DNA of 64,000 nt from Devosia ginsengisoli (lineage in GTDB: Bacteria > Pseudomonadota > Alphaproteobacteria > Rhizobiales > Devosiaceae). How positions within the stretch are numbered: the stretch's first letter is position 1; each line of letters starts with the position of its first letter. The position numbers were made by a program, and so were the translations under genes. The stretch is taken from the NCBI RefSeq assembly GCF_024707105.1, contig NZ_JANQAJ010000013.1:186001-250000 (forward strand), written 5' to 3'. Positions 1 to 64,000 of the stretch are shown piece by piece. The notes beneath the pieces were generated by a model. The model worked only from the letters and a program-made list of their open reading frames with translations, was not told the DNA's origin and did not search any database.

Positions 1-732
1 GCACCCTATGCCGGCCTTCTCGCCTTTGCGCTTGCGGCGCTGATCCCCAGCCTGGCCTTCGGGCAGGACATTTCCATCGATTTCGGCGACGACACGACGC
101 TGACCGAACGCGCCGTCCAGCTTATCGGGCTGATCACCCTGCTGTCGCTGGCCCCGTCCATCCTGGTGATGGTCACCAGCTTCACGCGTATCGTCGTGGT
201 GCTGTCGCTGTTGCGCACGGCCATCGGCCTGCAGACCGCGCCGCCCAATTCGGTGATGGTCTCGCTGGCTTTGTTCCTGACCCTCTTCGTCATGCAGCCG
301 ACGCTGCAGCAGAGCTACGACCAGGGCATCGCCCCGCTGCTGGCCGGCGATATCGAGATGACCGAGGCGTTCGAACTGGGCAGCGCGCCACTGCACGAAT
401 TCATGCGCGCCAATGTGCGCGAGCAGGACCTGACCCTGTTCTACGACCTGACCGATGCTCCGGTGCCCGAGGAGCCCGAGGCCATTCCGCTGCAACTGCT
501 GATCCCGGCCTTCATGATCTCCGAACTGCGGCGCGCCTTCGAAATCGGCTTCCTGCTGTTCCTGCCCTTCGTGGTCATCGACATGGTGGTGGCCTCGGTG
601 CTGATGAGCATGGGCATGATGATGCTGCCGCCCGTGGTCATTTCCCTGCCGTTCAAGCTGATCTTCTTCGTGCTGGTCGATGGCTGGTATCTGGTGGCGG
701 GGTCACTGGTGCGTAGTTTTGTGAGCGGGTAG
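1..732 (+). CDS. fliP: Flagellar type III export protein FliP (5' end outside window)
   Basis: FliP is an inner-membrane subunit of the flagellar export gate (FliP-FliQ-FliR) and exports rod, hook and filament subunits. The open frame runs from base 1 with no start in the window. About 243 residues are visible, close to the usual 245-250, so only a few N-terminal residues are missing. It begins with a hydrophobic signal-like segment, followed by an acidic stretch. The family core RTAIGLQTAPPNSVM and the C-terminal hydrophobic helices (FLLFLPFVVIDMVVAS, MMMLPPVVISLPFKLI) are clear. The ORF track starts at an internal ATG at 166, which would drop the first 55 residues and is not the real start. 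It is convergent with the next gene, with a palindromic repeat between them. Confidence 0.95.
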   Translation, partial: APYAGLLAFALAALIPSLAFGQDISIDFGDDTTLTERAVQLIGLITLLSLAPSILVMVTSFTRIVVVLSLLRTAIGLQTAPPNSVMVSLALFLTLFVMQPTLQQSYDQGIAPLLAGDIEMTEAFELGSAPLHEFMRANVREQDLTLFYDLTDAPVPEEPEAIPLQLLIPAFMISELRRAFEIGFLLFLPFVVIDMVVASVLMSMGMMMLPPVVISLPFKLIFFVLVDGWYLVAGSLVRSFVSG

Positions 733-743
733 AGGGCCACTAC

Positions 744-835
744 AGCCCTCATGGTGAGCCCGTCGAACCAGGAGGGCGTGGCACCATAGCTCCACTCGCT
801 CGCCCTCGTGGTTCGACGGGCTCACCATGAGGGCT
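744..835. repeat. Dispersed palindromic repeat, family A, copy 1
   Basis: Inverted repeat with arms AGCCCTCATGGTGAGCCCGT and the complementary ACGGGCTCACCATGAGGGCT around a short centre. It sits between the convergent ends of fliP and the AMIN/TPR gene. The same arms recur at 11483, 16317, 43315, 54929 and, as a remnant, 62041. It could form a long hairpin acting as a bidirectional terminator. No coding capacity is evident. Confidence 0.9.
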
Positions 836-858
836 CTGGAGGAATCTTCGCGTGCTTG

Positions 859-3800
859 CTACAGGCTCGCCAGACCCGTGGTCGGTTCGGCAGCATTGAG
901 GGGCGCCAGGGCGCCCTCGCCGGCATAGGTGTCGCGGTAGGAGGCGAGGAAGGCGTTGATGCCGCCGACATCGGCGACCTGGCTGGCCACCGCCTTGAAT
1001 TCGAGGCTGGTAATGGCGACCTGCCCGGTCACCAGATCGAACATCGGCCATTCCGGCGTTACCACCATCGCATCGCCGAACTTGGAGCGCAGGCGCGACA
1101 GACCGAATGTATCGCCCGACAGGGCAAAGCCCACGGCCGCCTTGATCAGCCCGAGGCGGACGGGCTGGGTCAGGGGCTGGTTGCGCGGCTGGTCGGCATA
1201 GAAGGCTTCCAGCATTTCGCTGGCCTGGTCGTAGCGCTTGGCGCGCCAATGCGCGTCGATGCGCAGCAGCGTCACGTCGCGCCCGTCAAGGTCCCGCATC
1301 AGATCGAGCGCCAACTGGTCGCGTCCACCATCGATCATGGCGCGCGCCTCGAGAATGCGACGCTGGCGCTGCAGGGAGTCCGGCAGGCCGGGCAGACGGG
1401 TCTCGTTGAGCACCCGCAGCGCGTCCTGCGGCCGGCGGTCGGCCAGGTAGATGACGGCGAGATCGGCGGCGATCTGGGTGCGGGCCACGCCGCGCAGGCG
1501 ATTTTGCAACTGGTATTCGAGCAGGTCCGCCGCCTGCGCCAGCAGATCGACGCGCACCAGCCGGCGGGCCAGGTTGCGGATCATTTCGTCGCCGCGGGCG
1601 CCGGGCGGGGTCAGTTGGCGGAAATCGTAATAGAGGCCGAGCGCATCGACCGGGCCCAGCGAGTCGGCGACGCCGTTGAGGAACAATTCGCCGAACATAT
1701 GCTGCGCCTTGTCGCGCAAAGCATTGACCGACGAGCTTTCGGAATAGTTGGCGACGGCCTGCTGCACGGTTTCGAAACCGCGTCGATAGTCGCCATCGCG
1801 GAAGTAGAAGTCGGCCAGCATGGTCTGCATATCCGCTTCCAGCGGATTGCCGCGCCACAGCAGCGATTCCGCCGAGAGCGTGTCGGTGGCCTTGGCCAGG
1901 TCGAGCGTGCCCTGCTGGTCCAGCAGGCGCAGGGTGCGATAGATGGCCTCGGCGCGCGTGGGGCGGATGTCGGCGGCGATCACCTGGCCATAGGTGTCGA
2001 TGGCCTCGGAAACGCGGTCCCGCCCTTCATCGATCCGGCCCGACATCAGGTGGTAGAGGCTGGAATCCTCGGGATTGAGGCTGGCGAAATCGATCGAGTC
2101 GAGAAAGCGCTCGGCCAGCGTCATGTCGTCGGTTTCCACGGCGGCGCGCAAGGCGGCGAAGTAGAACCTGTTGCGCACCCAGAGCGGGTAGTTCTCGACA
2201 ATGCTGTTGGCCTCGATGGCGTCGAACCGCGCGCCCTTGAAGTCGTAACTATCGGCCCGGGCGATGGTGCGCCACAGCAAGGCGTCGAGTTCCTGGCCCA
2301 CGCCGGACGAATTGAGAATGCTCAGCGCATCACTGGGGCGGGAAGCCAGCGTGTCGGCGATGGCGCGGGTGATGCGGATCTTGCGCGTCAGGTCCTCGGC
2401 CTTGAGCTCGGTCTCCAGCACGTCGAGGACGCCGAGTGCCTCATGGGCGAAATGATTGGCGACATAATATTGCGCCAGGTCCAGCCGGGCGGCGTCGCGC
2501 TCCCTGCCCTCGCTCCCGGCGGCATCGACCAGCAAATCCTCGATATGCTGGTTGAACGTGCCGTAATCCTTCTCTTCCAGCGCCGCCAGGTCGACGAAGC
2601 TGCCGCGCAGGCTTTCGGTAATGCCATTGCCGATGGTGCGCGGCGCATCCACCGCCGAAACGGTGAGCCCGCCAGCGGTGGACAGCACGGCCAGATTATT
2701 CTCGACGGCGAGGTCGAGTTCGGGGCTTTCCGGCTTGATGACCAAGCCGTGGACGCTGCGCAGGGCCGAGAACTCGACATAGTCGAGCCGGCGGGTCACG
2801 CCGCGCGCCGGCGGATAGGCGGTGACCACCTTGAGGAGGTCCCCCACCAGCGGATCGCGGAAATCATGGATGCGGGCGGGCCGCGCCACATCGGCCACGA
2901 CTTCGAAATTGCCCTCGATATCGCGACGGCGGCTGAGTTCGATCGGCTCGGTCGGCGTCAGCATGATATCGCCCAGCGACAATACCCAGGCCATACCTTC
3001 CGAGCCGAGCGTGGCCAGCCGATCCTGCGACAGCTCGATCCGCACCACCTGCGTATCGCCCGAGGTCACCACGGCAAATTCGCTGGCCAAGGCATCGAGT
3101 TCGGCCGAATGGGTGGGCGGCGTTATGCCTGAAATGGTGTCGAACATCATCCAGACCGTATCGCCCCGGCGGAACACGGCAGCCGGTGTATCCTGCTCGA
3201 ACGGAAAGACGACGCGCACGGTCGAACCCAGCACGCTGACAAACGGCGTCACCGTCCGGGCGGCCGTTTCGGGGAAGAGCTTGTCGACCAGGGCCGTGGC
3301 GGGGCCTCCCGAGGCCGCGGCTACCGCTTCCGCCTCCTCGGCGGCTTCATCCACCAGATCGGCGGCGGTGAAGCTGGGCAGGCCGACTCCGGCTATGTCG
3401 ATATCGAGAATATACTGGCTCGGCGAATTCTCGTAGAAGCGCGGGGTAACGCCCTCGGCCAGATCAAGCGTGACCATGGCCCCATCGGGGGTTACCGCGC
3501 TTTCGACCGAGGCGATTTCGGGCGGCAGGTCCACCGCCAGGTCGCGCAGGTCGACACCAACAGGCCATTCGAAGGCGATGTGGCTGGTCTCGCCTTCCTG
3601 CACATATTCGGCCGTGGTCGGCACGGTCCAGTCGAACTGGACGCGCATGAAAGTGGGATTGCGGCCGACGCGGATATTGGCCTGCGGATTGAGCTCGACC
3701 ACCTCGGCGGCCTTGCGCTCGCGCTCGGCGCGTATGGCAGCCAGGCGGGCCCGCTCGGCCAGCTCGTCGATGATATCCTGCGGCAAGGCCGGCGGCATGC

Positions 3801-4209
3801 CCTGCCAGGTGCTGGGCAACAGGTCGATGAAGAGTTTTTCGCCGGCCTCGATGCGGTTGAAGCTGAAGGCGGCGCGCAGGCCCAGCCGCAGCCCCATGCC
3901 GTCAGGATCGACCCGCGCCACCGAGAGATAGGGCGCCATCGTGGTGCCGACATCGGGCAGGATGACGGCGATCTTTTCCTCGAATTCGAGCGAGAGCACG
4001 CCGTTTTCGATGCGCATCGTATATTTGGGGAGATCGTCGCGGCCCGGAAAGCTCAGGATCAGGCGGGCATAGCCATCTTCCTGGGTGGCAAAGAGCTGGC
4101 CCTGCTCCTGCGCCATTGCCGGCGCGATAAAGCTCAGCGCCGCGATGACGGCGCCTGCCAGGACGGCCCGCCCCGCGCGCCGCAAGCCAACCATGATCGC
4201 GGTCTTCAC
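859..4209 (-). CDS. Giant periplasmic AMIN-like/TPR protein of the motility cluster
   Basis: 1116 residues with a Sec signal peptide (hydrophobic run ending APAMA-Q near residue 33). Residues 35-430 are beta-rich and hold about three repeats of the type VRVxFPFEQDTPAAVFRRGD, resembling AMIN domains of PilQ/AmiC-type proteins. Residues 530-1100 are helical repeats with TPR character (for example RAEAIYRTLRLLDQQGTLDLAKA). The function is not known to me. Its place downstream of motE, DUF6468, fliM and fliL on the same strand suggests a periplasmic role in motor or rod assembly. MotE in Sinorhizobium is a chaperone for periplasmic MotC, no MotC is visible here, and this protein is a candidate substitute (inference). 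A 163 bp gap with a CtrA-like box precedes it, so it may have its own promoter. Confidence 0.75.
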   Translation of the reverse strand: MKTAIMVGLRRAGRAVLAGAVIAALSFIAPAMAQEQGQLFATQEDGYARLILSFPGRDDLPKYTMRIENGVLSLEFEEKIAVILPDVGTTMAPYLSVARVDPDGMGLRLGLRAAFSFNRIEAGEKLFIDLLPSTWQGMPPALPQDIIDELAERARLAAIRAERERKAAEVVELNPQANIRVGRNPTFMRVQFDWTVPTTAEYVQEGETSHIAFEWPVGVDLRDLAVDLPPEIASVESAVTPDGAMVTLDLAEGVTPRFYENSPSQYILDIDIAGVGLPSFTAADLVDEAAEEAEAVAAASGGPATALVDKLFPETAARTVTPFVSVLGSTVRVVFPFEQDTPAAVFRRGDTVWMMFDTISGITPPTHSAELDALASEFAVVTSGDTQVVRIELSQDRLATLGSEGMAWVLSLGDIMLTPTEPIELSRRRDIEGNFEVVADVARPARIHDFRDPLVGDLLKVVTAYPPARGVTRRLDYVEFSALRSVHGLVIKPESPELDLAVENNLAVLSTAGGLTVSAVDAPRTIGNGITESLRGSFVDLAALEEKDYGTFNQHIEDLLVDAAGSEGRERDAARLDLAQYYVANHFAHEALGVLDVLETELKAEDLTRKIRITRAIADTLASRPSDALSILNSSGVGQELDALLWRTIARADSYDFKGARFDAIEANSIVENYPLWVRNRFYFAALRAAVETDDMTLAERFLDSIDFASLNPEDSSLYHLMSGRIDEGRDRVSEAIDTYGQVIAADIRPTRAEAIYRTLRLLDQQGTLDLAKATDTLSAESLLWRGNPLEADMQTMLADFYFRDGDYRRGFETVQQAVANYSESSSVNALRDKAQHMFGELFLNGVADSLGPVDALGLYYDFRQLTPPGARGDEMIRNLARRLVRVDLLAQAADLLEYQLQNRLRGVARTQIAADLAVIYLADRRPQDALRVLNETRLPGLPDSLQRQRRILEARAMIDGGRDQLALDLMRDLDGRDVTLLRIDAHWRAKRYDQASEMLEAFYADQPRNQPLTQPVRLGLIKAAVGFALSGDTFGLSRLRSKFGDAMVVTPEWPMFDLVTGQVAITSLEFKAVASQVADVGGINAFLASYRDTYAGEGALAPLNAAEPTTGLASL

Positions 4210-4322
4210 CGGCTTCTGCCCGCCCGACGCACTCTGCGCGTCTCATGGCGGAAGCCTTCGGCTCCGGGATCATAAAACGCATGGGTTACACGATAGTCCG
4301 TGCCGACCCTAGCGCCCCGGGC

Positions 4323-4337
4323 TTAACGTCACCTTAC
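4323..4337. promoter_or_regulatory. CtrA-like box upstream of the AMIN/TPR gene
   Basis: TTAACGTCACCTTAC fits TTAA-N7-TTAA with one mismatch. It lies about 115 bp before the AMIN/TPR start codon. The same TTAA-N7-TTAC form occurs before fliL at 7628. A single-mismatch match is weak on its own. Confidence 0.35.
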
Positions 4338-4372
4338 GCCGAAGCATAAAGCCTCAGGCATTTCAGCGTTCA

Positions 4373-5440
4373 TCATTGACCCACGATCTGCGGCAGGGCG
4401 GCCAGATCGTCCGGGGTCATTTGCGTCGGCGGCTTGTCCGCCAGCGTCGCCATCTGCACCGTCAGTTCCTGTGCCCGCGGAGCCGACATTTCGGCCAGGA
4501 TCGGCGCCATCTTGCGCGGATTCATCGTCTTGGCCACGCGCAGCAGCACGTCCATGTTGAGATCGTTGAAGATATTGGCCGCATCCTTGGGCCGCATGGT
4601 TTCATACATCGCCACGATACCGGCAAACTGGCCCGCTTCCATCTCCGTCCGCTGGTCGACGAGGCTGGAAATCTGGGCTTCCAGCGCCTCCAGCGTGGCC
4701 GCGCGTTCCGCGATGCGCTTTTCGGCGGCATCGACGATCGAGGCGCGCAGGGCCAGGTCGCTCTCATATTGTTCCAGCTCGGTGCGCCGGGCCGTCAGGC
4801 GTTCCAGCAATTGCTGCTCGGTGCCCGACACGCCATCGACGGCGATCAGGGGAATGATCTGGCCATCGGCGCCAATTTCCGTGGGCACGACATCGCCCGA
4901 AGGCAGGCAATCAGCCGCCATCTGGGCAGCAAAGCTGCCTTCAGGCACCGGACGGGGCTCCACCGGAGTCTCCGTGGCTTCGCCGTGGCCGCCATCCGAA
5001 GGCTCGGCAGCGACCGGCCGCAGGACGACATCGCCACTCGCGGTGATCGTGGCGTCGGATTCGACGCAATAGGTTTGCGAAGCCGTCGTGGCGGCAACGG
5101 GCGGCGCCTCCGGGCCCGGCATTGCGCCAGGTTCGCTAGTTGCCTCTTCTGCCGCCGGCGTGCCATGGCCTCCCCCGGTTTCGGCTGCCGGCGCGCCAAT
5201 CGTCGGCGCCCCGTCCGACAGGGTCGGGCTGGTATCCTGCATGGTCGGCTCGCCCGCCGGCGTGACCGTCTGGTCCGCCTCGGTCGTGCCCACCGCATTG
5301 CCGTCAGTGGCCCCGGCCGCCTGCGCCACGCTGACGCCGCCCAGCACGTAGCCGCCATTGGTCACAAGACCCATTGTCTTGAGCACCAGCAAAGCGGCAA
5401 TGGCCATGACGACGACGGGCAGCAGCCGGATTTTGGTCAC
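4373..5440 (-). CDS. motE: MotE-like protein with MgtE-N-type domain
   Basis: 355 residues. An N-terminal membrane or signal segment (residues 5-40) is followed by a low-complexity Pro/Ala/Glu-rich linker (45-205), a coiled coil (about 210-265, LEQYESDLALRASIVDAAEKR) and a C-terminal MgtE-N-like domain (YETMRPKDAANIFNDLNMDVL). This architecture matches MotE, the rhizobial periplasmic chaperone that stabilises MotC. The start ATG overlaps the stop of the DUF6468 gene by 4 bp (ATGA), so the two are translationally coupled in the fliL-fliM-DUF6468-motE operon. The linker is longer than I would expect for the family. Assignment is by domain order and context. Confidence 0.8.
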   Translation of the reverse strand: MTKIRLLPVVVMAIAALLVLKTMGLVTNGGYVLGGVSVAQAAGATDGNAVGTTEADQTVTPAGEPTMQDTSPTLSDGAPTIGAPAAETGGGHGTPAAEEATSEPGAMPGPEAPPVAATTASQTYCVESDATITASGDVVLRPVAAEPSDGGHGEATETPVEPRPVPEGSFAAQMAADCLPSGDVVPTEIGADGQIIPLIAVDGVSGTEQQLLERLTARRTELEQYESDLALRASIVDAAEKRIAERAATLEALEAQISSLVDQRTEMEAGQFAGIVAMYETMRPKDAANIFNDLNMDVLLRVAKTMNPRKMAPILAEMSAPRAQELTVQMATLADKPPTQMTPDDLAALPQIVGQ

Positions 5441-5868
5441 GCAGCGACTCCGCGGGTGCGCACACGCGTCGACAGTTGCTCAAGCGCGGACTGCACCTTG
5501 TTGGGCTGCTCGACCGGCTCGATGGCCTGGCTGTGCCGGGCCACGCTGGTGATCTTGGCAATCCGCTCCATCAGCACCGTGCCGGCATTGACGTGGTTGG
5601 CCAGCTCGATGCCGAAACGCTCGGCTTCTTCCAGCCGCGCATTGAGCGACAGGTCGGCCTCGACGGCGGTCTGCTTGAGCTCCTTGATCGCCTGATTGGC
5701 CAGGTTGGTGGCGCCGACCAGGTCGGCGACCATCTGGCGCATCACGTCCTTGTCGGCGTGAAGGCGCTTCAGGCGCTGGTTGAGCACGATGCAATATCCG
5801 ATTGTTAGCGCGAGCAGAACGGCGACAGCGCCTTCCACGAACAGCCCCAGAGGCAAGCCGAACATCAT
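5437..5868 (-). CDS. DUF6468 flagellar-cluster membrane protein
   Basis: 143 residues: one N-terminal transmembrane helix (about residues 5-30, LFVEGAVAVLLALTIGYCIVL) followed by a predicted helical cytoplasmic or periplasmic tail (RLKRLHADKDVMRQMVADLV). This matches the DUF6468 family that sits between fliM and motE in alphaproteobacterial motility operons. No function has been established to my knowledge. It overlaps fliM upstream and motE downstream by 4 bp each. The conserved position suggests a small motor or C-ring accessory membrane protein. Confidence 0.8.
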   Translation of the reverse strand: MMFGLPLGLFVEGAVAVLLALTIGYCIVLNQRLKRLHADKDVMRQMVADLVGATNLANQAIKELKQTAVEADLSLNARLEEAERFGIELANHVNAGTVLMERIAKITSVARHSQAIEPVEQPNKVQSALEQLSTRVRTRGVAA

Positions 5869-7058
5869 CGTCCTTCCATTTTCTCGTCGATCGCCTCGAA
5901 GGCCGCCATGGTGACCTTGGGCGGGTTAAGCGGGCGGGAAACCCGCACCGAAACGTGGTTGCCGATATGGCCCATAATGGCCTCGGTGAGATCGACATCG
6001 CCGCAGCGCAGCCGGACCGGATCGCTGGGGGAGCGCTCGAACATCACGGTATCGCCGGGCTGCATGGCCAGCATGCGGGAGAGCGGCAATTCCTGCTCGT
6101 GCAGCACCGCCTCGATCTCGACATCGGCGGCGTAGATCTCGGTGGCGAGATGGCCTTCCCAGATCGGATCGCGGCCGAATTTTTCACCCATGAACATCTG
6201 CAGCAGTTGCTCGCGGATGGGTTCGATCGTGGCATAGGGCAGCAGGATTTCGATCTTGCCGCCACGATCGTCCATCTCGATGCGCAGCTCGATCAGGATG
6301 GCGGCATTGCCCGGCCGCGAAATGGCGGCGAAGCGCGGATTGGTCTCCATGCGCTCGAGCTTGAAATTGACCTGCGTCACCGGCTCGAACGCGCGGTGGG
6401 TATCGTCGAGGATGACCTCGATCATACGGCGGGCCAGCGCCATTTCGATGGTCGTATAGGGCCGACCCTCGACGCGGATATTGCCGCCGATGCGGCGCCC
6501 GCCCAGCAGCACGTCGATCATGGAATAGATCAGGCTGGAATCGACGGTGAGCAGGCCGTAATTCTCCCATTCCTCGGCCTTGATGACCGAGAGGATGGCC
6601 GGCAGCGGGATGGAATTGAGGTAGTCGCCGAAACGGACCGACGAGATCGAGTCCATGGTGACTTCGACATTGTCGGAGGTGAAATTGCGCAAGGAGGTCG
6701 TCGCCAGCCGGACCAGCCGGTCGAAGACGATTTCGAGCATGGGCAGGCGTTCGTAGCTGACCAGCGCCGAATTGATCAGCGCCTGCACACCCGTCAGCTC
6801 GACATTGCTGCCCACGCTGGCATCGAAGCCGAGCAGGCTGTCGATTTCGTCCTGGTTGAGAACGCGGTCGGGACCGCCCTCCCCGTCGCCATTGTCGCCT
6901 TCGAGCATGGCGGCCCATTCGGCGGCAGCGGCAGCGGCCCGCTCTTCCTCGGTCATGTCGTCTTCGCTGACCGGGGCGGCAGCGCTCGCGCCGGGGCTGG
7001 CGACGTCATCGAGCCCCCATTCGTCCGCCAGCTTGTCCTGTTCGGTCGGGCCCGCCAT
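5865..7058 (-). CDS. fliM: Flagellar motor switch protein FliM
   Basis: 397 residues. FliM forms the C-ring with FliG and FliN and binds CheY-P to reverse or slow the motor. The CheY-binding motif LNQDEIDSLLGF is displaced to about residue 67, after an acidic Ala/Glu-rich extension, whereas in E. coli it is at the extreme N-terminus. The CheC-like middle domain (YERLPMLEIVFDRLVRLATT onward) and the C-terminal SpoA domain (MLAMQPGDTVMFERSPSDPV) are complete. The ATG overlaps the fliL stop (TAATG), so fliL-fliM are coupled. A longer N-terminus is also seen in other alphaproteobacteria, so this is probably not an artefact. Confidence 0.95.
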   Translation of the reverse strand: MAGPTEQDKLADEWGLDDVASPGASAAAPVSEDDMTEEERAAAAAAEWAAMLEGDNGDGEGGPDRVLNQDEIDSLLGFDASVGSNVELTGVQALINSALVSYERLPMLEIVFDRLVRLATTSLRNFTSDNVEVTMDSISSVRFGDYLNSIPLPAILSVIKAEEWENYGLLTVDSSLIYSMIDVLLGGRRIGGNIRVEGRPYTTIEMALARRMIEVILDDTHRAFEPVTQVNFKLERMETNPRFAAISRPGNAAILIELRIEMDDRGGKIEILLPYATIEPIREQLLQMFMGEKFGRDPIWEGHLATEIYAADVEIEAVLHEQELPLSRMLAMQPGDTVMFERSPSDPVRLRCGDVDLTEAIMGHIGNHVSVRVSRPLNPPKVTMAAFEAIDEKMEGR

Positions 7059-7560
7059 TACTGCACCAGGATTTCCTTGAACAGCACGGATTCGACGCGG
7101 CTGGGATAGATCGCGACGTTGACGCGGCGCAGCAGCTCTTCCTTGAGGCGATAGACGCCCGCCGAACCTTCGAGATCGGAGCGGCGCAGCTCGCGCAGAT
7201 AGACCTGGAACGCATCGACCACCTTGGCCATGCGCGGCTGGATTTCCAGCATCATGTCCTGATTGGCGACTTCGAGCGCCACGGTCAGCTTCATGAACGA
7301 GCTCTTCGGCTCGGCGTCGTCCTTGAGGTTCACGATCATCGGCGGCAGGTTGAAGATGAAGGTGTGGCCGGTATTGACCGCCCCTTCCGGCAACGCGCCT
7401 TCCGCAGCCGCTTCAGTCGACGCGGAGGAGGACGAGAGGAAGAAGTAGAGCCCGGCCCCGGCCAGCAACACGGCGATGGCCGCCGCACCGATGATGATGA
7501 AGAGCCTGGGGGCCCTTTCCTGGTCGCGGCGCCGTCTTCGATTTCTGCATCAGCGGCCAT
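7058..7560 (-). CDS. fliL: Flagellar basal body protein FliL (apparent frameshift near 7508-7512)
   Basis: FliL is a single-pass inner-membrane protein around the stator that affects torque. The N-terminus MAADAEIEDGAATRKG is in one frame, and the transmembrane helix LFIIIGAAAIAVLLAGAGLYFFL plus the periplasmic domain are in another. One extra base in the 5-G run at 7508-7512 (C on the coding strand) would give ...KGPPRLFIII... and a normal protein of about 167 residues. The gene length (503 nt) is one short of a multiple of three. The ORF track shows only the 137-residue 3' part from an internal GTG. It is the first gene of fliL-fliM-DUF6468-motE. Either an assembly error or a real lesion; I favour the former. 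Confidence 0.85.
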
Positions 7561-7627
7561 GCGAACCCTGCCAGATATGAGGCTTGCCGGACGATTCCGG
7601 TTGCTACTCCAGCTAAGGGGTCGATGG

Positions 7628-7642
7628 TTAACGATTGGTTAC
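7628..7642. promoter_or_regulatory. CtrA-like box between fliL and flgF
   Basis: TTAACGATTGGTTAC, one mismatch from TTAA-N7-TTAA, 68 bp upstream of the fliL ATG. In Caulobacter the fliLM operon is a CtrA-dependent class II promoter, so the position fits. The single mismatch keeps confidence low. Confidence 0.4.
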
Positions 7643-7656
7643 AAACTGACCTCAAG

Positions 7657-7685
7657 CGGCAAAATTTGCCGGGCAGCTTTTGCCG
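7657..7685. promoter_or_regulatory. Tandem ftr-like palindromes (FlbD enhancer candidates)
   Basis: CGGCAAAATTTGCCG (7657-7671) is a near-perfect palindrome, followed at once by a second, CGGGCAGCTTTTGCCG (7670-7685). The pair lies about 75-100 bp upstream of a sigma-54 match for flgF. The motif resembles the Caulobacter ftr sequence bound by the sigma-54 activator FlbD and recurs before flgI/fliX and flgE. Confidence 0.55.
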
Positions 7686-7760
7686 CGCACGGAAAGAATG
7701 ACGCGGCATGGTTGGCACAGCTTGAGAGCTATCTAATTGATTTGATTAAATTTTGTGACT

Positions 7761-7776
7761 TGGCATGGTTGCTGCA
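7761..7776 (+). promoter_or_regulatory. Sigma-54 -24/-12 promoter candidate for flgF
   Basis: TGGCATGGTTGCTGCA compared with TGGCAYR-N4-TTGCW: one mismatch, with GG and GC at the required spacing. It ends 70 bp before the flgF ATG. The rest of the 286 bp fliL-flgF gap holds the CtrA-like and ftr-like sites and no gene. Confidence 0.5.
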
Positions 7777-7846
7777 AGGTAAATGGCGAGGCCGCGGCTT
7801 GGGGAAGTTGGCAGTCTCGGGGACGTTAACATTCCGGGGATCAGCA

Positions 7847-8587
7847 ATGATCGAGAATGCGCAACTCATCAGCCTTTCCAGGCAGATAGCGCTGCAGCGG
7901 CAGATGGACGTGGTGGCCAACAACATGGCCAATATCAACACGTCCGGCTTCAAGGCCGAGAACATCCTGTTCGAGGAATATGTGATGCCGGTCGCCCGCG
8001 ACCAGGATTTCCCGAGCCTCGACCAGCCGCTCTCCTATGTGCAGGACTGGGCCACGGTCCATGACCTCAGCGGCGGCGCCATGGTGCAGACCGGCAACGA
8101 CCTCGATGTGGGCCTCAATGGCGACGGCTTCTTCGCCGTGCAGACCCCGGCCGGCGAGCGCTGGACCAGGTCCGGCGCCTTCCAGCTCAGCGCCAACGGC
8201 ACGCTGGTCGACCTCAACGGCAACCCGGTGCTCGGCGAAGGTGGCCCGATGCAGTTCGGCGCCGAGGAAACCGGCATCCTGATCGCCGCCGACGGTTCGG
8301 TCAGCTCCAGCGCCGGCCCCAAGGGCCGCCTGCGCCTGGTCGAATTCGCCAATGCGCAGGAATTGACCCGCGAGGGCAACAACTTGTTTGCCGGCGGCAC
8401 GCCGGTCGCTGCAACCAATACAAGCGCCATGCAGGGCTTCATCGAACGCTCCAACGTCTCGGGCGTCGCCGAAATGGCCGAAATGATCCGCGTGACCCGC
8501 GCCTACGAATCCGCCGCCAATCTGGCCCAGAAGCAGGATGAGCTGCGCCGCAGCGCCATCCAGCGGCTGGGCGACGCCAACGCCTGA
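7847..8587 (+). CDS. flgF: Flagellar basal-body rod protein FlgF
   Basis: 246 residues. FlgF is a proximal rod subunit exported by the flagellar type III apparatus. The start at 7847 gives MIENAQLISLSRQIALQRQM, the normal N-terminus with the rod signature NNMANINTSGFKAE at about 23-36. The ORF track's start at 7364 would add 161 spurious residues running back into fliL. The C-terminal helix ends in the conserved EMIRVTRAYESAANL. The ribosome site is weak (GGGGA 10 bp upstream). First gene of flgF-flgG-flgA-flgH, with a sigma-54 candidate 70 bp upstream. Confidence 0.95.
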   Translation: MIENAQLISLSRQIALQRQMDVVANNMANINTSGFKAENILFEEYVMPVARDQDFPSLDQPLSYVQDWATVHDLSGGAMVQTGNDLDVGLNGDGFFAVQTPAGERWTRSGAFQLSANGTLVDLNGNPVLGEGGPMQFGAEETGILIAADGSVSSSAGPKGRLRLVEFANAQELTREGNNLFAGGTPVAATNTSAMQGFIERSNVSGVAEMAEMIRVTRAYESAANLAQKQDELRRSAIQRLGDANA

Positions 8588-8601
8588 TCGGAGCAAATGC
8601 C

Positions 8602-9387
8602 ATGAAAGCCCTCTACATCGCATCGACCGGCATGGGCGCGCAGGAACGCAACGTCGAAGTCATTTCCAACAACATCGCCAACATGCGGACCACGGGCTAC
8701 AAGCGCCAGCGCGCCGAGTTCGAGGACCTGCTCTACCAGCAGATCACCCGCGCCGGCTCGCAGACCTCCGACCAGGGCACGATGATCCCGGCGGGCCTGG
8801 AAATCGGTTCGGGCGTGCGCACCGTCTCCACCCCGCGCGTCATGAGCCAGGGCGCGGTCAACATCACCGAGCGTGAGCTGGACGTGGCCATCCGCGGCGA
8901 GGGCTTCTTCATGGTGCAACTGCCCGACGGCCGCACCGCCTATACCCGCGACGGCTCGTTCGAACGCTCACCCGAAGGCGAGATCGTGACCTCGACGGGC
9001 TATGCCATCGATCCGGGCATCGCCATTCCGGGCACGGCCACCTCCATCGCCATCTCGCCCGATGGCATGGTCAGCGCCTATCTCGACAACGAATCCACTC
9101 CGACCCAGATGGGCCAGCTCCAGCTCGCCCGCTTCGTCAACAAGTCGGGCCTGGAATCGATGGGCGACAACCTGTTCCTGGAAACGGCCGCCAGTGGCCC
9201 GGCCCAGGTCAACGTGCCCAATACCGATGGCACGGGCGACCTGATGCAGGGCTATCTCGAAATGGCCAACGTCAATTCCGTCACCGAAATCGCCGACCTC
9301 ATCGCTGCCCAGCGCGCCTACGAGATGAACGCCCGCGTCATCTCCGGCGCCGACCAGATGATGCAGGCCACGAGCCAGTTGCGTTGA
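8602..9387 (+). CDS. flgG: Flagellar distal rod protein FlgG
   Basis: 261 residues, the usual FlgG length. It forms the distal rod that carries torque from the C-ring to the hook. It has the N-terminal signature NNIANMRTTGYKRQRAEFED at about 19-38, the FlgG-specific insertion QTSDQGTMIPAGLEIGSGV, and the C-terminal polymerisation helix EIADLIAAQRAYEMNARVIS. It follows flgF by 14 bp, with GGAG in the gap as ribosome site. Complete and ordinary. Confidence 0.97.
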   Translation: MKALYIASTGMGAQERNVEVISNNIANMRTTGYKRQRAEFEDLLYQQITRAGSQTSDQGTMIPAGLEIGSGVRTVSTPRVMSQGAVNITERELDVAIRGEGFFMVQLPDGRTAYTRDGSFERSPEGEIVTSTGYAIDPGIAIPGTATSIAISPDGMVSAYLDNESTPTQMGQLQLARFVNKSGLESMGDNLFLETAASGPAQVNVPNTDGTGDLMQGYLEMANVNSVTEIADLIAAQRAYEMNARVISGADQMMQATSQLR

Positions 9388-9401
9388 GGAGGACCGTGAA
9401 G

Positions 9402-10343
9402 ATGATCCTGCGTTCCACCATCACTCTTGCCGGACTGCTGCTGTCAGGCGCCGCCTGGGCCGCGCCCGTGCTCAAGGCCGACATCGTCGTCACCGGCGCC
9501 ATCGTCACCGTCGGCGACATGTTCGAGGATGCCGGTGCCGCTGCCGAGCAGGCCCTGTTCCGCGCACCGATGCCCGGCACCAGCGGCATGGTCGGCCTCG
9601 CCGATGTCGATGCTGCGCTCAACCGCATCGGCATCGATGCGTTCGAAGCCGCCGGGGTCGACAGCGTGCGGGTGAGCCGCGCCGCCACCGTCGTGGATGA
9701 AGCTGTCCTGGCCGATCTCATCACCGCCGACCTCGCCGCCCGCGGCATTGTCGGCACCGGCATGAGTGTCGACACCCTGTTCTCGAGCCCGGTCCAGCCG
9801 CTCAATGCCGAGGCCGTGGCCCAGCCCGCCAGCATTATCAGCCTGCGCTACCTGCCCGGCAGCGGCGCCTTCACCGCCCGCTTCGCCATTGCCGGCATCA
9901 ACCAGCCGCTCGATGTGGCCGGCTCGATCGAGCTGATGATCGAGGCGCCGCATATCAATGCCAGCCTGCCCGCCGGCACGCTGCTGGCCGAAAGCAATAT
10001 CGAGATGCGGCCCGTGCCGCTGAAATTCGTCGAAAGCAGCGGCGTGCCGCGGCTGGAAGACGTGGTCGGCAAGACCCTGCTGCGCCAGAGCCGCGAAGGC
10101 ATGATGCTGCGCGCCGCCGACGTGGCCGTGCCGCTTGCCATCAACAAGAACGACCCCGTGACCATCTATTTCCGCAAGGGCCCGATGACGCTGACCGTCA
10201 AGGGCCAGGCCGTTACCGGCGCCGCCTCGGGCGGGCCGGTGCAGGTGCTCAACCTCATGTCCAAGCGCGTCATCAGCGCTACCGCAATCGCTGCCGGCGC
10301 CGTCGAAGTCAGCGCCGACCCGCTCGCCGTAGCGGGTATCTAA
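9402..10343 (+). CDS. flgA: Flagellar P-ring assembly chaperone FlgA
   Basis: 313 residues from ATG 9402. FlgA is a periplasmic chaperone for P-ring (FlgI) assembly. A Sec signal peptide (LAGLLLSGAAWA-A) is followed by an N-terminal beta clamp region and a C-terminal SAF domain (GTLLAESNIEMRPVPLKFVES, ending VLNLMSKRVISA). I chose ATG 9402 because AGGAGG lies 9 bp upstream; the in-frame GTG at 9396 is too close to it. It begins just after the flgG stop. Rather long for FlgA, which is common in alphaproteobacteria. Confidence 0.9.
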   Translation: MILRSTITLAGLLLSGAAWAAPVLKADIVVTGAIVTVGDMFEDAGAAAEQALFRAPMPGTSGMVGLADVDAALNRIGIDAFEAAGVDSVRVSRAATVVDEAVLADLITADLAARGIVGTGMSVDTLFSSPVQPLNAEAVAQPASIISLRYLPGSGAFTARFAIAGINQPLDVAGSIELMIEAPHINASLPAGTLLAESNIEMRPVPLKFVESSGVPRLEDVVGKTLLRQSREGMMLRAADVAVPLAINKNDPVTIYFRKGPMTLTVKGQAVTGAASGGPVQVLNLMSKRVISATAIAAGAVEVSADPLAVAGI

Positions 10344-10362
10344 GCCTCAGGAGACCAGACCA

Positions 10363-11100
10363 ATGAACCTCTTCAAGACAGCCGCCCTCCTGACGCTCAC
10401 GGCCAGCCTCGCTGCCTGCAGCACCATGGACCAGCTTGCCAGCGTCGGCCAGGCGCCGCCGCTGACCGCCATCGCCGACCCCACCACGACGGCGGGCTAC
10501 CAGCCGGTGCATATGCCCATGCCGGAAGCCATTGCCGACACCTACCAGCCCAATTCGCTCTACCGCACCTCTGCCAAGGGCTTCTTCAAGGATGAGCGCG
10601 CCCACCGCATCGGCGACATCCTGACGGTGATGGTGACCATCGACGACAGCGCCAAGATCGCCAACACCACCCAGACCGGCCGCAACTCCACCAATTCGGC
10701 CGGCATGGGCGGCATTTTCGGCGTCGCCGTCGACAATCTCAGCGGCGGCAGCATCAATCCGTCGGCGATGATCGATTTCGACTCCGGCCTCACCAATCGC
10801 GGCAATGGCTCGGTCAACCGCTCGGAAAGCCTCGAAACCTCCGTCGCCGCCGTCGTCACCCAGGTCCTGCCCAATGGCAACCTGGTGATCGAAGGCCGCC
10901 AGGAAGTGCGGGTGAATTTCGAAGTGCGCGACCTGATCGTCGCCGGTATCGTGCGGCCCTCGGATATCCAGGCCAACAACACGATCCTGTCGTCCAAGAT
11001 CGCCGAAGCGCGCATCTCCTACGGCGGCCGCGGGCAGATCACCAATATGCAGCAGCCGCGCTACGGCCAGCAGGCCATGGACGCCATCCTGCCCTTCTGA
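10363..11100 (+). CDS. flgH: Flagellar L-ring lipoprotein FlgH
   Basis: 245 residues. FlgH forms the outer-membrane L-ring bushing. A lipoprotein signal ends with lipobox LAAC (Cys at about 19). The family core is present: GDILTVMVTIDDSAKIANTT, SLETSVAAVVTQVLPNGNLVIEG and C-terminal YGGRGQITNMQQPRYGQQ. It follows flgA by 19 bp with an AGGAG ribosome site and is the last gene of the operon; a hairpin with a T-run lies 110 bp downstream. Confidence 0.97.
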   Translation: MNLFKTAALLTLTASLAACSTMDQLASVGQAPPLTAIADPTTTAGYQPVHMPMPEAIADTYQPNSLYRTSAKGFFKDERAHRIGDILTVMVTIDDSAKIANTTQTGRNSTNSAGMGGIFGVAVDNLSGGSINPSAMIDFDSGLTNRGNGSVNRSESLETSVAAVVTQVLPNGNLVIEGRQEVRVNFEVRDLIVAGIVRPSDIQANNTILSSKIAEARISYGGRGQITNMQQPRYGQQAMDAILPF

Positions 11101-11210
11101 GGCCTATGAGTTTCCCCTGCCGGCGCATTCCCCCAATGGCGCGGCAGGGTCCCCGGCGGGCGCCAGAATGGCCCCGCCCGGTCGGCTCCAGAACAGATCC
11201 GGCCTTCCAG

Positions 11211-11246
11211 AGGCGCAGTCCCCCGGCTGCGCCTCTTCCCCTTTTT
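11211..11246 (+). terminator. Rho-independent terminator after flgH
   Basis: 8 bp stem AGGCGCAG / CTGCGCCT with a GC-rich loop, followed by CTTCCCCTTTTT. Likely ends the flgFGAH transcript. No gene is visible from 11101 to 11301. Confidence 0.7.
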
Positions 11247-11301
11247 CGGGGAACGCATCGGGCCTGCTATGGTTGACCCGGCAACAACCAAGGAGATTGC
11301 C

Positions 11302-11460
11302 ATGTCCATGGGTACGGGTATTGCCGTCGGGATCGCCATTGGCGTCGCGATCGGGGTCGCGATGGATAATATCGCGATGGGGATCGGCATCGGTATTGCG
11401 ATCGGCATCGCCCTGGGCGGCGCCTGGCAGGCCTATAACAAGGACAAGCCGAAGGAGTGA
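11302..11460 (+). CDS. Small Gly/Ile/Ala-rich membrane peptide
   Basis: 52 residues built of glycine-zipper repeats (GIAVGIAIGVAIGVAM, then GIGIGIAIGIALGG), with a charged tail ending KDKPKE. Two hydrophobic helices are likely. ATG 11302 is preceded by AAGGAG 7 bp upstream; the track's longer N-terminus begins upstream of that site. Monocistronic, flanked by the flgH terminator and a palindromic repeat. Function unknown; glycine-zipper peptides of this size can be membrane-inserting or toxin-like, but no partner antitoxin is visible. Confidence 0.65.
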   Translation: MSMGTGIAVGIAIGVAIGVAMDNIAMGIGIGIAIGIALGGAWQAYNKDKPKE

Positions 11461-11482
11461 GCGGGGGACCGGCGACGGCAGT

Positions 11483-11572
11483 AGCCCTCATGGTGAGCCT
11501 GTCGAACCACGAGGGCGTGGCAGGATGCTCCACTCGCCCGCCCTCGTGGTTCGACAGGCTCACCATGAGGGC
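11483..11572. repeat. Dispersed palindromic repeat, family A, copy 2
   Basis: Arms AGCCCTCATGGTGAGCCTGT and its reverse complement, with an inner CCACGAGGGCG / CGCCCTCGTGG pair. It lies after the small membrane peptide gene. Same family as 744, 16317, 43315 and 54929. Confidence 0.9.
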
Positions 11573-11681
11573 TTTGGTGCCTCAGTTCAAATCCAACGCA
11601 GGGCTTATGTGTTAGGACATACACTTGCGGATACCGCCGGGCTATGGAACATCACGCTTCCAGCTATTCCCGGAGCCCCGC

Positions 11682-13172
11682 ATGTCCTTCCAGAAACTCG
11701 ACACCCTTGGCCGCAAGCTCGAAGCGCTGGAGCATGCCTTGTCCATATTGGGGGCCGATGAAGCCACCCATATGGCGGTCGGCGGCGGTGAAAAGCGGGC
11801 CGAGGCCATGTCGAACCTGGCGGGCATGTATCACGCCCAGGCGACTGCGCCCGAGATCGCCGACTGGATCGAAGCGGCAAAGCCAGAAAGCGAGGACCAG
11901 ACGCTCGCACTGGCCGAGTTCAAGCGCCAATATATCAACGCCACCTGCCTGCCGACCGAATTCGTCGAGCGTCGCACCGCGGCCACCATGCGTTCGGAAC
12001 AGCTCTGGCGCGAACTGCGCGCCAAGGGCGACTGGGACAGTTTTTTGCCGGCGCTGGAAGGCGTGGTGGCGCTGGTGCGCGAAGAGGCGCAATTGCGCAG
12101 CGAGGCGCTGAAACTGGCGCCTTACGATGCGCTGATGGATCAGTATGACCCCGGCAACCGGACGGCCGAGCTGGATGCTGTGTTCAGCGATCTGAAAACC
12201 TTCCTCAAGGACTTCGTCCCCGAGGCGCTCGACGCGCAGGAACGCCGGCTGGCCAAGCGCCCGCGCAAGAGCCTCAACGGCCCCTACCCGATCGAAAAGC
12301 AGCGCGAGCTGGGCCTGGCCGCCATGCGCGCCGTGGGGTTCGATTTCACCCATGGATCGCTGGCCGTGTCGCATCACCCCTTCTGCGGTGGCGTGCCATC
12401 AGACGTGCGCATGACCACGCGTTATCGCACCGATGAATTCCTGTCTTCGCTGATGGGTGTGCTGCACGAAACCGGCCACGCGCTTTATGAGCAGGGCCTG
12501 CCCAAGGACTGGTCGCATTGGCCGCTGGGCAAGGCGCGCGGCATGGGCATCCATGAAAGCCAGAGCCTGTTCGTGGAAATGCAGCTCGCGCGAAGCCCCG
12601 AATTCTGGGAATTCGCTTTGCCGCTGGTACACCTGCATCTGGGCGAGGACGCTATTCCCGGCTGGGACATCGCCGATATCCTCAACGAGGTGAACTATGT
12701 CGAGCGCGGCTATATCCGCGTCGATGCCGACGAGGTCACCTATCCGCTCCATGTCATCCTGCGCTACGAACTGGAGCAGGAGCTGGTCAATGGCAAGCTG
12801 GAAGCCAGCCAAATTCCCGAGGCCTGGGACGCCAAGATGACCGAATATCTCGGCATTTCGACCCTCGCCGATCCCAAGGACGGCCCGATGCAGGACGTGC
12901 ACTGGCCCGGCGGCGCCTTCGGCTATTTCCCCAGCTACACTTTGGGCGCCATGATCGCGGCCCAGCAATGGGCGGCGCTGGAAAAGGCCCAGCCGGGGGT
13001 ACGCGAAGATATCAGCAAGGGCGAATTCGGCGGCGTGAACCAGTGGCGCAGCGACAATATCTGGTCGCAGGGCTCGCGCTGGTCGACGCCAGACCTGATC
13101 ACCAAGGCAACGGGCGAGCCGCTCAACGCCGATTTCTTCAAGGCGCATTTGAAGCAGCGCTACCTGGCCTGA
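11682..13172 (+). CDS. M32 family carboxypeptidase (Taq type)
   Basis: 496 residues from ATG 11682. A cytosolic zinc metallocarboxypeptidase that removes C-terminal residues from peptides. The zinc motif HETGH (inside VLHETGHALYEQG, about residue 260) and the downstream glutamate region GIHESQSLFVE are present, as are the family motifs GGVPSDVRMTTRY and FGYFPSYTLGA. Length fits the family (about 490-510). The track's start at 11625 adds 19 residues without a better ribosome site. Stand-alone gene; a 49-residue gene follows 50 bp later on the same strand. Confidence 0.93.
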   Translation: MSFQKLDTLGRKLEALEHALSILGADEATHMAVGGGEKRAEAMSNLAGMYHAQATAPEIADWIEAAKPESEDQTLALAEFKRQYINATCLPTEFVERRTAATMRSEQLWRELRAKGDWDSFLPALEGVVALVREEAQLRSEALKLAPYDALMDQYDPGNRTAELDAVFSDLKTFLKDFVPEALDAQERRLAKRPRKSLNGPYPIEKQRELGLAAMRAVGFDFTHGSLAVSHHPFCGGVPSDVRMTTRYRTDEFLSSLMGVLHETGHALYEQGLPKDWSHWPLGKARGMGIHESQSLFVEMQLARSPEFWEFALPLVHLHLGEDAIPGWDIADILNEVNYVERGYIRVDADEVTYPLHVILRYELEQELVNGKLEASQIPEAWDAKMTEYLGISTLADPKDGPMQDVHWPGGAFGYFPSYTLGAMIAAQQWAALEKAQPGVREDISKGEFGGVNQWRSDNIWSQGSRWSTPDLITKATGEPLNADFFKAHLKQRYLA

Positions 13173-13222
13173 CGGGAACAGGAGAAGCGGATCACCCGTT
13201 TGCCTTCGAAAGGAGGTGCGCG

Positions 13223-13372
13223 ATGATCCGCAAGCTCAAATCCGGGGAATACCGGCTCTATTCCCGCAAGACCGATCCCAAGACCGGCAAGCGCCGCAAT
13301 CTGGGGACGTTCGACACGCGTGAAGCCGCTGAAAAGCACGAGCGCGAAGTGCAGTATTTCAAGCGACATTGA
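13223..13372 (+). CDS. Small conserved basic protein
   Basis: 49 residues, MIRKLKSGEYRLYSRKTDP onward, ending HEREVQYFKRH; very basic, with no signal or membrane segment. A perfect AGGAGG lies 7 bp before the ATG. I recall near-identical small proteins in other Proteobacteria but know no function. The basic composition and the T-x-EAAEKHE helix suggest nucleic-acid binding (inference). Confidence 0.7.
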   Translation: MIRKLKSGEYRLYSRKTDPKTGKRRNLGTFDTREAAEKHEREVQYFKRH

Positions 13373-13393
13373 AGCCTTCCGTGGCTTCCGTCA

Positions 13394-13518
13394 CCCCACC
13401 CCTCAATCCCTCCCCATCAAGGGGAGGGAGGCGCATGGGTGACGTCAATGGTCCAATGATAGTTTAGCCACAGAGCCGGCTTCCCTTCCCCCCTGTGGGG
13501 AGGGAATGAGGGTGGGGG
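13394..13518. repeat. Palindromic element, family B
   Basis: Arms CCCCACCCCTCAATCCCTCC and GGGAGGGAATGAGGGTGGGG are reverse complements apart from small differences, about 80 bp apart, each with an inner short palindrome (CCTCCCC..GGGGAGG). Looks like a MITE- or REP-type mobile palindrome. It fills most of the 285 bp gap before the ABC-F gene. Confidence 0.75.
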
Positions 13519-13657
13519 TAGGCCACACGCACCGGCAAAACTTGACTTCCCCCGCGCCATCCCTATTTTCCTCTCATCCGCAGCACTGACCGGACGGTAC
13601 CCATGGATTCCACGCTGAACGACTGCCTCGCTTGCATCGCTCACCTGGAATCCGCCC

Positions 13658-15253
13658 ATGCCCGCATCCGTCTCCCTGCACCAGCTTTCCTATTCGACAT
13701 CAGATAACCAGCCGCTCTTTTCCGGTCTCGACCTCGTCTTCGGCAACGAACGAACGGGGCTGATCGGCCGCAACGGCACGGGCAAATCCACCCTGCTCCG
13801 CATCATCGCCGGACGGCTGCAACCGGCCGCCGGATCGGTGACGGTGCTGGGCACGCTCGGCATGCTGGAACAATCGGTACAGGTGGCGCCTGACGCTGAT
13901 GTGGTCGACCAGCTTGGCGTAGCCGAGGCGCTGGCGCGGCTCGACCGGCTCGAACAGGGCCTGGGCGACATGGACGATGCCGCCGAGGCGGACTGGACAT
14001 TGCCCGGACGGATCGAAACCGCTCTCGCCGATGTCGGCCTGCCCGCCTATGCGCCGGATCGGCCGCTGGCAACACTCAGCGGCGGGCAGCGCACGCGGCT
14101 GGCTTTGGCCCGGCTGATCCTGGCCGAGCCAGACATCATCCTGCTCGACGAGCCCACCAACAATCTCGACGCCGATGGCCGGCTTGCCGTGGTGGACCTG
14201 CTGCATCGCTGGCGCGGCGCAGCCATCGTGGTCAGCCACGATCGCGCCCTGCTGCGCGAAATGGATGTCATTGTGGAACTGACCACGCTGGGCGCCACGA
14301 CCTATGGCGGCAATTGGGATCATTATGCCGAGCGCAAGGCGCTGGAACTGGCGGCTGCCGAGCATGAGCTGAGCACGGCCGAGCGCAGGATCGCCGAGAT
14401 TGATCGCAAGATTCAGGCCGTGGCCGAAAAGAAGGCGCGCAAGGACGGCGCCGGCAAGCGCAAGGCGGCCAAGGGCGATATTCCCAAAATCATGCTGGGT
14501 GGCATGAAGGAGAATTCGGAGAATACCAGCGGCGGCAATGCGCGGCTGGCCAACCGCCAGCACGGTGACGCGGCGGAAGCGGCCAGCGAGGCGCGGGCAA
14601 GGATAGAGGTGCTCGCCCCACTTTCGGTGACGCTGACCCCGACCGGGCTGCCGGCGGGCCGTACCGTGTTGCAGGCCGATGGGCTGACGGGCGGGCCGGA
14701 GGGCGTATCGCCTGTTATCCGCGATTTCTCGCTGAACATGACCGGCCCCGAACGCGTGGCGATTACCGGGCCGAACGGCTCGGGCAAGACGACGCTGCTG
14801 CGCCTGCTGACCGGCACCCTGCCCGCCGCTTCCGGCACGGCCCGCATCCTCGTGCCGCATGCCATGCTCGACCAGACGGTGAGCCTGCTCGACCCCGCCC
14901 TCTCCATCCGCGACAATTTCCTGGCGCTCAATCCAGATGCCGACGAGCGAACCTGCCGTTCGGCGCTGGCCCGCTTCATGTTCCGCGCCGATGCGGCGCT
15001 GCAGCAGGTGGGCACATTGAGCGGTGGCGAAATGCTGCGCGCCGGGCTGGCCTGCACTATCGGTGGCAACCACCCGCCGCAATTGCTGATCCTGGACGAG
15101 CCCACCAACCACCTGGATATCCACGCCATCGAGCAAGTGGAGGCAGGACTGCGCGGTTATGACGGGGCGCTGCTGGTGGTGAGCCACGACGCCGACTTTC
15201 TCGACGCCATCGGCATCGGCCGCACAATTGCCCTCGCGATGAACGCAAACTGA
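13658..15253 (+). CDS. ABC-F family ATP-binding protein
   Basis: 531 residues with two tandem ABC ATPase domains and no membrane segment, the ABC-F pattern of ribosome-associated translation factors. Domain 1: Walker A GRNGTGKST (about 37), signature LSGGQRTRLALAR, Walker B DEPTNNLD. Domain 2: GPNGSGKTT (about 371), LSGGEMLRAGLA, DEPTNHLD. The linker (about 230-320) is charged and holds KKARKDGAGKRKAAK, compatible with an rRNA-facing P-site tip. No C-terminal extension, so Uup is unlikely. Antibiotic-protective and housekeeping roles cannot be told apart from sequence alone. Monocistronic. Confidence 0.9.
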   Translation: MPASVSLHQLSYSTSDNQPLFSGLDLVFGNERTGLIGRNGTGKSTLLRIIAGRLQPAAGSVTVLGTLGMLEQSVQVAPDADVVDQLGVAEALARLDRLEQGLGDMDDAAEADWTLPGRIETALADVGLPAYAPDRPLATLSGGQRTRLALARLILAEPDIILLDEPTNNLDADGRLAVVDLLHRWRGAAIVVSHDRALLREMDVIVELTTLGATTYGGNWDHYAERKALELAAAEHELSTAERRIAEIDRKIQAVAEKKARKDGAGKRKAAKGDIPKIMLGGMKENSENTSGGNARLANRQHGDAAEAASEARARIEVLAPLSVTLTPTGLPAGRTVLQADGLTGGPEGVSPVIRDFSLNMTGPERVAITGPNGSGKTTLLRLLTGTLPAASGTARILVPHAMLDQTVSLLDPALSIRDNFLALNPDADERTCRSALARFMFRADAALQQVGTLSGGEMLRAGLACTIGGNHPPQLLILDEPTNHLDIHAIEQVEAGLRGYDGALLVVSHDADFLDAIGIGRTIALAMNAN

Positions 15254-15350
15254 ATTCACCGCTCAGGACTGGTTCCAAATCACCGGACTAATCCTCGTGT
15301 CATCGGCAAGAAGCGCTCGGAGGGAGCGCAGCCCAGACAGGAGAGACCAA

Positions 15351-15785
15351 ATGATCCGCAAGTTCTTCATCACCGCAGTCGCCGCCGTCGCCATCGCTGC
15401 CTCGGCCGCCCCCGCAATGTCCAACGACGTCTTCGTCAACCAGTTCGGTTTCGGCAATGCCGCGGGCGGCAGCCAGCTCGGCTGGAACAACCTGCTCGGC
15501 GTCGACCAGACCGGCAACTGGAACACTGCCGTCGGCCACCAGAATGGCGGCAACAATGTCGGCGCCATCGGCCAGCAGGGCAACAACAACTACGGCGACA
15601 CCTGGCAGAACGGCTGGAACAACGCCGCCGGCGTCGGCCAGTTCGGCGACAACCACACCGCCATCCTGACCCAGGACGGCAATGGCAACGTCGCCGCCGG
15701 CGTGCAGGTCGGCAATGGCTGCGCCGCCAATGTCAACCAGGCCGGCTCGGGCAATGTCACCGCTTTCGTCCAGGCCTGCCCGTAA
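15351..15785 (+). CDS. Curlin-repeat amyloid subunit, first copy
   Basis: 144 residues with a Sec signal (residues 1-23, ending APAMS). The mature part consists of degenerate curlin repeats rich in N, G and Q (QFGFGNAAGGSQLGWNN, QTGNWNTAVGHQNGGNN, QQGNNNYGDTWQNGWNN). Curlins are secreted and polymerise into beta-helical functional amyloid (curli). ATG 15351 has AGGAGA upstream. Two Cys near the C-terminus (NGCAAN, QACP) are unusual for CsgA and may form a disulfide. It is followed by csgH and a second curlin gene. Whether it is the CsgA or CsgB equivalent cannot be decided. Confidence 0.85.
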   Translation: MIRKFFITAVAAVAIAASAAPAMSNDVFVNQFGFGNAAGGSQLGWNNLLGVDQTGNWNTAVGHQNGGNNVGAIGQQGNNNYGDTWQNGWNNAAGVGQFGDNHTAILTQDGNGNVAAGVQVGNGCAANVNQAGSGNVTAFVQACP

Positions 15786-15864
15786 CCGGTCCTGACGTGA
15801 CCTGCGCATAGCCGGAAGGGCCACCCCCTTCCGGCTCGTCCGCCACCGAAATCAGGAGGAAGCC

Positions 15865-16251
15865 ATGACCATCTCACCCCGGCGCATCGGCGCCATCGCC
15901 CTCGGCCTCGCCGTCGCCGCCTTCGCGGCCAATGCGGGCCTCGCCAATTCCGCATCGGGCGACACCCTATGCGGCATCGCCACCAGCTCCGAGCGCGGCA
16001 TGCTGGCGCTCGAGGGCACCATTGTCAGCCCCGTCGCGCTCAGCGGCGAATATCGCCTTGCCATCCAGAGCTCGGGCAATGGCGGCTCGTCCAATATCAG
16101 CCAGGGCGGCTATTTCACCGCCAATGCCAATGAAGCCACGACGCTGGGCAAGGTGCTGATCAATGCCGGCTCCAGCTACAGCATCGACTTCAATGTCAGT
16201 GCCGGTGGCCAGAAGATCGATTGCGATCAGGAAATTGCGAGCCTGCGTTGA
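15865..16251 (+). CDS. csgH: Curli assembly chaperone CsgH-like protein
   Basis: 128 residues with a Sec signal peptide (ending about ANAGLA). The mature domain is a small all-beta fold with two conserved cysteines (LCGIATSS and KIDCDQE), as in alphaproteobacterial CsgH, a periplasmic inhibitor of premature curli polymerisation. The ribosome site AGGAGG precedes the ATG by 6 bp. It lies between two curlin genes and is followed by a clear terminator. Assignment rests on size, cysteine pattern and neighbours. Confidence 0.82.
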   Translation: MTISPRRIGAIALGLAVAAFAANAGLANSASGDTLCGIATSSERGMLALEGTIVSPVALSGEYRLAIQSSGNGGSSNISQGGYFTANANEATTLGKVLINAGSSYSIDFNVSAGGQKIDCDQEIASLR

Positions 16252-16273
16252 ATCACATCATCAGGGACGGCTG

Positions 16274-16303
16274 AAAAGGCTCCGGGACACCGGGGCCTTT
16301 TTT
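16274..16303 (+). terminator. Rho-independent terminator after csgH
   Basis: 12 bp stem AAAAGGCTCCGG / CCGGGGCCTTTT with a 4-base loop and T-run. Ends the curlin-csgH transcript, so the second curlin gene has its own promoter in the 240 bp after it. Confidence 0.85.
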
Positions 16304-16316
16304 GTGTGTCTCGAGT

Positions 16317-16406
16317 AGCCCTCATGGTGAGCCCGTCGAACCACGAAGGCGTGGCACCCAAGCCTCCACTCGCTCAACCTCGTGGTTCGACAGGCTCACC
16401 ATGAGG
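16317..16406. repeat. Dispersed palindromic repeat, family A, copy 3
   Basis: Arms AGCCCTCATGGTGAGCCCGT and ACAGGCTCACCATGAGG around a centre containing the paired CCACGAAGGCG / CAACCTCGTGG. Lies between the csgH terminator and the second curlin gene. Confidence 0.9.
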
Positions 16407-16549
16407 TTTTCGATAATTTCAACGCACATTCCCTCGCTGAACCCATTCTGAACACCCCGCTCCAAACCGGTTCAGTCGCGCTCCCCTAGTCTCGGGTCAT
16501 CGGCTGGAACACCCCAGCACATACCAACAGTTTCTCAGGGAGAGATGCC

Positions 16550-16969
16550 ATGACCACCACGTTCACCAAGACCTTCGTCGCCGCCGTTGCAGCCGCCGTC
16601 ATCGGCACTGCCGCCCTCGCCGCCCCCGCCATGGCTGCCGGCCAGGTTTCGATCAGCTTCACGCCCACGGACCCCGACCAGCAGCAGGCGCTGGGTGCCG
16701 GCCTGCAGATCTTCTCGCTGATGCAGGGCCTGTCCTCGACCGGCGCCAATGCCAGCCAGAACGGCAATTTCAACGCCGCCGGCTTCAACCAGAACGGCTC
16801 GGGCAATCACGGCCTGATCGTGCAGGAAGGCAATGGCCATAACGGCACCATCGAGCAGAACGGCAACAACAACAATTGCGGCCTGTTCCAGTTCGGCGAA
16901 AACACCAATGGCCAGTGCGTGCAGAACGGCAATGGCCAGTCGAGCGTGACGACGGTGTTCGGCTTCTAA
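16550..16969 (+). CDS. Curlin-repeat amyloid subunit, second copy
   Basis: 139 residues with signal peptide (ending APAMA, about residue 27). Residues 60-135 contain curlin repeats (SQNGNFNAAGFNQNGSGN, VQEGNGHNGTIEQNGNN). A non-repetitive stretch VSISFTPTDPDQQQALG precedes them, resembling the N-terminal secretion or anchoring segment of curlins. ATG 16550 has a GGGAGAG ribosome site. Two Cys (NNCGLF, GQCVQN) parallel those in the first copy. No csgG, csgE or csgF is in the window, so the secretion genes must be elsewhere. Confidence 0.85.
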   Translation: MTTTFTKTFVAAVAAAVIGTAALAAPAMAAGQVSISFTPTDPDQQQALGAGLQIFSLMQGLSSTGANASQNGNFNAAGFNQNGSGNHGLIVQEGNGHNGTIEQNGNNNNCGLFQFGENTNGQCVQNGNGQSSVTTVFGF

Positions 16970-16991
16970 GCCAAATCGGAATGCAATCTGG

Positions 16992-17020
16992 CGGGCCCTG
17001 CGGGGCCCGTTTCCGTTTCT
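16992..17020. terminator. Terminator between second curlin gene and pbpC
   Basis: Stem CGGGCCC / GGGCCCG with loop TGCG, followed by TTTCCGTTTCT on the plus strand. Located between convergent genes; serves the curlin gene. Confidence 0.7.
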
Positions 17021-19157
17021 AGTTCAAAAACACCGTCACCGTATCGGCCTGGCCCGCGGCATCTACCACGGACAGGGTGACAAAGCCCGGTCCGTCGGGT
17101 TCCCACAGGCTCTGGCGGGCGAATTCGGGGCGGCCGAAGGGGGCGCCGTTGGCGAAGAAGATGAAGGGTGGCACCCCATTGCGCACCTTGACCATCAGCG
17201 GGGAGATGTCACCCGCCGCCAGGCCGAGATCGACATCGACGCCATCGGCCGGAAAGGCGATTTCGGGCGCAGCGACGCGGGCGACCATATCTTCGTTGGG
17301 GTGACGGAAGCGGCGCAAAGGCATCGGCAATTCGCTGTTGGAGGCAAAGAGCACGCCCTGCGGCGCCCGGGGCAGCGGCGCCTTGCGATTGCCGAGGCGG
17401 TCGAAGGCCTCGAACAAGATTGGCGCGGCGCCGGTAATGCCTGATAGCCCCGGCACCGGGGCGCCATCGGGCCGCCCGACCCAGACGCCGATGACCGTCT
17501 TGCCATCGAAGCCGATGGCCCAGCCGTCGCGATAGCCATAGGACGTGCCGGTCTTGTAGGCGATGCGGCCGGGCGAGCCGTTGAGCGGCGGCGGCACGTC
17601 GGCGAGAATGTCGGACACATACCAGGCCGAAACCGGATCCAGCACCGGCGCAGCGATTTCGGCTGATGGTGCCGGCCCGATCCCGTCATAGAGCCGGATC
17701 GGCTTGCCGCCATTGCCGATGGCGGCATAGACGGAGACGAGGTCGCGCAGGGTGATGCCGACGCCGCCAAGGCCCACGGCGAGGCTCGGCGCGGTATTGA
17801 TCGGCAGGCGCGGATCGGCATGGGCGCGGCGCAGGCGGGATACCAGGCGCGCCGGACCGACCGCATCGAGCACCACCACGGCGGGGATGTTGAGCGACTC
17901 CGTCAGCGCGTCGTGGATGGTCACCGTGCCCCGGCTGAAGCCGTCGAAATTGACCGGGACATAGGCGCCGAAGGCGGTGGGGCGGTCCTCGATGAGACTT
18001 TCGGGATGGGCCAGGCCCAGCTCGAAAGCCAAGCCGTAGATCAGCGGCTTGAGGGTCGAGCCGGGCGAGCGGATGGCATTGGTCATGTCGACGAAGCCGG
18101 CGCTCTGGATAGAGAACAGGCCCGCCGAACCGACCGAGGCGAGAACTTCGCCGCTGGCGATATCGGCGGCGACGATGGCGACGGATACTTTGGGATCGAT
18201 CAGCCTGGCACGGCCGGCAGCGAGATGCTCCAGCGCATCCTGCAGGCGCTTGTCCACGGTCAGCTCGATCGCTCGCGCCGTGGGTTGTGCTCGCACCGCC
18301 TGCGCGGCCATATGCGCCGCCAGCATCGGAAATTCCCGCCTTCCGGTAGGCACCGGTTCGCGCTTGGCGACCAGGGCGTCTTCCGGCGGCAGGGCGCCAG
18401 TTGCCACCAGCCGGTCCAGCACCATGTCGCGGCTGCGCTCGGCGGCGACGGGATCGCGGTCGGGACGGCGTGCTTCGGGTGATTGCGGCAAGGCCACCAG
18501 CAGGGCGGCCTCGGCGATGGTCAGCCGTCCAGGCTCCTTGCCGAAATAGGCCAGGGTCGCCGCGCGAATGCCCTCGATATTGCCGCCATAGGGAGCCAGG
18601 GTGAGGTAGAGATCGATGATCTCATCCTTGCTGAGCTCGTGTTCCAGCCTGTCGGCATGCACCATCTGGCGCAGCTTGCCCCAGATATCGCGCGTCGGCT
18701 CGCCCTCGATCAGCCGCGCCACCTGCATGGTGAGCGTCGAGCCGCCGGAGACGACGCGACCGGCCATGACGAACTGCCCGGCAGCGCGCAGCATGGAGCT
18801 CCAGGCAATACCACTATGCTCGGCAAAGCCGCGGTCCTCATAGGCAATGAGCATCTGGATGAAGCGCGGATCGACGGCGGTGCGATCCACCGGCAAGCGC
18901 CAGCGGCCGTCGCCGGTGGTGAACGGACGGAGTAGCATACCATTGCGATCGGTGACGGCGACGGAAACCGGCAACGTCGCTACGTCGGGCGTCGGCGGCA
19001 GCGTACCGGCAATGCCTGATAGCATGGAATTAAGCTGGATGGCGCCCGCGGCCGCAACGACGAACACGCCGAAACCCGCAAGCGTCAGCCACCGCGCCAA
19101 TCCCTTCCGGGAGCGGCGCGGCTGCGGTTCGGGTGCGGCTGCCTCAACCCCGCTCAT
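17019..19157 (-). CDS. pbpC: Penicillin-binding protein 1C
   Basis: 712 residues from ATG 19157. Bifunctional class A PBP: N-terminal membrane anchor (about 24-45), GT51 glycosyltransferase (EDRGFAEHSGI, GGSTLTMQVARL), transpeptidase with SxxK serine in PGSTLKPL and KTGTSYGYRDG, then a C-terminal BiPBP_C domain. It acts in periplasmic peptidoglycan synthesis or repair. The start overlaps the stop of the alpha-2-macroglobulin gene (ATGA), the classic pbpC/A2M pairing. The track's 787-residue version extends upstream into the A2M gene in another frame and is wrong. Confidence 0.93.
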   Translation of the reverse strand: MSGVEAAAPEPQPRRSRKGLARWLTLAGFGVFVVAAAGAIQLNSMLSGIAGTLPPTPDVATLPVSVAVTDRNGMLLRPFTTGDGRWRLPVDRTAVDPRFIQMLIAYEDRGFAEHSGIAWSSMLRAAGQFVMAGRVVSGGSTLTMQVARLIEGEPTRDIWGKLRQMVHADRLEHELSKDEIIDLYLTLAPYGGNIEGIRAATLAYFGKEPGRLTIAEAALLVALPQSPEARRPDRDPVAAERSRDMVLDRLVATGALPPEDALVAKREPVPTGRREFPMLAAHMAAQAVRAQPTARAIELTVDKRLQDALEHLAAGRARLIDPKVSVAIVAADIASGEVLASVGSAGLFSIQSAGFVDMTNAIRSPGSTLKPLIYGLAFELGLAHPESLIEDRPTAFGAYVPVNFDGFSRGTVTIHDALTESLNIPAVVVLDAVGPARLVSRLRRAHADPRLPINTAPSLAVGLGGVGITLRDLVSVYAAIGNGGKPIRLYDGIGPAPSAEIAAPVLDPVSAWYVSDILADVPPPLNGSPGRIAYKTGTSYGYRDGWAIGFDGKTVIGVWVGRPDGAPVPGLSGITGAAPILFEAFDRLGNRKAPLPRAPQGVLFASNSELPMPLRRFRHPNEDMVARVAAPEIAFPADGVDVDLGLAAGDISPLMVKVRNGVPPFIFFANGAPFGRPEFARQSLWEPDGPGFVTLSVVDAAGQADTVTVFLN

Positions 19158-22100
19158 GGTCCGGTCGGTGTGACCTCGATGGCACCGGCGGCGGTGTTCG
19201 CCCGGAATTCGGGGCGATACATGTCTTCCACCGTTGCGCCGGGCAGCACGAATGTGCCGGGCGACACGGCGCGCACCAGATAGGCGGTGGTGAAGGTGCC
19301 GGTTTGATCGAAATAGCGGAAGGCGGCGACATACTGGTCGGTCCGCGATTCCACATGGGTTGCCGCATTGAGTTCGAGCCAACTGAAATCGGCTACGCCG
19401 CTGCCGGCGGAGAGGTCCGGATTTTCGATCTCGAAGCCCGCAGGCAGCGGATCGGCCAGGAGATACTGGCCCGAACCCAGGTTTTGCGGCCGCACTGTCA
19501 GCACCACGACGAGGCGATCATTCTGCGCAATGGGCGCCGCCTGCGGGTCGACCGGCGTGCCATCGGGCAGGAAATATTCGCGGGCGATGGTGAAGCCATC
19601 GCTGGTGGCACGCGGCGGCGTGATCGGATAGCCGGTCACGGTCACCTTCGCCTCGGTATCGGCAGCGCCAGTATTGGCGATCTCGACCGTTTCGAAACCG
19701 GTCTGATCGTAGCGCCGATAGACCTGGCCCGTGAGGGCTTCGCCATCGAGCGTGATCGAGCCATCAGTGCTGGAGGCGCCGAGTGCTGCTGCGGCCATGA
19801 GGGTCCAGCTATCTTCCTGCGTCGAGGTATAGCGCGCCCGGTCACGCAGCTTGGCCAGTTCATTGGCCAGTTCCGTAAGGTTGATACCAGCCGGCTTGAA
19901 CTCGGCGGCCAAGGCCAGCACGCCGGCATAGTCGCGCATGCGGCTGCCATAGTCGCCGCGATAGCGCTTGATGTTGTCGGGTGATTTAAGCCCGGCAATG
20001 GCTGCCTCGAAAGCGGATTTGGCGCGTGTCGGGTCGCCATAGAGCGCCAGCGCCGCCCCGAGTTGCGCCTGGGCTAGGGGCGAGCCGAAGGCATTGAGGC
20101 GCGCCTCGTGATAATAGCGCAGGTCGCCCATGGAGACCCGCCCAGCCCGGGCCAGATCGTAGAGCGCATAGGCGATGTCTTCGCCGCCATTGTCGAAGTC
20201 GGAGGCGTAGGACAACTGATTGGCCAGGTTGTCGAAGGCCATGGTCAGCGACTGTTCAGGCACGGCATAGCCGGCTGCCTTGGCGCGCAGCAGGAAGTCG
20301 GTGACATAGCCATCGAGCCACAGGTCGCCGCCATCGAATGGCCCCCAGAGGCCGAAGCCGCCATTGGAACTCTGCTTGGCGAGCAGGTTGGCGATGGCGT
20401 CCGTCACGGTCTGGTTGAGCTTGTCGTCGGTTGCGGTGCCTACCAGCTTGGCCACGTCGTTGAGGTAGAGCAGCGGCAAGGCGCGGCTCGAAACCTGCTC
20501 GGCACAGCCATAGGGGTAGCGGTCGAGCGCCAGCAGCAGACCGGGCACGTCGAGCCGGGCAATCGGCCCGATCGCCAGCGTCATGGCGCCGGTATCGGTC
20601 ATGTAGCTCTCGAAATAATCCGGACCGACGGTGATGCTCTCACCCGCCTTGATCGGCAGGACGCGGCTGGTGGTGACAGGTGCGCTGGTGGGCCGCACGC
20701 CGAGGAGGAGTTCCTTGGTCTGCGTGCTGCCGTCGGGCGCGGTGATGGTCAGCACAACCGGCCAGTCGCCGATCTGCATGCCGTTGAGCCTTAGATCGAG
20801 CGCGGTTCGCTCGCCCTGGGCCAGCTCGACATCGCTGTCCGCGGCCGGCGTGGCAATGCCCTCGCCGGTCGCCAGCGAAACGCCATAAGAGCCATCGGCG
20901 CCACCGACATTGTTGATTTCGACCAAGAGGCGCGACTCGTCGCCGACACGGAGGAAGCGCGGCGGGCTGAGGGTCACGACGACAGGATCACGGACGATCA
21001 CGTCGGCCGAGGCGTGGCCAACCGCAGTGTCGGTCCAGGCCATGGCCATGACGCGCACGGTGCCGGAGAAGTCCGGCATGTCGAAGGTGATGGTGGCCTT
21101 GCCGTCGGCATCGACCTCGACAATGCCCGAATGGAGGGCAACGAGAACCGAAGTCGGCGGCGGCGTGCCGGTGCGGGACGAACCACCGTCACCGCCCGAG
21201 CGCATGGCGCCGGACAGCCCCTGGGTCGGATCGATCAGCGAGCCATAGAGGTCGCGGATATCCATGCCGAGCTGACGCTGGCCGAAATACCAGCCATCCG
21301 GGTCAGGCACCTTGAAATTGGTGAGGTTGAGAATGCCCAGATCCACCGCGGCCACGGCCACATAGGCCTTTTGGCCGGCGGCCAGATTGCCCAGTTCCAC
21401 CGTGGTGGTGAAGCTCTGCCGCGGCAGGGTCACCTCGGGCGTATCGAGGCTCACGTCGAGCTTGCGGTCACCCGGCTCGACATCGGCGAAGGCCAGGCCC
21501 AAAGCCCGCGACGGCATGCGCTTTTCGGCAACGTCGGACGGGCGATAGAGAATGGCCGTCACATAGGCGCCGGGGCCCCATTCATCGGTCACTTCGAGCG
21601 GAACCGTAGTGCCGCCTTCAGGTACATCGACAGCCTGCATGGCGATGACGCGGTTGTCGATCACCATCACCAGCGCCGTGCCGGCAAATTGCGGGTCGAG
21701 CTTGAGCTGGGCGGTATCGCCCACCTTATAGCCGGGCTTGTCGAGCGCGACCTGCAAGGTGTCGGGCGTATCGCTGCCGGCATCGGCATAATAGTAGCCG
21801 GCATAGAATTCATAGCTGGACGAGGTCGCATCTGGCCCGCTGCTGTCCACCTCGACCCGGTAGCGGCCCCAATCGACATTGGTGCCGATCGTCGCCGGCC
21901 CGCCATCGGACGTGGCGGCGGTGCCGCTGGCGATTTCGCGCGTCGTGGTGATGGCTTCCCAGCGCCAGTTGCTGCCGGAGCGGTACCATTGGTAATGGGT
22001 CTCGACGCGCGAAATGCTCCAGTTGAGGTCGTCCTTGGCGACGGCTTCGCCGTCAGGTGACACGACGACGATATCGAAGCGAGCCTCGCTGCCCTCGGCG

Positions 22101-24649
22101 AGCCCGGACGCGTCGCTGAAGACCGGCTTGATGCCGATAAGGTCGCTATTGGCGAGCACCGGCCGGCTGATGCTGCGCTCGATGCTGCGCCCATTGGTAT
22201 CGACCAGGCGCATCAGCACCTGCGCCTGCAGCGGGCGCGTCGTGGCCTGCGGCTCGGGCAGCACGATCTCGGCTACGGCATGGCCGGTTTCATCGGTCGT
22301 GCCGACGACGCCCAGCGGCTCGCGATTGGTTTCGATCGTATCGTCCAGCCGGCCGAATGTGTAGCCGGGGAAATCCGGCAGGCTCGTTACCGGACGGATG
22401 ATGGCATCGGCCTCGATGGCGAGACCGGGCGCGGTGGCGCCATAGAGGTATTTGGCGTCGACATCGACTTCGGTCACCTCGCCGGTCGCCATCGGCGCAT
22501 CGGCAGCGCTGATCTCGAAGGCCAGCCGCTCGGGCTCGAAATCCTCCACGAGGAAACTGGTGCTCGACAGTGCTTCGGCCTTCGGATCGGCATAGAGCCG
22601 GGCCGTCCAGGAGCCGCGCATGGCCTCGGCGACCAGCGGCAAGGCCACGAAATAGCCACCAGCGCCTTCGTCGCTTAGCACCTGCCTGCTGGAAATAACG
22701 CCATCCGGGCGCTCGACTTCCAGGGTCAGCGGCAGGCCGGTGACTGCATTGGCGCGTTCGTCGCGCAGCAGAGCAGTGAGATAGACGGTTTCGCCGGGGC
22801 GATAGACACCACGCTCGGTGGTGGCGAAGATATCCAGCGGGCCGGGTGACGGCCGCCCTTCGACGCCACGATCGGTCAGGTCGAAGGCCGGGCGCGACAG
22901 GTCGAGGAAGGCATAATCGCCATCGCCGGTCTCGGCGACCAGCAATTGCGGCGCCCTGCCCCCTTCGCCCCGCGCCAGGCCCGGCGCGAAGACCGCGCGG
23001 CCATCGGCATCGCTGGTGGTCTCGCCCAGGATTTCATTGTTGACCGCGACAAGGCGCACCTTGGCATCGGCAATCGGCTGCGCATCGGTGAGGCTGCGCA
23101 CGAAGGCATGCACGCCATCGTCGCCGGCAATGGTGGTGAGGCCCAGATCGGTGACGATGAACCACTGCGTGGCCACGCTGTCCCAATATTCGGTCTGCTC
23201 ATCCTTGATCTTGGCGGTGATGACATAGGCGCCGGCCTCCATCTGGCCGAGCGTTTCGGCCACGGGAATCGCCGTGGTGGTCAATTCATTGGGCTTGCCC
23301 CGCGCCAGATCGACTTCGCCGTTCCAGACCTGCTCACCCACGCGGCCGGCAATGTCCTCGGCGTCATATTCGGTCAGGCTTCCCTGGAAGATGCCGTCGC
23401 GCACGGCGGTTGCGATGGAACGGTCGCCCACGCGATAGATCATGACTTCGGCCACATCGGCATTGACCGAGGTGATCGGCAGCCCGCCACCCAGACCCGC
23501 CGGCATGACATAGGCATTGTTGGCAAAGCCGACAAAGGGCGAGCGATCCGGTATATAGATGTCGAGCACGACATCCTTGAGCAGTTCCTCGCCATCGACC
23601 GACGGCAGGCCGGCGCGCAGGCGAATGGCATAGCGCCCGCCATGCAGCAGGCCGCCAATGCAGATCTGATCCTGCTCGGGCTCGACGGAAGCCTGCGGCG
23701 TATCGGCGACGACCACGAACGCCGACAAATCGGTCGAGCCATAGGGCAATGGGTCGGAAAAGACCGCGCAGACGCGCGGCGAGGCGGCCTCGGCATCGAC
23801 GACGTGGTTGACCACGCGGAAGCCGTGCTGGGCGACGACACTATCGAGATGGGTGGCGACGGCCTCGTTTTCCGCCAGCTTCAGGCTCACCCGGTAGGTC
23901 GCGATGACCTCGCGCCACATTTCGCGATATTCCATCCCATTGGCCAAGGCAGCCAGGGCATCGGCGCGGTCCTGCGGCTCGCTGGCGCGCAGGAAGGCGT
24001 TCATGGCCGCCGAAGTGGCGAGGCGCGCCAGGTCGCCGCTATTGTCGCCTTCCGACAGACCCGCAACCGTTTCGGCTTGCGTCAGCGCCACCTGCGCCAG
24101 GGCCTGCCAGACCGCACGATCATTGGCATTGATGGCCAGGGCCTGCCGGTAGGCGGTGATGGCCGCGAGGGAATTGCCGGCCGCAGCGGCCTCCTCGGCG
24201 GAAGCCACCAAGTCGGCATAGGTGACCTTGGGCGGCGGCGCATCGGTCTGCGGCAGGCCACGGGCAAAGCTGCGCGCGGAATCGATGATGCTCTGGGCGG
24301 GGAACGGCAATTCGGCCTGGCGGACCGCTTCGATCACGGCCGGCGACGGCGCCCGGCTGACGCGGCCCGACACGGCACCGGCAAATTCGGTCTGCTCGCC
24401 GACCGCGCCCTTGAGGAAGCACCAGTTGGACTGGCTGTTGAAGGTGAAGGCACGGCAGATATTGTCGTCGGTGCAGGCCGCGGTGCAGGCATCGAGATCG
24501 GTATTGCGGATAATCGAATAATCGGAACCCGGCAGGTCGGTATCCTGCAGCAGCGTGACCTTGTGGTCAGCCGCCAGCGCCGGAGAGGCACCCAAGGCCA
24601 GAACCAGCGCCAGCCCCAGCGCGCGCATCTTCGAGATGACCTGCAGCAT
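19154..24649 (-). CDS. Alpha-2-macroglobulin family protein with PAN/Apple domain
   Basis: 1831 residues with signal peptide (ending ALAA). An N-terminal PAN/Apple-like Cys-rich segment (residues 40-95, ACTAACTDDNICRAF) and a helical region come before the macroglobulin (MG) domains and the complement-like thioester domain. The thioester motif is YPYGCAEQ at about residue 1380, so the reactive Cys-Gln pair is retained. Bacterial A2Ms trap proteases in the periplasm and are usually paired with PBP1C, as here, to guard breached envelope sites. This one has the YfaS-like architecture but lacks an obvious lipobox, so it is probably soluble. It is preceded by a short gap and the dksA terminator. 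Confidence 0.92.
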   Translation of the reverse strand: MLQVISKMRALGLALVLALGASPALAADHKVTLLQDTDLPGSDYSIIRNTDLDACTAACTDDNICRAFTFNSQSNWCFLKGAVGEQTEFAGAVSGRVSRAPSPAVIEAVRQAELPFPAQSIIDSARSFARGLPQTDAPPPKVTYADLVASAEEAAAAGNSLAAITAYRQALAINANDRAVWQALAQVALTQAETVAGLSEGDNSGDLARLATSAAMNAFLRASEPQDRADALAALANGMEYREMWREVIATYRVSLKLAENEAVATHLDSVVAQHGFRVVNHVVDAEAASPRVCAVFSDPLPYGSTDLSAFVVVADTPQASVEPEQDQICIGGLLHGGRYAIRLRAGLPSVDGEELLKDVVLDIYIPDRSPFVGFANNAYVMPAGLGGGLPITSVNADVAEVMIYRVGDRSIATAVRDGIFQGSLTEYDAEDIAGRVGEQVWNGEVDLARGKPNELTTTAIPVAETLGQMEAGAYVITAKIKDEQTEYWDSVATQWFIVTDLGLTTIAGDDGVHAFVRSLTDAQPIADAKVRLVAVNNEILGETTSDADGRAVFAPGLARGEGGRAPQLLVAETGDGDYAFLDLSRPAFDLTDRGVEGRPSPGPLDIFATTERGVYRPGETVYLTALLRDERANAVTGLPLTLEVERPDGVISSRQVLSDEGAGGYFVALPLVAEAMRGSWTARLYADPKAEALSSTSFLVEDFEPERLAFEISAADAPMATGEVTEVDVDAKYLYGATAPGLAIEADAIIRPVTSLPDFPGYTFGRLDDTIETNREPLGVVGTTDETGHAVAEIVLPEPQATTRPLQAQVLMRLVDTNGRSIERSISRPVLANSDLIGIKPVFSDASGLAEGSEARFDIVVVSPDGEAVAKDDLNWSISRVETHYQWYRSGSNWRWEAITTTREIASGTAATSDGGPATIGTNVDWGRYRVEVDSSGPDATSSSYEFYAGYYYADAGSDTPDTLQVALDKPGYKVGDTAQLKLDPQFAGTALVMVIDNRVIAMQAVDVPEGGTTVPLEVTDEWGPGAYVTAILYRPSDVAEKRMPSRALGLAFADVEPGDRKLDVSLDTPEVTLPRQSFTTTVELGNLAAGQKAYVAVAAVDLGILNLTNFKVPDPDGWYFGQRQLGMDIRDLYGSLIDPTQGLSGAMRSGGDGGSSRTGTPPPTSVLVALHSGIVEVDADGKATITFDMPDFSGTVRVMAMAWTDTAVGHASADVIVRDPVVVTLSPPRFLRVGDESRLLVEINNVGGADGSYGVSLATGEGIATPAADSDVELAQGERTALDLRLNGMQIGDWPVVLTITAPDGSTQTKELLLGVRPTSAPVTTSRVLPIKAGESITVGPDYFESYMTDTGAMTLAIGPIARLDVPGLLLALDRYPYGCAEQVSSRALPLLYLNDVAKLVGTATDDKLNQTVTDAIANLLAKQSSNGGFGLWGPFDGGDLWLDGYVTDFLLRAKAAGYAVPEQSLTMAFDNLANQLSYASDFDNGGEDIAYALYDLARAGRVSMGDLRYYHEARLNAFGSPLAQAQLGAALALYGDPTRAKSAFEAAIAGLKSPDNIKRYRGDYGSRMRDYAGVLALAAEFKPAGINLTELANELAKLRDRARYTSTQEDSWTLMAAAALGASSTDGSITLDGEALTGQVYRRYDQTGFETVEIANTGAADTEAKVTVTGYPITPPRATSDGFTIAREYFLPDGTPVDPQAAPIAQNDRLVVVLTVRPQNLGSGQYLLADPLPAGFEIENPDLSAGSGVADFSWLELNAATHVESRTDQYVAAFRYFDQTGTFTTAYLVRAVSPGTFVLPGATVEDMYRPEFRANTAAGAIEVTPTGP

Positions 24650-24759
24650 CGTTGCCCTCCCAAGCTCAACGCCACCATATGGACGCGAAGCTGGGGCGGA
24701 AACAAGGCCACAAAGAATATTGAATTGCCTGCAGATTGATGCTGGCAGGCCGCTAAAGA

Positions 24760-24790
24760 AGAAAGGCCCGCATCTATTGCGGGCCTTTCT
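24760..24790 (-). terminator. Terminator after dksA
   Basis: 12 bp stem AGAAAGGCCCGC / GCGGGCCTTTCT with a 7-base loop; on the minus strand it is followed by TCTTT. Separates dksA from the A2M-pbpC operon. Confidence 0.85.
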
Positions 24791-24806
24791 CTATATCGCC
24801 GGGTTC

Positions 24807-25226
24807 CTACTCGTCCCGGTACACTTTTTCGCGGCGTTCGTGCATTTCCTGGGCTTCCAGGCTCAGCGTGGCGATGGGCCTTGCATCGAGCCGGGCGATG
24901 CCGATGGGATCGCCCGTTTCCTCGCAATAGCCATAGGTGCCGTCATCGATGCGCTTCAGGGCGGCGTCGATCTTGGAGATCAGCTTGCGCTGCCGGTCGC
25001 GGGTGCGCAGCTCAAGGGAACGATCGCTCTCGGAACTGGCCCGATCGGCCATATCAGGGTGATTCTGGCTCTCTTCCTGCAGGTTTTCGAGGGTTTCCCG
25101 GCTCTCGCGGAGAATGTCGTCCTTCCAGGCGTTGAGCTTTGCCCGGAAATACTCCCGCTGGCGCGGATTCATGAACGGCTCGTTGTCACTGGGCCGGTAT
25201 TCAATCACTTCTGCAACCGAAGACAT
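24807..25226 (-). CDS. dksA: RNA polymerase-binding transcription factor DksA
   Basis: 139 residues from ATG 25226. DksA enters the RNA polymerase secondary channel and, with ppGpp, controls stable RNA and amino-acid promoters. N-terminal RPSDNEPFMNPRQREYFRAK and a coiled coil carrying the tip region (MADRASSESDRSLELRTRDR) are clear. The C-terminal zinc region keeps only one Cys (YGYCEETGDPIG), and the later Cys positions are replaced (LDARPIAT). It is therefore a Cys-poor DksA, as in many Hyphomicrobiales. The track's upstream TTG start adds MELSLL and is less likely. Confidence 0.93.
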   Translation of the reverse strand: MSSVAEVIEYRPSDNEPFMNPRQREYFRAKLNAWKDDILRESRETLENLQEESQNHPDMADRASSESDRSLELRTRDRQRKLISKIDAALKRIDDGTYGYCEETGDPIGIARLDARPIATLSLEAQEMHERREKVYRDE

Positions 25227-25379
25227 CAGCAGACTCAACTCCAATGCACCCCTAAGGCGGCCTATATATGCGCGTCGACCTCACCGGGCAAGCGTTCAAA
25301 AGTGGCGCTGCTTAACACGGGAAAGCCTCGGCGCGTCAGGCGCATAGCACAGTATTGACAACATTTTGATGATCGGGGC

Positions 25380-25801
25380 TCACGCCGAGGGGAAACGCCC
25401 GAACTTGGCCAGTTCCACGCGCACCCGCAGCTCGATGTCATCGAGCACCGCATCGAGACCCGGCAGCGAGTGCTCGCGCGCCTCCGACAGCATCGCCACC
25501 ATGCTGTCCAGCCGGTCGGCACTGATCCGGCCAACCAGCAGATCCGCCTTGATATCGTCGAGCAGGTCGAGCAGCGAGGCGCCGCGACGCACCGCCTTCT
25601 TCCGGCCGGTCAACGGGCCGTCCACGGCCTGCAACGCCAGGATGGCGTCGATCCCGCCGGTGGCTTGCATAGGCACATTGCCCGCCACCCGCGCCGGGGC
25701 GCATTGCCGCCGGCCGGCACGAAATCCGCACCCGAGCCGGAACGGCCGATACCGCTGCCGCGGCCGGCGCCCGTCGTTCGATTGGTGGTTTCGATGCGCA
25801 A
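25380..25801 (-). CDS. fliX: Flagellar assembly regulator FliX (apparent frameshift near 25696-25699)
   Basis: FliX in Caulobacter couples basal-body assembly to activity of the sigma-54 activator FlbD. The N-terminal part (RIETTNRTTGAGRGSG, low-complexity Gly/Ser) and the C-terminal helical part (GIDAILALQAVDG, RRGASLLDLLDDIKADLLVG, LRVRVELAKFGRFPSA) are in different frames. One more base in the 4-G run at 25696-25699 would join them as ...NAPPARVAGNVPMQ..., about 140 residues, a typical FliX. Length 422 nt is one short of a multiple of three. The start is probably TTG 25801, with TTG 25813 as alternative. Divergent from flgI, sharing an intergenic region with CtrA-, ftr- and sigma-54-like sites. 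Confidence 0.8.
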
Positions 25802-25832
25802 GGCTGGACTCAAATCACTTTGCTGCCGTCAC

Positions 25833-25847
25833 CGGCAAAATCTGCCG
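25833..25847. promoter_or_regulatory. ftr-like palindrome (FlbD enhancer candidate)
   Basis: CGGCAAAATCTGCCG differs by one base from the copy at 7657. It lies about 130 bp upstream of the sigma-54 match for flgI and 32 bp upstream of the fliX start, so it could also repress fliX. Confidence 0.55.
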
Positions 25848-25854
25848 CCAGCCG

Positions 25855-25869
25855 TTAACAAGGCATTAA
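25855..25869. promoter_or_regulatory. Perfect CtrA box between fliX and flgI
   Basis: TTAACAAGGCATTAA is an exact TTAA-N7-TTAA match (followed by C). It lies 54 bp upstream of the fliX start. In Caulobacter fliX is a CtrA-dependent class II gene, so both the sequence and the position fit. Confidence 0.65.
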
Positions 25870-25975
25870 CGAACCCGGCAAGAATTGCTCACCACGTCCG
25901 CTTGACGAGCCAAACCCGGTTTGAAACATCCAAAATATCCTTGAATCCCAAGGCACTGCCGCTACCGGATCAAAC

Positions 25976-25991
25976 TGGCACGGTTTTCGCA
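25976..25991 (+). promoter_or_regulatory. Sigma-54 -24/-12 promoter candidate for flgI
   Basis: TGGCACGGTTTTCGCA compared with TGGCACG-N4-TTGCW: perfect -24 element and one mismatch in -12. It ends 58 bp before the flgI ATG. Confidence 0.65.
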
Positions 25992-26049
25992 ATGTGACCG
26001 TCGAACGCTGCGCCATGGGGATGGAGCGGCCAGACGACGGGGATGCCGG

Positions 26050-27173
26050 ATGACCAAATCGCTGCTGCACAGGCTGATCGCGGGACTGCTCACCATGACA
26101 ATGGTGTTGCTGCCTGCCATTGAAGCGCAGGCCGCCTCCGCCCGTATCAAGGATATCGTGAATTTCGAGGGCGTGCGCGAGAACCAGTTGGTCGGCTATG
26201 GCCTGGTGGTCGGGCTCAACGGCACCGGCGACAGTCTCAACAACTCCCCGTTCACCAAGCAGTCCCTGCAATCCATGCTGGAGCGGCTGGGCGTCAACAC
26301 CGCCGGCGAGAATGTCCGCACCGCCAATGTGGCGGCGGTGATGGTCACCGCCAATCTGCCCCCTTCGCCACCCAGGGCTCGCGCATGGATGTGTCGGTCG
26401 CCGCACTTGGTGATGCCGATAGCCTGCAGGGCGGCACATTGCTGGTGACCCCGCTGCTCGGCGCCGATGGCGAGGTCTACGCCATCGCCCAGGGCCCGGT
26501 TTCCATCAACGGCTTCAAGGCCCAGGGCGACGCCGCCACCATCATTTCCGGCGTGCCGACCACCGGCCGCATTTCCTCCGGCGCCCTGATCGAGCGCGAG
26601 ATCGACTTCCATCTCGGCAGCCAGACCTCCTTGCGCCTGGCCCTGCGCAACCCGGACCTCACCACGGCGCGCCGCATCGCGCTGGCCGTCAACGACTTCA
26701 TCGGCGCCCCCACGGCAACGCCGGAAGACCCGGCCACGGTGCGCCTCACCCTGCCCTATGGCTTCAACGGCAATATTGTCGACCTGCTGACCGATATCGA
26801 ACAGTTGATGGTCCAGACCGACCAGACGGCCAAGATCGTCATCGACGAGAATTCCGGCATCATCGTCATGGGCAAGGATGTGCGCGTGTCGAGCGTGGCG
26901 GTGGCACAATCCAACCTCACCGTCACCATCGCCGAAAATCCCACCGTGGTTCAGCCCAATCCACTGAGCCTGGGCGTCACCGCGGTCGAGCCCAATACCA
27001 ACCTCAATGCCAACCTGTCGGAAAGCGCCCTGTCGGTCGTCAATGAATCCGTGTCGCTGCAGGAACTGGTCGATGGGCTCAATGCCCTGGGCATTTCCCC
27101 GCGCGACCTGATCGCCATTCTTCAGGCGATCAAGGCCACCGGCGCGTTGCAGGCCGAAATCGAGGTGCTGTAA
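26050..27173 (+). CDS. flgI: Flagellar P-ring protein FlgI (apparent frameshift near 26359-26363)
   Basis: FlgI forms the periplasmic P-ring around the rod. Signal peptide residues 1-30 (ending EAQAA). N-terminal [31 protein letters not shown] and the rest ([20 protein letters not shown] to the C-terminal [22 protein letters not shown]) are in two frames. One extra C in the 5-C run at 26359-26363 would give [19 protein letters not shown], the conserved family sequence, and a 374-residue protein. The track splits it into 26050-26448 and 26385-27173. First gene of an operon with the flgJ-like and flgN-like genes; a sigma-54 candidate lies upstream. Confidence 0.9.
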
Positions 27174-27493
27174 TGTTCGTCAATAACAATACGCAGCCAG
27201 GATCGACGCTTACCCCGGCCCAGATCGCCAGGGTCCGCCACCAGGCCGAAGAACTCGAAGGTGTGTTCCTCAACACGCTGACCAAGGAACTCTTCTCGTC
27301 CATCAAGACCGATGCCAGCGTCATGGGCGGCGGGTTCGGGGAAGAAACCTGGCGATCCATGCAGTCCGAACAGCTCGCCGCGACCATGGCGCAGAATGGT
27401 GGGCTGGGCATCGCCGAACAACTCCTGCCCGACCTGCTCGCCATGCAGGAAGCGGCCAATAACCAGAACATTTTGCCCGGAGCCTATAAATGA
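27173..27493 (+). CDS. FlgJ-like flagellar rod-binding protein
   Basis: 106 residues matching only the N-terminal rod-binding domain of FlgJ (QAEELEGVFLNTLTKELFSSI, GGFGEETWRSMQSEQLAATMAQ, GLGIAEQLL). The muramidase half found in gammaproteobacteria is absent. This short form, sometimes called CheL, is normal in alphaproteobacteria, where the hydrolase is separate. It caps rod assembly in the periplasm. Its ATG overlaps the flgI stop (TAATG), and its own stop overlaps the next gene. Confidence 0.88.
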   Translation: MFVNNNTQPGSTLTPAQIARVRHQAEELEGVFLNTLTKELFSSIKTDASVMGGGFGEETWRSMQSEQLAATMAQNGGLGIAEQLLPDLLAMQEAANNQNILPGAYK

Positions 27494-27957
27494 CCGCAGC
27501 CGCACGCCTCGCCGCCCTCGACAGCCTGCCGGCGGACGAACTCTGCCGCTTGGCCGAAAGCGCCCTGTCGGCACTGGTCGACGTGATGAACCAGGAAACC
27601 ACCCTGCTCCGCGCCGGCCATATGCGGCAGGCCAATGCCCTGACGCCCGAAAAGACCCGGCTGGCGCAGGACTATGTGGGCTTTGCCCGCTCGGTGCAGC
27701 GCCAGAGCCTGCGGCTGAGCACCGAAGCGCCCGCTGCCGTCGAACGGCTGCGGCTGGGCCATGAAAGCCTGGCCACCCAAATGGCCGAGAACCTGCGCGT
27801 GCTGGCCACGGCGCGCATGGTCACCGAAGACCTGCTGACCGACGTCGCCAAAATCGTCGGGCAACAGAACAAGGCAAAGACCTATGGACGCGGCGGCGCG
27901 ATCACAGCAGATGCGACAACATCGGCACGCGGCATCGCAATCAACCGCGCCCTTTGA
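27490..27957 (+). CDS. FlgN-like flagellar export chaperone
   Basis: 155 residues, predicted helical hairpin, acidic N-terminal part (ADELCRLAESALSALVDVMNQETTLLRAG) and basic, disordered C-terminus. Size, helical pattern and place after the flgJ-like gene (4 bp ATGA overlap) fit the FlgN family, cytosolic chaperones of hook-associated proteins FlgK and FlgL, which are encoded 5-9 kb away. FlgN sequences diverge strongly, so assignment rests largely on context. Confidence 0.65.
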   Translation: MTAAARLAALDSLPADELCRLAESALSALVDVMNQETTLLRAGHMRQANALTPEKTRLAQDYVGFARSVQRQSLRLSTEAPAAVERLRLGHESLATQMAENLRVLATARMVTEDLLTDVAKIVGQQNKAKTYGRGGAITADATTSARGIAINRAL

Positions 27958-28061
27958 CTTGGACTCAATTTTAACCAACTACGACGGATTGAAGTAACCG
28001 ACCCGCAATTGCGGTGTATATACGATGACGACTGGCATTCGTGTATGCACTGGACAGCGTC

Positions 28062-28400
28062 ATGATCACTGCAGTTGCGGCAGATCCAATCATCAGTAGC
28101 GGCGGCCTCGCTGGCTACCGGCAGCGCCCCACCACCGGGGAACGCAGCCTGCTGCCTGACAGCCCGCCGCCAGCGCCGAAGAATTCCGGTGCGAGCGACA
28201 ATGGCGCCTTTCCCCAGCAGGATGCGCAGGCCGAGCCTTCGCCCGAGCCGCGCCCGGATGCCGGCTCCATGTTCGCCGCTGCCGTGATCGCGGGCGCCTT
28301 GCCGCCCGTGCCGACCACGATGGAAGAGCTGATCATGCGCATCGGTTCGATCCCGATCCCGCCGGAATCCCAGGCCAGGCTCAAGGATCTCCTCGCCTAG
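28062..28400 (+). CDS. Hypothetical Pro-rich protein in flagellar cluster
   Basis: 112 residues from ATG 28062 (an in-frame GTG at 28041 is an alternative). The middle (residues 25-75) is low complexity, rich in Pro, Ala and acidic residues. The C-terminal 35 residues (PTTMEELIMRIGSIPIPPESQARLKDLLA) look like an ordered amphipathic segment. No signal or membrane helix. I do not recognise it. It sits between the flgN-like gene and flagellin 1 with its own terminator, so a small flagellar regulator or chaperone is possible (inference). Confidence 0.55.
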   Translation: MITAVAADPIISSGGLAGYRQRPTTGERSLLPDSPPPAPKNSGASDNGAFPQQDAQAEPSPEPRPDAGSMFAAAVIAGALPPVPTTMEELIMRIGSIPIPPESQARLKDLLA

Positions 28401-28403
28401 GTT

Positions 28404-28489
28404 AATACAGCATCACCAGCCATTGTGCTGCATATGGTCACGAGCCCCGGATTTCCGGGGCTTTTTTCTTCGCGCCAATACAGCATCAC
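28404..28489. repeat. 13-bp direct repeat flanking a terminator
   Basis: AATACAGCATCAC occurs at 28404-28416 and again at 28477-28489, 73 bp apart, on either side of the terminator at 28443. It may reflect a small duplication or a regulator binding site upstream of flagellin 1. Confidence 0.5.
28443..28470 (+). terminator. Terminator upstream of flagellin 1
   Basis: 8 bp stem AGCCCCGG / CCGGGGCT with ATTT loop and a six-T tract. Ends the preceding hypothetical gene. Confidence 0.88.
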
Positions 28490-28610
28490 GCGCAATTTGC
28501 CTAAATATTCGTCACCCGCTTAATGCTTCTTTAGAGGCTGCCGGATGAGGATCGGCTTGCCTCAGGAGAGGCGTGTTAGTTTGCGTAATCCTAGAAAAGG
28601 ACTTAGTAGC

Positions 28611-30074
28611 ATGGGTGATATCTCCCTCTCGAAAGCCGTTCGCTCGAACCTGCTTTCCCTCCAGAACACCGCCAACCTGATGGCCCAGACGCAGGAGCGT
28701 CTCGCTACCGGTAACAAGGTGAACTCGGCTCTCGACAACCCCACCAACTTCTTCACTGCTGCCGGCCTCAACAGCCGCGCCGGCGACCTGAACCAGCTGA
28801 TGGACTCGATGGCTAACGGCATCCAGACCCTGAAAGCCGCCGATAATGGCCTGACCTCGATCACCAAGACCCTGGAATCCATGCAGTCGACGCTGCGCCA
28901 GGCCCGTCAGGACAAGTCGTTCCAGACCTCGTCCTACACCATTGCTCTGGGTGACACCCCGGCCGGCACGGAAGTCATGTCGTTCAGCGGCGGCGCGATC
29001 GGCGAAACAGCGCTCGACCTGAATCTCACCAAGACCATCAATGTGGCCGATGCCGCTTCGACCACGAGTACGGTCGACAGCCTGACCCGCGACAGCACGC
29101 TTGACGACGCCGGCTTCACCGCCGCCGGCACCTTCACTGTCAGCAATGGCACCCAGACCGCCACCTTCACCATCGCCGATGAAGAAGTTGACACCGTGGG
29201 CGCCCTTATCGACGCAGTCAACGGAACCGCGGGCCTGAACATCACGGCCAGCCTCACCGAAGACGGCGAAATCGCCTTTACGGCTGCCAACAACACCACG
29301 GGCATCACCATCGGCGGCACCGCCACCGGCGGCATTACCGGCGTGACCACCCAGGCAGTGCCGACCCCAGTGGACGGTTTTGTTGCCAAGACCGTCGATG
29401 AACTCGTGAAAGAGGTCAACGACAAGGCCGGCCCGTTTGCGGGGAATATCCGTGCGTCCAACGACAACGGCAAGCTCCGCATCGAGAACCTGTCGACCCA
29501 GGATCTGGACGTTGCGACGCCGACCGGCGTGACCGGTGAGACTACCATTACCGGCAACACCGTCCGTGCCGACCTGGCCAGCCAGTATAACGAACTGCGT
29601 GATCAGCTCGACAAGCTGGCTGACGATGCCTCGTTCAACGGTATCAACCTGCTGCGCGGCGACAAGCTGACCATCACCTTCAACGAGACCGGTACCTCGT
29701 CGATCGACATCAACACCAAGGGCGAAGAGGCCATCAACTCGGCCAACCTCGGTGTCGAGACCTGGATGGAAGCATCGACCCTGGACAGCGACAGCAACAT
29801 CGACGCCGAACTGGCCAAGCTGAAGCTCGCTCTCAACGATGTCCGTTCGCAGTCGTCGGCTTTCGGCTCGAACCTGTCGATCGTGCAGAACCGTCAGGAC
29901 TTCACCAAGAACATGATCAATACGCTGCAGACCGGCGCCGCCAATCTGACGCTGGCTGACATGAACGAGGAAGCCGCCAACCTGCTGGCCCTGCAGACCC
30001 GCCAGTCGCTGTCGAGCTCCTCGCTCTCGCTGGCTTCGCAGGCCGACCAGTCGGTCCTCCAGCTGATCCGTTAA
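28611..30074 (+). CDS. Flagellin 1
   Basis: 487 residues. Filament subunit exported by the flagellar secretion system. The start ATG 28611 gives MGDISLSKAVRSNLLSLQNT; the track's longer N-terminus lacks support and AAAAGG precedes this ATG. N-terminal D0/D1 helices (TQERLATGNKVNSALDNPTNFF) and C-terminal D1/D0 helices (FTKNMINTLQTGAANLTLAD, ending ADQSVLQLIR) are intact. The central 130-300 region is a Thr/Ala-rich surface domain. Both ends are nearly identical to flagellin 2, and the centres differ. Own terminator downstream; flbT and flaF lie after flagellin 2. Confidence 0.95.
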   Translation: MGDISLSKAVRSNLLSLQNTANLMAQTQERLATGNKVNSALDNPTNFFTAAGLNSRAGDLNQLMDSMANGIQTLKAADNGLTSITKTLESMQSTLRQARQDKSFQTSSYTIALGDTPAGTEVMSFSGGAIGETALDLNLTKTINVADAASTTSTVDSLTRDSTLDDAGFTAAGTFTVSNGTQTATFTIADEEVDTVGALIDAVNGTAGLNITASLTEDGEIAFTAANNTTGITIGGTATGGITGVTTQAVPTPVDGFVAKTVDELVKEVNDKAGPFAGNIRASNDNGKLRIENLSTQDLDVATPTGVTGETTITGNTVRADLASQYNELRDQLDKLADDASFNGINLLRGDKLTITFNETGTSSIDINTKGEEAINSANLGVETWMEASTLDSDSNIDAELAKLKLALNDVRSQSSAFGSNLSIVQNRQDFTKNMINTLQTGAANLTLADMNEEAANLLALQTRQSLSSSSLSLASQADQSVLQLIR

Positions 30075-30097
30075 TCGGTTCTTCTCATCGCAATTGG

Positions 30098-30124
30098 AAA
30101 GGCGGGCTCCGGCCCGCCTTTTTT
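30098..30124 (+). terminator. Terminator after flagellin 1
   Basis: Stem AAAGGCGGGC / GCCCGCCTTTT with a TCCG loop and T-run. Strong intrinsic terminator. Confidence 0.9.
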
Positions 30125-30201
30125 CGTTTGTGCCCCCCTCTTTGCGAGGCGCGGCACAAGCCGGCGCCGCAACATGGTTACCATCATGCCAACAAGCATG
30201 G

Positions 30202-30216
30202 TTAACGCCACATTAG
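30202..30216. promoter_or_regulatory. CtrA-like box upstream of flagellin 2
   Basis: TTAACGCCACATTAG: TTAA-N7-TTAA with one mismatch, about 80 bp before the flagellin 2 ATG. Low confidence by itself. Confidence 0.3.
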
Positions 30217-30293
30217 GATTCTGTGCGCTAAAAGTGATGCAACCTCAAGGAGAGGCATGAGCCGACGATCGGCGCCGTAGTGAAGGAAGCACA

Positions 30294-32070
30294 ATGTCCG
30301 ATATCTCTCTCTCGAAAGCCGTTCGGTCGAACCTGCTTTCGCTGCAGAACACCGCCACCATGATGGCCAGGACACAGGAACGCCTGTCCACCGGCAACAA
30401 GGTGAACTCGGCTCTCGACAATCCGACCAATTTCTTCACGGCCTCCTCGCTCAATGCCCGCGCCGGCGACCTGAACTCGCTGATGGACTCCATGGCCAAC
30501 GGCATCCAGACGCTCGAAGCGGCGGATAACGGCCTGACCTCGATCACCAAGACGCTGGAATCGATGCAGTCCACCCTGCGCCAGGCGCGGCAGGACAAGA
30601 GCTTCCAGACCGATTCCTTCTCGCTCGACCCTGAAAACATCGGCGTGGGCCTGGCTCGTACGCTCGACTTCACCAACGGGGCCTTCGAGACCCCCGGCAG
30701 CATCAACCTGCACAAGAATGTCATCGTGGGGCAGAACGGCTTCGTCAATGGCGGCACGGCCGGCAAGGCCGGTACGCTGGAGATCGAAACCCCCAGCCTC
30801 AATGGCGGCACGGCCATCACCGTGGCCTTCACCGCCGCCGATACGGTCGAGACCTTCGCGGCCAAGATCAATGCCCACATCTCCACCCTGAGCGATGGCG
30901 GCGGCGTGACAGCCCGCGCGGTGAACGGTCAGCTCGAAATTGCCAGCGCCAAGGCGGAACCCGTCACACTGGCCGGCACGGAACTCGAATATGTCGGCCT
31001 CGGCGGCGCGGACGAAGCAGCCACCCCGGCAACCCGCAATGGCTCTGCAGCCGTGGCGGCCGGCGCCATCGGCGCCTTCTCCTTCACCATCAACGGACTG
31101 ACAGTCAATGTCGGTGCCGTCAACAACGTCGCGGCGACGGACAATGCCGACGCCATCGTCGATTACATCAACAACTCCTCCGCCGCCCAGGCCGCAGGTG
31201 TGGTGGCCAGCAACAATGCCGGCGTCATCGAGCTCGAAAATGCTGATGGCAAGAACTTCACGGTGAACGGCACCGGCCTCACCACGCTCAATATCGCGGC
31301 CGGCGCCACGACGGATGGTATTCCAGCCTCCGGCACGGCCGTCCCGACAGTCCAGGCCTTTGCGGTCAAGACCGTGGATGAGCTGGTGCGCGAGATCAAC
31401 CGAGACCTCCGAGCTCAAGACCAAGATCCGCGCCAGCAACGACAATGGCAAGCTGCGCATCGAGAACCTGTCCACCCAGGAACTCGATATCGCCGGCGTC
31501 ACCTCCTCGGGTATCGTCGATGGCACCTCGTTCGGTGCAGCCAAGATTGACGGAAACTCCGTGCGTGGGGACCTCGCCGAGCAGTTCAACGAGTTGCGCG
31601 ACCAGCTCGACAAGCTGGCCGACGACGCCTCGTTCAACGGTATCAACCTGCTGCGCGGCGACAACCTCAAGATCACCTTCAACGAAAACGGCACGTCTTC
31701 GATCGACATCCAGACCAAGAATGGCGATGCTTTGAGCGCCGCCAATCTCGGCCTGTACGACCTGATCGCGAAGAATCTCGATGCGGATGCCGACATCGAC
31801 ACCCTGCTCGGCGAAGTGAAGATGGCCCTGGCCAACGTGCGCTCCCAGGCCTCGTCCTTCGGCTACAATCTGTCGATCGTGCAGAACCGCCAGAACTTCA
31901 CCAAGGAAATGGTCAACACGCTGCAGACCGGCGCCGCCAACCTGACGCTGGCCGACATGAATGAGGAAGCCGCCAACCTGCTGGCCCTGCAGACCCGCCA
32001 GTCGCTCAGCTCCTCCTCGCTGTCGCTGGCTTCGCAGGCCGATCAGTCGGTTCTCCAGCTTCTCCAGTAA
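30294..32070 (+). CDS. Flagellin 2 (apparent frameshift near 31400)
   Basis: About 591 residues if corrected, roughly 100 longer than flagellin 1 because of a bigger variable centre. The N-terminal MSDISLSKAVRSNLLSLQNT and all of the C-terminal D1/D0 region are present but in two frames. Removing one C at 31400-31401 restores VDELVREINETSELKTKIRASNDNGKL, parallel to flagellin 1. Total length is one more than a multiple of three. If the shift were real, the product would end soon after residue 415 and lack the C-terminal helices needed for polymerisation. Ribosome site GAAGGA before ATG 30294. A terminator follows. Confidence 0.9.
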
Positions 32071-32096
32071 ACGCTCCGTTCAGGACGATCATCGCA

Positions 32097-32130
32097 TCAA
32101 GGCGGGCCTCGGCCCGCCTTGATTGTTTTC
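32097..32130 (+). terminator. Terminator after flagellin 2
   Basis: Stem TCAAGGCGGGCC / GGCCCGCCTTGA followed by TTGTTTTC. Confidence 0.88.
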
Positions 32131-32187
32131 GCCATGATCGCAAGCTAGACCTGACGGTGACATATTCGAGTCGCGGAGGCTGGTTGA

Positions 32188-32583
32188 ATGGCGCTCAAGG
32201 TGGAGCTCAAGCCGGGCGAAAAGCTGCTGGTGGGCAACTGCATCATCACCAATTCCGATCAGCGGACGCGCCTGTTCATCGATGGCCGCGCGCCGATCCT
32301 GCGGGAAAAGGACATCCTGACCGCCGAAACGGCCAATACCCCGGCCAAGCGCATCTATCTAGCGGTGCAGTTGATGTATATCGGGGATGATATCGGGCTG
32401 ACGCGGGACCAATATTTTTCGCTGGTCAACGAGTTCCTCGAAGCCGTCCCGTCATCCACAGAAATAGTAAACCAAATCAACAACGAGATATTAACCGGGC
32501 AACTGTACAAGGCTCTGAAGGCTGCTCAACGCCTCATCGAGTACGAACAGGATCTCTTTTCCAATGCATCAACAGGGCGCTAG
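32188..32583 (+). CDS. flbT: Flagellin mRNA regulator FlbT
   Basis: 131 residues. FlbT is an alphaproteobacterial post-transcriptional regulator that binds the 5' untranslated region of flagellin mRNA and ties its stability to assembly. Family sequence is clear: MALKVELKPGEKLLVGNCII, NSDQRTRLFIDGRAPILREKD and QLYKALKAAQRLIEYEQ. Its 3' end overlaps flaF by 20 bp, so the two are coupled. Placed directly after the two flagellins it is expected to control. Confidence 0.95.
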   Translation: MALKVELKPGEKLLVGNCIITNSDQRTRLFIDGRAPILREKDILTAETANTPAKRIYLAVQLMYIGDDIGLTRDQYFSLVNEFLEAVPSSTEIVNQINNEILTGQLYKALKAAQRLIEYEQDLFSNASTGR

Positions 32584-32935
32584 TGCGTACCAGCAGACCG
32601 CCAAGGTCGTCGAATCGTCCCGCGAGCGCGAATCCGCGCTGCTGATGAAGGCGGCGGCCGGCCTGCAGAAGATCAAGGATGAGTGGCCCGACAGCTACGA
32701 CAGCCTGAAGCCCGCCCTGACGTTCAATCGCAAGCTGTGGACCATTTTCATGGCCTCGGTGACCAAGGACGACAGCCCCCTGCCCCATGATGTGCGCCAG
32801 AATATCGCCAATCTGGGCATGTTCATCATGAACCAGACCCGCGACATCCTGCTCGACGTCAATCCCCAGCCCCAGCAGCTCGACGTGCTGGTGCGGCTCA
32901 ACCGCCAGATCGCCGCCGGCCTGCGCGGCATGTAA
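32564..32935 (+). CDS. flaF: Flagellar biosynthesis regulator FlaF
   Basis: 123 residues. FlaF promotes flagellin translation or secretion in opposition to FlbT in Caulobacter. It carries the family sequence AYQQTAKVVESSRERESALLMKAA and the C-terminal LGMFIMNQTRDILLD...LVRLNRQIAAGLRGM. It starts inside the flbT 3' end. A bidirectional terminator separates it from convergent flgL. Confidence 0.93.
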   Translation: MHQQGASAYQQTAKVVESSRERESALLMKAAAGLQKIKDEWPDSYDSLKPALTFNRKLWTIFMASVTKDDSPLPHDVRQNIANLGMFIMNQTRDILLDVNPQPQQLDVLVRLNRQIAAGLRGM

Positions 32936-32951
32936 TTCGGCATCAATGCCT

Positions 32952-32986
32952 GCAAAAAAGCCCCTCGCAGTGCGAGGGGCTTTTGC
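32952..32986. terminator. Bidirectional terminator between flaF and flgL
   Basis: Long stem GCAAAAAAGCCCCTCGCA / TGCGAGGGGCTTTTGC with A- and T-rich flanks, serving both convergent transcripts. Confidence 0.92.
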
Positions 32987-33006
32987 ATTTTGGCGGGATG
33001 GTTCGG

Positions 33007-34960
33007 CTAGATGAAGTTCACCAGGCTGAGCTTGCTGACCATCGAGGTCGTCTGGTAGCTCGCCTGCAGGCGCGTCTGCAGCGCCAGGATTTCCATGGCC
33101 ACATCTTCCTTGCTCACCGTTTCGATATCGCTGAGCAGGTTGTCAAGCTGGGCCTTGTAATTGGTGTGGCGCTCGGCCGAATTATTGTTGGCAATCTGCG
33201 CCACGGCCAGTTCCATCGTCAGGATTTCGATGGAGCCACGTTCCGAATTGTGTGACTCCGACATTTCCGATTGCTGGCGCAACGCCATGGCATCGAAACG
33301 GGCCAGCGCATTCGGATCGCCGTCCGGATAGGTCTCGACCGACATGGCACCGAGCGTGCGGATCATACGCAGAAAACCGGATTCATTGGCTTCAAGACCG
33401 TAGGCGACCCGACTGGAATCATCGACCTGGGCGGTCACGCTCTGACGCGGATTGCCTTCGGCAAGCATGGCGGTCTGCGTCAGGGCCAGTTCCAGGCCCT
33501 TGGCGAAGTTTGCCGCATTTTCGTCGGCGCTGCCGCCAATGCTGAACTGGCCGGCCATGGCCTTGCCGGTCACCGCGGTCAGTTGAACCGTGCGCGTCGT
33601 GCCATCGGGCTCCCGAAGGGTGACGCTGACCACTTCATTGGGCGTCAGCGTGGCCGAGAAAGCGACATTGACGCTGCTGGGATCGGCGCCGGTATAGGTG
33701 GTGTCGATATTGGCCGTGTCGGCCGAGACGCCGATGATCTGGAAACCATGCGCCGCCGAAACCGGCGACTTTTCCTGCAGGGTCACGACGCCGCCCGCCG
33801 TATCGATGCCCAGCCGCCCCAGCCCTTCGGCCGCGACGGCCGGTGACTGGCCGCGATACCATAGCACGGTATCGGCATCGGTGGCCACCTTGAGCGCCGT
33901 CGCGGTCGCCGGATCGCCATCGACGCGCAGGGCCGGCTCGCCCGGACCATTGAAGAACATTTCCGCCGCCGCGAAGGTGGACGCTGCTTCCAGATCGGAC
34001 CCCGCCGCCGCCTCGAGACTCGTCTGCAAGGCAGCTTGGAAGTTGGTCGCGGTAACGGCCGGATCGGCGGGAACAGCGGGGGCCGACAGTGCCGGGATCG
34101 ACCACGAACTGGCCGGGACCGGCAGGTCCGTCCTCGGGTGCGATCGCCGTCAGCGTGATCTGGGTATCGCGACCATCGGGCAGTTGCAGCCCCAGAGTAA
34201 TGGTCTGGCCGGGCAACATCTGCGCGGCGGGCGGCGCTTCGAAGGTGATGGTATTGGTATTGCCCGGCTGCGGCACGGCGGCCGGTGACGGCGCCACGCT
34301 ACCGACATTGACGGAGGCCAGCGGGGCGGTGCTGGTCACGCGCAGCAGCTTGAAGCCGAACGGGTGAATACCATCCTCGGTCAGGCTGACGGAATTGGGG
34401 GTCGGCTGATCCAGCACCAGGCGCCCGAGGCCATCGGCGCCGGCATCGGCGGCCTTGCGCTCGCCCACCACGGTCTTGAAGCCATCCTTGCCGCCGATGC
34501 CTTCGAGCAGGCTGTTGGTATCGGGCAGCGGGGCGCTGTCGGTATTGGCGCCGCCGAACAGATAGCGGCCTGCGACATCGGCATTGAGCAGGGTCACCAG
34601 CTCGTCGAACCGCGCCTTGGACAGGCCTGGCAGGGTAGCCATATTGATATTGTTGGTGCCGTATTGCCCCTGCACCGCCGAATTGCGCGTTTCCGCTTCC
34701 ATGGCATCGAGGCGCGTCATGGTCTTGTCGAGGAAGCTCAGCCGCAGGTTGACCGTGTCGATATTGGCCGAGAAGCCCTCGATCTTGCTCAGACGCGCCC
34801 GCACCGACAGCGACATGGGCAGGTCGCGCCCCATTTCGGAGAGCTTGGAGGCTTTCTCGCCGGTACCCAACTGCATCTGCAGCGTGGCAAAGCGATCCTG
34901 CATCTTCGAGATGACGCCGAATCCGGTCTGCAGCGGAAACATCGACTTGTTGACGATCAT
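33007..34960 (-). CDS. flgL: Hook-filament junction protein FlgL (apparent frameshift near 34078-34082)
   Basis: FlgL is the second junction protein between hook and filament. The N-terminal MIVNKSMFPLQTGFGVISKMQ with flagellin-like helix LGTGEKASKLSEMGRDLPMS and the C-terminal helix (EKDVAMEILALQTRLQAS-type, ending SMVSKLSLVNFI) are in two frames. The 5-G run at 34078-34082 marks the switch (one base too many, or two missing). Total 1954 nt is one over a multiple of three; the corrected length is about 650 residues, long for FlgL because of a large central insertion. Third gene of flgE-flgK-flgL. The track shows it as 33635-34960 and 33007-34029. Confidence 0.88.
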
Positions 34961-34998
34961 CCTACTCTACTCCTTCACGACCGCGCCCAAGGACCAAC

Positions 34999-36837
34999 TC
35001 ACGTGGCCGCCAGCAGCGCGTCGAGCAGTTCCTTGACCACCGACACCACACGCGCATTGGCGGCATAGGCATTCTGCAATTCCATGAGGCGTGCCATTTC
35101 CTCGTCGACATTGACGCCGTAGTCGGATTCCATCTGGTCCACGATGGTATCCAGCGTCAGTTGCCGGTCGGCATTCCTGGTAATGGCGGCATTGGCGGTC
35201 GAACCCTGGAAACTGACCACCTGCGAGATCAGCTCGCTGAGATTGCCGCTGAGCTGGAAGCGGCCGGCATTGGCCACCGGATTGCCGCCGGATACGAACT
35301 GCATCTTGTTGAGCTGGTCGATCACATAATTGGCGCGGTCGGCATCGCCCAGCGTGCCCCCGACCTCGTGCTGCACCAGCAGGCGATTGTCCGCGATGAT
35401 GGCCGGATCGATGGAAATGCGCGCCGCAAAGCCCTGCTTCTGCGGCGGATCGGTATCGAGGTTGTTGGTGAAAGCCGAATTGCCCTGATCCACGAACAGG
35501 TTGAAGCCCAGCCCCGAGCCCTGCAATCCCGTCGAGCTCGAACGGGCGACGAGCGTGCGCACGTCGGTATTGCCCGCCGCACCATCGTCTAGGATACGAA
35601 GATTGTTCGTCCCGGTGCTGCTGATGTTCAGATTGGGCAGCTTGGCGTCGAGCGTCGCGGCAACGGCGGTTGCGCCGGCCGAGAAATCCACGCCAATGAC
35701 CCGCTGGCCGGAGGCGTCGATATAGTCCTGCGCCTGGCTGGTATTGACGATGCGGACCCGCTTTTCCACGCCGTTCTCGGCATAGGTGAGCAGCACATCG
35801 TTACCCGGCGCCAGGTTGGAAATATCGACATCCAGCCCTTCGGCGGTGCCATCGGTGGCGGCGACGCCATCGGTTCTGTTGGTCGAGAAAGCCATGGCCA
35901 GGCTGGCCGCGATCTCGTCGAGTTGCTCCTGCGCCTCGACCAGCGTCTTGTCGCGCAAGGCGACCAGACCGCCGAGTTCACCGCCCTGCAACACCCCCTG
36001 CGCCAGCAGGTCGATGGTGAGGCCTGACGGGGTCGTCAGCGTCATCTTGCCGACCGTACTCTTGGCCGGGTCCGGATCGAAGGTCGAGTTCGGCGACAGG
36101 GTACCGGCGCTCTCGAACTTGAAGCTCGAAACGCCATTGTCGAGCAGGCCGACGCCGGACCGCGTCATCAGCGCCACCGTGCCATCGGGACGGTAATCCG
36201 CCCGCACGTCGATCATCTCGGCGACAGAGGAAACCAGGCGGTCGCGCTGGTCGAGCAGCGCTGCGCGCGAGGAGTCCGTCATGCCCAGATCGAGCATGCG
36301 GTGGTTGACCTCGGCGAGCGAGTTCAGCATGCCGTTGAGGCTGTGGACGTTGGCGGCGATCTGCCCTTCGGTCTCCTGCCGCATCCCCTGGATGGTGGTG
36401 GACAGCCGGTTGAGCGTTTCCACCATGTTCTGCGCCGCAGCGACGGCATCGGCCCGCGCATTGTAGTCGTCGGGGCTGGTTGCGATGCCTTGCAGCGCGT
36501 TCTGCAGGTTGCCGAACACCGTATCGAGCGAGCCGGCCGTGCCGGGCTTGCCCATGAAGCCCTGCATGCGGTCGAGGAAGCTGGCCTGGATGCTCGAATT
36601 GGCGGAATCCGACACCTGGCGAGTGTAATAGGCCTGCAGGCTGGCATTGAAGGCGCGCTGCGTGCCCACGGAGCGCGCGTAGCTGCTGTCCTGCGAATTG
36701 TAGTCGACAATGTTGAGCGTCTGCCGGTGATAGCCGGGCGTACCGGCATTGGCGACGTTGCGGCTCAGGATGTCGAGCGAGTCCTGATTGACCCGCAGGC
36801 CGGACACGGCGTTGATAAGGGACGATGTCAGACCCAT
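34999..36837 (-). CDS. flgK: Hook-associated protein FlgK
   Basis: 612 residues. First junction protein capping the hook. N-terminal MGLTSSLINAVSGLRVNQDSL with the rod/hook signature RNVANAGTPGYHRQ at about 28, a long helical core (LNRLSTTIQGMRQETEGQIAANV) and C-terminal helix ELQNAYAANARVVSVVKELLDAL are all intact. It lies 67 bp after flgE and 38 bp before flgL, in one operon with no terminator between. Confidence 0.95.
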   Translation of the reverse strand: MGLTSSLINAVSGLRVNQDSLDILSRNVANAGTPGYHRQTLNIVDYNSQDSSYARSVGTQRAFNASLQAYYTRQVSDSANSSIQASFLDRMQGFMGKPGTAGSLDTVFGNLQNALQGIATSPDDYNARADAVAAAQNMVETLNRLSTTIQGMRQETEGQIAANVHSLNGMLNSLAEVNHRMLDLGMTDSSRAALLDQRDRLVSSVAEMIDVRADYRPDGTVALMTRSGVGLLDNGVSSFKFESAGTLSPNSTFDPDPAKSTVGKMTLTTPSGLTIDLLAQGVLQGGELGGLVALRDKTLVEAQEQLDEIAASLAMAFSTNRTDGVAATDGTAEGLDVDISNLAPGNDVLLTYAENGVEKRVRIVNTSQAQDYIDASGQRVIGVDFSAGATAVAATLDAKLPNLNISSTGTNNLRILDDGAAGNTDVRTLVARSSSTGLQGSGLGFNLFVDQGNSAFTNNLDTDPPQKQGFAARISIDPAIIADNRLLVQHEVGGTLGDADRANYVIDQLNKMQFVSGGNPVANAGRFQLSGNLSELISQVVSFQGSTANAAITRNADRQLTLDTIVDQMESDYGVNVDEEMARLMELQNAYAANARVVSVVKELLDALLAAT

Positions 36838-36904
36838 TCACGGGACTCCGCACTGAACAAGGCGGTTCGGGGCACCGGCCCCGAACCCTACTGCCGGACC
36901 CGCC

Positions 36905-38680
36905 TCAGCGGACCATATTGAGCGCTTCCTGCAGCATCTCGTCGGCGGTGCTGACGATGCGCGTGCCGGCCGCATAGGCCTGCTGCGTCACGATCAGCTT
37001 GGTGAATTCGTCGGAAATGTCGGTATTGGACGCTTCCAGTGCTCCGCCGATAATGCCCGAACCGGCAATGTCGAGCAGTGCCTCGCCGGATTCCGACGTT
37101 GCCGCGAAGACGCCGCCATCCAGGCGCTTCAGCTTGTTGATGGCGTTGAATTCGGCCGTCACCACCTGCGCCATGTCGATGCGTTCGCCATTGGAATAGG
37201 TGGCAACCACCCGGCCATTGTCATTGATGGCCACCGAGACGAACTCGCCCGCGCCATAGCCGTTCTGGTTGATGACCGAGACATTGGCCGTGCCGTTGAC
37301 GTCAGCAAACTGCGACATGCCGTTGTCGTAGCGCATTTCCACGTCGCCGATCGCCACGCCGTTCACGTTGAGACCGGTCAGTGTCGTGGCGCCGGTCGAA
37401 GGCAGGGCCAGCGAGCCGTTCGCGGCGAACTGGAAGGTCTCGTTGACGCGGGTCCACTTGGTTTCCGCGCCGGCCGCATTGCTGTTGGACATGTAGTAGA
37501 GGTGCCAGGTATCGGCCCCGCCGCTGGTGGCCTGGGGGCTGTCCACCTTGGCCCAGCGCAGGGTGACGGCCGCCGGAGCACCATTTTCGGCATAGACCGT
37601 GATGGCGCCGCCATAGATCGAGTTGGACTCGAACTTGACGTTCTGGTCGGCCGTGATGCTGTTGACGGGTGTGCCCTGCGGCACCGAGCTTACCGGCTGG
37701 GTGGTGGTGAAACCCAGGGCGGTACCGCCGCCGCCATCGGTAGCGCTCACCGCTAGGCTGACGCCGGAGCCGGTCGGCATGGTGACCACCAGGTGGTCCG
37801 AGCCATCCAGGGCGACCGTGGAGCCGCCGGCGCCCGTCCGCCCCTGCATGTGGGTTTCAATGGCAGCGGCAAGTCCGGCCAGGGTATTGGTCGGCGCGAC
37901 CGAGATGTCGATATACATATTGGCGGCATTGTTCGCCGGAATCGTGCCGCCATCCTGGAAGTGATAGGTGAACGGCGTCCCGCCGACATCGATCCTGACG
38001 GAGTCGCCATCCAGATCGGTGATGGCGGCGGCCCATGGCGCGCTCGAGATGGAATTGGCGGACGTGAATGTCGCGGCCGGATCGTAGTCCGCCGCATGCA
38101 GCAGCTCGCTGTTCGGAACATTGGCCCGATACGCGCTGGTCTTCGGCATCTGCGGCAGGTTGGCCTGATAGTTGATGCTGTTCGTCTGCCGGGCCGGCAG
38201 GAAGGAGTTGGACAGCTTGATGACTTCAGGCACCGAGCCCGAAATATTGCCCGTACCCGGATCGATCGGCAGGCCCTTGAGGTAATAGCCGGCGCCATTG
38301 ACCAGCATACCGTCCTTGTCGATCTCGAAATCGCCGCGGCGGGTATAGAAATTGGTGCCGGCGAACACGGCATTGCCGTCCGACTGACCGACTTTGGGTT
38401 CGACCACGAAGAAGCCGTTGGAATTGAGCGCGATGAAGGTCTCGTTCGAAACCGTCTTGATATCGCCCTGCACATCGTTGGTGCCGCGCGACTGGGCCAG
38501 CACGGCGCCGGGCACCTGGCGCGAAATCGGGGCATCGGGAATGAGATCGAGGAAATCGGTCTCGATCCGCTTGTAACCCGTGGTCTGCGAGTTCGCGATA
38601 TTGCCCGAGATATTCTCCAGCGCGTGGGCCTGGGCCCGCAGACCGGTCACCGCACTGGAAAGAGCGCCATAAATGCCCAT
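36905..38680 (-). CDS. flgE: Flagellar hook protein FlgE
   Basis: 591 residues from ATG 38680. It forms the universal joint between rod and filament. N-terminus MGIYGALSSAVTGLRAQAHAL with NISGNIANSQTTGYKRIETDF, central D1/D2 domains and C-terminal SNTDISDEFTKLIVTQQAYAAGTRIVSTADEML. The track's 708-residue version extends 117 codons upstream through the promoter and is wrong. Larger than E. coli FlgE (402) because of an enlarged central domain, as in other alphaproteobacteria. First gene of flgE-flgK-flgL; sigma-54 and ftr-like sites lie upstream. Confidence 0.95.
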   Translation of the reverse strand: MGIYGALSSAVTGLRAQAHALENISGNIANSQTTGYKRIETDFLDLIPDAPISRQVPGAVLAQSRGTNDVQGDIKTVSNETFIALNSNGFFVVEPKVGQSDGNAVFAGTNFYTRRGDFEIDKDGMLVNGAGYYLKGLPIDPGTGNISGSVPEVIKLSNSFLPARQTNSINYQANLPQMPKTSAYRANVPNSELLHAADYDPAATFTSANSISSAPWAAAITDLDGDSVRIDVGGTPFTYHFQDGGTIPANNAANMYIDISVAPTNTLAGLAAAIETHMQGRTGAGGSTVALDGSDHLVVTMPTGSGVSLAVSATDGGGGTALGFTTTQPVSSVPQGTPVNSITADQNVKFESNSIYGGAITVYAENGAPAAVTLRWAKVDSPQATSGGADTWHLYYMSNSNAAGAETKWTRVNETFQFAANGSLALPSTGATTLTGLNVNGVAIGDVEMRYDNGMSQFADVNGTANVSVINQNGYGAGEFVSVAINDNGRVVATYSNGERIDMAQVVTAEFNAINKLKRLDGGVFAATSESGEALLDIAGSGIIGGALEASNTDISDEFTKLIVTQQAYAAGTRIVSTADEMLQEALNMVR

Positions 38681-38732
38681 GTGATACTCCGTAAAACCCG
38701 TTTGCGTCACCGGACGCGTTCGCCATATCTGA

Positions 38733-38748
38733 TGCAAACGGGATGCCA
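38733..38748 (-). promoter_or_regulatory. Sigma-54 -24/-12 promoter candidate for flgE
   Basis: Minus strand TGGCATCCCGTTTGCA: perfect TTGCA -12 element and one mismatch in the -24 element, correct spacing. Ends about 53 bp before the flgE ATG. Confidence 0.65.
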
Positions 38749-38833
38749 ACTCGGCGCAACGTTGAATTTGTTGAGCTTTTTGGCCCGGACAGGTCAAAAT
38801 GTGGCAACATGTCGGCAATTGAGTCCGAGCGGG

Positions 38834-38848
38834 CGGCAGAAATTGCCG
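38834..38848. promoter_or_regulatory. ftr-like palindrome upstream of flgE
   Basis: CGGCAGAAATTGCCG, inside a longer palindrome GCGGGCGGCA / TGCCGCCCGC (38829-38853). It lies about 85 bp upstream of the flgE sigma-54 site. It is also 30 bp before the divergent ATPase gene, so an RNA hairpin role is possible. Confidence 0.5.
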
Positions 38849-38878
38849 CCCGCTTGTGAAGGCGGGGCGGTTGCAGTA

Positions 38879-39775
38879 ATGCAAGGGCCTGAAATTCCGG
38901 GGCATTCCATGCTGTTCAGTAGTGCCGATGAGTTCGTGAAAGCGCCACGCCGCGCCGTGACGGTGTTCGGCATGGCCGGCGTCGGCAAGACGCGGCTGTC
39001 CAACATGCTGCGCGCCAGCAAGTGGTTTCACTACTCGGCCGACTATCGCATCGGCACGCGCTATATGGGCGAGTACATCGTCGACAACTTCAAGCTCGAG
39101 GCGATGAAGGTGCCGTTCCTGGCCGAGCTGCTGCGCTCGGACTCGATCTACATCTCGTCCAATATCACCTTCGATAATCTCGATCCGCTATCGACCTATC
39201 TCGGCACGCCCGGCAATCCCGACAAGGGCGGCCTGCCGCTGGCCGAATACCAGCGCCGCCAGGAGCAGCACCGGATCGCCGAGGTCGATGCGCTCAAGGA
39301 CGTGCCGCATTTCATCGAGCGCGCCAAGGCGCTCTATGGCTATGACGATTTCATCGCCGATACCGGCGGCTCGCTGATCGAGGTGATCGACCCCACCGAC
39401 CCCGAAGACCCTGTCGTCAAGACGCTGGCCGCCTCGACCGCCCTGCTCTACATCCGCGGCACGGAAAAGGACGCGACCGAACTGGTGCGCCGTTTCCGGC
39501 AGTCGCCCAAGCCCATGTATTACCGGCCGCCCTTCCTCCTCGAGAAATGGGCCGAATACAAGCTGATCAACGGCATCGTGGAAGATTGCGATGTCGACCC
39601 GCTGGGCTTCGGCGCCTGGGGCTTCGAGGCGCTGCTGCATGACCGGCTGCCGCGCTACCAGGCGCTGGCTGATAATTTCGGCTATGTGGTCGAAGCATCG
39701 GACCTGGCCACGGTCCGCGACGGCGACGAATTCATCGATCTCATGGCCGCCGCGATCGAGCAGCGAATGCGTTAG
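38879..39775 (+). CDS. P-loop ATPase of unknown role
   Basis: 298 residues from ATG 38879, or 288 from ATG 38909. Walker A GMAGVGKTRLSNML lies at about residue 31-44. A hydrophobic strand ending in aspartate (YGYDDFIADTGGSLIEVIDP) may be Walker B. No membrane segment. It resembles stand-alone P-loop proteins annotated only as ATPase in Hyphomicrobiales; substrate unknown. Divergent from flgE and sharing its promoter region, so co-regulation with hook genes is possible. metA follows 67 bp later on the same strand. Confidence 0.6.
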   Translation: MQGPEIPGHSMLFSSADEFVKAPRRAVTVFGMAGVGKTRLSNMLRASKWFHYSADYRIGTRYMGEYIVDNFKLEAMKVPFLAELLRSDSIYISSNITFDNLDPLSTYLGTPGNPDKGGLPLAEYQRRQEQHRIAEVDALKDVPHFIERAKALYGYDDFIADTGGSLIEVIDPTDPEDPVVKTLAASTALLYIRGTEKDATELVRRFRQSPKPMYYRPPFLLEKWAEYKLINGIVEDCDVDPLGFGAWGFEALLHDRLPRYQALADNFGYVVEASDLATVRDGDEFIDLMAAAIEQRMR

Positions 39776-39842
39776 CGCGGGCTCCGCTGGAGACGCGCAC
39801 CGCCTGAATCGCTTTTCGATCAAACTCGTTCAAGAGGCTGAT

Positions 39843-40760
39843 ATGCCTATCCGAATTCCCGACAATCTGCCTGCCCGCAAGACCCTCGAAGACGAGGGCG
39901 TCTATGTGATGGATTCCGCGCGCGCCGCAAGGCAGGACATCCGCCCGCTCGAAATCGGCCTGCTCAACCTGATGCCCAACAAGGAGCGCACCGAAACCCA
40001 GTTCACCCGCCTCATCGGCTCGACGCCCCTGCAGGTGGACCTGACGCTGGTGCGCGTGACCGAGCACCAGTCCAAGAATACGTCCGAAGACTATCTGCGA
40101 ACCTTCTACAAGACCTGGGAAGAGGTGCGGGAGAAGAAGTTCGACGGCTTCATCGTCACCGGCGCGCCCATCGCCAACATTCCCTTCGAGGAGGTGCGCT
40201 ACTGGCCCGAAATGCTCGAAATCATGGATTGGACGCAGACCAATGTGCACCACACCATGTTCATCTGCTGGGGCGCGCAGGCGGCCTTGCACCACTTCCA
40301 TGGCGCCAGTCGCTACCGCATGGCCGAAAAGGCCTTCGGCGTGTTCCGCCACAAGGTGATCAACCCGCGCTCACCCTTCCTGCGCGGCTTCTCGGACAGC
40401 CCGATGATCCCCGTGTCGCGCTACAACGACATCGACCGGACCACCCTCGGGCCGGATCTCGATGTGCTGATCGACAATGCCGACATCGGCGTCTGCATGC
40501 TGGGCGATGAAAAGCACCGCGCCGTGCATTTCCTCAACCACCTGGAATATGACAACCGCTCGCTGGCCGACGAATTCGAGCGCGACCAGAAGGCGGGGCT
40601 GGACACGCCGCCACCGCTCAACCTCTTTCCCAATGGCGACACATCGGCCACGCCGGAAAACCGCTGGCGCAGCCATGCCCATCTGCTGTTCCAGAACTGG
40701 ATCAACGAGATCTACCAGACCACGCCATATGAGATGGACAGGATCGGCACTGGCGTCTGA
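39843..40760 (+). CDS. metA: Homoserine O-acyltransferase MetA
   Basis: 305 residues. Catalyses the first committed step of methionine synthesis, acylation of homoserine. Catalytic Cys in FICWGAQAALHHF (equivalent to E. coli Cys142) and the His/Glu of NHLEYD (equivalent to His235/Glu237) are present. At the position that separates succinyl-CoA (Gly) from acetyl-CoA (Glu) enzymes, E. coli residue 111, this protein has Ala (TGAPIANIPFEEV). The acyl donor is therefore uncertain, with the small residue leaning to succinyl. I saw no SAM riboswitch in the 67 bp leader. Confidence 0.92.
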   Translation: MPIRIPDNLPARKTLEDEGVYVMDSARAARQDIRPLEIGLLNLMPNKERTETQFTRLIGSTPLQVDLTLVRVTEHQSKNTSEDYLRTFYKTWEEVREKKFDGFIVTGAPIANIPFEEVRYWPEMLEIMDWTQTNVHHTMFICWGAQAALHHFHGASRYRMAEKAFGVFRHKVINPRSPFLRGFSDSPMIPVSRYNDIDRTTLGPDLDVLIDNADIGVCMLGDEKHRAVHFLNHLEYDNRSLADEFERDQKAGLDTPPPLNLFPNGDTSATPENRWRSHAHLLFQNWINEIYQTTPYEMDRIGTGV

Positions 40761-40848
40761 CCCGGTCGGGCTCCGCCACGGCGGAGCCCAAACGCTTGAA
40801 CCGCCGCCACAAATCCCTATCTTGCGCAGGGACAAGTGAGACAAAAGC

Positions 40849-42300
40849 GTGCCCCAGCCACCCACGACCATCGTCGACGAACTGGGCATTGCCCTGTCCA
40901 ACCTGGCCGATGCCGCCACGGGCGCCTTTACCCCGACATTGCGGCTGGGCGTGACCGGCCTCAGCCGGGCCGGCAAGACCATCTTCATCACCGCCTTGGT
41001 GCATAACCTGCTGACTGGCGGCCGCCTGCCCGGCTTCGCGCCGCTGGCCGAAGGCCGCTTCATCGGTGCGCGGCTCGCCGAATATCCCGACGCCACCATT
41101 CCCCGCTTTGCCTATGAGCAGCATCTGGACGCGTTGACCGGCAGGGTGCCGACCTGGCCGGAAAGCACGCGGCGGATTTCTCAGTTGCGCGTGGTGCTGA
41201 AATTCCAGTCCAAACACTGGTATTCCGGCATGACCGGCCCTTCCACTGTCAATCTCGACATTGTCGACTATCCCGGCGAATGGCTGCTCGACCTGCCTTT
41301 GCTGGGCCTGAGCTTTGCCGAATGGAGCGCCGAGGCGCTGGACCGCGCCGACCGCCCCGGCTCCGGCAAGGAGGCCGGACCGTTCCTCGACCTGCTTGAA
41401 AGCATCGATCCGCTCAAGGAGGCCAACGATCCCGACGCGGAGAAGCTGGCCACCGCTTTTACTGACTATCTGCGCAAGAGCCGGGAACATCAGGCGCTCT
41501 CGACCCTGCCGCCCGGCCGTTTCCTCCTGCCCGGGGACCTGGAGGGTTCGCCCGCACTGACCTTTGCCCCGCTACCACCGCAGCGGCAGGCCATTCGCGG
41601 CAACAGCCTCTACGCCATGCTGGAGCATCGCTACGAGGCCTACAAGGACCGCGTGGTCCGCCCCTTCTTCCGCGACCACTTTGCCCGGCTGGACCGACAG
41701 ATCGTGCTGGTGGACGCGCTGCGGGCGCTCAATGCCGGCCCGACGGCCGTGGCGGACCTGGAGACCGCGCTGACGGCTGTGCTCGGCTGCTTCCGGCAGG
41801 GCGAGACCAATCCCCTGCTGCGGCCCTTCGTGCGCAAGATCGACCGGATATTGTTCGCGGCCACCAAGGCCGACCATGTGCATCACACCAGCCATGACCG
41901 GCTGGAAGCCATTCTCAATCGCCTCGTGGCCAATGCCGGCAAGCGCGCGCGCTTTGCCGGGGCCGAGGTCAAATCCATCGCCATGGCCGGCATTCGCGCT
42001 ACGCGCGAGGGCACGATCAGCGAAGGTGGTGAAACGCTGCCGACCATTATCGGCACGCCGATGAAAGGCGAGGTGCTTGATGGCACCACCTATGACGGCA
42101 AGACGGAAATCGCCTTGTTTCCCGGTGACTTACCGGAACGGCCGGATTCATTGTTCGAAGACGGCACGCCCGTCGCGCTCAACTTCCTGCGCTTCACCCC
42201 GCCGCAGAAGCTCGACCGCAACGCCAATGGCGACGTGGTGCTGCCCCATATCCGCTTCGACCGCGCGCTCGACTATCTGGTGGGAGACTGGCTCGCATGA
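40849..42300 (+). CDS. ycjX: YcjX family P-loop NTPase
   Basis: 483 residues, GTG start at 40849 (MPQPPTTIVDELG). DUF463/YcjX family with Walker A LGVTGLSRAGKTIFITALVH at about 33-52 and the conserved STVNLDIVDYPGEWLLDLP. In E. coli ycjX-ycjF belong to the phage-shock (PspF) regulon; the biochemical role is unclear. Stop overlaps the ycjF start (ATGA), the usual coupled pair. Confidence 0.9.
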   Translation: MPQPPTTIVDELGIALSNLADAATGAFTPTLRLGVTGLSRAGKTIFITALVHNLLTGGRLPGFAPLAEGRFIGARLAEYPDATIPRFAYEQHLDALTGRVPTWPESTRRISQLRVVLKFQSKHWYSGMTGPSTVNLDIVDYPGEWLLDLPLLGLSFAEWSAEALDRADRPGSGKEAGPFLDLLESIDPLKEANDPDAEKLATAFTDYLRKSREHQALSTLPPGRFLLPGDLEGSPALTFAPLPPQRQAIRGNSLYAMLEHRYEAYKDRVVRPFFRDHFARLDRQIVLVDALRALNAGPTAVADLETALTAVLGCFRQGETNPLLRPFVRKIDRILFAATKADHVHHTSHDRLEAILNRLVANAGKRARFAGAEVKSIAMAGIRATREGTISEGGETLPTIIGTPMKGEVLDGTTYDGKTEIALFPGDLPERPDSLFEDGTPVALNFLRFTPPQKLDRNANGDVVLPHIRFDRALDYLVGDWLA

Positions 42301-43316
42301 AACGTCCCGTCGCGCGCCCGACCGCGCAGGCTGCTGATACGCCCGAGCTCATCCGCGCGCCCCGGGCCTTCGCCCCGGCCAAGGTCGAGATAGCAGAGCC
42401 GGAATTCGACACGACACCGGATGAAACGCTGATCGCGTCCACGCCCCGCCGCATGGGCTGGGTCGGCCGGCTGGCCTGGACCGCCGGCGGCATATTGGTC
42501 TCGGCTGGGCTGGGCCTCGCTGCCGACCGGCTGATCCGCGATCTCTTCGCCGCCAATGAATGGCTTGGCTGGCTCGGGCTCGGCGTGCTGGGCGTGTTCC
42601 TCATCGCCGTGCTGGCGCTGGCCGCCCGCGAAGTTTTCGCGCTGCGCCGCCTGCGGGTGCTCGATGCGCTGAAGCGCGATGCGGCGCAGGCGACCGCCGA
42701 CAACGACGGACATAAGGCGAAGCGGGTCGTCGACAGTCTTGAGGGCATCTATGCCGGCCGGCCCGACCTGGCGCGGGCGCGGCAGGGCGTGGCCGACAAC
42801 CTGCCCCATATGTTCGATGGCCACGAGATGATCGCGCTGGCCGAACGGAGCCTGATGGCGCCGCTCGATGCGCGGGCGAAAGTGCTGACCGCTGCGTCGG
42901 CACGGCGCGTGGCGCTGGTGACCACGGTGTCGCCCCGCGCGCTCGTCGATATCGCCTTCGTCATCTATGAGAGCATCCGCCTCGCCGGGGCCATTGCGGC
43001 GCTCTACGGAGCCCGTCCAGGCCTGTTCGGCTTCTGGCGGCTCACTGGCGCCATCCTGGCCCATCTGGCCGTCACCGGTGGCCTGGTGCTGACCGACGGT
43101 GTGGTGGAACAACTGGTAGGCCAGGGGCTGGCGGCCAAACTCTCCGCCCGGCTGGGCGAGGGCGTGGTCAATGGATTGATGACGGTGCGCGTCGGCATCG
43201 CCGCCATGCGCGTGGTCCGCCCCCTGCCCTTCGAGACGCAGAAACAGCCCATGGTGCGGGACTTCATCCCCGAACTGACCAACGTCACTGCTGCTCAGGC
43301 AAAAAGTCCTCAGTAG
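42297..43316 (+). CDS. ycjF: YcjF family (UPF0283) membrane protein
   Basis: 339 residues. A disordered N-terminus (1-50) precedes two transmembrane helices (LAWTAGGILVSAGLGLAAD about 59-77; LGWLGLGVLGVFLIAVLALAA about 90-110) and a C-terminal soluble domain (DIAFVIYESIRLAGAIAALYG, VRVGIAAMRVVRPLPF). Matches the TIGR01620/UPF0283 family. Translationally coupled to ycjX. The stop codon lies in the first base pairs of a family A palindromic repeat. Confidence 0.9.
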   Translation: MKRPVARPTAQAADTPELIRAPRAFAPAKVEIAEPEFDTTPDETLIASTPRRMGWVGRLAWTAGGILVSAGLGLAADRLIRDLFAANEWLGWLGLGVLGVFLIAVLALAAREVFALRRLRVLDALKRDAAQATADNDGHKAKRVVDSLEGIYAGRPDLARARQGVADNLPHMFDGHEMIALAERSLMAPLDARAKVLTAASARRVALVTTVSPRALVDIAFVIYESIRLAGAIAALYGARPGLFGFWRLTGAILAHLAVTGGLVLTDGVVEQLVGQGLAAKLSARLGEGVVNGLMTVRVGIAAMRVVRPLPFETQKQPMVRDFIPELTNVTAAQAKSPQ

Positions 43317-43403
43317 ACCTCATGGTGAGCCTGTCGGACCACGAGGTCGTGGCAGGATTTGGTGCGCCCGACCTCGTGGTTCGACGGGCTCACCATGAGG
43401 TCT
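43315..43403. repeat. Dispersed palindromic repeat, family A, copy 4
   Basis: Arms AGACCTCATGGTGAGCCTGT and ACGGGCTCACCATGAGGTCT with inner CCACGAGGTCG / CGACCTCGTGG. Lies between convergent ycjF and a ferredoxin gene and overlaps the ycjF stop. Confidence 0.9.
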
Positions 43404-43411
43404 CAGGATCG

Positions 43412-44780
<1,369 letters not shown>

Positions 44781-44845
44781 TCAAAGTCCGTTTTCACCGG
44801 GACGTCAAGGGTCCCGGGTAATATGAGTAACGCGATCCACTTACC

Positions 44846-45367
44846 TCAGTGGACGCGTCGAAGGAAGGGGCGAGTGCCGACGGGGACTTCCGCGGTGCCG
44901 ACCGGCTGATAGAACAGCGCCACCTCGGGCAGCCGGTCCTCGATGAGCGCCTGGCGGGTCGGCTCGTGCGTGACCACGAAAGCGGTGAAGCCGCAGCGCC
45001 GCATCAGCGGAATCTGGTCCTGCAACACGTCACCAACGGCCCTGATTTCGTTAACGTACTGGTAACGTTGAGCGAGCAGACGCGCGGAAGAATAGCCGCG
45101 CCCATCGGTGAAGGCGGGGAACTTGATGGCGATCGAGGCAAAGCGCCCGACATCGGCTTCCACATCCTCGATCCGGTCGCCCGGCGACACCAGCAGACCC
45201 AGCGGATGCGGGTTGGCGAGAAAGGCGTCGCGGTTGGCCAGGAAGACCGGCAGCGGGACATGGGTGTAGCTGGCCGTGGCCGGATCGCTCCCCTCGGTCC
45301 ATTCATGGAACGGGTCAGCCATGAAGGCGCCGTTCTTCCACAGCGTATGGCGGGTCGCGGCAGTCAT
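44846..45367 (-). CDS. DUF934 segment of the cys operon (separate start possible)
   Basis: About 173 residues from a possible internal start (MTAATRHTLWKNGAF) within the cysH reading frame. DUF934 proteins accompany cysH and cysI in alpha- and betaproteobacterial sulfate-assimilation operons. Recognisable segments are NPHPLGLLVSPGDRIEDVEADV, IAIKFPAFTDGRGYSSARLL and GDVLQDQIPLMRRCGFTAF. Function not established to my knowledge; an accessory role with sulfite reductase is usually assumed. Listed separately because it is usually a stand-alone gene. Confidence 0.6.
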   Translation of the reverse strand: MTAATRHTLWKNGAFMADPFHEWTEGSDPATASYTHVPLPVFLANRDAFLANPHPLGLLVSPGDRIEDVEADVGRFASIAIKFPAFTDGRGYSSARLLAQRYQYVNEIRAVGDVLQDQIPLMRRCGFTAFVVTHEPTRQALIEDRLPEVALFYQPVGTAEVPVGTRPFLRRVH

Positions 45368-46120
45368 CGGCGAGGCGATCGCTCCGTTGAAATCGAAATG
45401 GATGCCGCACTCTTTCTTGTTGAGGCCGCGCCACCGTCCGGCGCGCGGGTCCTCGCCCTCGGCAACAACCGAGGTGCAGGGCGCGCAACCGATCGACTTG
45501 TAGCCCTTAGCGAACAGCGGATGCTCGGGCAAGCCGTGGTCGATCTTGTACTGGTTGACATCGGCGTCGGAGAAATAGGCCAGCGGATTGACCTTGATGC
45601 GATCGTCGCTGGTCAGTTCGAAATGCGGCAGCACGCCGCGTTCCTTGGTCTGGAAACGCTTGCGCCCGGTGACCCAGCCGCCGAACTGCTCGGTGATCGG
45701 CTCCAGCGGCTCGGTCTTGCGGATATGGCAGCAGGAATCCGGATCGGTTTCCCAGAGGTCGCCATTGGGATCGAAGCGCTTCACATCCTCCACGGCAGGC
45801 CGGATGGCATGGACGTTGATGAGACCGAGATGCTTCTTGAGCGTCTCGACATAGTCGAGCGTCTCGGGGAAGTGCTTGCCGGTTTCGAGGAAATAGACCG
45901 GCATGGACGGATCGACCTGCGCCACCAGATGCAGCAGCACGGCGGAATCGGCGCCAAAGGACGAAACGATGGCGAGGTCGCCCGGCAGCACGTCGCTGAT
46001 GGCATAGCGCAGCACGCCCAGCGCATCCATGTCGTCGAACATGCCGTTGAGAGCGACGATGCCCAGCGCGCGCAGCTTGTCATGCGCGGGCTGAGCAGGG
46101 GCGAGCTTAGGCAGCGCCAT
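44846..46120 (-). CDS. cysH: APS reductase CysH, fused in frame to DUF934
   Basis: Reading frame of 424 residues. Residues 1-250 are CysH, which reduces adenylyl sulfate to sulfite. They have the PP-loop SSFGADSAVLLHL and iron-sulfur Cys motifs SCCHIRKTEP and IGCAPCTSVV, the double-Cys pattern of [4Fe-4S] APS-type reductases, plus ECGIHF. The rest is DUF934 with no stop between. Start ATG 46120 overlaps the cysI end. An ATG at 45367 has a ribosome-like site, and in the +1 frame a TGA overlaps it (ATGA). The fusion could therefore reflect a frameshift in a once separate cysH, or be real. The track merges it further with cysI into one 986-residue ORF, which is false. Confidence 0.85.
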   Translation of the reverse strand: MALPKLAPAQPAHDKLRALGIVALNGMFDDMDALGVLRYAISDVLPGDLAIVSSFGADSAVLLHLVAQVDPSMPVYFLETGKHFPETLDYVETLKKHLGLINVHAIRPAVEDVKRFDPNGDLWETDPDSCCHIRKTEPLEPITEQFGGWVTGRKRFQTKERGVLPHFELTSDDRIKVNPLAYFSDADVNQYKIDHGLPEHPLFAKGYKSIGCAPCTSVVAEGEDPRAGRWRGLNKKECGIHFDFNGAIASPMTAATRHTLWKNGAFMADPFHEWTEGSDPATASYTHVPLPVFLANRDAFLANPHPLGLLVSPGDRIEDVEADVGRFASIAIKFPAFTDGRGYSSARLLAQRYQYVNEIRAVGDVLQDQIPLMRRCGFTAFVVTHEPTRQALIEDRLPEVALFYQPVGTAEVPVGTRPFLRRVH

Positions 46121-47764
46121 AAAGGGCCTCCTTGAAGGGGGCTTCGCCGAGGCGACGATAGGCCTCGATGAAGGTTTCCTCGGCGCTGGTACGGCGGGCG
46201 ATATAGGTATCGACCAGGGTCTCGATGGCGCCGGGCACATTCTCGGCTTCGAAACCGGGCCCGATGATCTTGCCCACCGAAGCGTTCTCGGTGGCGTCGC
46301 CCCCAGGGTGATCTGGTAAAGCTCGCCGCCCTTCTTCTCCACGCCCAGAATGCCGATATGGCCGACATGATGGTGGCCGCAGGCATTGATGCAGCCGGAA
46401 ATCTTGATCTTGAGATCGCCGATTTCGGCCTGGCGCTGGGGCTCGGCGAATTTGCGCGAGATTTCCTGCGCGATCGGGATCGAGCGGGCATTGGCCAGGG
46501 CGCAGAAATCGAGGCCCGGGCAGCAGATCATGTCGGTGATGAGCCCGGTATTGCCCTCGGCCAGGCCAGCCGCCACCAGCGCGTCATAGACCACGCGCAA
46601 GTCGGCAATGGCGACATGGGGCAGGACCAGGTTCTGTTCATGGGTAACGCGCAATTCGTCGAACGAATAGCGCTCGGCCAGATCGGCGACGACATCCATC
46701 TGCACATCGGTCGCATCGCCCGGTGCGCCGCCGACCGGCTTGAGCGAAATGGTGACCGAGGCGTAGCCAGGCTGGCGATGCGAATTGATATTGTTGTCGA
46801 GCCAGCGGCCATAGGCCGGGTCGATGATGGATTCGTAGGCCACATCGATCTTCGTGGCCGTCTGGACCTTGAAATCCGGCGCCGCGAAATAGGTGGTGAT
46901 GCGATCGACTTCCTCGGCCGGCAGGGTCAGAACGCCACCGCGCACCTGGGCGAACTCGTTTTCCACCTGGCCCTTGATGGTCTCAAGGCCCTCTTCGTGG
47001 ACGAGGATCTTGATGCGCGCCTTGAACTTGTTGTCGCGGCGACCATAGCGGTTGTAAACGCGCATGATGGATTCGAGATAGGCGAGCAGATGCTCGTTGG
47101 GCACGAAGCTGTTGATCAGCTTGCCGACAATCGGCGTGCGCCCCAACCCGCCGCCGACCCAGACTTCCCAGCCGATATCGCCGGCAGCATTGGCCACGGC
47201 CTGCAGGCCGATATCGTGGAAGCGGATGGCCGCCCGGTCATTGGGCGACCCGCTCATCGCAATCTTGAACTTGCGCGGCAGATAGCTGAATTCTGGATGC
47301 AGGCTCGACCATTGCCGGATGATCTCGGCCACCGGACGGGGGTCGATGATCTCGTCGGCGGCAGCGCCGGCGAACTGGTCGGTCGTCGTATTGCGGATGC
47401 AATTGCCCGACGTCTGGATCGCATGCATTTCCACCGAGCCCAGCTCACGCAGGATCTCGGGCACGTCCTTGAGCTTGGGCCAGTTGAACTGGATGTTCTG
47501 GCGCGTGGTGAAGTGGCCATAGCCGCGATCATAGGTGCGGGCGATGTGGGCCAGCTTGCGCAACTGGCGCGACGACAGCGTGCCATAGGGCACGGCAATG
47601 CGCAGCATATAGGCATGCAACTGCAGGTAGAGCCCGTTCATCAGGCGCAGCGGGCGGAACTGATCTTCCGACAGCTCGCCCGACAGACGCCGGTTCACCT
47701 GGTCGGAAAATTGCGCGGTGCGGCCAGCAACGAAGGCCGCGTCGAATTCGTCATATCGATACAT
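46107..47764 (-). CDS. cysI: Siroheme sulfite reductase CysI (apparent frameshift near 46300-46304)
   Basis: About 552 residues if corrected. Reduces sulfite to sulfide with six electrons. Siroheme/[4Fe-4S] ligands are in ICCPGLDFCALAN and SGCINACGHHHVGHIG. The N-terminal ferrite domain (YGTLSSRQLRKLAHIARTYD, TTRQNIQFNW) is intact. After YQITLG the frame breaks; one extra base in the 5-C run at 46300-46304 (G on the coding strand) restores ...LGGDATENASVGKIIGPGF... to a TAA at 46107, just inside the cysH start. Length 1658 nt is one short of a multiple of three. ATG 47764 overlaps the DUF2849 stop by 14 bp. No cysJ, so ferredoxin is the likely donor. Confidence 0.92.
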
Positions 47765-48074
47765 GACCGTCCTCACCCAGGCGCTGGCGCTCATAGACCT
47801 GGCCATTCAAGGTCAGCGGCGCGGTGGGGCCGGCCGCCCTTATGCGTTCGCGCAGGCGCTTGGGCACGATCCTGTCGCCGTCATGGGACACATCCTCGAT
47901 CTCGAGGCTGACAATGCGGCCACCGGCCTTGGTGGCGGCCAGCGCGGCATCGCGCTCCGCGGTCTCGTCCTTCGAAAAGAGGCGCGCAGCCTGCAAGTCC
48001 TCGACCCAGCGATTGTTGGCGTCGAGATAGACCGTGCCGCCCGATATCAGTTCGTTGCCTGTCAGAATTTCCAT
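47751..48074 (-). CDS. DUF2849 protein
   Basis: 107 residues. Matches DUF2849, a small protein found just before cysI in alphaproteobacterial sulfite reductase operons (EILTGNELISGGTVYLDANNRWVEDLQAARLF). Soluble, no Cys, no known activity. Its end overlaps the cysI start, and cysG ends 4 bp before its start, so all are co-transcribed. A role in sulfite reductase assembly is a guess from context. Confidence 0.85.
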   Translation of the reverse strand: MEILTGNELISGGTVYLDANNRWVEDLQAARLFSKDETAERDAALAATKAGGRIVSLEIEDVSHDGDRIVPKRLRERIRAAGPTAPLTLNGQVYERQRLGEDGHVSI

Positions 48075-48078
48075 GTCG

Positions 48079-49470
48079 TCACGCTACCCTGAAGCTCTGT
48101 CCGGCCAATCGGGCAGCGTCTGCCCAGTCGCCGGCCGCAACCGCTTCGCCTACGAAAATGATTGCCGGACCGTCGCTGAACGCAACCTGACCGGCCGAAA
48201 GGGCACCCAGCGTGCCCGCATAAGTGGATTTGTCGGCCCGGCCGGCATTGACCACGATGCCGACAGGCAAGCTCGGTGCCGCGCCATGCGCGACCAGCCT
48301 GGCGGCGACATCCGATGCGATGGACTTGCCCATATAGAGCGCCAGCGTGAGGCCCGACTGCGCCAGCGCGGCCCAATGGCTGAGTTCACCATCGTCGGCG
48401 CCATGGGCGGTGGCCATGATGAAGCCTGATGACACCTTGCGCAGGGTGACCGGCGTGGCGGTATCGGCGGCAGCGGCCAGGGCGGCGCTGATGCCCGGCA
48501 CGATCTGCCAGGCGATGCCCGCCTTGCGCAGGGCGGCGATTTCCTCGCCGGCGCGGCCGAAGATCATCGGATCGCCCGACTTGAGGCGGGCGACGCGCTT
48601 GCCCTGCCGCGCCAGCCGCACGATCAGCGTATTGATCTGCGCCTGCGAAAAGCTGTGATGGCCCTTGGCCTTGCCGACATCGATACGCTCGGCATCGCGC
48701 CGGCCCATGTCGATGACGACTGATGGCACCAACTGGTCATGCACGATGACATCGGCTTCCTGCAGCAGCCGCTGGGCGCGCAGGGTGAGCAGGTCTTCCG
48801 AACCGGGGCCGGCGCCGATCAGCCAGACCACGCCCTGCCCTTCGGCACGGGCATGCGCGGCCAGCAGGGTTTCGGCAGCCTCGAGCCCCTGCCCCCTGAT
48901 ATCGGCGGCTTCCACTTCGGGCGAGGTCACCAGCGCTTCATAGAAGCGGCGGCGGGCCGGACCATCGTGAATCAGCTTCTCAGCCGCGTGGCGCAAGCCC
49001 CCGGCGAGCCTGGCGATTTTCCCGATGCGCGGCGACAGCATGGCCTCGATGCGGGCACGCACCAGCCGGGCCAGCACCGGCGCATCGCCTTCGGTGGAGA
49101 TGGCGACGGTCAACGGGGCGCGGTCGACGATCGAGGGCGTGTAGAAATCGCATTCGGCCGGCACATCGACCACATTGAGCGGAATGCCACGCGCCCGCGC
49201 CTCGGCCTTGGCCAGTTCGGCATCGGGGCCTTCTTCGGCGACGAAGAGCAAGGCCGCATTCTCGAGATCACCGGGCACGAAGGCGCGCTCAATCACCTCG
49301 ACGGCGAAGGCGCTGAAATCGGCCTGGATGTGGCGGGAAATAATGACTACCGAAGCAGTCGTCTTAGTTACCAATCGGACCTTGTTGAGGGCTTCATCAC
49401 CACCGCCGAGGATGACGATGCGCTGACCCAGTACTTTGTAGCTCAACGGAAATGTGTTGAGTTGACCCAT
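48079..49470 (-). CDS. cysG: Siroheme synthase CysG
   Basis: 463 residues, bifunctional. The N-terminal precorrin-2 dehydrogenase/ferrochelatase half (residues 1-210; Rossmann motif VILGGGDEALNKVRL) is followed by uroporphyrinogen-III C-methyltransferase (about 215-455; VWLIGAGPGSEDLLTLRA, RLKSGDPMIFGRAGEE). It makes siroheme for CysI, encoded in the same operon. First gene of cysG-DUF2849-cysI-cysH/DUF934. No regulator site was recognised in the 200 bp upstream. Confidence 0.95.
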   Translation of the reverse strand: MGQLNTFPLSYKVLGQRIVILGGGDEALNKVRLVTKTTASVVIISRHIQADFSAFAVEVIERAFVPGDLENAALLFVAEEGPDAELAKAEARARGIPLNVVDVPAECDFYTPSIVDRAPLTVAISTEGDAPVLARLVRARIEAMLSPRIGKIARLAGGLRHAAEKLIHDGPARRRFYEALVTSPEVEAADIRGQGLEAAETLLAAHARAEGQGVVWLIGAGPGSEDLLTLRAQRLLQEADVIVHDQLVPSVVIDMGRRDAERIDVGKAKGHHSFSQAQINTLIVRLARQGKRVARLKSGDPMIFGRAGEEIAALRKAGIAWQIVPGISAALAAAADTATPVTLRKVSSGFIMATAHGADDGELSHWAALAQSGLTLALYMGKSIASDVAARLVAHGAAPSLPVGIVVNAGRADKSTYAGTLGALSAGQVAFSDGPAIIFVGEAVAAGDWADAARLAGQSFRVA

Positions 49471-49671
49471 TGGAACCCTGATTGTGCGTAGCAGGAAAAT
49501 AATCCAAACCAGCCCATCGCGGCAAGACGTTGAAATTCAATAGCTTTTTTATTTCCCTGTGAAGGGCCGGCGTGGAATGCCTCGCATGCCTTTGGCGCAT
49601 AGAAGCTAAATGAATCTTCGCGCGGGGAAGCGGGAGAAATTTTCGCTCGCCCATGGCGTGCCCGAATGCCT

Positions 49672-49992
49672 CTAGCCCTGGCGGCTCGGCACGTGGACGA
49701 CCAGCCCGTCCAGCTCGTCCTTGACCTTGATCTGGCAGGAGAGGCGGCTCTGAGCTTTCACGTCGAAGGCGAAATCGAGCATGTCTTCTTCCATCACAGA
49801 CGGGCCGCCGACCGTTTCGGTCCAGGCGTCGTCGACATAGACGTGGCAGGTGGCACAGGTGCAGGCGCCGCCGCATTCGGCGACAATGCCGGGAATGCCA
49901 TTCATGATGGCTGTTTCCATCACCGTGGCGCCGTTTTCGCCCTCTGTCTCGATGCGTTCGCCGTCCTGCTGGACGAATGTGATCTTGGTCAT
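49672..49992 (-). CDS. 2Fe-2S ferredoxin, second copy
   Basis: 106 residues from ATG 49992. Adrenodoxin-type ligands in [17 protein letters not shown] and QSRLSCQI; paralogous to the ferredoxin at 43412. The track's start at 50274 adds about 94 residues in a noncoding frame. Monocistronic, between cysG and the methyltransferase gene. It may serve CysI or a P450/oxygenase elsewhere; sequence does not decide. Confidence 0.92.
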
Positions 49993-50068
49993 GGTGTCTT
50001 CGGGCTTGCTGATTGCATCGTATATAGGCGATGGGCGGGGATTTAAAAAGCCATAGCTTGGAAAAGCT

Positions 50069-51244
50069 CTAGAGCCCGAGCAAGCCTTCCAGGTAATGCC
50101 GCTCGATGCCGAACAGCGCCTTGGTTTCGGCGATCTGCCTGAGCACGGCTTCGCGATCCCGCCCTGCCCGCCCGTCCTTTTCGGCGACAACAAGATTGTT
50201 CTTGGGCGTGTGAGCGTCCGAGACGAATTCGAACACCTTGACCCGGTAGCCGCTGAGTTCGAGTAACAGGGCACGCAAAGTGTCGGTGACCATTTCCGCC
50301 TGGCGCTCGAGGAAGATGCCGTGGCGCAGCAGGACGCCGAGTTCGGCGGCCGGCTTGCCGGCTTCCATCTGGCGACGGATTTGCTTGTGGCAGCAGGGGG
50401 CGACGGCGATCAGCGCGGCACCCGCCTTGATGCCCTGATAGATGGCGTCGTCGGTGGCGGTGTCGCAGGCATGGAGCGCAATGACGGCATCGGCGCCAGC
50501 GGCGTCATAGTCGAGGATGGTGCCGGGGACGAAGCTGAGGCCGCTAAAGCCCGAAGCGGCGGCGGTGGCATTGCCGTCGGCCACCAGCTTGTCGCGCAGT
50601 TCGACGCCGATGATGTCGGCGGGGCGGTTAGCGACAGTGGCGAGGTAGTCGTAGAGAGCGAAATCGAGATAGCCCTTGCCGGCGCCCATATCGATTATGC
50701 GAGGCTTGTCGGCCTTGATGGCTTGAATCAATGGCGCGAAAATCTCGACCATCTTGTTGATTTGCCTGAACTTGTCCTGCGCGTCATTGCGGACCTGTCC
50801 GTCCTTGCCTGTGATGCCGAGGGCATGGAGCCAGGGCTTGTTCGTCTCGCCCAGCGGACGATTCTTGGCGCGGTCATGGGTGGTCGGGGGCGCGGCGCGG
50901 CCCGCCACTTCGCTGCGCTTGAGGCGGACCTTGTCGCCATTGCGCTCGAAGGTGAGGTCGAATTCGGTGGTGGCGAGGCGGGCGCTGCGGAATTCGTCGC
51001 GCAGGGCAGTGCGCAGATTGCCCAGGGCTTCGGGCTGGATTTGGTTCTTGATGATGTCGCGCGTCTTGTAGTGGAAGGTGAAGCTGAACTTCTCCACTCC
51101 CTTGGCGACGATCTTCTTGACGTCGATAGTCTTGAGGTCGGCTTCGCTGCCGTGATAGCCGCCGAGCCGGAGGCCGACCAGCGTATTGCCGGCAAAGGCT
51201 ACCTTCACGGCGCCCAGGAATTCCTCGATGCGCTCGGTACTCAA
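50069..51244 (-). CDS. Class I SAM-dependent methyltransferase
   Basis: 391 residues with a TTG start at 51244 overlapping the prfC stop (TTGA). The SAM-binding motif [20 protein letters not shown] is at about 178-198, with [10 protein letters not shown]-type motif II and a Cys-containing [11 protein letters not shown] plus [13 protein letters not shown]. This pattern fits the Methyltransf_32 family (GSTCD-like), which may modify RNA. The N-terminal 150 residues are a separate domain. Coupling to release factor 3 hints at translation-related work (inference). Confidence 0.82.
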
Positions 51245-52842
51245 TGCCGTTCCTTGGTGGTGAGGAAGCGGATATTGGGGAAATCCTGCTTGGCGCGATC
51301 GGCCCACCAGGCGTTTTGCGCGAGGAAGACCGGCGCGCCGGTGCGATCCTCGGCCATGTTCATCTTCTGGGCGGTGATGAAGCGGTCGAGTTCCTTGGGA
51401 TCGTCGCTCTCGATCCAGCGGGCCACTTCGTAGTTGAGGCTCTCGAAGGTGATCGGCACGCCATATTCCTTGGCGACGCGGCTGGACAGCACTTCGAGCT
51501 GGAGCTGGCCGACCACGCCCACGATCCAGTCGGCGCCGACCGTGCGGCGGAACACCTGGGTGACCCCCTCCTCGGAGAGGTCGCTGAGGGCCTTGGCCAT
51601 CTGCTTGGTCTTCATGTGATCGGTGAGGCGGACGCGGCGGATGATTTCCGGGGCGAAATTGGGAATGCCGGTGACGTTGATGGTGGCGCCTTCGGTGAGC
51701 GTATCGCCCACCGACAGCGTGCCGTGATTGGGGATGCCGACAATGTCGCCGGCCACGGCCTGCTCGGCCAGCTCGCGGTCATTGCCGAAGAAGAACATGG
51801 GATTGGATACCGCCATATCCTTGCCGGAGCGGACATTCTTGAGGCGCATGCCACGGGTGAAGGTGCCCGAGCACAGGCGGACGAAGGCGATACGGTCGCG
51901 GTGGTTGGCGTCCATATTCGCCTGCACCTTGAACACGAAGCCGGTGACCTTTTTCTCGCTCGGCTCGATCGGCGCGGGAATGGCCGGCTGCGGACGCGGC
52001 TCGGGACCCCATTCACCCAGGGTGCGGAGCAATTCGGCGACGCCAATGCCCTTGAGGGCCGAGCCGAACAGGACCGGGCTCAGATGGCCGGCATGGAAGG
52101 TTTCGAGATCGAAGGGCGGCAGCATGGCCGTGGCCATTTCGAGGGTTTCGAGCGCCACCATGAAGACGGGGTCATCGACCAGTGTCTCGTTGTCGAGCAG
52201 GTCTTCGATGGCATTGTATTCGGCGACGGGCTTGCCCTGCGGGCTGAGCACGCGCTTTTCGAACAGGTCGAGATAACCGTGGAAATCGACACCCTGCCCG
52301 ATGGGCCAGAGGACGGGGGTAAGGTCGAGCGCCAGCTTGCCCTGGATTTCATCGATCAGGTCGAGCGGGGCCAGGCCCTCGCGGTCCACCTTGTTGATGA
52401 AGGTGATGATGGGAATGTCGCGCAACCGGCAGACTTCGAACAGCTTCTGCGTCTGGCTCTCGATGCCCTTGGCCGCGTCGATGACCATGATGGCCGCGTC
52501 GACGGCGGTGAGGGTGCGATAGGTGTCCTCGGAAAAATCCGAGTGACCGGGCGTATCGAGCAGGTTGAGCGTCAGCCCGTCATATTCGAAGGTCATCACC
52601 GACGAGGTGATGGAAATGCCGCGCTGCTGCTCCATTTCCATCCAGTCCGAACGGGTCGAGCGCACGCCCGACTTGCCACGCACCGCACCGGCCGACTGGA
52701 TGGCGCCCGCGGCGGCCAGCAGGCGTTCGGTCAGCGTCGTCTTGCCGGCGTCCGGGTGCGAAATGATCGCAAAGGTGCGGCGGGTGCGGAACGGCTCGGC
52801 ATTGGGCCGGGGCGAAACCTCGGCGGCGGAGGACAAGGACAT
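51241..52842 (-). CDS. prfC: Peptide chain release factor 3
   Basis: 533 residues from ATG 52842. RF3 is the GTPase that recycles RF1/RF2 from the ribosome. G1 ISHPDAGKTTLTERLL, switch I with RGISITSSVM, G3 DTPGHSDFSEDTYR and G4 FINKVDREG are intact, as is the C-terminal domain (VGVVGQLQLEVLSSRVAKEYGV). The track's 603-residue ORF extends upstream without support. The methyltransferase gene follows with a 4 bp overlap. Divergent AraC gene upstream. Confidence 0.96.
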   Translation of the reverse strand: MSLSSAAEVSPRPNAEPFRTRRTFAIISHPDAGKTTLTERLLAAAGAIQSAGAVRGKSGVRSTRSDWMEMEQQRGISITSSVMTFEYDGLTLNLLDTPGHSDFSEDTYRTLTAVDAAIMVIDAAKGIESQTQKLFEVCRLRDIPIITFINKVDREGLAPLDLIDEIQGKLALDLTPVLWPIGQGVDFHGYLDLFEKRVLSPQGKPVAEYNAIEDLLDNETLVDDPVFMVALETLEMATAMLPPFDLETFHAGHLSPVLFGSALKGIGVAELLRTLGEWGPEPRPQPAIPAPIEPSEKKVTGFVFKVQANMDANHRDRIAFVRLCSGTFTRGMRLKNVRSGKDMAVSNPMFFFGNDRELAEQAVAGDIVGIPNHGTLSVGDTLTEGATINVTGIPNFAPEIIRRVRLTDHMKTKQMAKALSDLSEEGVTQVFRRTVGADWIVGVVGQLQLEVLSSRVAKEYGVPITFESLNYEVARWIESDDPKELDRFITAQKMNMAEDRTGAPVFLAQNAWWADRAKQDFPNIRFLTTKERH

Positions 52843-53015
52843 GGATTCTGCTGGACTGTTGGGGCTGCGGCAAGGGCGCAGCACGTCAATATTGGGGCGC
52901 TCTATATGCTTTGACAACCGCCCGGTCAAACCACCCCGCCGTGACGGCTGCCCTGACATTGCGCCTCGATACGGGCCGCGGTAACCTGACGCCGCAATCA
53001 CCGCCGAGGTCGATC

Positions 53016-53705
53016 GTGCATCAGGTAGAGCACCGCCACGACGTTCATCCACTGGTCCAGTCGGTGACCCACAGCGTGTTCACCATGGCTGGGGTGGTGG
53101 AATTCCTGCCCGATCACTGCTGGGACATCACCTTCATCCGCAATCGGCAGGGCACGTTCGTGCTGCGCACCGGGCTGACCACGCGCCCCGTACACTTCGA
53201 CGTGGAGCCGGGCGACGAGAACTTCGCCATCGCCTTCAAGCCTTTTGCCTATATGCCGCTCATGCCGGGCGAATTGATGCGCGACGAAGGCGTGGTGCTC
53301 GACATGGCTGGCCCCGATCGCTTCATGCTGGGAGTGCAGAGCTTTGAAATTCCGCGGCTGGATAATGTCGAGGATTTCGTGCGGCGCCTGATCGGGACCG
53401 AGGCGGTGGAAACCAACCGCCTGGTGGCCTCGGTGGTGTCGGGCCATCCCGATGCGGCGACCGAGCGCACCTTGCAGCGACATTTCCTCAAGACGACAGG
53501 CATGACGCTCAAGACTTATGGGCAGATTGCACGGGCACGGCGCGCCCTGACGGAACTGGCCGGGGGAATGCCGGCAGCCGAGGTCGCTTACGCCCTCGGC
53601 TATGCGGACCAGCCGCATCTCATTCGCTCGCTGCGCACCTTCATGGGCACGACGCCCGGACAGGTTGCCCGGGCGCCGCAAGGCGATTTCAGCGCAACTG
53701 GCTGA
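53016..53705 (+). CDS. AraC family transcriptional regulator
   Basis: 229 residues from GTG 53016. The N-terminal half is a small-molecule sensing domain (FTMAGVVEFLPDHCWDITFI). The C-terminal half is a double helix-turn-helix: TERTLQRHFLKTTGMTLKTYGQIARARRAL and MPAAEVAYALGYADQPHLIRSLRTFMGTTPGQ. The sensor resembles the DUF6597 type. It ends 17 bp inside the convergent epoxide hydrolase gene, which may be its target. Exact start uncertain: the in-frame ORF extends back to 52911. Confidence 0.85.
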   Translation: MHQVEHRHDVHPLVQSVTHSVFTMAGVVEFLPDHCWDITFIRNRQGTFVLRTGLTTRPVHFDVEPGDENFAIAFKPFAYMPLMPGELMRDEGVVLDMAGPDRFMLGVQSFEIPRLDNVEDFVRRLIGTEAVETNRLVASVVSGHPDAATERTLQRHFLKTTGMTLKTYGQIARARRALTELAGGMPAAEVAYALGYADQPHLIRSLRTFMGTTPGQVARAPQGDFSATG

Positions 53706-54822
53706 AGAAGGACTGCATATCCGCCACCAGCGCTTCGGAGGCATCAGCGGCGGCGAAGTGCCCGCCGCTCTCCATTTCGGTCCACTGCACGATATTGCTG
53801 AAGGAGCGTTCGGCAAAGGTGCGGACGGAGCGGAAGTCGTTGGCGAAGGAGGCGACAGCCGTCGGAACGGCGGTGGGGATTTCACGGTAGCCGCCGCCAG
53901 TCTGCGCGCCTTCGAGGAAGAAATTGCCCTGCCCGCTGCCCGAGGCCGTGAACCAGAAGATGGCGGTATTGGTCAGGAACAGTTCGCGGTCGAAACTGGT
54001 TGCCGCTTCGCCTTCGAAGCCGAAGAACAGTTCGGCATTCCAGGCCAATTGGGCCACCGGGGAATCCACCAGGCCATAGGCCAGCGTGCCGGGGCGTTTG
54101 GACTGGATATCGGCATAGCCATTGTATTTCTGGAATTTTTCCAGGTTGGCGAAGCCGGCCAGTTCGAACGGGCTGAGCGTATCCATTTCGCCCGGTGCGC
54201 CGGACGGGAAGGCGAAGACCTGTTGCAGGTGGACGCCGATCAGGCCTTCCGGATTGAGAATGGCCAATTCGCGTGACACCAGTGCGCCGGCATCGCCGCC
54301 CTGGGCGCCGTAGCTGGCATAGCCGAGACGCTTCATCAGCACATCCCAGGCGGCGGCGGTCCGCACCGGCTCCCAGCCAGGACCGGCCAGCGGCGTCGAG
54401 AAGCCGTAGCCGGGCAGCGAGGGGATGACGAGGTGGAATGCCTGCGCGCCGGGCTTGCCATGAGCCTTGGGGTCGGTCAGCGGCCCGATGACGGGCAGGT
54501 ATTCGACGAAGCTCGACGGCCAGCCATGGGTCAGCACCAGGGGGATCGCATCGGGCTCGGGCGAGCGGACATGCAGGAAATGGATGGTCTGGCCATCGAT
54601 CTCGGTCAGGAATTGCGGATAGGCGTTGAGGCGGGTCTCCCAGGCGCGCCAGTCATAGCTATTGAGCCACTGTTCGGCCAGTTCGCGGATGAAGTGGACG
54701 GGCTGGCCGTGGCTCCAGTCGCGGGAAAAACTATCGGGAAACCGGGCATTGCGCAGGCGCTGGTGCAGGTCATCAAGCTGGGCGGCGTCGATGGCGATCT
54801 TGAACGGGGTGATGTCGGTCAT
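53689..54822 (-). CDS. Epoxide hydrolase (alpha/beta fold)
   Basis: 377 residues from ATG 54822. An N-terminal EHN domain (about 3-105, TPFKIAIDAAQLDDLHQRLRN) is followed by an alpha/beta-hydrolase core. Oxyanion HGWPSSFVEYLPVI and nucleophile elbow GAQGGDAGALVS give Asp as nucleophile, as in microsomal-type epoxide hydrolases. The catalytic His is in ESGGHFAAAD near the C-terminus. Converts epoxides to diols; substrate unknown. No signal peptide. The family A repeat follows the gene's 5' side. Confidence 0.9.
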   Translation of the reverse strand: MTDITPFKIAIDAAQLDDLHQRLRNARFPDSFSRDWSHGQPVHFIRELAEQWLNSYDWRAWETRLNAYPQFLTEIDGQTIHFLHVRSPEPDAIPLVLTHGWPSSFVEYLPVIGPLTDPKAHGKPGAQAFHLVIPSLPGYGFSTPLAGPGWEPVRTAAAWDVLMKRLGYASYGAQGGDAGALVSRELAILNPEGLIGVHLQQVFAFPSGAPGEMDTLSPFELAGFANLEKFQKYNGYADIQSKRPGTLAYGLVDSPVAQLAWNAELFFGFEGEAATSFDRELFLTNTAIFWFTASGSGQGNFFLEGAQTGGGYREIPTAVPTAVASFANDFRSVRTFAERSFSNIVQWTEMESGGHFAAADASEALVADMQSFFSQLR

Positions 54823-54928
54823 TTGTCGGTCCTCGCTGTGCTGGCTTCGACCTCCGAAGCCCTGCCCCGGTTGTAGGAAAAGGGGGCGCGGCGGGATTGA
54901 AGATTTCCGACAAACGGGGGGCGGTGGG

Positions 54929-55058
54929 GCCACGCCCTCGTGGTTCGAGGCGCTGAAGAAGCGCACCTCACCATGAGGGCTACTTTTAGCTCGATGTTCC
55001 AGTAGCCCTCATGGTGAGGCGCGAGCTCTTGCGAGCCTCGAACCACGAGGGCGTGCCA
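54929..55058. repeat. Dispersed palindromic repeat, family A, variant copy 5
   Basis: A larger version, about 130 bp: CACGCCCTCGTGGTTCGAGG ... CACCTCACCATGAGGGCT, then AGCCCTCATGGTGAGGCGCG ... CCTCGAACCACGAGGGCGTG. The order of half-sites is inverted relative to the other copies, so two half-elements face each other. Lies between the epoxide hydrolase and nucleotidyltransferase genes. Confidence 0.85.
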
Positions 55059-55064
55059 CCAGGG

Positions 55065-55826
55065 TCAGGCCAGAATGGGCGCCCCAAAACCCACCACATC
55101 TGACACGCGGCGGAAACCGGCGAAGACCGCGCCGCCCCTTGCTGCCAGTTCGCGCTCGCACAGGGCGAGCAAGGCGGCGCCATCGCCCGCCGCCGCCGTG
55201 GCCATGGCAGCGGAGAGCTGGTCCGCCAGGGCAGCATCGACTGCGCGCAGGCGGCGTGGCAGCCATTTGCCGGCACCGGACCAGTGGCCTCGCCCCCAAA
55301 GCATGAGGTCGACCAGTTTGGGATAAAGCGTGACGGCGATGGCCAGCATCTCTTCCCGGTCGCGATAGCCCCGCAGGTCGTCGGCCAGGTCGGACACCTG
55401 ATAGAGCAAAAATTCCAGCCGTTCCCCATTCAGCGGCGCCGGACCGGCCTTGAGCAGGCTGGCGGCCCTGGCCCTGAGCGCCGCCGCCCCTTTGACATGT
55501 GCGCCCACGATCCGGCCTTCGACGACCATGTTGATCATGACGGGTCGGCCATTTTCGACATCGCGCCCAAGAAACACGTCGAGCGTTGCCGGGTCCTGCA
55601 CGAAGGCCTCGACCGGAAAGCCTTCCTCCACGAAGGATTCCCGCCAGGCGCGCTCCAGCCGGGGATAGATGACCACCATGTCGATATCGGAACCGATGGT
55701 GCCCTGCCCGCGCATGATCGAGCCGGCGACGAAGGCAAAATGCGCGCCGGCGAAGCGCGTTTCCAATGCATGGGCAGCGACAGCCAAAGCCTGGTTGGCA
55801 AGGATGCCCGGATGATATTGGTTCAT
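55065..55826 (-). CDS. Nucleotidyltransferase-domain protein
   Basis: 253 residues from ATG 55826 (AGGA 8 bp upstream). Pol-beta type nucleotidyltransferase: FVAGSIMRGQGTIGSDIDMVVIY at about 28-50 contains the GS..RG..SDiD catalytic signature, with a second acidic strand (TLDVFLGRD). The C-terminal half is helical. Similar stand-alone enzymes modify nucleotides, tRNA or proteins; the target here is unknown. An attenuator-like leader with terminator lies directly upstream, so expression may be conditional. Confidence 0.85.
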   Translation of the reverse strand: MNQYHPGILANQALAVAAHALETRFAGAHFAFVAGSIMRGQGTIGSDIDMVVIYPRLERAWRESFVEEGFPVEAFVQDPATLDVFLGRDVENGRPVMINMVVEGRIVGAHVKGAAALRARAASLLKAGPAPLNGERLEFLLYQVSDLADDLRGYRDREEMLAIAVTLYPKLVDLMLWGRGHWSGAGKWLPRRLRAVDAALADQLSAAMATAAAGDGAALLALCERELAARGGAVFAGFRRVSDVVGFGAPILA

Positions 55827-55860
55827 CTGATATGTCCTGGTAGGCGGACATGCGGGCATT

Positions 55861-55889
55861 AAAAAACCCCGCTCGTGTCCGGCGGGGTT
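55861..55889 (-). terminator. Intrinsic terminator of a putative attenuator
   Basis: On the minus strand, stem AACCCCGC / GCGGGGTT with a 9-base loop and TTTT tail, 35 bp before the nucleotidyltransferase start. Its 5' arm (CCCCGC) can also pair with GCGGGG inside the leader peptide gene at about 55943-55948, giving an alternative antiterminator. Confidence 0.8.
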
Positions 55890-55918
55890 GTTGACGTCAG
55901 TCCTGATCGAAAATCAGA

Positions 55919-55987
55919 TCACACGATGCCATTCCCCCGCAAGGCGGTGGTGGTGCGCATAATGGACATCATGTGGTTCGCGATCAT
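55919..55987 (-). CDS. Putative leader peptide with three tandem Thr codons
   Basis: 22 codons, MIANHMMSIMRTTTALRGNG followed by IV and TGA. Too short for the ORF track. ACC ACC ACC are three consecutive Thr codons directly before a GCGGGG sequence that can pair with the terminator arm downstream. The ATG is 7 bp from a good -10, so the transcript may be leaderless, as for the trpL leader of Sinorhizobium. No Thr-biosynthesis gene follows here. Translation is not proven. Confidence 0.55.
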   Translation of the reverse strand: MIANHMMSIMRTTTALRGNGIV

Positions 55988-55993
55988 GGCCGG

Positions 55994-56022
55994 ACCCTAG
56001 CGAGGGTGCCTGCCGCGGTCAA
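55994..56022 (-). promoter_or_regulatory. Sigma-70-type promoter of the leader
   Basis: Minus strand TTGACC - 17 bp - TAGGGT. The -10 ends 6 bp before the leader ATG, so transcription would start at or near the A of the ATG. Confidence 0.6.
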
Positions 56023-56029
56023 TGCCGGT

Positions 56030-56422
56030 TCAGGCCGGCTCGTTGCTCAGCATGCGCGCGATAAAGGTGCGGACTTCCTCGATGGCCATGCCCAGATCGG
56101 CAATGCGCTCGGGGGTCAGCGGGCGTCCGGCCTGCATTTCGACCTCGGCCGCCTTGGCGAGGTCGGCAATGGTCCAGGCGCCGACGCCACTGGCCGCGCC
56201 CTTGATGGAATGGAGGTTGATCGCCAGGTCATCGTAGCTGGCAGCCAGTTCGAGGCGCTCGAAATAGGTTTCGACCGTGGTGTCGAAGAGACGAAGGATT
56301 TCGTATTCGAGATGCTCGTCGCCCAGGCACTGCTTGGCCAGATGCACCAGGTCGATGGGACGCATGGGCCGGACATGGGAAGCCTGTTCGAGCTTTTCGA
56401 CCGCTGCTGATCGCTGCGCCAT
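56030..56422 (-). CDS. Hpt domain phosphotransfer protein
   Basis: 130 residues, an all-helical Hpt domain with phospho-acceptor His in LHSIKGAASGVGAWTIADLAK (about residue 72). Stand-alone phosphotransfer proteins relay phosphate between hybrid histidine kinases and response regulators, for example ChpT or ShpA in the CtrA pathway. This one has no catalytic domain and is not ChpT by size. No kinase or regulator is next to it. Confidence 0.85.
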   Translation of the reverse strand: MAQRSAAVEKLEQASHVRPMRPIDLVHLAKQCLGDEHLEYEILRLFDTTVETYFERLELAASYDDLAINLHSIKGAASGVGAWTIADLAKAAEVEMQAGRPLTPERIADLGMAIEEVRTFIARMLSNEPA

Positions 56423-56512
56423 TCTGGCGGCTCCTTAACTGGTGCGGCGACGCGCCCCGGGGACAATGCCGCATTGAGTGAAGGTAGAGCGGGCGGGTGA
56501 ACAGGTGATTAA

Positions 56513-56657
56513 GGAGACCGTTTGGAAACTCTGCTCCAGCGGCCATCTGACGCGATATTCTGCGCTTCCGCTGCTCACGTACCTAACCTACGCTGTGCTC
56601 CGGTTCTCGAAAATCACGCCAGTTGACTCGCCGGAGCGAGTTTCCGAAACGGTCTCC
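56513..56657. repeat. Palindromic MITE-like element, family C
   Basis: About 145 bp with imperfect inverted ends GGAGACCGTTTGGAAACTCT and GAGTTTCCGAAACGGTCTCC, extending inward with CTCCAGCGG / CGCCGGAG. No ORF. It lies in the 507 bp gap between the Hpt gene and the GPR-like gene; the remainder of that gap (to 56929) shows no gene, only a weak CtrA-like TTAA-N7-GTAA at 56716. Confidence 0.7.
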
Positions 56658-56929
56658 AAGCCACATCTTCGCCTTTGTTTGGCGGTTCTGATGGCCGCGC
56701 TTCATCCCCAGAAAATTAACCTTTGGGTAAGAAAGCGTTCGGTTTGGTTCAAATTGAATGTATTACTGGGCTTTGAACCAGCGCGCGGCGGCGAGGGTTG
56801 AGGGACGATGCGGGGCATTTGCATCGAATTGCTTCCATTTGACGATGCCACCGGAAACGGGTGCAGAGTCATAACAACTCCCATGGTCCGCCTTGTTGCT
56901 GTGAAGCCGACGCGAGAGTTGTAAAGAGT

Positions 56930-59900
56930 ATGGCGAAGAATCCGACCCCCCAAAACGATCCCGCCGCACTGGCCTTTTCGGCCGTCGAAGACGCCCTCAA
57001 GGAATCGGTGTTCAGCCTCGACAGCGCACCCCAGCAGCCGGAAAAGAAGCCGGCGGACAGCGCGCGTTCGGAACGCCTGCGCGCCGCCGACAAGATCGCC
57101 CAGCAGGCCGGCAGCGTGGCCAATGACGATCGCTTCCCGACCTCGAAAATCCTCTACAACCTGCAGAACCGCTCCTCGTCCGCCCCGACCTGGATCGCGC
57201 TGGTGCTGTCCATCGTGTGGCTGGCCGTGGCCGGCGTCGTCGCCTGGCTGCGCTATGGCCCGCAAATGGCCGATTTCAGCCGCTTCATCGGCACGATCGA
57301 CTTTGTCGGCCTGCTCGCCATCATGGTGCTGCCGGTGCTCGGCTTCTTTGCCGTCGCCACCCTGTTCCGCCGCGCGCAGGACCTGCGCAACGCTGCCTCG
57401 TCCATCACCCAGGCCGCCATTCGCCTGGCCGAGCCCGAAGTCACCGCCGCCGACAAGGTCGCTTCGGTGGGCCAGGCCGTGCGCCGCGAAGTCAATGCGC
57501 TGGGCGACGGGCTGGAACGCGCGCTGAGCCGCGCCGGCGAGCTCGAAGTGATGATCCACAACGAGGTCACCGCGCTCGAACGCACCTATTCGGACAATGA
57601 ATCGCGCATGCGCGCGCTGATCGCCGAACTGGCCAGCCAGCGCGAAAGCGTGCTCACCAATACCGAGCGCGTGCGCGAAGCCATTACCGAGAGCCATACC
57701 GGCCTGGTGTTCGACCTCGACATGATCAGCCAGCGCATCGCCGGCACGATCGTGGAAAGCGGCGGCAACCTGACCCGCGCGCTCGAAACGGCCGGCAATA
57801 CGCTGACCAACAGCTTCGGCGAGCGCACCGAGAATTTCGTGTCGCTGGTGGACAATCGCACCACCGACTTCATCTCCTCGCTGGACAATAGCGCCAGCCG
57901 GCTGTCGCTGACCTTCGAGGATCAGACCGGCGCCATGGCCCGCGCGCTCGACGAACGCGCGGCCGAGCTCAATGCAGGCGTCGAAAGCCGCATCTCGTCG
58001 CTGACCGACGCGCTCGATGCCCATTCGGTATCGATCGCCAGCGCCATCGACTCGCGCACGCAGCAGATCGAACAGCGCACCGCCGCGCTGACCGGCTCGT
58101 TCGAGGAACGCACGCAGTCCATCACCGGCCTGCTGGAAAGCCGTACGACCGAGCTGGCCAATGCGCTCGACGAACGCACCGGGGCCTTGTCGCACCTGTT
58201 GACCGATGGCGGCGCCACCCTGCTCGAGCAGTTGCGCGAACGCGGCCATGAAGTGACCGGCGGTCTCGACATGATCGGCCAGCGCATTGCCGAGGACATT
58301 TCGTCCCGCTCGCGCGAAGCCGAAGTGCTGCTCAACGCGCTGACCCGTCAGCTCGATGAATCGGTGTCCATCCAGCTCAACGCCATGGACAGCCGCCTGC
58401 AATCGGCGGTGATCGAGATCAATGGCGCGCTGGACGATACGTCGGAACGCGCCCGCATCACGCTGGCCACGGCCGGCCAGGATCTCGCTGAGCCAGTTCG
58501 ATGCCCGCCTCAACGAAATCGCCGCCATCCTCGATACGCGCCTGCACACGCTGGACAATGTCATCGGCGACAAGGGCGACAGCCTGATCGCGCGCCTCGA
58601 CGAACAGGGCACCAGCTTTGCTGCCCGCGCCAATGTGCTGGAAATGGCGCTCAACGAGGAGAGCGGCCGCTTCAACGATGTCGTGGCCGAACGCACCCGC
58701 GAAATGGGCGAAGTGCTCGGCGCGCGCACCAAGGCGATCACCGAAAGCCTCACCAACCGCACCCGCGAAATCTCGGACTCGCTGGAAGGCCATGCCGGCA
58801 TCATCGCCGAAGCGCTGGACGGCCGCACCAAGGAAGTGGACGAGCTGCTCGCCGCCCGCACCACCGAGATGAGCGAAGCCATCCGCGCGCGCAGCGAGGA
58901 ACTGGGCGAGACGCTGACCGGCAGCACCACCGCCTTCGACCAGGCCATTGCCGGCCGCACCCAGCGCCTGGCCGATACGCTGACCGAAAAGACCACCGCC
59001 CTGTCGCTCGAACTCGACAGCCGCACCGGCACGCTGGCCAGCCAGCTCGACGAGCGCACCACGTCGCTGGTGAGCCAGATCGAGGAACGCACCACCGCCC
59101 TGACCGGCGAACTCGACAGAAGCGGCACCGAACTGCGTGGCGCGCTCGACAGTGGCACCCAGCAGTTGGCCCAGGCGGTCGGCACCCGGACCCAGCAGCT
59201 TTCCGAAGCTTTGGGCAGCCGCACCCAGGCGCTCAGCGACACGCTGGCCACCCATACCGCCTCGATCGGCGAAACCATCGGCCTGCGCACCACCGAACTG
59301 GCCGACACCATCGCCCAGCAGGGCGAGGAAGCCCGCGCCAAGATCGACGGTTCGCTGCGCACCGCCACCGACGCAATGGGCGAGCGCGTGACCACCATGT
59401 CGGCGCTGATCACCGACAAAGTCGCCGAGCTCAACAGCAATCTCGGCGAGGGCCTCGACAGCGCCATCGCCCGCATTTCCGATGCCGAGCACGGCGTCGC
59501 CGCCCGCATCGACGCGGCCAGTGCCACGGTCAGCGAAAGCGCCCGCCAGGCGGCCGAACTCATCGAGACCGGTGTCACCTCGGCACGCCAGGCCATCGGC
59601 GAGATGGTCGACCAGCGCCTGGGCACCCTGCCCGAGGCCATCACCGCCCGCGCCGATATCACGGCAGAGCGCCTCGCCGCGCTCAATGCCTCGATCAATA
59701 CCTCGATCACCCAGTCCATGGCCGATCTCGAAGCCGGCGCCGACCGGATCGAGGAAACCATCGCCACCCGCATCACCGCGGCGACGCAGAACATCTCGAC
59801 CGACATCACCAATACCGCCAACCGCATGGACAGCGCCGTGCGCACCGCGCTGGAGCAGATCCGCGTGGCGGCCGGCGATATCGACCAGTTGCTCACGGTC

Positions 59901-61968
59901 AAGGCGGTGGGCGCGGTCGATACGATCGAGACCCGCCTCAGCGACATCAACCGCTCGGTGGAAGAGCATACCAGCGCCTTTGCCGCCCTGGTCAGCGAGA
60001 AGTCCGACCAGTTGCAGGGCGCCCTCAACAATCACGGCAACCTGCTGCGCGACGCACTGGGCGAGAATGCCCGCGAAGCCGAGGCCATCATGGCCGTTTC
60101 GACCTCGCGCATCCTCACCGATGTCACCCTCGGCGCTCGGCAAGCTCAACGATTCCAACCTGCTGCTGCAGCGCGTGCTGGATGCCTCCACCGCCAACCT
60201 GGCGAATCTGGAAACATCCGTCGCCCAGCAGACCTCGACCTATTCGACGACCGTCCGCGAGGCCATCGGCCAGACCGAACAGGCCGGCGCCATGGTCAGC
60301 CAGCATGTCAACGCCCTGCAGGCCACCATTCGCGGCATGGTCGATGAATTCTCGACCGTGCTCGGCCGGCTGGATGCGGAAGCGGCCAACATGTCCCAGG
60401 CCTCCAACGCACTGGCACTCACCAGCGACGATGCCCTGCAGACACTGGAAGAGCGCCGCACCGCCATGGATTCGCTGGCCCAGAGCTTCGCCTCGCGCGC
60501 CGACGACATCGATGGCCGCATGCGTCTCTTCGCCCAGTCGATCGCCGATACGGTCAACGATACCGAACGCCGCCTGATTGGTGCCCGCCGCGCCATGGAC
60601 GAAGCCCTGACCGCCACATCAGGCACCATTGCCGAAACGATCAAGGCCTCGACCGACAGCGTCACCGACGCGCTCTATGCCACCAATGAGCGCTTCACCT
60701 CGACGCTGGAAAGCAATGCCGGTCAGGTCGACCAGGCCGTGCAGCGCGCCGCCGATGCCGCCGCCGCCGCGCTCAACCAGACCGCCTCGTCGGTCCGGCT
60801 GGCGCTCAGCGACCAGGCCGCGCAGGTCAACCACGCGCTCGAGGACAATGCCGGCAAGGTCGGTGACATCCTCGTCACGACCACCAGCACACTGGCCGAC
60901 ACGATCGCCGACAGCTCGCTGTCGGTCCGTGCTGCCATCGACCAGACCACCGGCACGTTCCGCCAGGCGCTGGACGCCACCGCGGGCGACGTCACCAGCC
61001 GCCTGGGCGAATTCCGCGGCGCCGCCGATGCCGAAGGTCGCCGTGCCAATGCCGCCCTGCAGCAGGCCCAGCAGATGATGGTCGCCGAAATGCAGCGCGC
61101 CATCGAGGAGGCCACGGCACGCTTCAGCGATACGGCCCGCGCCATGCGCGAAACCGCCCGCGAAGTGGGCAGTGAGCTGGAAGCGACCCGCGCCGAGCTG
61201 GCGCGCGGTGTCAACGAGCTGCCCGAGGAAACCCGCGCCAGCGCCGCTGCCATGCGCCGCGTCGTGGCCGAGCAGATCGAGGCGCTGAGCGAACTCAACG
61301 CCATCGTGCGCAGCCAGCCGGCCACGCATGACCTCAACGATCGCCGCCCGGCGCGCCCTGCCCCGCGTGCGGAAATCCGCCATGAGGCACCGGCCTACCA
61401 GCCGCCGCGCCAGCCCGAACCGTCGCGCGAAATCTATGAGGAGCCGGCGCAACAGGCGACTGTCCTAGTCGATCCGATCCGCCCGGCCGCGCCGGTGCGC
61501 CGCCCCGAGCCGCAGCCGGTTGCCGAGCCCGAACCGGAAGCCCCGGTCGCCACCACCGACAATGGCGGTTGGCTGCGCGACGTGCTGCGCAACGCCACGG
61601 CCACGCAGCAGAGCACCCAGCCGCAGCAGCAGAGCGGGCTATCGGGCCTGACCGACGAAATCGCCCGCTCGATCGACGATGGCGCGCTGGCCGATGCCTG
61701 GGCCCGCTACCAGGCCGGGGAATCCAACGTGTTCTCGCGTCGCATCTACACGCTGGCCGGCCAGGGCACCTATGACGAAGTGCGCAAGAAGCTGCAGCGC
61801 GACCCCGAATTCGCCCGCACCGCGCAGGCCTATATGGGCGAGTTCGAGCAGTTGCTGAAGCGCGCCGCCGCCGGCGCCCATCCGGCCGCCGAGACGCGCG
61901 AATACCTGCTGAGCGACCGCGGCAAGGTCTATACGACCCTGGCCCATGCGAGTGGCCGGCTGAACTGA
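56930..61968 (+). CDS. Giant coiled-coil membrane protein, GPR/RgsE-like (two apparent frameshifts)
   Basis: About 1678 residues if corrected. A disordered N-terminus (1-75) precedes two transmembrane helices (WIALVLSIVWLAVAGVVAWL about 86; DFVGLLAIMVLPVLGFFAVAT about 124). A long helical rod of degenerate repeats such as ERTxAL, SRTQAL and DERT follows (about 170-1430), then a Pro-rich linker and a conserved C-terminal domain (SRRIYTLAGQGTYDEVRKKL, REYLLSDRGKVYTTLAHA). This architecture matches the Agrobacterium growth pole ring protein GPR and Sinorhizobium RgsE, which organise polar growth. Frame breaks occur near 58485 (DLLSQFDARLNE after correction) and near 60127-60129 (VTSALGKLNDSN); each has one base too many, and 5039 nt is two over a multiple of three. 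Only the family assignment is inferred. Confidence 0.8.
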
Positions 61969-61985
61969 GGATTTGACCAGAATTG

Positions 61986-62016
61986 AAGACGGCCCCGGGA
62001 AACCGGGGCCGTCTTT
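61986..62016. terminator. Terminator after GPR-like gene
   Basis: 13 bp perfect stem AAGACGGCCCCGG / CCGGGGCCGTCTT with a GAAA loop and T-run. Usable in both directions. Confidence 0.93.
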
Positions 62017-62040
62017 GCTTGTGGTGCTGGTGCCAAAACT

Positions 62041-62064
62041 CCCACCTCACCATGAGGCCACGCG
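62041..62064. repeat. Remnant of family A palindrome
   Basis: CCCACCTCACCATGAGGCCA carries one arm end of the family A repeat only; the matching arm is missing. Confidence 0.45.
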
Positions 62065-62100
62065 GGGCACAGCGACACCCCAACGCGGATCATGCCACGG

Positions 62101-62685
62101 TCAGATATCGGCATCCATTGTGCGGGAGATGGGTCGGTAGCGCACCCGCACCGTGGATGTGGTGTCGCTGTCCTCGGCGAGTGGCGTGAGGCGGATCGGG
62201 GCGCCATCTGGCTTGCTGTAGAGCCGGATGCCGTCACCGAGCAGGACGGGCGCGATGTGCAGGTCGATCTCATCGATGAGCCCGAGGCCGAGAAGCTGGG
62301 CGCCGATGTTCGGGGAGAACACCATGATGTCCTTGCCAGCCGCGGCGGCTAGCGCCAGTTGCACGACCTCGGCGGGTTCGCGATGCAGGAACGTCACATT
62401 CTCAACAGGCTCGGCATCTTCGGGGTGATGCGTAAGAACGAAGATCGGGCCGCGCCATGCACCACCCCAGGGACTATGGCCCCCCGGAGAGTCCCAGCCG
62501 TCGCGTCCTGCGATGATCGCGCCGGTTCGTTCGATGTATCCCTGGATCACACCCGGCTCCGCGCGATATCCACCGGTCCGCATCCAGCCCATATCGTGGT
62601 TGCGCCCTGCGACAAATCCATCCAACGACATCATGAAGTTCCACAGCACTCTTCCGTGCCGTTCCTCGTTCTGCCCGATAGCCAT
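62101..62685 (-). CDS. Dihydrofolate reductase family protein (RibD C-terminal type)
   Basis: 194 residues. The N-terminal strand LWNFMMSLDGFVAGRNHDMGWM, the central GAIIAGRDGWDS and IFVLTHHPEDAEPV, and KDIMVFSPNIGAQLLGLGLIDEIDLHIAPVLLGDGIRLY are typical of the DHFR/RibD-C superfamily of NADPH-dependent reductases. Not folA itself. Substrate unknown. Divergent from an HxlR regulator with paired operator-like repeats between them, so it is probably regulated by that protein. Confidence 0.88.
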   Translation of the reverse strand: MAIGQNEERHGRVLWNFMMSLDGFVAGRNHDMGWMRTGGYRAEPGVIQGYIERTGAIIAGRDGWDSPGGHSPWGGAWRGPIFVLTHHPEDAEPVENVTFLHREPAEVVQLALAAAAGKDIMVFSPNIGAQLLGLGLIDEIDLHIAPVLLGDGIRLYSKPDGAPIRLTPLAEDSDTTSTVRVRYRPISRTMDADI

Positions 62686-62711
62686 GCCAGTTCCCTACCA
62701 ATGGTGAATTG

Positions 62712-62752
62712 CAACTGGTTGCAGTGTACGCCCAACCAGTTGTAACCTACAA
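62712..62752. promoter_or_regulatory. Operator-like inverted repeats between DHFR-family gene and HxlR gene
   Basis: CAACTGGTTG (62712) and CAACCAGTTG (62733) form an inverted repeat with an 11 bp spacer. Overlapping the second arm, TTGTAACCTACAA (62740-62752) is a 5-3-5 palindrome. Both are plausible HxlR-type binding sites controlling the two divergent genes. Confidence 0.6.
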
Positions 62753-62783
62753 GTGGTCTACACCCGCGTGAAGGAATGTATCT

Positions 62784-63287
62784 GTGGAGCAGCGCTCTGG
62801 ATGTCCGATCAACCTGTCGTTGGAGGTGTTCGGGGACAAATGGTCGTTGATCGTGATCCGGGACATGATGTTCGGCAACCGGCGGCACTTCAACGTGCTG
62901 TTGGCAAACTCCAATGAGGGCATCGCCTCCAATATCCTGGTGAGTCGGCTGCAGCGCCTCGTTGAGCTGGGCATGATTACGCGCACACCCGATCCCAGTC
63001 ACAAGCAAAAGGTTCTGTACAGCCTTGCCGAACCGGCGATCCAACTCGTTCCCGTGCTCGCGCATCTCGGCGCCTGGGGCCGGCGTCACCTCCCGGCGAG
63101 TCGGGAACTGTCAGTCCGCGCCGAACTTCTTGAGCGCGGTGGACCTGCCTTCTGGGACCGTTTCATGGATGAACTGCGCGAGCAGCATCTGGGCATCCCT
63201 CGACCAGAGGGAATACGATCGGCCTTCGACGAACTACACGAAGCCTACCAAACCGAACTTGCGCGGATGAACGAGCCATCTGCCTGA
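62784..63287 (+). CDS. HxlR family winged-helix regulator
   Basis: 167 residues, GTG start at 62784 with AAGGA 8 bp upstream. Typical HxlR domain: the N-terminal Cys in SGCPINLSLEVFGDKWSLIVIRDM, used for redox or electrophile sensing in many members, and the wing FNVLLANSNEGIASNILVSRLQRLVELGMITR. It has an extra C-terminal helical tail (about 115-167). Probably regulates itself and the divergent reductase gene. G+C of the gene looks a little lower than its neighbours, compatible with transfer of the pair (impression only). Confidence 0.9.
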   Translation: MEQRSGCPINLSLEVFGDKWSLIVIRDMMFGNRRHFNVLLANSNEGIASNILVSRLQRLVELGMITRTPDPSHKQKVLYSLAEPAIQLVPVLAHLGAWGRRHLPASRELSVRAELLERGGPAFWDRFMDELREQHLGIPRPEGIRSAFDELHEAYQTELARMNEPSA

Positions 63288-63372
63288 AACAACAGCCGGG
63301 CCGGGATGGCGCGATCGAAGCCAATGAACGACCGAAACGGGAAAAGGGCTCGGCAGGGTGAACCAGCGCGAA

Positions 63373-63407
63373 TTGAAAAAAGGCCAGTATGATCCGAGGC
63401 CTTTCAA
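63373..63407 (-). terminator. Terminator after the alpha/beta hydrolase gene
   Basis: On the minus strand, stem TTGAAAGGCC / GGCCTTTTTTCAA with a 13-base loop and T-run, 16 bp past the hydrolase stop. May also serve the convergent HxlR gene. Confidence 0.65.
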
Positions 63408-63422
63408 TCGGGTTGGAGAGCG

Positions 63423-64000
63423 CTACGGAGTGAGGAAGGCCGTTGCGACCTCGGTGAGGAGCGGCGACTGGATCAGGTTGTAATGCGTGGTGTTGGGGAT
63501 GATGGCGAGTTGGCTGGCGGGGCGCTGGGAGCCGTCGAAGCCGGCATCGCGCTGGCCGCCGCCGAGCAGCTTCCAGAATTCGACCATATGCTCGGGCCGG
63601 ATCGAGTCCGCGTCGGCGAAGACCAGCAGGATCGGGGCCGTGATGGTCTTGATGTCCTCGGTCCAGTCGTGTTCGGGCTGGTTCATCTCGCCGGTCTTGC
63701 GCATCATCGTCTCCCAGTTGACAGCGGGATAGAGCTGCGCGAGCGGCGAGGCTGCGATCTGCTTGCCGATCTCGGCGGCCATATCAGGCATCTGCGCGAA
63801 GGCCTGCCGGGCCTCGGGATAGTCGCCATCGGTGCTGAAGGCGACGGAGACCGACACCAGCTTCTCGACCAGCTCCTTGTGCCGGATGGCGACCTGCAGC
63901 GCGACGGCGGCGCCGAGCGAATAGCCCATGACGCGCGCTTTGCCGATGCCGAGGTGCTGGAGCACGGCAGCGACGTCGTCGGCCATCGCCTCGGTGGACC
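63423..64000 (-). CDS. Alpha/beta hydrolase (5' end outside window)
   Basis: About 192 C-terminal residues are visible. The nucleophile elbow GYSLGAAVALQVA gives a catalytic Ser. The acid is probably the Asp of LVFADADSIRPEH and the His is in NTTHYNLIQS. The frame stays open past the ATG at 63986 to the window edge (..STEAMADDVAAVL), so the N-terminal oxyanion half lies outside. Broad-family esterase, lipase or haloperoxidase-like enzyme; substrate unknown. Confidence 0.88.
   Translation of the reverse strand, partial: STEAMADDVAAVLQHLGIGKARVMGYSLGAAVALQVAIRHKELVEKLVSVSVAFSTDGDYPEARQAFAQMPDMAAEIGKQIAASPLAQLYPAVNWETMMRKTGEMNQPEHDWTEDIKTITAPILLVFADADSIRPEHMVEFWKLLGGGQRDAGFDGSQRPASQLAIIPNTTHYNLIQSPLLTEVATAFLTP

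Follow-up and report, generated by a model that had tools for sequence, protein, structure and literature searches.

A probable Caulobacter-type control region between fliX and flgI in Devosia, with a candidate RNA hairpin in the flgI leader

The divergent flagellar genes fliX and flgI of a Devosia genome are separated by a region in which sites typical of the Caulobacter flagellar hierarchy appear to be combined. We analysed a 64-kb stretch of DNA around this region (hereafter the window), together with the rest of the genome and related loci, and asked whether the genes are controlled as in Caulobacter or by a rhizobial system of the VisNR/Rem type. In Caulobacter, CtrA switches on class II genes, fliX among them, while FlbD bound at ftr sites acts with IHF to activate sigma-54 class III promoters and represses class II genes, and FliX switches FlbD according to the state of flagellar assembly (PMC3930126, PMC3096577, PMC6180460). 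A sequence-only reading of the region had listed one site of each type and proposed that this hierarchy operates here.

The assembly comprises 4.37 Mb in 15 contigs, and the FlgI protein of the window shares 97% identity with those of Devosia sp. Root436 and Root635. fliX lies on the minus strand (25380 to 25801; Pfam FliX, E=1e-29), and its TTG start codon at 25801 is backed by an alternation of TTG, GTG and ATG at the same codon among relatives. flgI, the gene for the P-ring protein, lies on the plus strand (26050 to 27173; E=9e-94). Both reading frames are broken in the assembly: fliX near 25696, and flgI near 26360, where one base is missing in comparison with three close relatives, such that the gene is split into 26050 to 26448 and 26385 to 27173. 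The sequence-only reading described the sites between the genes correctly and missed both frameshifts. Many one-base errors in a single genome indicate a fault of sequencing or assembly, which is most likely the cause in fliX and flgI, although a genuine loss of motility in the strain is conceivable. Because both genes are frameshifted, function of the region in this very strain is an assumption. Other genes also appear to be split, namely a flagellin (30294 to 31550 and 31315 to 32070) and a fliK-like gene on contig C7 (locus L168), and single-base insertions or deletions seem to divide an ORF pair at 33 to 35 kb (33635 to 34029).

Reading outward from fliX, the order of sites is CGGCAAAATCTGCCG, TTAACAAGGCATTAA, CGGCAAGAATTGCT and TGGCACGGTTTTCGCA. 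The first is an ftr-like palindrome (25833 to 25847) that precedes the fliX start codon by 32 to 46 bp, and is presumably a FlbD site. The second, at 25855 to 25869, is a predicted CtrA box, and the last, at 25976 to 25991 on the plus strand, is a predicted -24/-12 sigma-54 promoter of flgI that is conserved across Alphaproteobacteria and would place the transcription start near 26001. These are the exact TTAA-N7-TTAA beside fliX, the palindrome and the TGGCACG-N4-TCGCA element of the sequence-only reading, and all three are present as it described them. Its inventory overlooked a second, imperfect ftr-like site beyond the CtrA box, at 25876 to 25889 (CGGCAAGAATTGC at 25876 to 25888), whose centre is 21 bp from that of the CtrA box. 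Several relatives carry the full GGCA-N5-TGCC at this place, but this genome does not. Between the second ftr-like site and the promoter, the stretch at 25940 to 25960 (WATCAANNNNTTR) aligns to an IHF-like site that is clear in many relatives and weak here.

The motifs differ in how far their frequency sets them apart from chance. An exact TTAA-N7-TTAA occurs only once in the window, at the site beside fliX (0.02 copies expected), and CGGCA-N5-TGCCG occurs three times where 0.34 copies are expected, a number reached in none of 100 shuffles. By contrast, TGGCAY-N6-YGC alone is at chance level, with 8 matches in the window versus 6.3 expected. The sigma-54 motif is therefore credible through its conservation and its pairing with palindromes, and not through motif frequency. 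That chance-level frequency, like the frameshifts in fliX and flgI, is what one would expect if the sites were degenerate relics or coincidences and flagellar control were rhizobial (VisNR/Rem) or due to some other sigma-54 activator. We regard this explanation as very improbable, on the basis of the comparative evidence and the regulators described below.

Spacing between the sites is nearly fixed across the family. Among 59 Devosiaceae loci with a recognizable CtrA box, the first ftr-like site and the CtrA box are 22 bp apart, centre to centre, in 54, and the CtrA box and the second ftr-like site are 21 bp apart in 53, where centres defined by script may differ by one base from those read off the window. 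The first ftr-like site retains GGCA-N5-TGCC in 58 of these 59 loci. Within the CtrA box, the N7 spacer drifts among relatives, and both TTAA half-sites are retained. The distance from the CtrA box to the sigma-54 site, which spans 82 to 137 bp, falls only into the classes 82, 91-94, 102-105, 113-115, 124-127 and 133-137. Its best period is 10.8 to 10.9 bp, with a Rayleigh R of 0.88 for all distances and 0.78 for unique ones, and none of 20,000 random draws matched the periodicity of the unique distances. Kinship among the genomes is ignored in this test, and shared descent affects even the unique distances in part, but the empty gaps between classes are evident in the raw counts. An IHF-like match of at least 8 of 9 positions lies between the second ftr-like site and the promoter in 48% of loci, compared with 6% of shuffles, and is weak in this genome. 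Taken together, the fixed spacing and the jumps by whole helical turns strongly support the predicted binding and looping, and they argue against relics. In effect, the family offers a natural phasing experiment in which one enhancer module stands at six helical distances from a sigma-54 promoter. A strict CtrA box was absent from six examined loci, including Maritalea, and these kept the sigma-54 site and mostly the ftr-like site. In the Maritalea loci L074, L076, L077 and L080, the sigma-54 site, the ftr-like site and the leader hairpin discussed below are all kept, and the strict CtrA box of fliX is missing.

The genome encodes the regulators that these sites would need. The earlier reading had advised a search for flbD, ctrA and rpoN, and all three were found. 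rpoN is present in one copy (Sigma54_DBD, E=3.6e-63). CtrA is 83% identical to the Caulobacter protein and scores 425 bits against a cut-off of 350 for the NCBIfam equivalog NF045991; matches to the OmpR family also exist in the genome. FlbD scores 818.5 bits against a cut-off of 750 for equivalog NF050807. Its gene is located inside the flagellar cluster, downstream of fliF, fliG, an unassigned 218-amino-acid ORF where fliH would be expected, and fliN; flhA lies downstream of it. FliX has a single orthologue, and FlbT and FlaF are encoded as well. Seven clear sigma-54 activators were detected, one of them FlbD, and the presence of six others is a further point for control by a different activator. 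By inspection, however, these are unlike FlbD, and two that are separated by 5 kb on contig C8 resemble an NtrC/NtrX pair. Rhizobial control is opposed by a search for a tandem LuxR pair of the VisNR type, in which none of the 14 LuxR-type HTH (GerE) matches were adjacent on one strand, so VisNR is not apparent in this genome.

The arrangement recurs at other flagellar promoters. All three exact CGGCA-N5-TGCCG copies in the window are upstream of late flagellar sigma-54 promoters, those of flgF, flgI and flgE. In the fliL/flgF divergent region, twin ftr-like sites (7657 to 7685; CGGCAAAATTTGCCGGGCAGCTTTTGCCG) and a CtrA-like site (7628-7642; TTAACGATTGGTTAC) accompany the predicted sigma-54 promoter of the flgF-flgG-flgA-flgH operon (7761 to 7775, plus strand; TGGCATGGTTGCTGC). 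Upstream of the hook gene flgE, whose start codon is at 38680, are an ftr-like palindrome (38834 to 38848; CGGCAGAAATTGCCG) and a predicted sigma-54 promoter on the minus strand (38734 to 38748; TGGCATCCCGTTTGC). A genome-wide search with a composite pattern (GGCA-N5-TGC followed at 70 to 100 bp by TGGCAY-N7-GC) gave 7 matches, and its reversed control gave 1. Of the seven, five mark four promoters, namely flgF (twice), flgI, flgE and the gene on contig C7, which was called FliK-like (hook-length protein) by eye from its translation. The region upstream of fliF carries the ftr-like CGGCATTTTCTGCCG and a near-CtrA box, TTAAGACAATCTTTA; this would fit a role for FlbD in repressing class II genes too, known from Caulobacter fliF (PMC3930126). 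In this fliF promoter region (L171, 4132 to 4208), two ftr-like sites surround the near-CtrA box at wider spacing (centres at 4139, 4178 and 4202).

The FlbD consensus was derived in Caulobacter, and GGCA-N5-TGCC might bind some other regulator in Devosia, with FlbD acting elsewhere. This is improbable, given that the palindromes adjoin the sigma-54 promoters of flgF, flgI, flgE and probable fliK and also occur upstream of fliF, a set that is matched by the known Caulobacter FlbD targets (PMC3930126, PMC6180460).

A search of 190 alphaproteobacterial genomes detected FliX in 104, and flgI adjoins fliX in 28 of the 30 FliX-bearing loci examined. Among those 28, a sigma-54 site is located upstream of flgI in 27, mostly with the same TCGC -12 element, an ftr-like palindrome in 23, and a strict TTAA-N7-TTA[A/C] in 7. 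As judged from these loci, the ftr and sigma-54 half of the region is old and widespread in FliX-bearing Alphaproteobacteria, which is a further argument against relics; Devosiaceae have their own form of the region, the ftr-CtrA-ftr sandwich. Since the older half is common to FliX-bearing species, the region reflects the Caulobacter hierarchy and no new principle. FliX and FlbD homologues have already been reported in polarly flagellated Alphaproteobacteria, including Bradyrhizobium and Rhodopseudomonas (PMC3096577).

Devosia resembles Caulobacter in having CtrA, FlbD, FliX, RpoN and FlbT orthologues, FlbD-type sites before sigma-54 promoters of rod, ring and hook operons, an ftr-like site at fliF and an IHF-like site in between (PMC3930126, PMC3096577). 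Unlike in Caulobacter, the CtrA box at fliX/flgI of Devosiaceae has an ftr-like site two helical turns away on either side, and the flgI and flgF leaders carry a U-GGGG-A hairpin. The fla2 system of Rhodobacter sphaeroides is similar in that divergent flagellar promoters share a CtrA site and that a same-face-of-helix constraint has been proposed, but it involves neither FlbD nor RpoN (PMC6180460).

Because the sites are conserved with fixed spacing and phasing, and because the regulators are present, the proposal that a Caulobacter-type hierarchy operates here is supported. We estimate a probability of roughly four in five that CtrA, FlbD, IHF and sigma-54 serve the fliX/flgI region as a compact control module for divergent genes on the Caulobacter pattern, supplemented by a post-transcriptional hairpin step; confidence in this last step is far lower than in the promoter part. 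From TTAA-N7-TTAA, about 60 bp before fliX, CtrA would drive early fliX transcription, as its position and the Caulobacter system suggest. FlbD would occupy both ftr-like sites flanking the CtrA box and, through DNA bending that IHF likely assists, would contact sigma-54 polymerase at the flgI promoter about 95 to 140 bp away, in keeping with the observed phasing. Since the first ftr-like site is placed between the CtrA box and the start of fliX, approximately covering the -10/+1 region, FlbD bound there should repress fliX and may shut it off, as at Caulobacter fliF. FliX would couple FlbD activity to flagellar assembly, as is known from Caulobacter. Finally, a U-GGGG-A hairpin near the 5' end of flgI and flgF mRNAs and a second GGGGA at the ribosome-binding site would most likely provide a second, post-transcriptional control of the P- and L-ring operons by an RNA-binding factor. 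With good support, the module thus extends the Caulobacter scheme to Devosiaceae, where its geometry is distinctive, and the comparative data show the CtrA/FliX/FlbD/sigma-54 hierarchy at work in Hyphomicrobiales beyond the Rhizobiaceae.

Of the features described here, the hairpin has the best claim to novelty; it was overlooked when the promoter sites of the fliX/flgI region were correctly described from the sequence. In the flgI 5' UTR, it has the form CCAU-GGGG-AUGG (26013 to 26024, plus strand), with a folded lower stem that extends to 26007-26030, and the leader alignment places a second GGGGA at the ribosome-binding position (26039 to 26043, plus strand). The flgF 5' UTR has a hairpin with the same U-GGGG-A core (7795 to 7810, plus strand; CGGCUUGGGGAAGUUG), and GGGGA recurs before the flgF ATG at 7847. 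In 67 loci, from Devosiaceae and a few neighbours, a GGGG loop closed by U-A occurs in 55, about 41 nucleotides past the first base of the sigma-54 site. Hairpin loci were selected for GGGGA and at least three pairs, such that the inner three pairs and the invariant A partly reflect selection and the outer pairs are free. Over the seven pairs of the stem, 87.6% of cells are paired versus 62.6% in shuffles, and cells with double changes number 83 versus 23.9. The covariation score is 0.60, compared with 0.15 for shuffled and 0.07 to 0.13 for slid alignments, and was reached in none of 500 shuffles. GGGGA is found 3 to 12 nucleotides before the flgI start codon in 56 of 67 leaders, and in 51 of the 55 hairpin loci, versus approximately 5% of ORFs in the same loci. 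Leaders of flgF, a set that takes in a few unlabelled flgF-like leaders by similarity, show the same elements at the same distance and some covariation of their own.

A composite of sigma-54 site and TGGGGA was positive in 56 of 61 Devosiaceae genomes, with far more matches than the reversed control. This genome has 8 such matches, among which only flgF and flgI are recognized as flagellar leaders. The hairpin is absent from the flgE leader of this genome and from the expected place in all 28 other alphaproteobacterial flgI leaders. The flg-Rhizobiales RNA (RF01736) was a candidate by its name and taxon, which suggest a flagellar RNA of Rhizobiales; it has three stem-loops (PMC3765529), unlike the flgI leader, and was rejected when no Rfam family matched that leader, even at E-values up to 5. 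A limited literature search on FlbT and these genes found no such leader element, and the flgI/flgF hairpin does not seem to have been described previously.

We tentatively propose, as a possibility that is somewhat doubtful as yet, that the U-GGGG-A hairpin and the GGGGA ribosome-binding site form a Devosiaceae cis-acting RNA element that provides a translational checkpoint through an RNA-binding protein other than CsrA, FlbT being one candidate. Alternatively, the inverted repeat could act as a DNA site or simply as a stabilizing hairpin, with no regulatory part in translation. It begins about 12 nucleotides past the presumed transcription start, where hairpins that protect 5' ends occur, and its folding energy is ordinary, with a minimum free energy for the flgI leader of the window that does not stand out (z -0.73). 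However, the U-GGGG-A loop never changes, and the two arms covary freely; conserved arms would be expected of a dimeric DNA site, and a hairpin serving stability alone would not conserve its loop. The recurrence of GGGGA at the ribosome-binding site also argues against this explanation, which we consider somewhat unlikely. A second hairpin around that GGGGA was rejected, as the mean stem of 2.04 versus 1.82 in shuffles (5/200) is only a slight excess. If the leader hairpin proves to have a regulatory role, it would be a new RNA element on the flagellar ring operons of a family that lacks CsrA, and translational control of ring assembly would become directly testable.

CsrA is the obvious reader of GGA hairpins, and the flgI leader resembles CsrA/RsmA leaders in that a hairpin loop contains a GGA motif and another GGA occupies the ribosome-binding site. 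The U-GGGG-A loop differs from the CsrA consensus. Moreover, csrA was found in none of 81 Devosiaceae genomes, including this one, although control genomes were positive, and the hairpin thus cannot be a CsrA target. The gene for FlbT, a post-transcriptional flagellar regulator and candidate RNA-binding partner, is located at 32188 to 32583 on the plus strand. The idea that FlbT is a CsrA homologue arose from sequence pattern and strand order, and formal tests did not support it: an hhalign comparison with five CsrA sequences gave a probability of 7.7%, Foldseek with FlbT gave no CsrA match, a PDB profile search with FlbT likewise gave none, and a model of the N-terminal part alone was poor (pLDDT 69). 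By eye, the FlbT N-terminus (LKxGEK..., ILREKDI) resembles CsrA strands, and an AlphaFold model shows a five-stranded N-terminal part whose strand order looks similar to that of CsrA.

FlbT acts on flagellin leaders in Caulobacter and Brucella. It is encoded here, and the flagellin leaders have AGGA-loop hairpins of their own; the flgI/flgF hairpin differs from the FlbT flagellin target in its motif and in its location on P- and L-ring operons. Flagellin leaders (28560-28576 and 30243-30255 in the window; loci L016-L038) carry a conserved hairpin, GCCTC-AGGA(A)-GAGGC, in most cases followed by TCCT-AGAAA-AGGA at the ribosome-binding site. These hairpins, which differ from the one in flgI and flgF leaders, could plausibly be targeted by FlbT.

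Elsewhere in the window, a small curli-like gene set (15297 to 16969) encodes two curlin-repeat proteins and a CsgH homologue. At 17019 to 24649, a gene resembling that for penicillin-binding protein 1C overlaps an 1831-amino-acid ORF (19154 to 24649). Alpha-2-macroglobulin is often encoded beside penicillin-binding protein 1C, and this ORF is possibly the alpha-2-macroglobulin partner of the penicillin-binding protein 1C-like gene.

Follow-up and report, generated by a model that had tools for sequence, protein, structure and literature searches.

The window, that is, the whole stretch of 64,000 nucleotides from Devosia ginsengisoli that was analysed, contains on its minus strand a leader region situated between a gene for an Hpt-domain protein and a gene for a nucleotidyltransferase (Table 1). 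The first-pass annotation had described a promoter TTGACC-17-TAGGGT, a start at the ATG and an open reading frame (ORF) with ACC ACC ACC, and all of these were located on the minus strand, as were GCGGGG and the CCCCGC arm of the terminator. The A of the leader ATG (55987) is the seventh base after the -10 box, and from this distance the transcription start was predicted to coincide with the ATG. The leader promoter begins 8 nt past the stop codon of the Hpt gene. The terminator 5' arm CCCCGC is complementary to GCGGGG of the ORF, giving a predicted antiterminator pairing. Furthermore, the folding of the window leader RNA was more stable than that of dinucleotide shuffles (z = -2.98). The downstream gene more likely starts at the ATG at 55826 than at that at 55859, because AGGA lies just upstream of the former and the latter touches the T-run of the terminator.

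Table 1 Features of the leader locus and its neighbours in the window.
Feature	Position	Strand	Remark
Attenuator leader (candidate)	55987-55861	minus	between Hpt-domain gene and nucleotidyltransferase gene
Promoter	55994..56022	minus	read directly; -35 TTGACC 56022-56017, 17-nt spacer, -10 TAGGGT 55999-55994
Leaderless leader ORF (predicted)	55919..55987	minus	22 codons and a stop codon, MIANHMMSIMRTTTALRGNGIV; Thr run in all homologues
Regulatory codons ACC ACC ACC	55946..55954	minus	also 5' side of hairpin 1:2
GCGGGG	55935..55940	minus	3' side of hairpin 1:2 and 5' side of antiterminator
Small stop-codon hairpin	55903..55921	minus	nested in antiterminator loop; conserved with two-sided changes
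Intrinsic terminator	55861..55887	minus	CCCCGCCGGACACGAGCGGGG-TTTTTT, CCCCGC...GCGGGG-T6; nearly invariant in homologues
Nucleotidyltransferase gene	55065..55826	minus	253 aa, ANT/KNTase-like; Pfam NTP_transf_2 and structure model
Hpt-domain gene	56422-56030	minus	upstream neighbour of leader

Two repeats were also observed around these genes. A large nested palindrome with 35-nt and 23-nt arms lies at 54925-55061, between the nucleotidyltransferase gene and an epoxide-hydrolase-like gene; given its weak Rfam match (MIR6154), it probably belongs to the dispersed palindromic repeats. An inverted repeat at 56513-56657, upstream of the Hpt gene, has 29-nt arms that are 76% complementary and 87 nt apart.

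Conservation of the leader and its constrained parts

The genus was identified as Devosia by matching named records, and 75 of its genomes were surveyed. A close orthologue of the nucleotidyltransferase was present in 11 of them and a remote one in a twelfth, and the leader was found upstream of the gene in all 11 genomes with a close orthologue. When a covariance model of the leader (R1) was run on the genus genomes, one leader per genome was detected in those 11 and in one further genome (G003), where the leader is intact and the gene has decayed to its first codons. In genus genomes having the Hpt gene and lacking the nucleotidyltransferase, the leader was not found, and in several of the 11 leader-bearing genomes the Hpt gene is located elsewhere. 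The suggestion that the leader might be an orphan RNA was thus not borne out, since within the 75 genomes it occurred only with the close orthologue or its remnant and was absent where the gene was absent.

The search of named genomes yielded 54 related loci, 38 of which had the leader (Devosia, the Rhizobium leguminosarum/etli group, and Pleomorphomonas). With the loci of the 11 genus genomes, the leader was present in 49 loci, corresponding to 44 distinct RNAs from Devosia, Rhizobium, and Pleomorphomonas, and the leader and the gene remained paired in differing genomic settings. The usual peptide in Rhizobium was MSRIFAVSTTSTTTAPRWVVDA. No leader was found with distant homologues of the gene in Mesorhizobium, Phyllobacterium, Ensifer, Microvirga, and other phyla, and no Rfam family matched the leader in the window or at the homologous loci. 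Its presence in 49 loci indicates that the leader is more than a chance feature. A covariance search in relatives with inspection of the downstream genes had been proposed in the first-pass annotation and was carried out; the Thr run of the peptide and the pairing of the consensus structure were conserved among the homologues, and conservation of the leader together with the nucleotidyltransferase gene supports the proposal of a new regulatory target.

Among the 44 distinct leaders, a Thr run was present in all, with TT in 44 and TTT in 40, and Thr accounted for 21% of the residues. The Thr codons themselves varied (ACC 120, ACG 73, ACA 6, and ACT 4), suggesting that the amino acid is kept and not the RNA alone. 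The residues flanking the run varied freely. Several Rhizobium leaders shift the reading frame after STTTA, so that the C-terminal half of the peptide is not conserved and the remainder of the peptide appears to be free. In 48 of the 49 loci, a -35 TTGA was counted 34-37 nt ahead of the leader start codon; in the remaining locus the counted TTGA was a spurious second match beside the ATG, and the real -35 box is visible in the sequence. A 4-nt motif resembling a Shine-Dalgarno sequence was found in none of the 49 loci. From the -35 spacing, transcription in the homologues is predicted to start at the ATG, and the fixed distance together with the absence of a Shine-Dalgarno sequence suggests that the leaderless start is a conserved property. 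The conserved Thr run, the -35 spacing, the lack of a Shine-Dalgarno sequence, and the terminator all support ribosome-mediated attenuation with leaderless translation, as had been supposed from the window.

The RNA structure was also conserved. In hairpin 1:2 the Thr codons pair with GCGGTGG (GCGGGG in the window), and two-sided changes were observed among the homologues; in the stop-codon hairpin, both partners had changed in four of the five pairs. For the consensus structure, the covariation score was 0.139, compared with 0.079 for shuffled and at most 0.065 for slid versions. When the Thr region was masked, mimicking a stalled ribosome, the antiterminator folded in 25 of 25 leaders, in such a manner that the second strand of hairpin 1:2 paired with the terminator 5' arm and the stop-codon hairpin was nested in the loop. 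Compared with composition-matched shuffles, the antiterminator duplex gave z = -0.5 in the window and a mean of -1.2 over 28 leaders; the window duplex was not clearly above shuffles of equal composition, and the leaders on average were only modestly above them. The antiterminator step therefore rests on its presence in every homologue folded and not on its energy in the window.

The nucleotidyltransferase and the relatives of its leader

The GS...SDID (GS...SD-x-D) nucleotidyltransferase motif was invariant among the homologues, and the only Pfam assignment was the generic NTP_transf_2. An AlphaFold model of the protein had a pLDDT of 87, and the best Foldseek matches were ANT(4')/kanamycin nucleotidyltransferase with a TM-score of about 0.6, followed by LinB with 0.5. 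The identity to ANT(4') was only 13-14%; no resistance or ANT family model in NCBIfam and Pfam matched the protein, and a sequence search of the PDB gave no significant match to ANT. On the basis of the model, the protein is predicted to have a polymerase-beta-like nucleotidyltransferase fold and to be a putative small-molecule-modifying enzyme. A T-box was looked for before the Firmicutes homologues of the nucleotidyltransferase, and none was found.

In Rhizobium, a GNAT gene (Acetyltransf_3) directly follows the nucleotidyltransferase gene in eight loci (L060, L055, L057, L092, L062, L058, L064, and L097) and lies about 1.5-4 kb downstream of it in eight further loci. A fixed operon of the two genes was thus rejected. 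L064 is the orthologue in Rhizobium johnstonii 3841. The GNAT of these loci has no close similarity to the one at L181 that lies behind a leader and is described below.

An order-wide search with R1 gave one strong match away from the nucleotidyltransferase, the leaderless MRQMFASVTTTTTIALRWPVV, which precedes a gene for a 406-aa threonyl-tRNA synthetase (ThrRS) without the N-terminal editing domains. The same ThrRS leader was present in two more genomes of that genus, one of them with MQQRLSSLTTTTTTALRWLVV, and editing-less ThrRS genes with the leaders MNARFVTTTTTTTTTANGGLGGGCTS and MNSHFFTLTTATTTTTFSGGSSGGRAR were found on Burkholderia and Caballeronia replicons. All five ThrRS leaders were matched by R1 at 26.6-67.8 bits, and none of the five had been used in training it. 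The leaders before the short ThrRS genes hold 5-9 Thr codons, up to nine of them consecutive.

R1 was widened by the ThrRS leaders to give a second model (R2), which was run on samples of the phylum and the class. R2 detected 22 further loci in these samples, with short ThrRS (12), asd (3), aspartokinase/thrA (2), isochorismatase-like hydrolase (2), GNAT acetyltransferase (1), and unclear (2) targets. Over all searches, leaders before accessory ThrRS genes were found in alpha- and betaproteobacteria. The classic thrL-thrA leader was recovered as L179. The two isochorismatase-like hydrolase genes (L182 and L183) had the leaders MIFIEMFLTRTTTTTADGGSYGCCGWFI and MNLIQQHLTRTTTTTAPGGSCGCCGCAS, and the GNAT acetyltransferase gene (L181) lay behind the Thr-rich leader MNGSMTMTLTLTTTTLAGLAGATVR. 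The asd (aspartate-semialdehyde dehydrogenase) genes (L180, L192, and L193) had Thr/Lys-rich leaders such as MNRSRAIKTTTPKTTRCGGPSVGGMR, which are probably attenuators of the aspartate pathway. A possible leader peptide rich in Thr and Lys has been proposed in the 5'-UTR of an aspartate-metabolism gene of Sinorhizobium (PMC10117765), which accords with the asd matches. Five weak model matches (L130, L131, L133, L191, and L195) were judged to be chance or unclear.

The recovery of thrL, and the same leader type before ThrRS genes, constitute the strongest evidence that uncharged tRNA-Thr would be the signal. The first-pass annotation had named threonine from the tandem codons and had been puzzled by a nucleotidyltransferase downstream. 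The related leaders before accessory ThrRS, thrA, and asd genes uphold the choice of amino acid, and the ThrRS relatives explain the link to threonine. The regulated gene is connected with threonine in the ThrRS, asd, and thrA relatives; no such link is evident for the nucleotidyltransferase.

The short accessory ThrRS without editing domains formed one family, ThrRS2 (L138-L140, L168, L169, L174-L178, L185, L186, L188-L190, and L194). N333S and Val488, both near the active site, were common to all 16 leader-linked ThrRS2 examined. The obafluorin-resistant ObaO has known resistance changes at positions 463 and 489 (PMC11252418), and these changes, G463S and L489M, were absent from the leader-linked ThrRS2, which keep Gly463 and Leu489. 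In E. coli ThrRS, G463A confers resistance to obafluorin and borrelidin (PMC11252418). Among the Devosia housekeeping ThrRS examined (L134, which is that of the window genome at C5:84393-86066, and L196-L213), most had Ala where E. coli has Gly463 (GAFYAPK), and that of D. nitrariae (L210) had Gly463 with Met at 489. Because most Devosia ThrRS examined already carry Ala463, neither obafluorin nor borrelidin is likely to be the specific threat in this genus. A tie between Ala463 and the nucleotidyltransferase was rejected, as Ala463 occurred both with and without the gene.

Proposed mechanism and alternative explanations

We consider that the locus encodes a leaderless, threonine-specific, ribosome-mediated transcription attenuator acting in cis on the nucleotidyltransferase gene, with a probability of roughly 0.8. 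RNA polymerase would start at the ATG, and the ribosome would initiate on the leaderless mRNA. When Thr-tRNA is short, the ribosome would halt on the ACC codons and cover the 5' side of hairpin 1:2; this stall would free GCGGGG, or GCGGTGG in relatives, to pair with the CCCCGC arm, resulting in read-through and formation of the nucleotidyltransferase. When Thr-tRNA is plentiful, the ribosome at the stop codon would cover the GCGGGG strand and the terminator would form. If the leader were not translated, both hairpin 1:2 and the terminator would form. The sequence elements of this scheme and their conservation were observed, as were the pairing of leader and gene and the related leaders before accessory ThrRS genes; that the ribosome stalls, that antitermination occurs, and that uncharged tRNA-Thr is the signal is what we infer.

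Induction of the enzyme may be a defence in which a natural product inhibiting threonyl-tRNA synthetase is chemically modified. We hold this tentatively, at a little under an even chance; it is suggested by a switch that would detect failed Thr charging and by the occurrence of a spare ThrRS and of drug-inactivating enzyme classes behind related leaders elsewhere. The isochorismatase-like hydrolases and the GNAT acetyltransferase behind such leaders belong to classes that frequently inactivate drugs, and the nucleotidyltransferase has the fold of antibiotic nucleotidyltransferases. By extension, and just as tentatively, Proteobacteria may possess a dispersed inducible defence against a natural ThrRS inhibitor, in which Thr attenuators respond to uncharged tRNA-Thr as a sign of the block. 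The genes so induced would encode either a spare ThrRS without editing domains or an enzyme that modifies the inhibitor, the latter being an ANT-like nucleotidyltransferase, a GNAT acetyltransferase, or an isochorismatase-like hydrolase.

The same Thr-tRNA attenuator could instead control an enzyme that is unrelated to drugs and serves the Thr-starved state itself; its substrate might be, for example, tRNA, a metabolite, or a protein. This is a possibility of some weight that we nevertheless would not call probable. The ordinary biosynthesis genes asd and thrA are also found behind related leaders, ThrRS2 could simply raise the charging capacity, and the ObaO-type resistance residues are missing from it; however, a gene with a scattered distribution (11 of the 75 genomes) that is mobile between settings is unlike one with a housekeeping function, and the protein folds like nucleotidyltransferases that act on small molecules. 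A different sensor is conceivable as well, in which a nascent Thr/Ser-rich peptide stalls on a ribosome targeted by a drug, for example a phenicol or a lincosamide, and the enzyme inactivates that drug. Drug-dependent stalling of the nascent peptide has precedents in the erm and cat leaders, and chloramphenicol-type stalling prefers Ala, Ser, and Thr. The nearest folds, ANT and LinB, accord with such a role, and it is established that chloramphenicol and other drugs stall ribosomes in a context-specific manner (PMC13410324). We nevertheless regard a drug-sensing leader as improbable, as up to nine consecutive Thr codons before ThrRS and threonine-pathway genes fit amino-acid sensing and the positions flanking the Thr run are free to vary.

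Still less probable is that the terminated RNA of about 125 nt, or the peptide, acts mainly in trans like rnTrpL/peTrpL of Sinorhizobium; a side function of this kind is conceivable. The leaderless leader and the small terminated RNA resemble those of trpL (PMC7298713), and in G003 the leader is still intact ahead of the gene remnant, but leader and gene co-occur almost strictly, and the C-terminal half of the peptide changes frame without conservation. Finally, the structure might be the terminator of the Hpt gene with a chance ORF, as the close spacing of the leader promoter to the Hpt stop codon could suggest. Comparison of the gene settings refuted this explanation, leaving it practically no credence: other Devosia, Rhizobium, and Pleomorphomonas carry the leader at sites that are not next to the Hpt gene, and the many Devosia with an Hpt gene but without the nucleotidyltransferase lack it.

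Comparison with known systems

Attenuators are textbook regulators of biosynthesis. The attenuator proposed here would control a predicted small-molecule-modifying enzyme, and the amino acid that it reads would name the likely target of the threat, namely threonyl-tRNA charging. If this is true, leader codons could predict what a resistance-type gene defends against; the relatives of the leader would yield candidates for genes that protect against ThrRS inhibitors, and the leader itself would be a ready reporter for a natural compound. The results also add a well-conserved family of predicted leaderless attenuators that Rfam does not contain and that extends over alpha- and betaproteobacteria, and suggest that soil bacteria use this switch to notice and survive a block in Thr-tRNA charging. 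A search of the open-licence literature revealed no previous description of this leader or its target; nor did it turn up Thr attenuators ahead of genes for accessory ThrRS, nucleotidyltransferases, hydrolases, or acetyltransferases.

The thrL leader of E. coli thrABC likewise has a peptide rich in Thr codons, exclusive hairpins, and a terminator before the gene, whereas the present leader is predicted to be leaderless, precedes a nucleotidyltransferase gene, and has Thr only, with no Ile codon pattern. The enzyme shares its fold and nucleotidyltransferase motif with ANT(4') and LinB, and differs from them in its low identity (13-14%) and in its predicted control by a Thr leader. With trpL/rnTrpL of Sinorhizobium meliloti, the leader shares its predicted leaderless ORF and transcription from the ATG (PMC7298713; PMC10117765). 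The S. meliloti system uses Trp codons, has trpE as its target, and acts in trans; here the codons are for Thr and the target is the nucleotidyltransferase gene. The T-box of Bacillus thrS/thrZ responds to the signal proposed here, uncharged tRNA-Thr, and its target is ThrRS, as in the relatives described here. In the T-box the tRNA is bound directly, whereas here the ribosome would be the sensor, and the T-box covariance model of Rfam gave no match in the window or at the homologous loci. The closest parallel is the attenuator of the gene for an auxiliary indolmycin-resistant TrpRS in Streptomyces (Vecchione and Sello 2010, cited in PMC4787780). There, failing tRNA charging is answered by a protective gene under leader-peptide attenuation, which makes it the direct precedent for the ThrRS2 cases. 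The Streptomyces system concerns Trp in actinobacteria; the leaders described here concern Thr in proteobacteria and precede genes for enzymes besides a synthetase.
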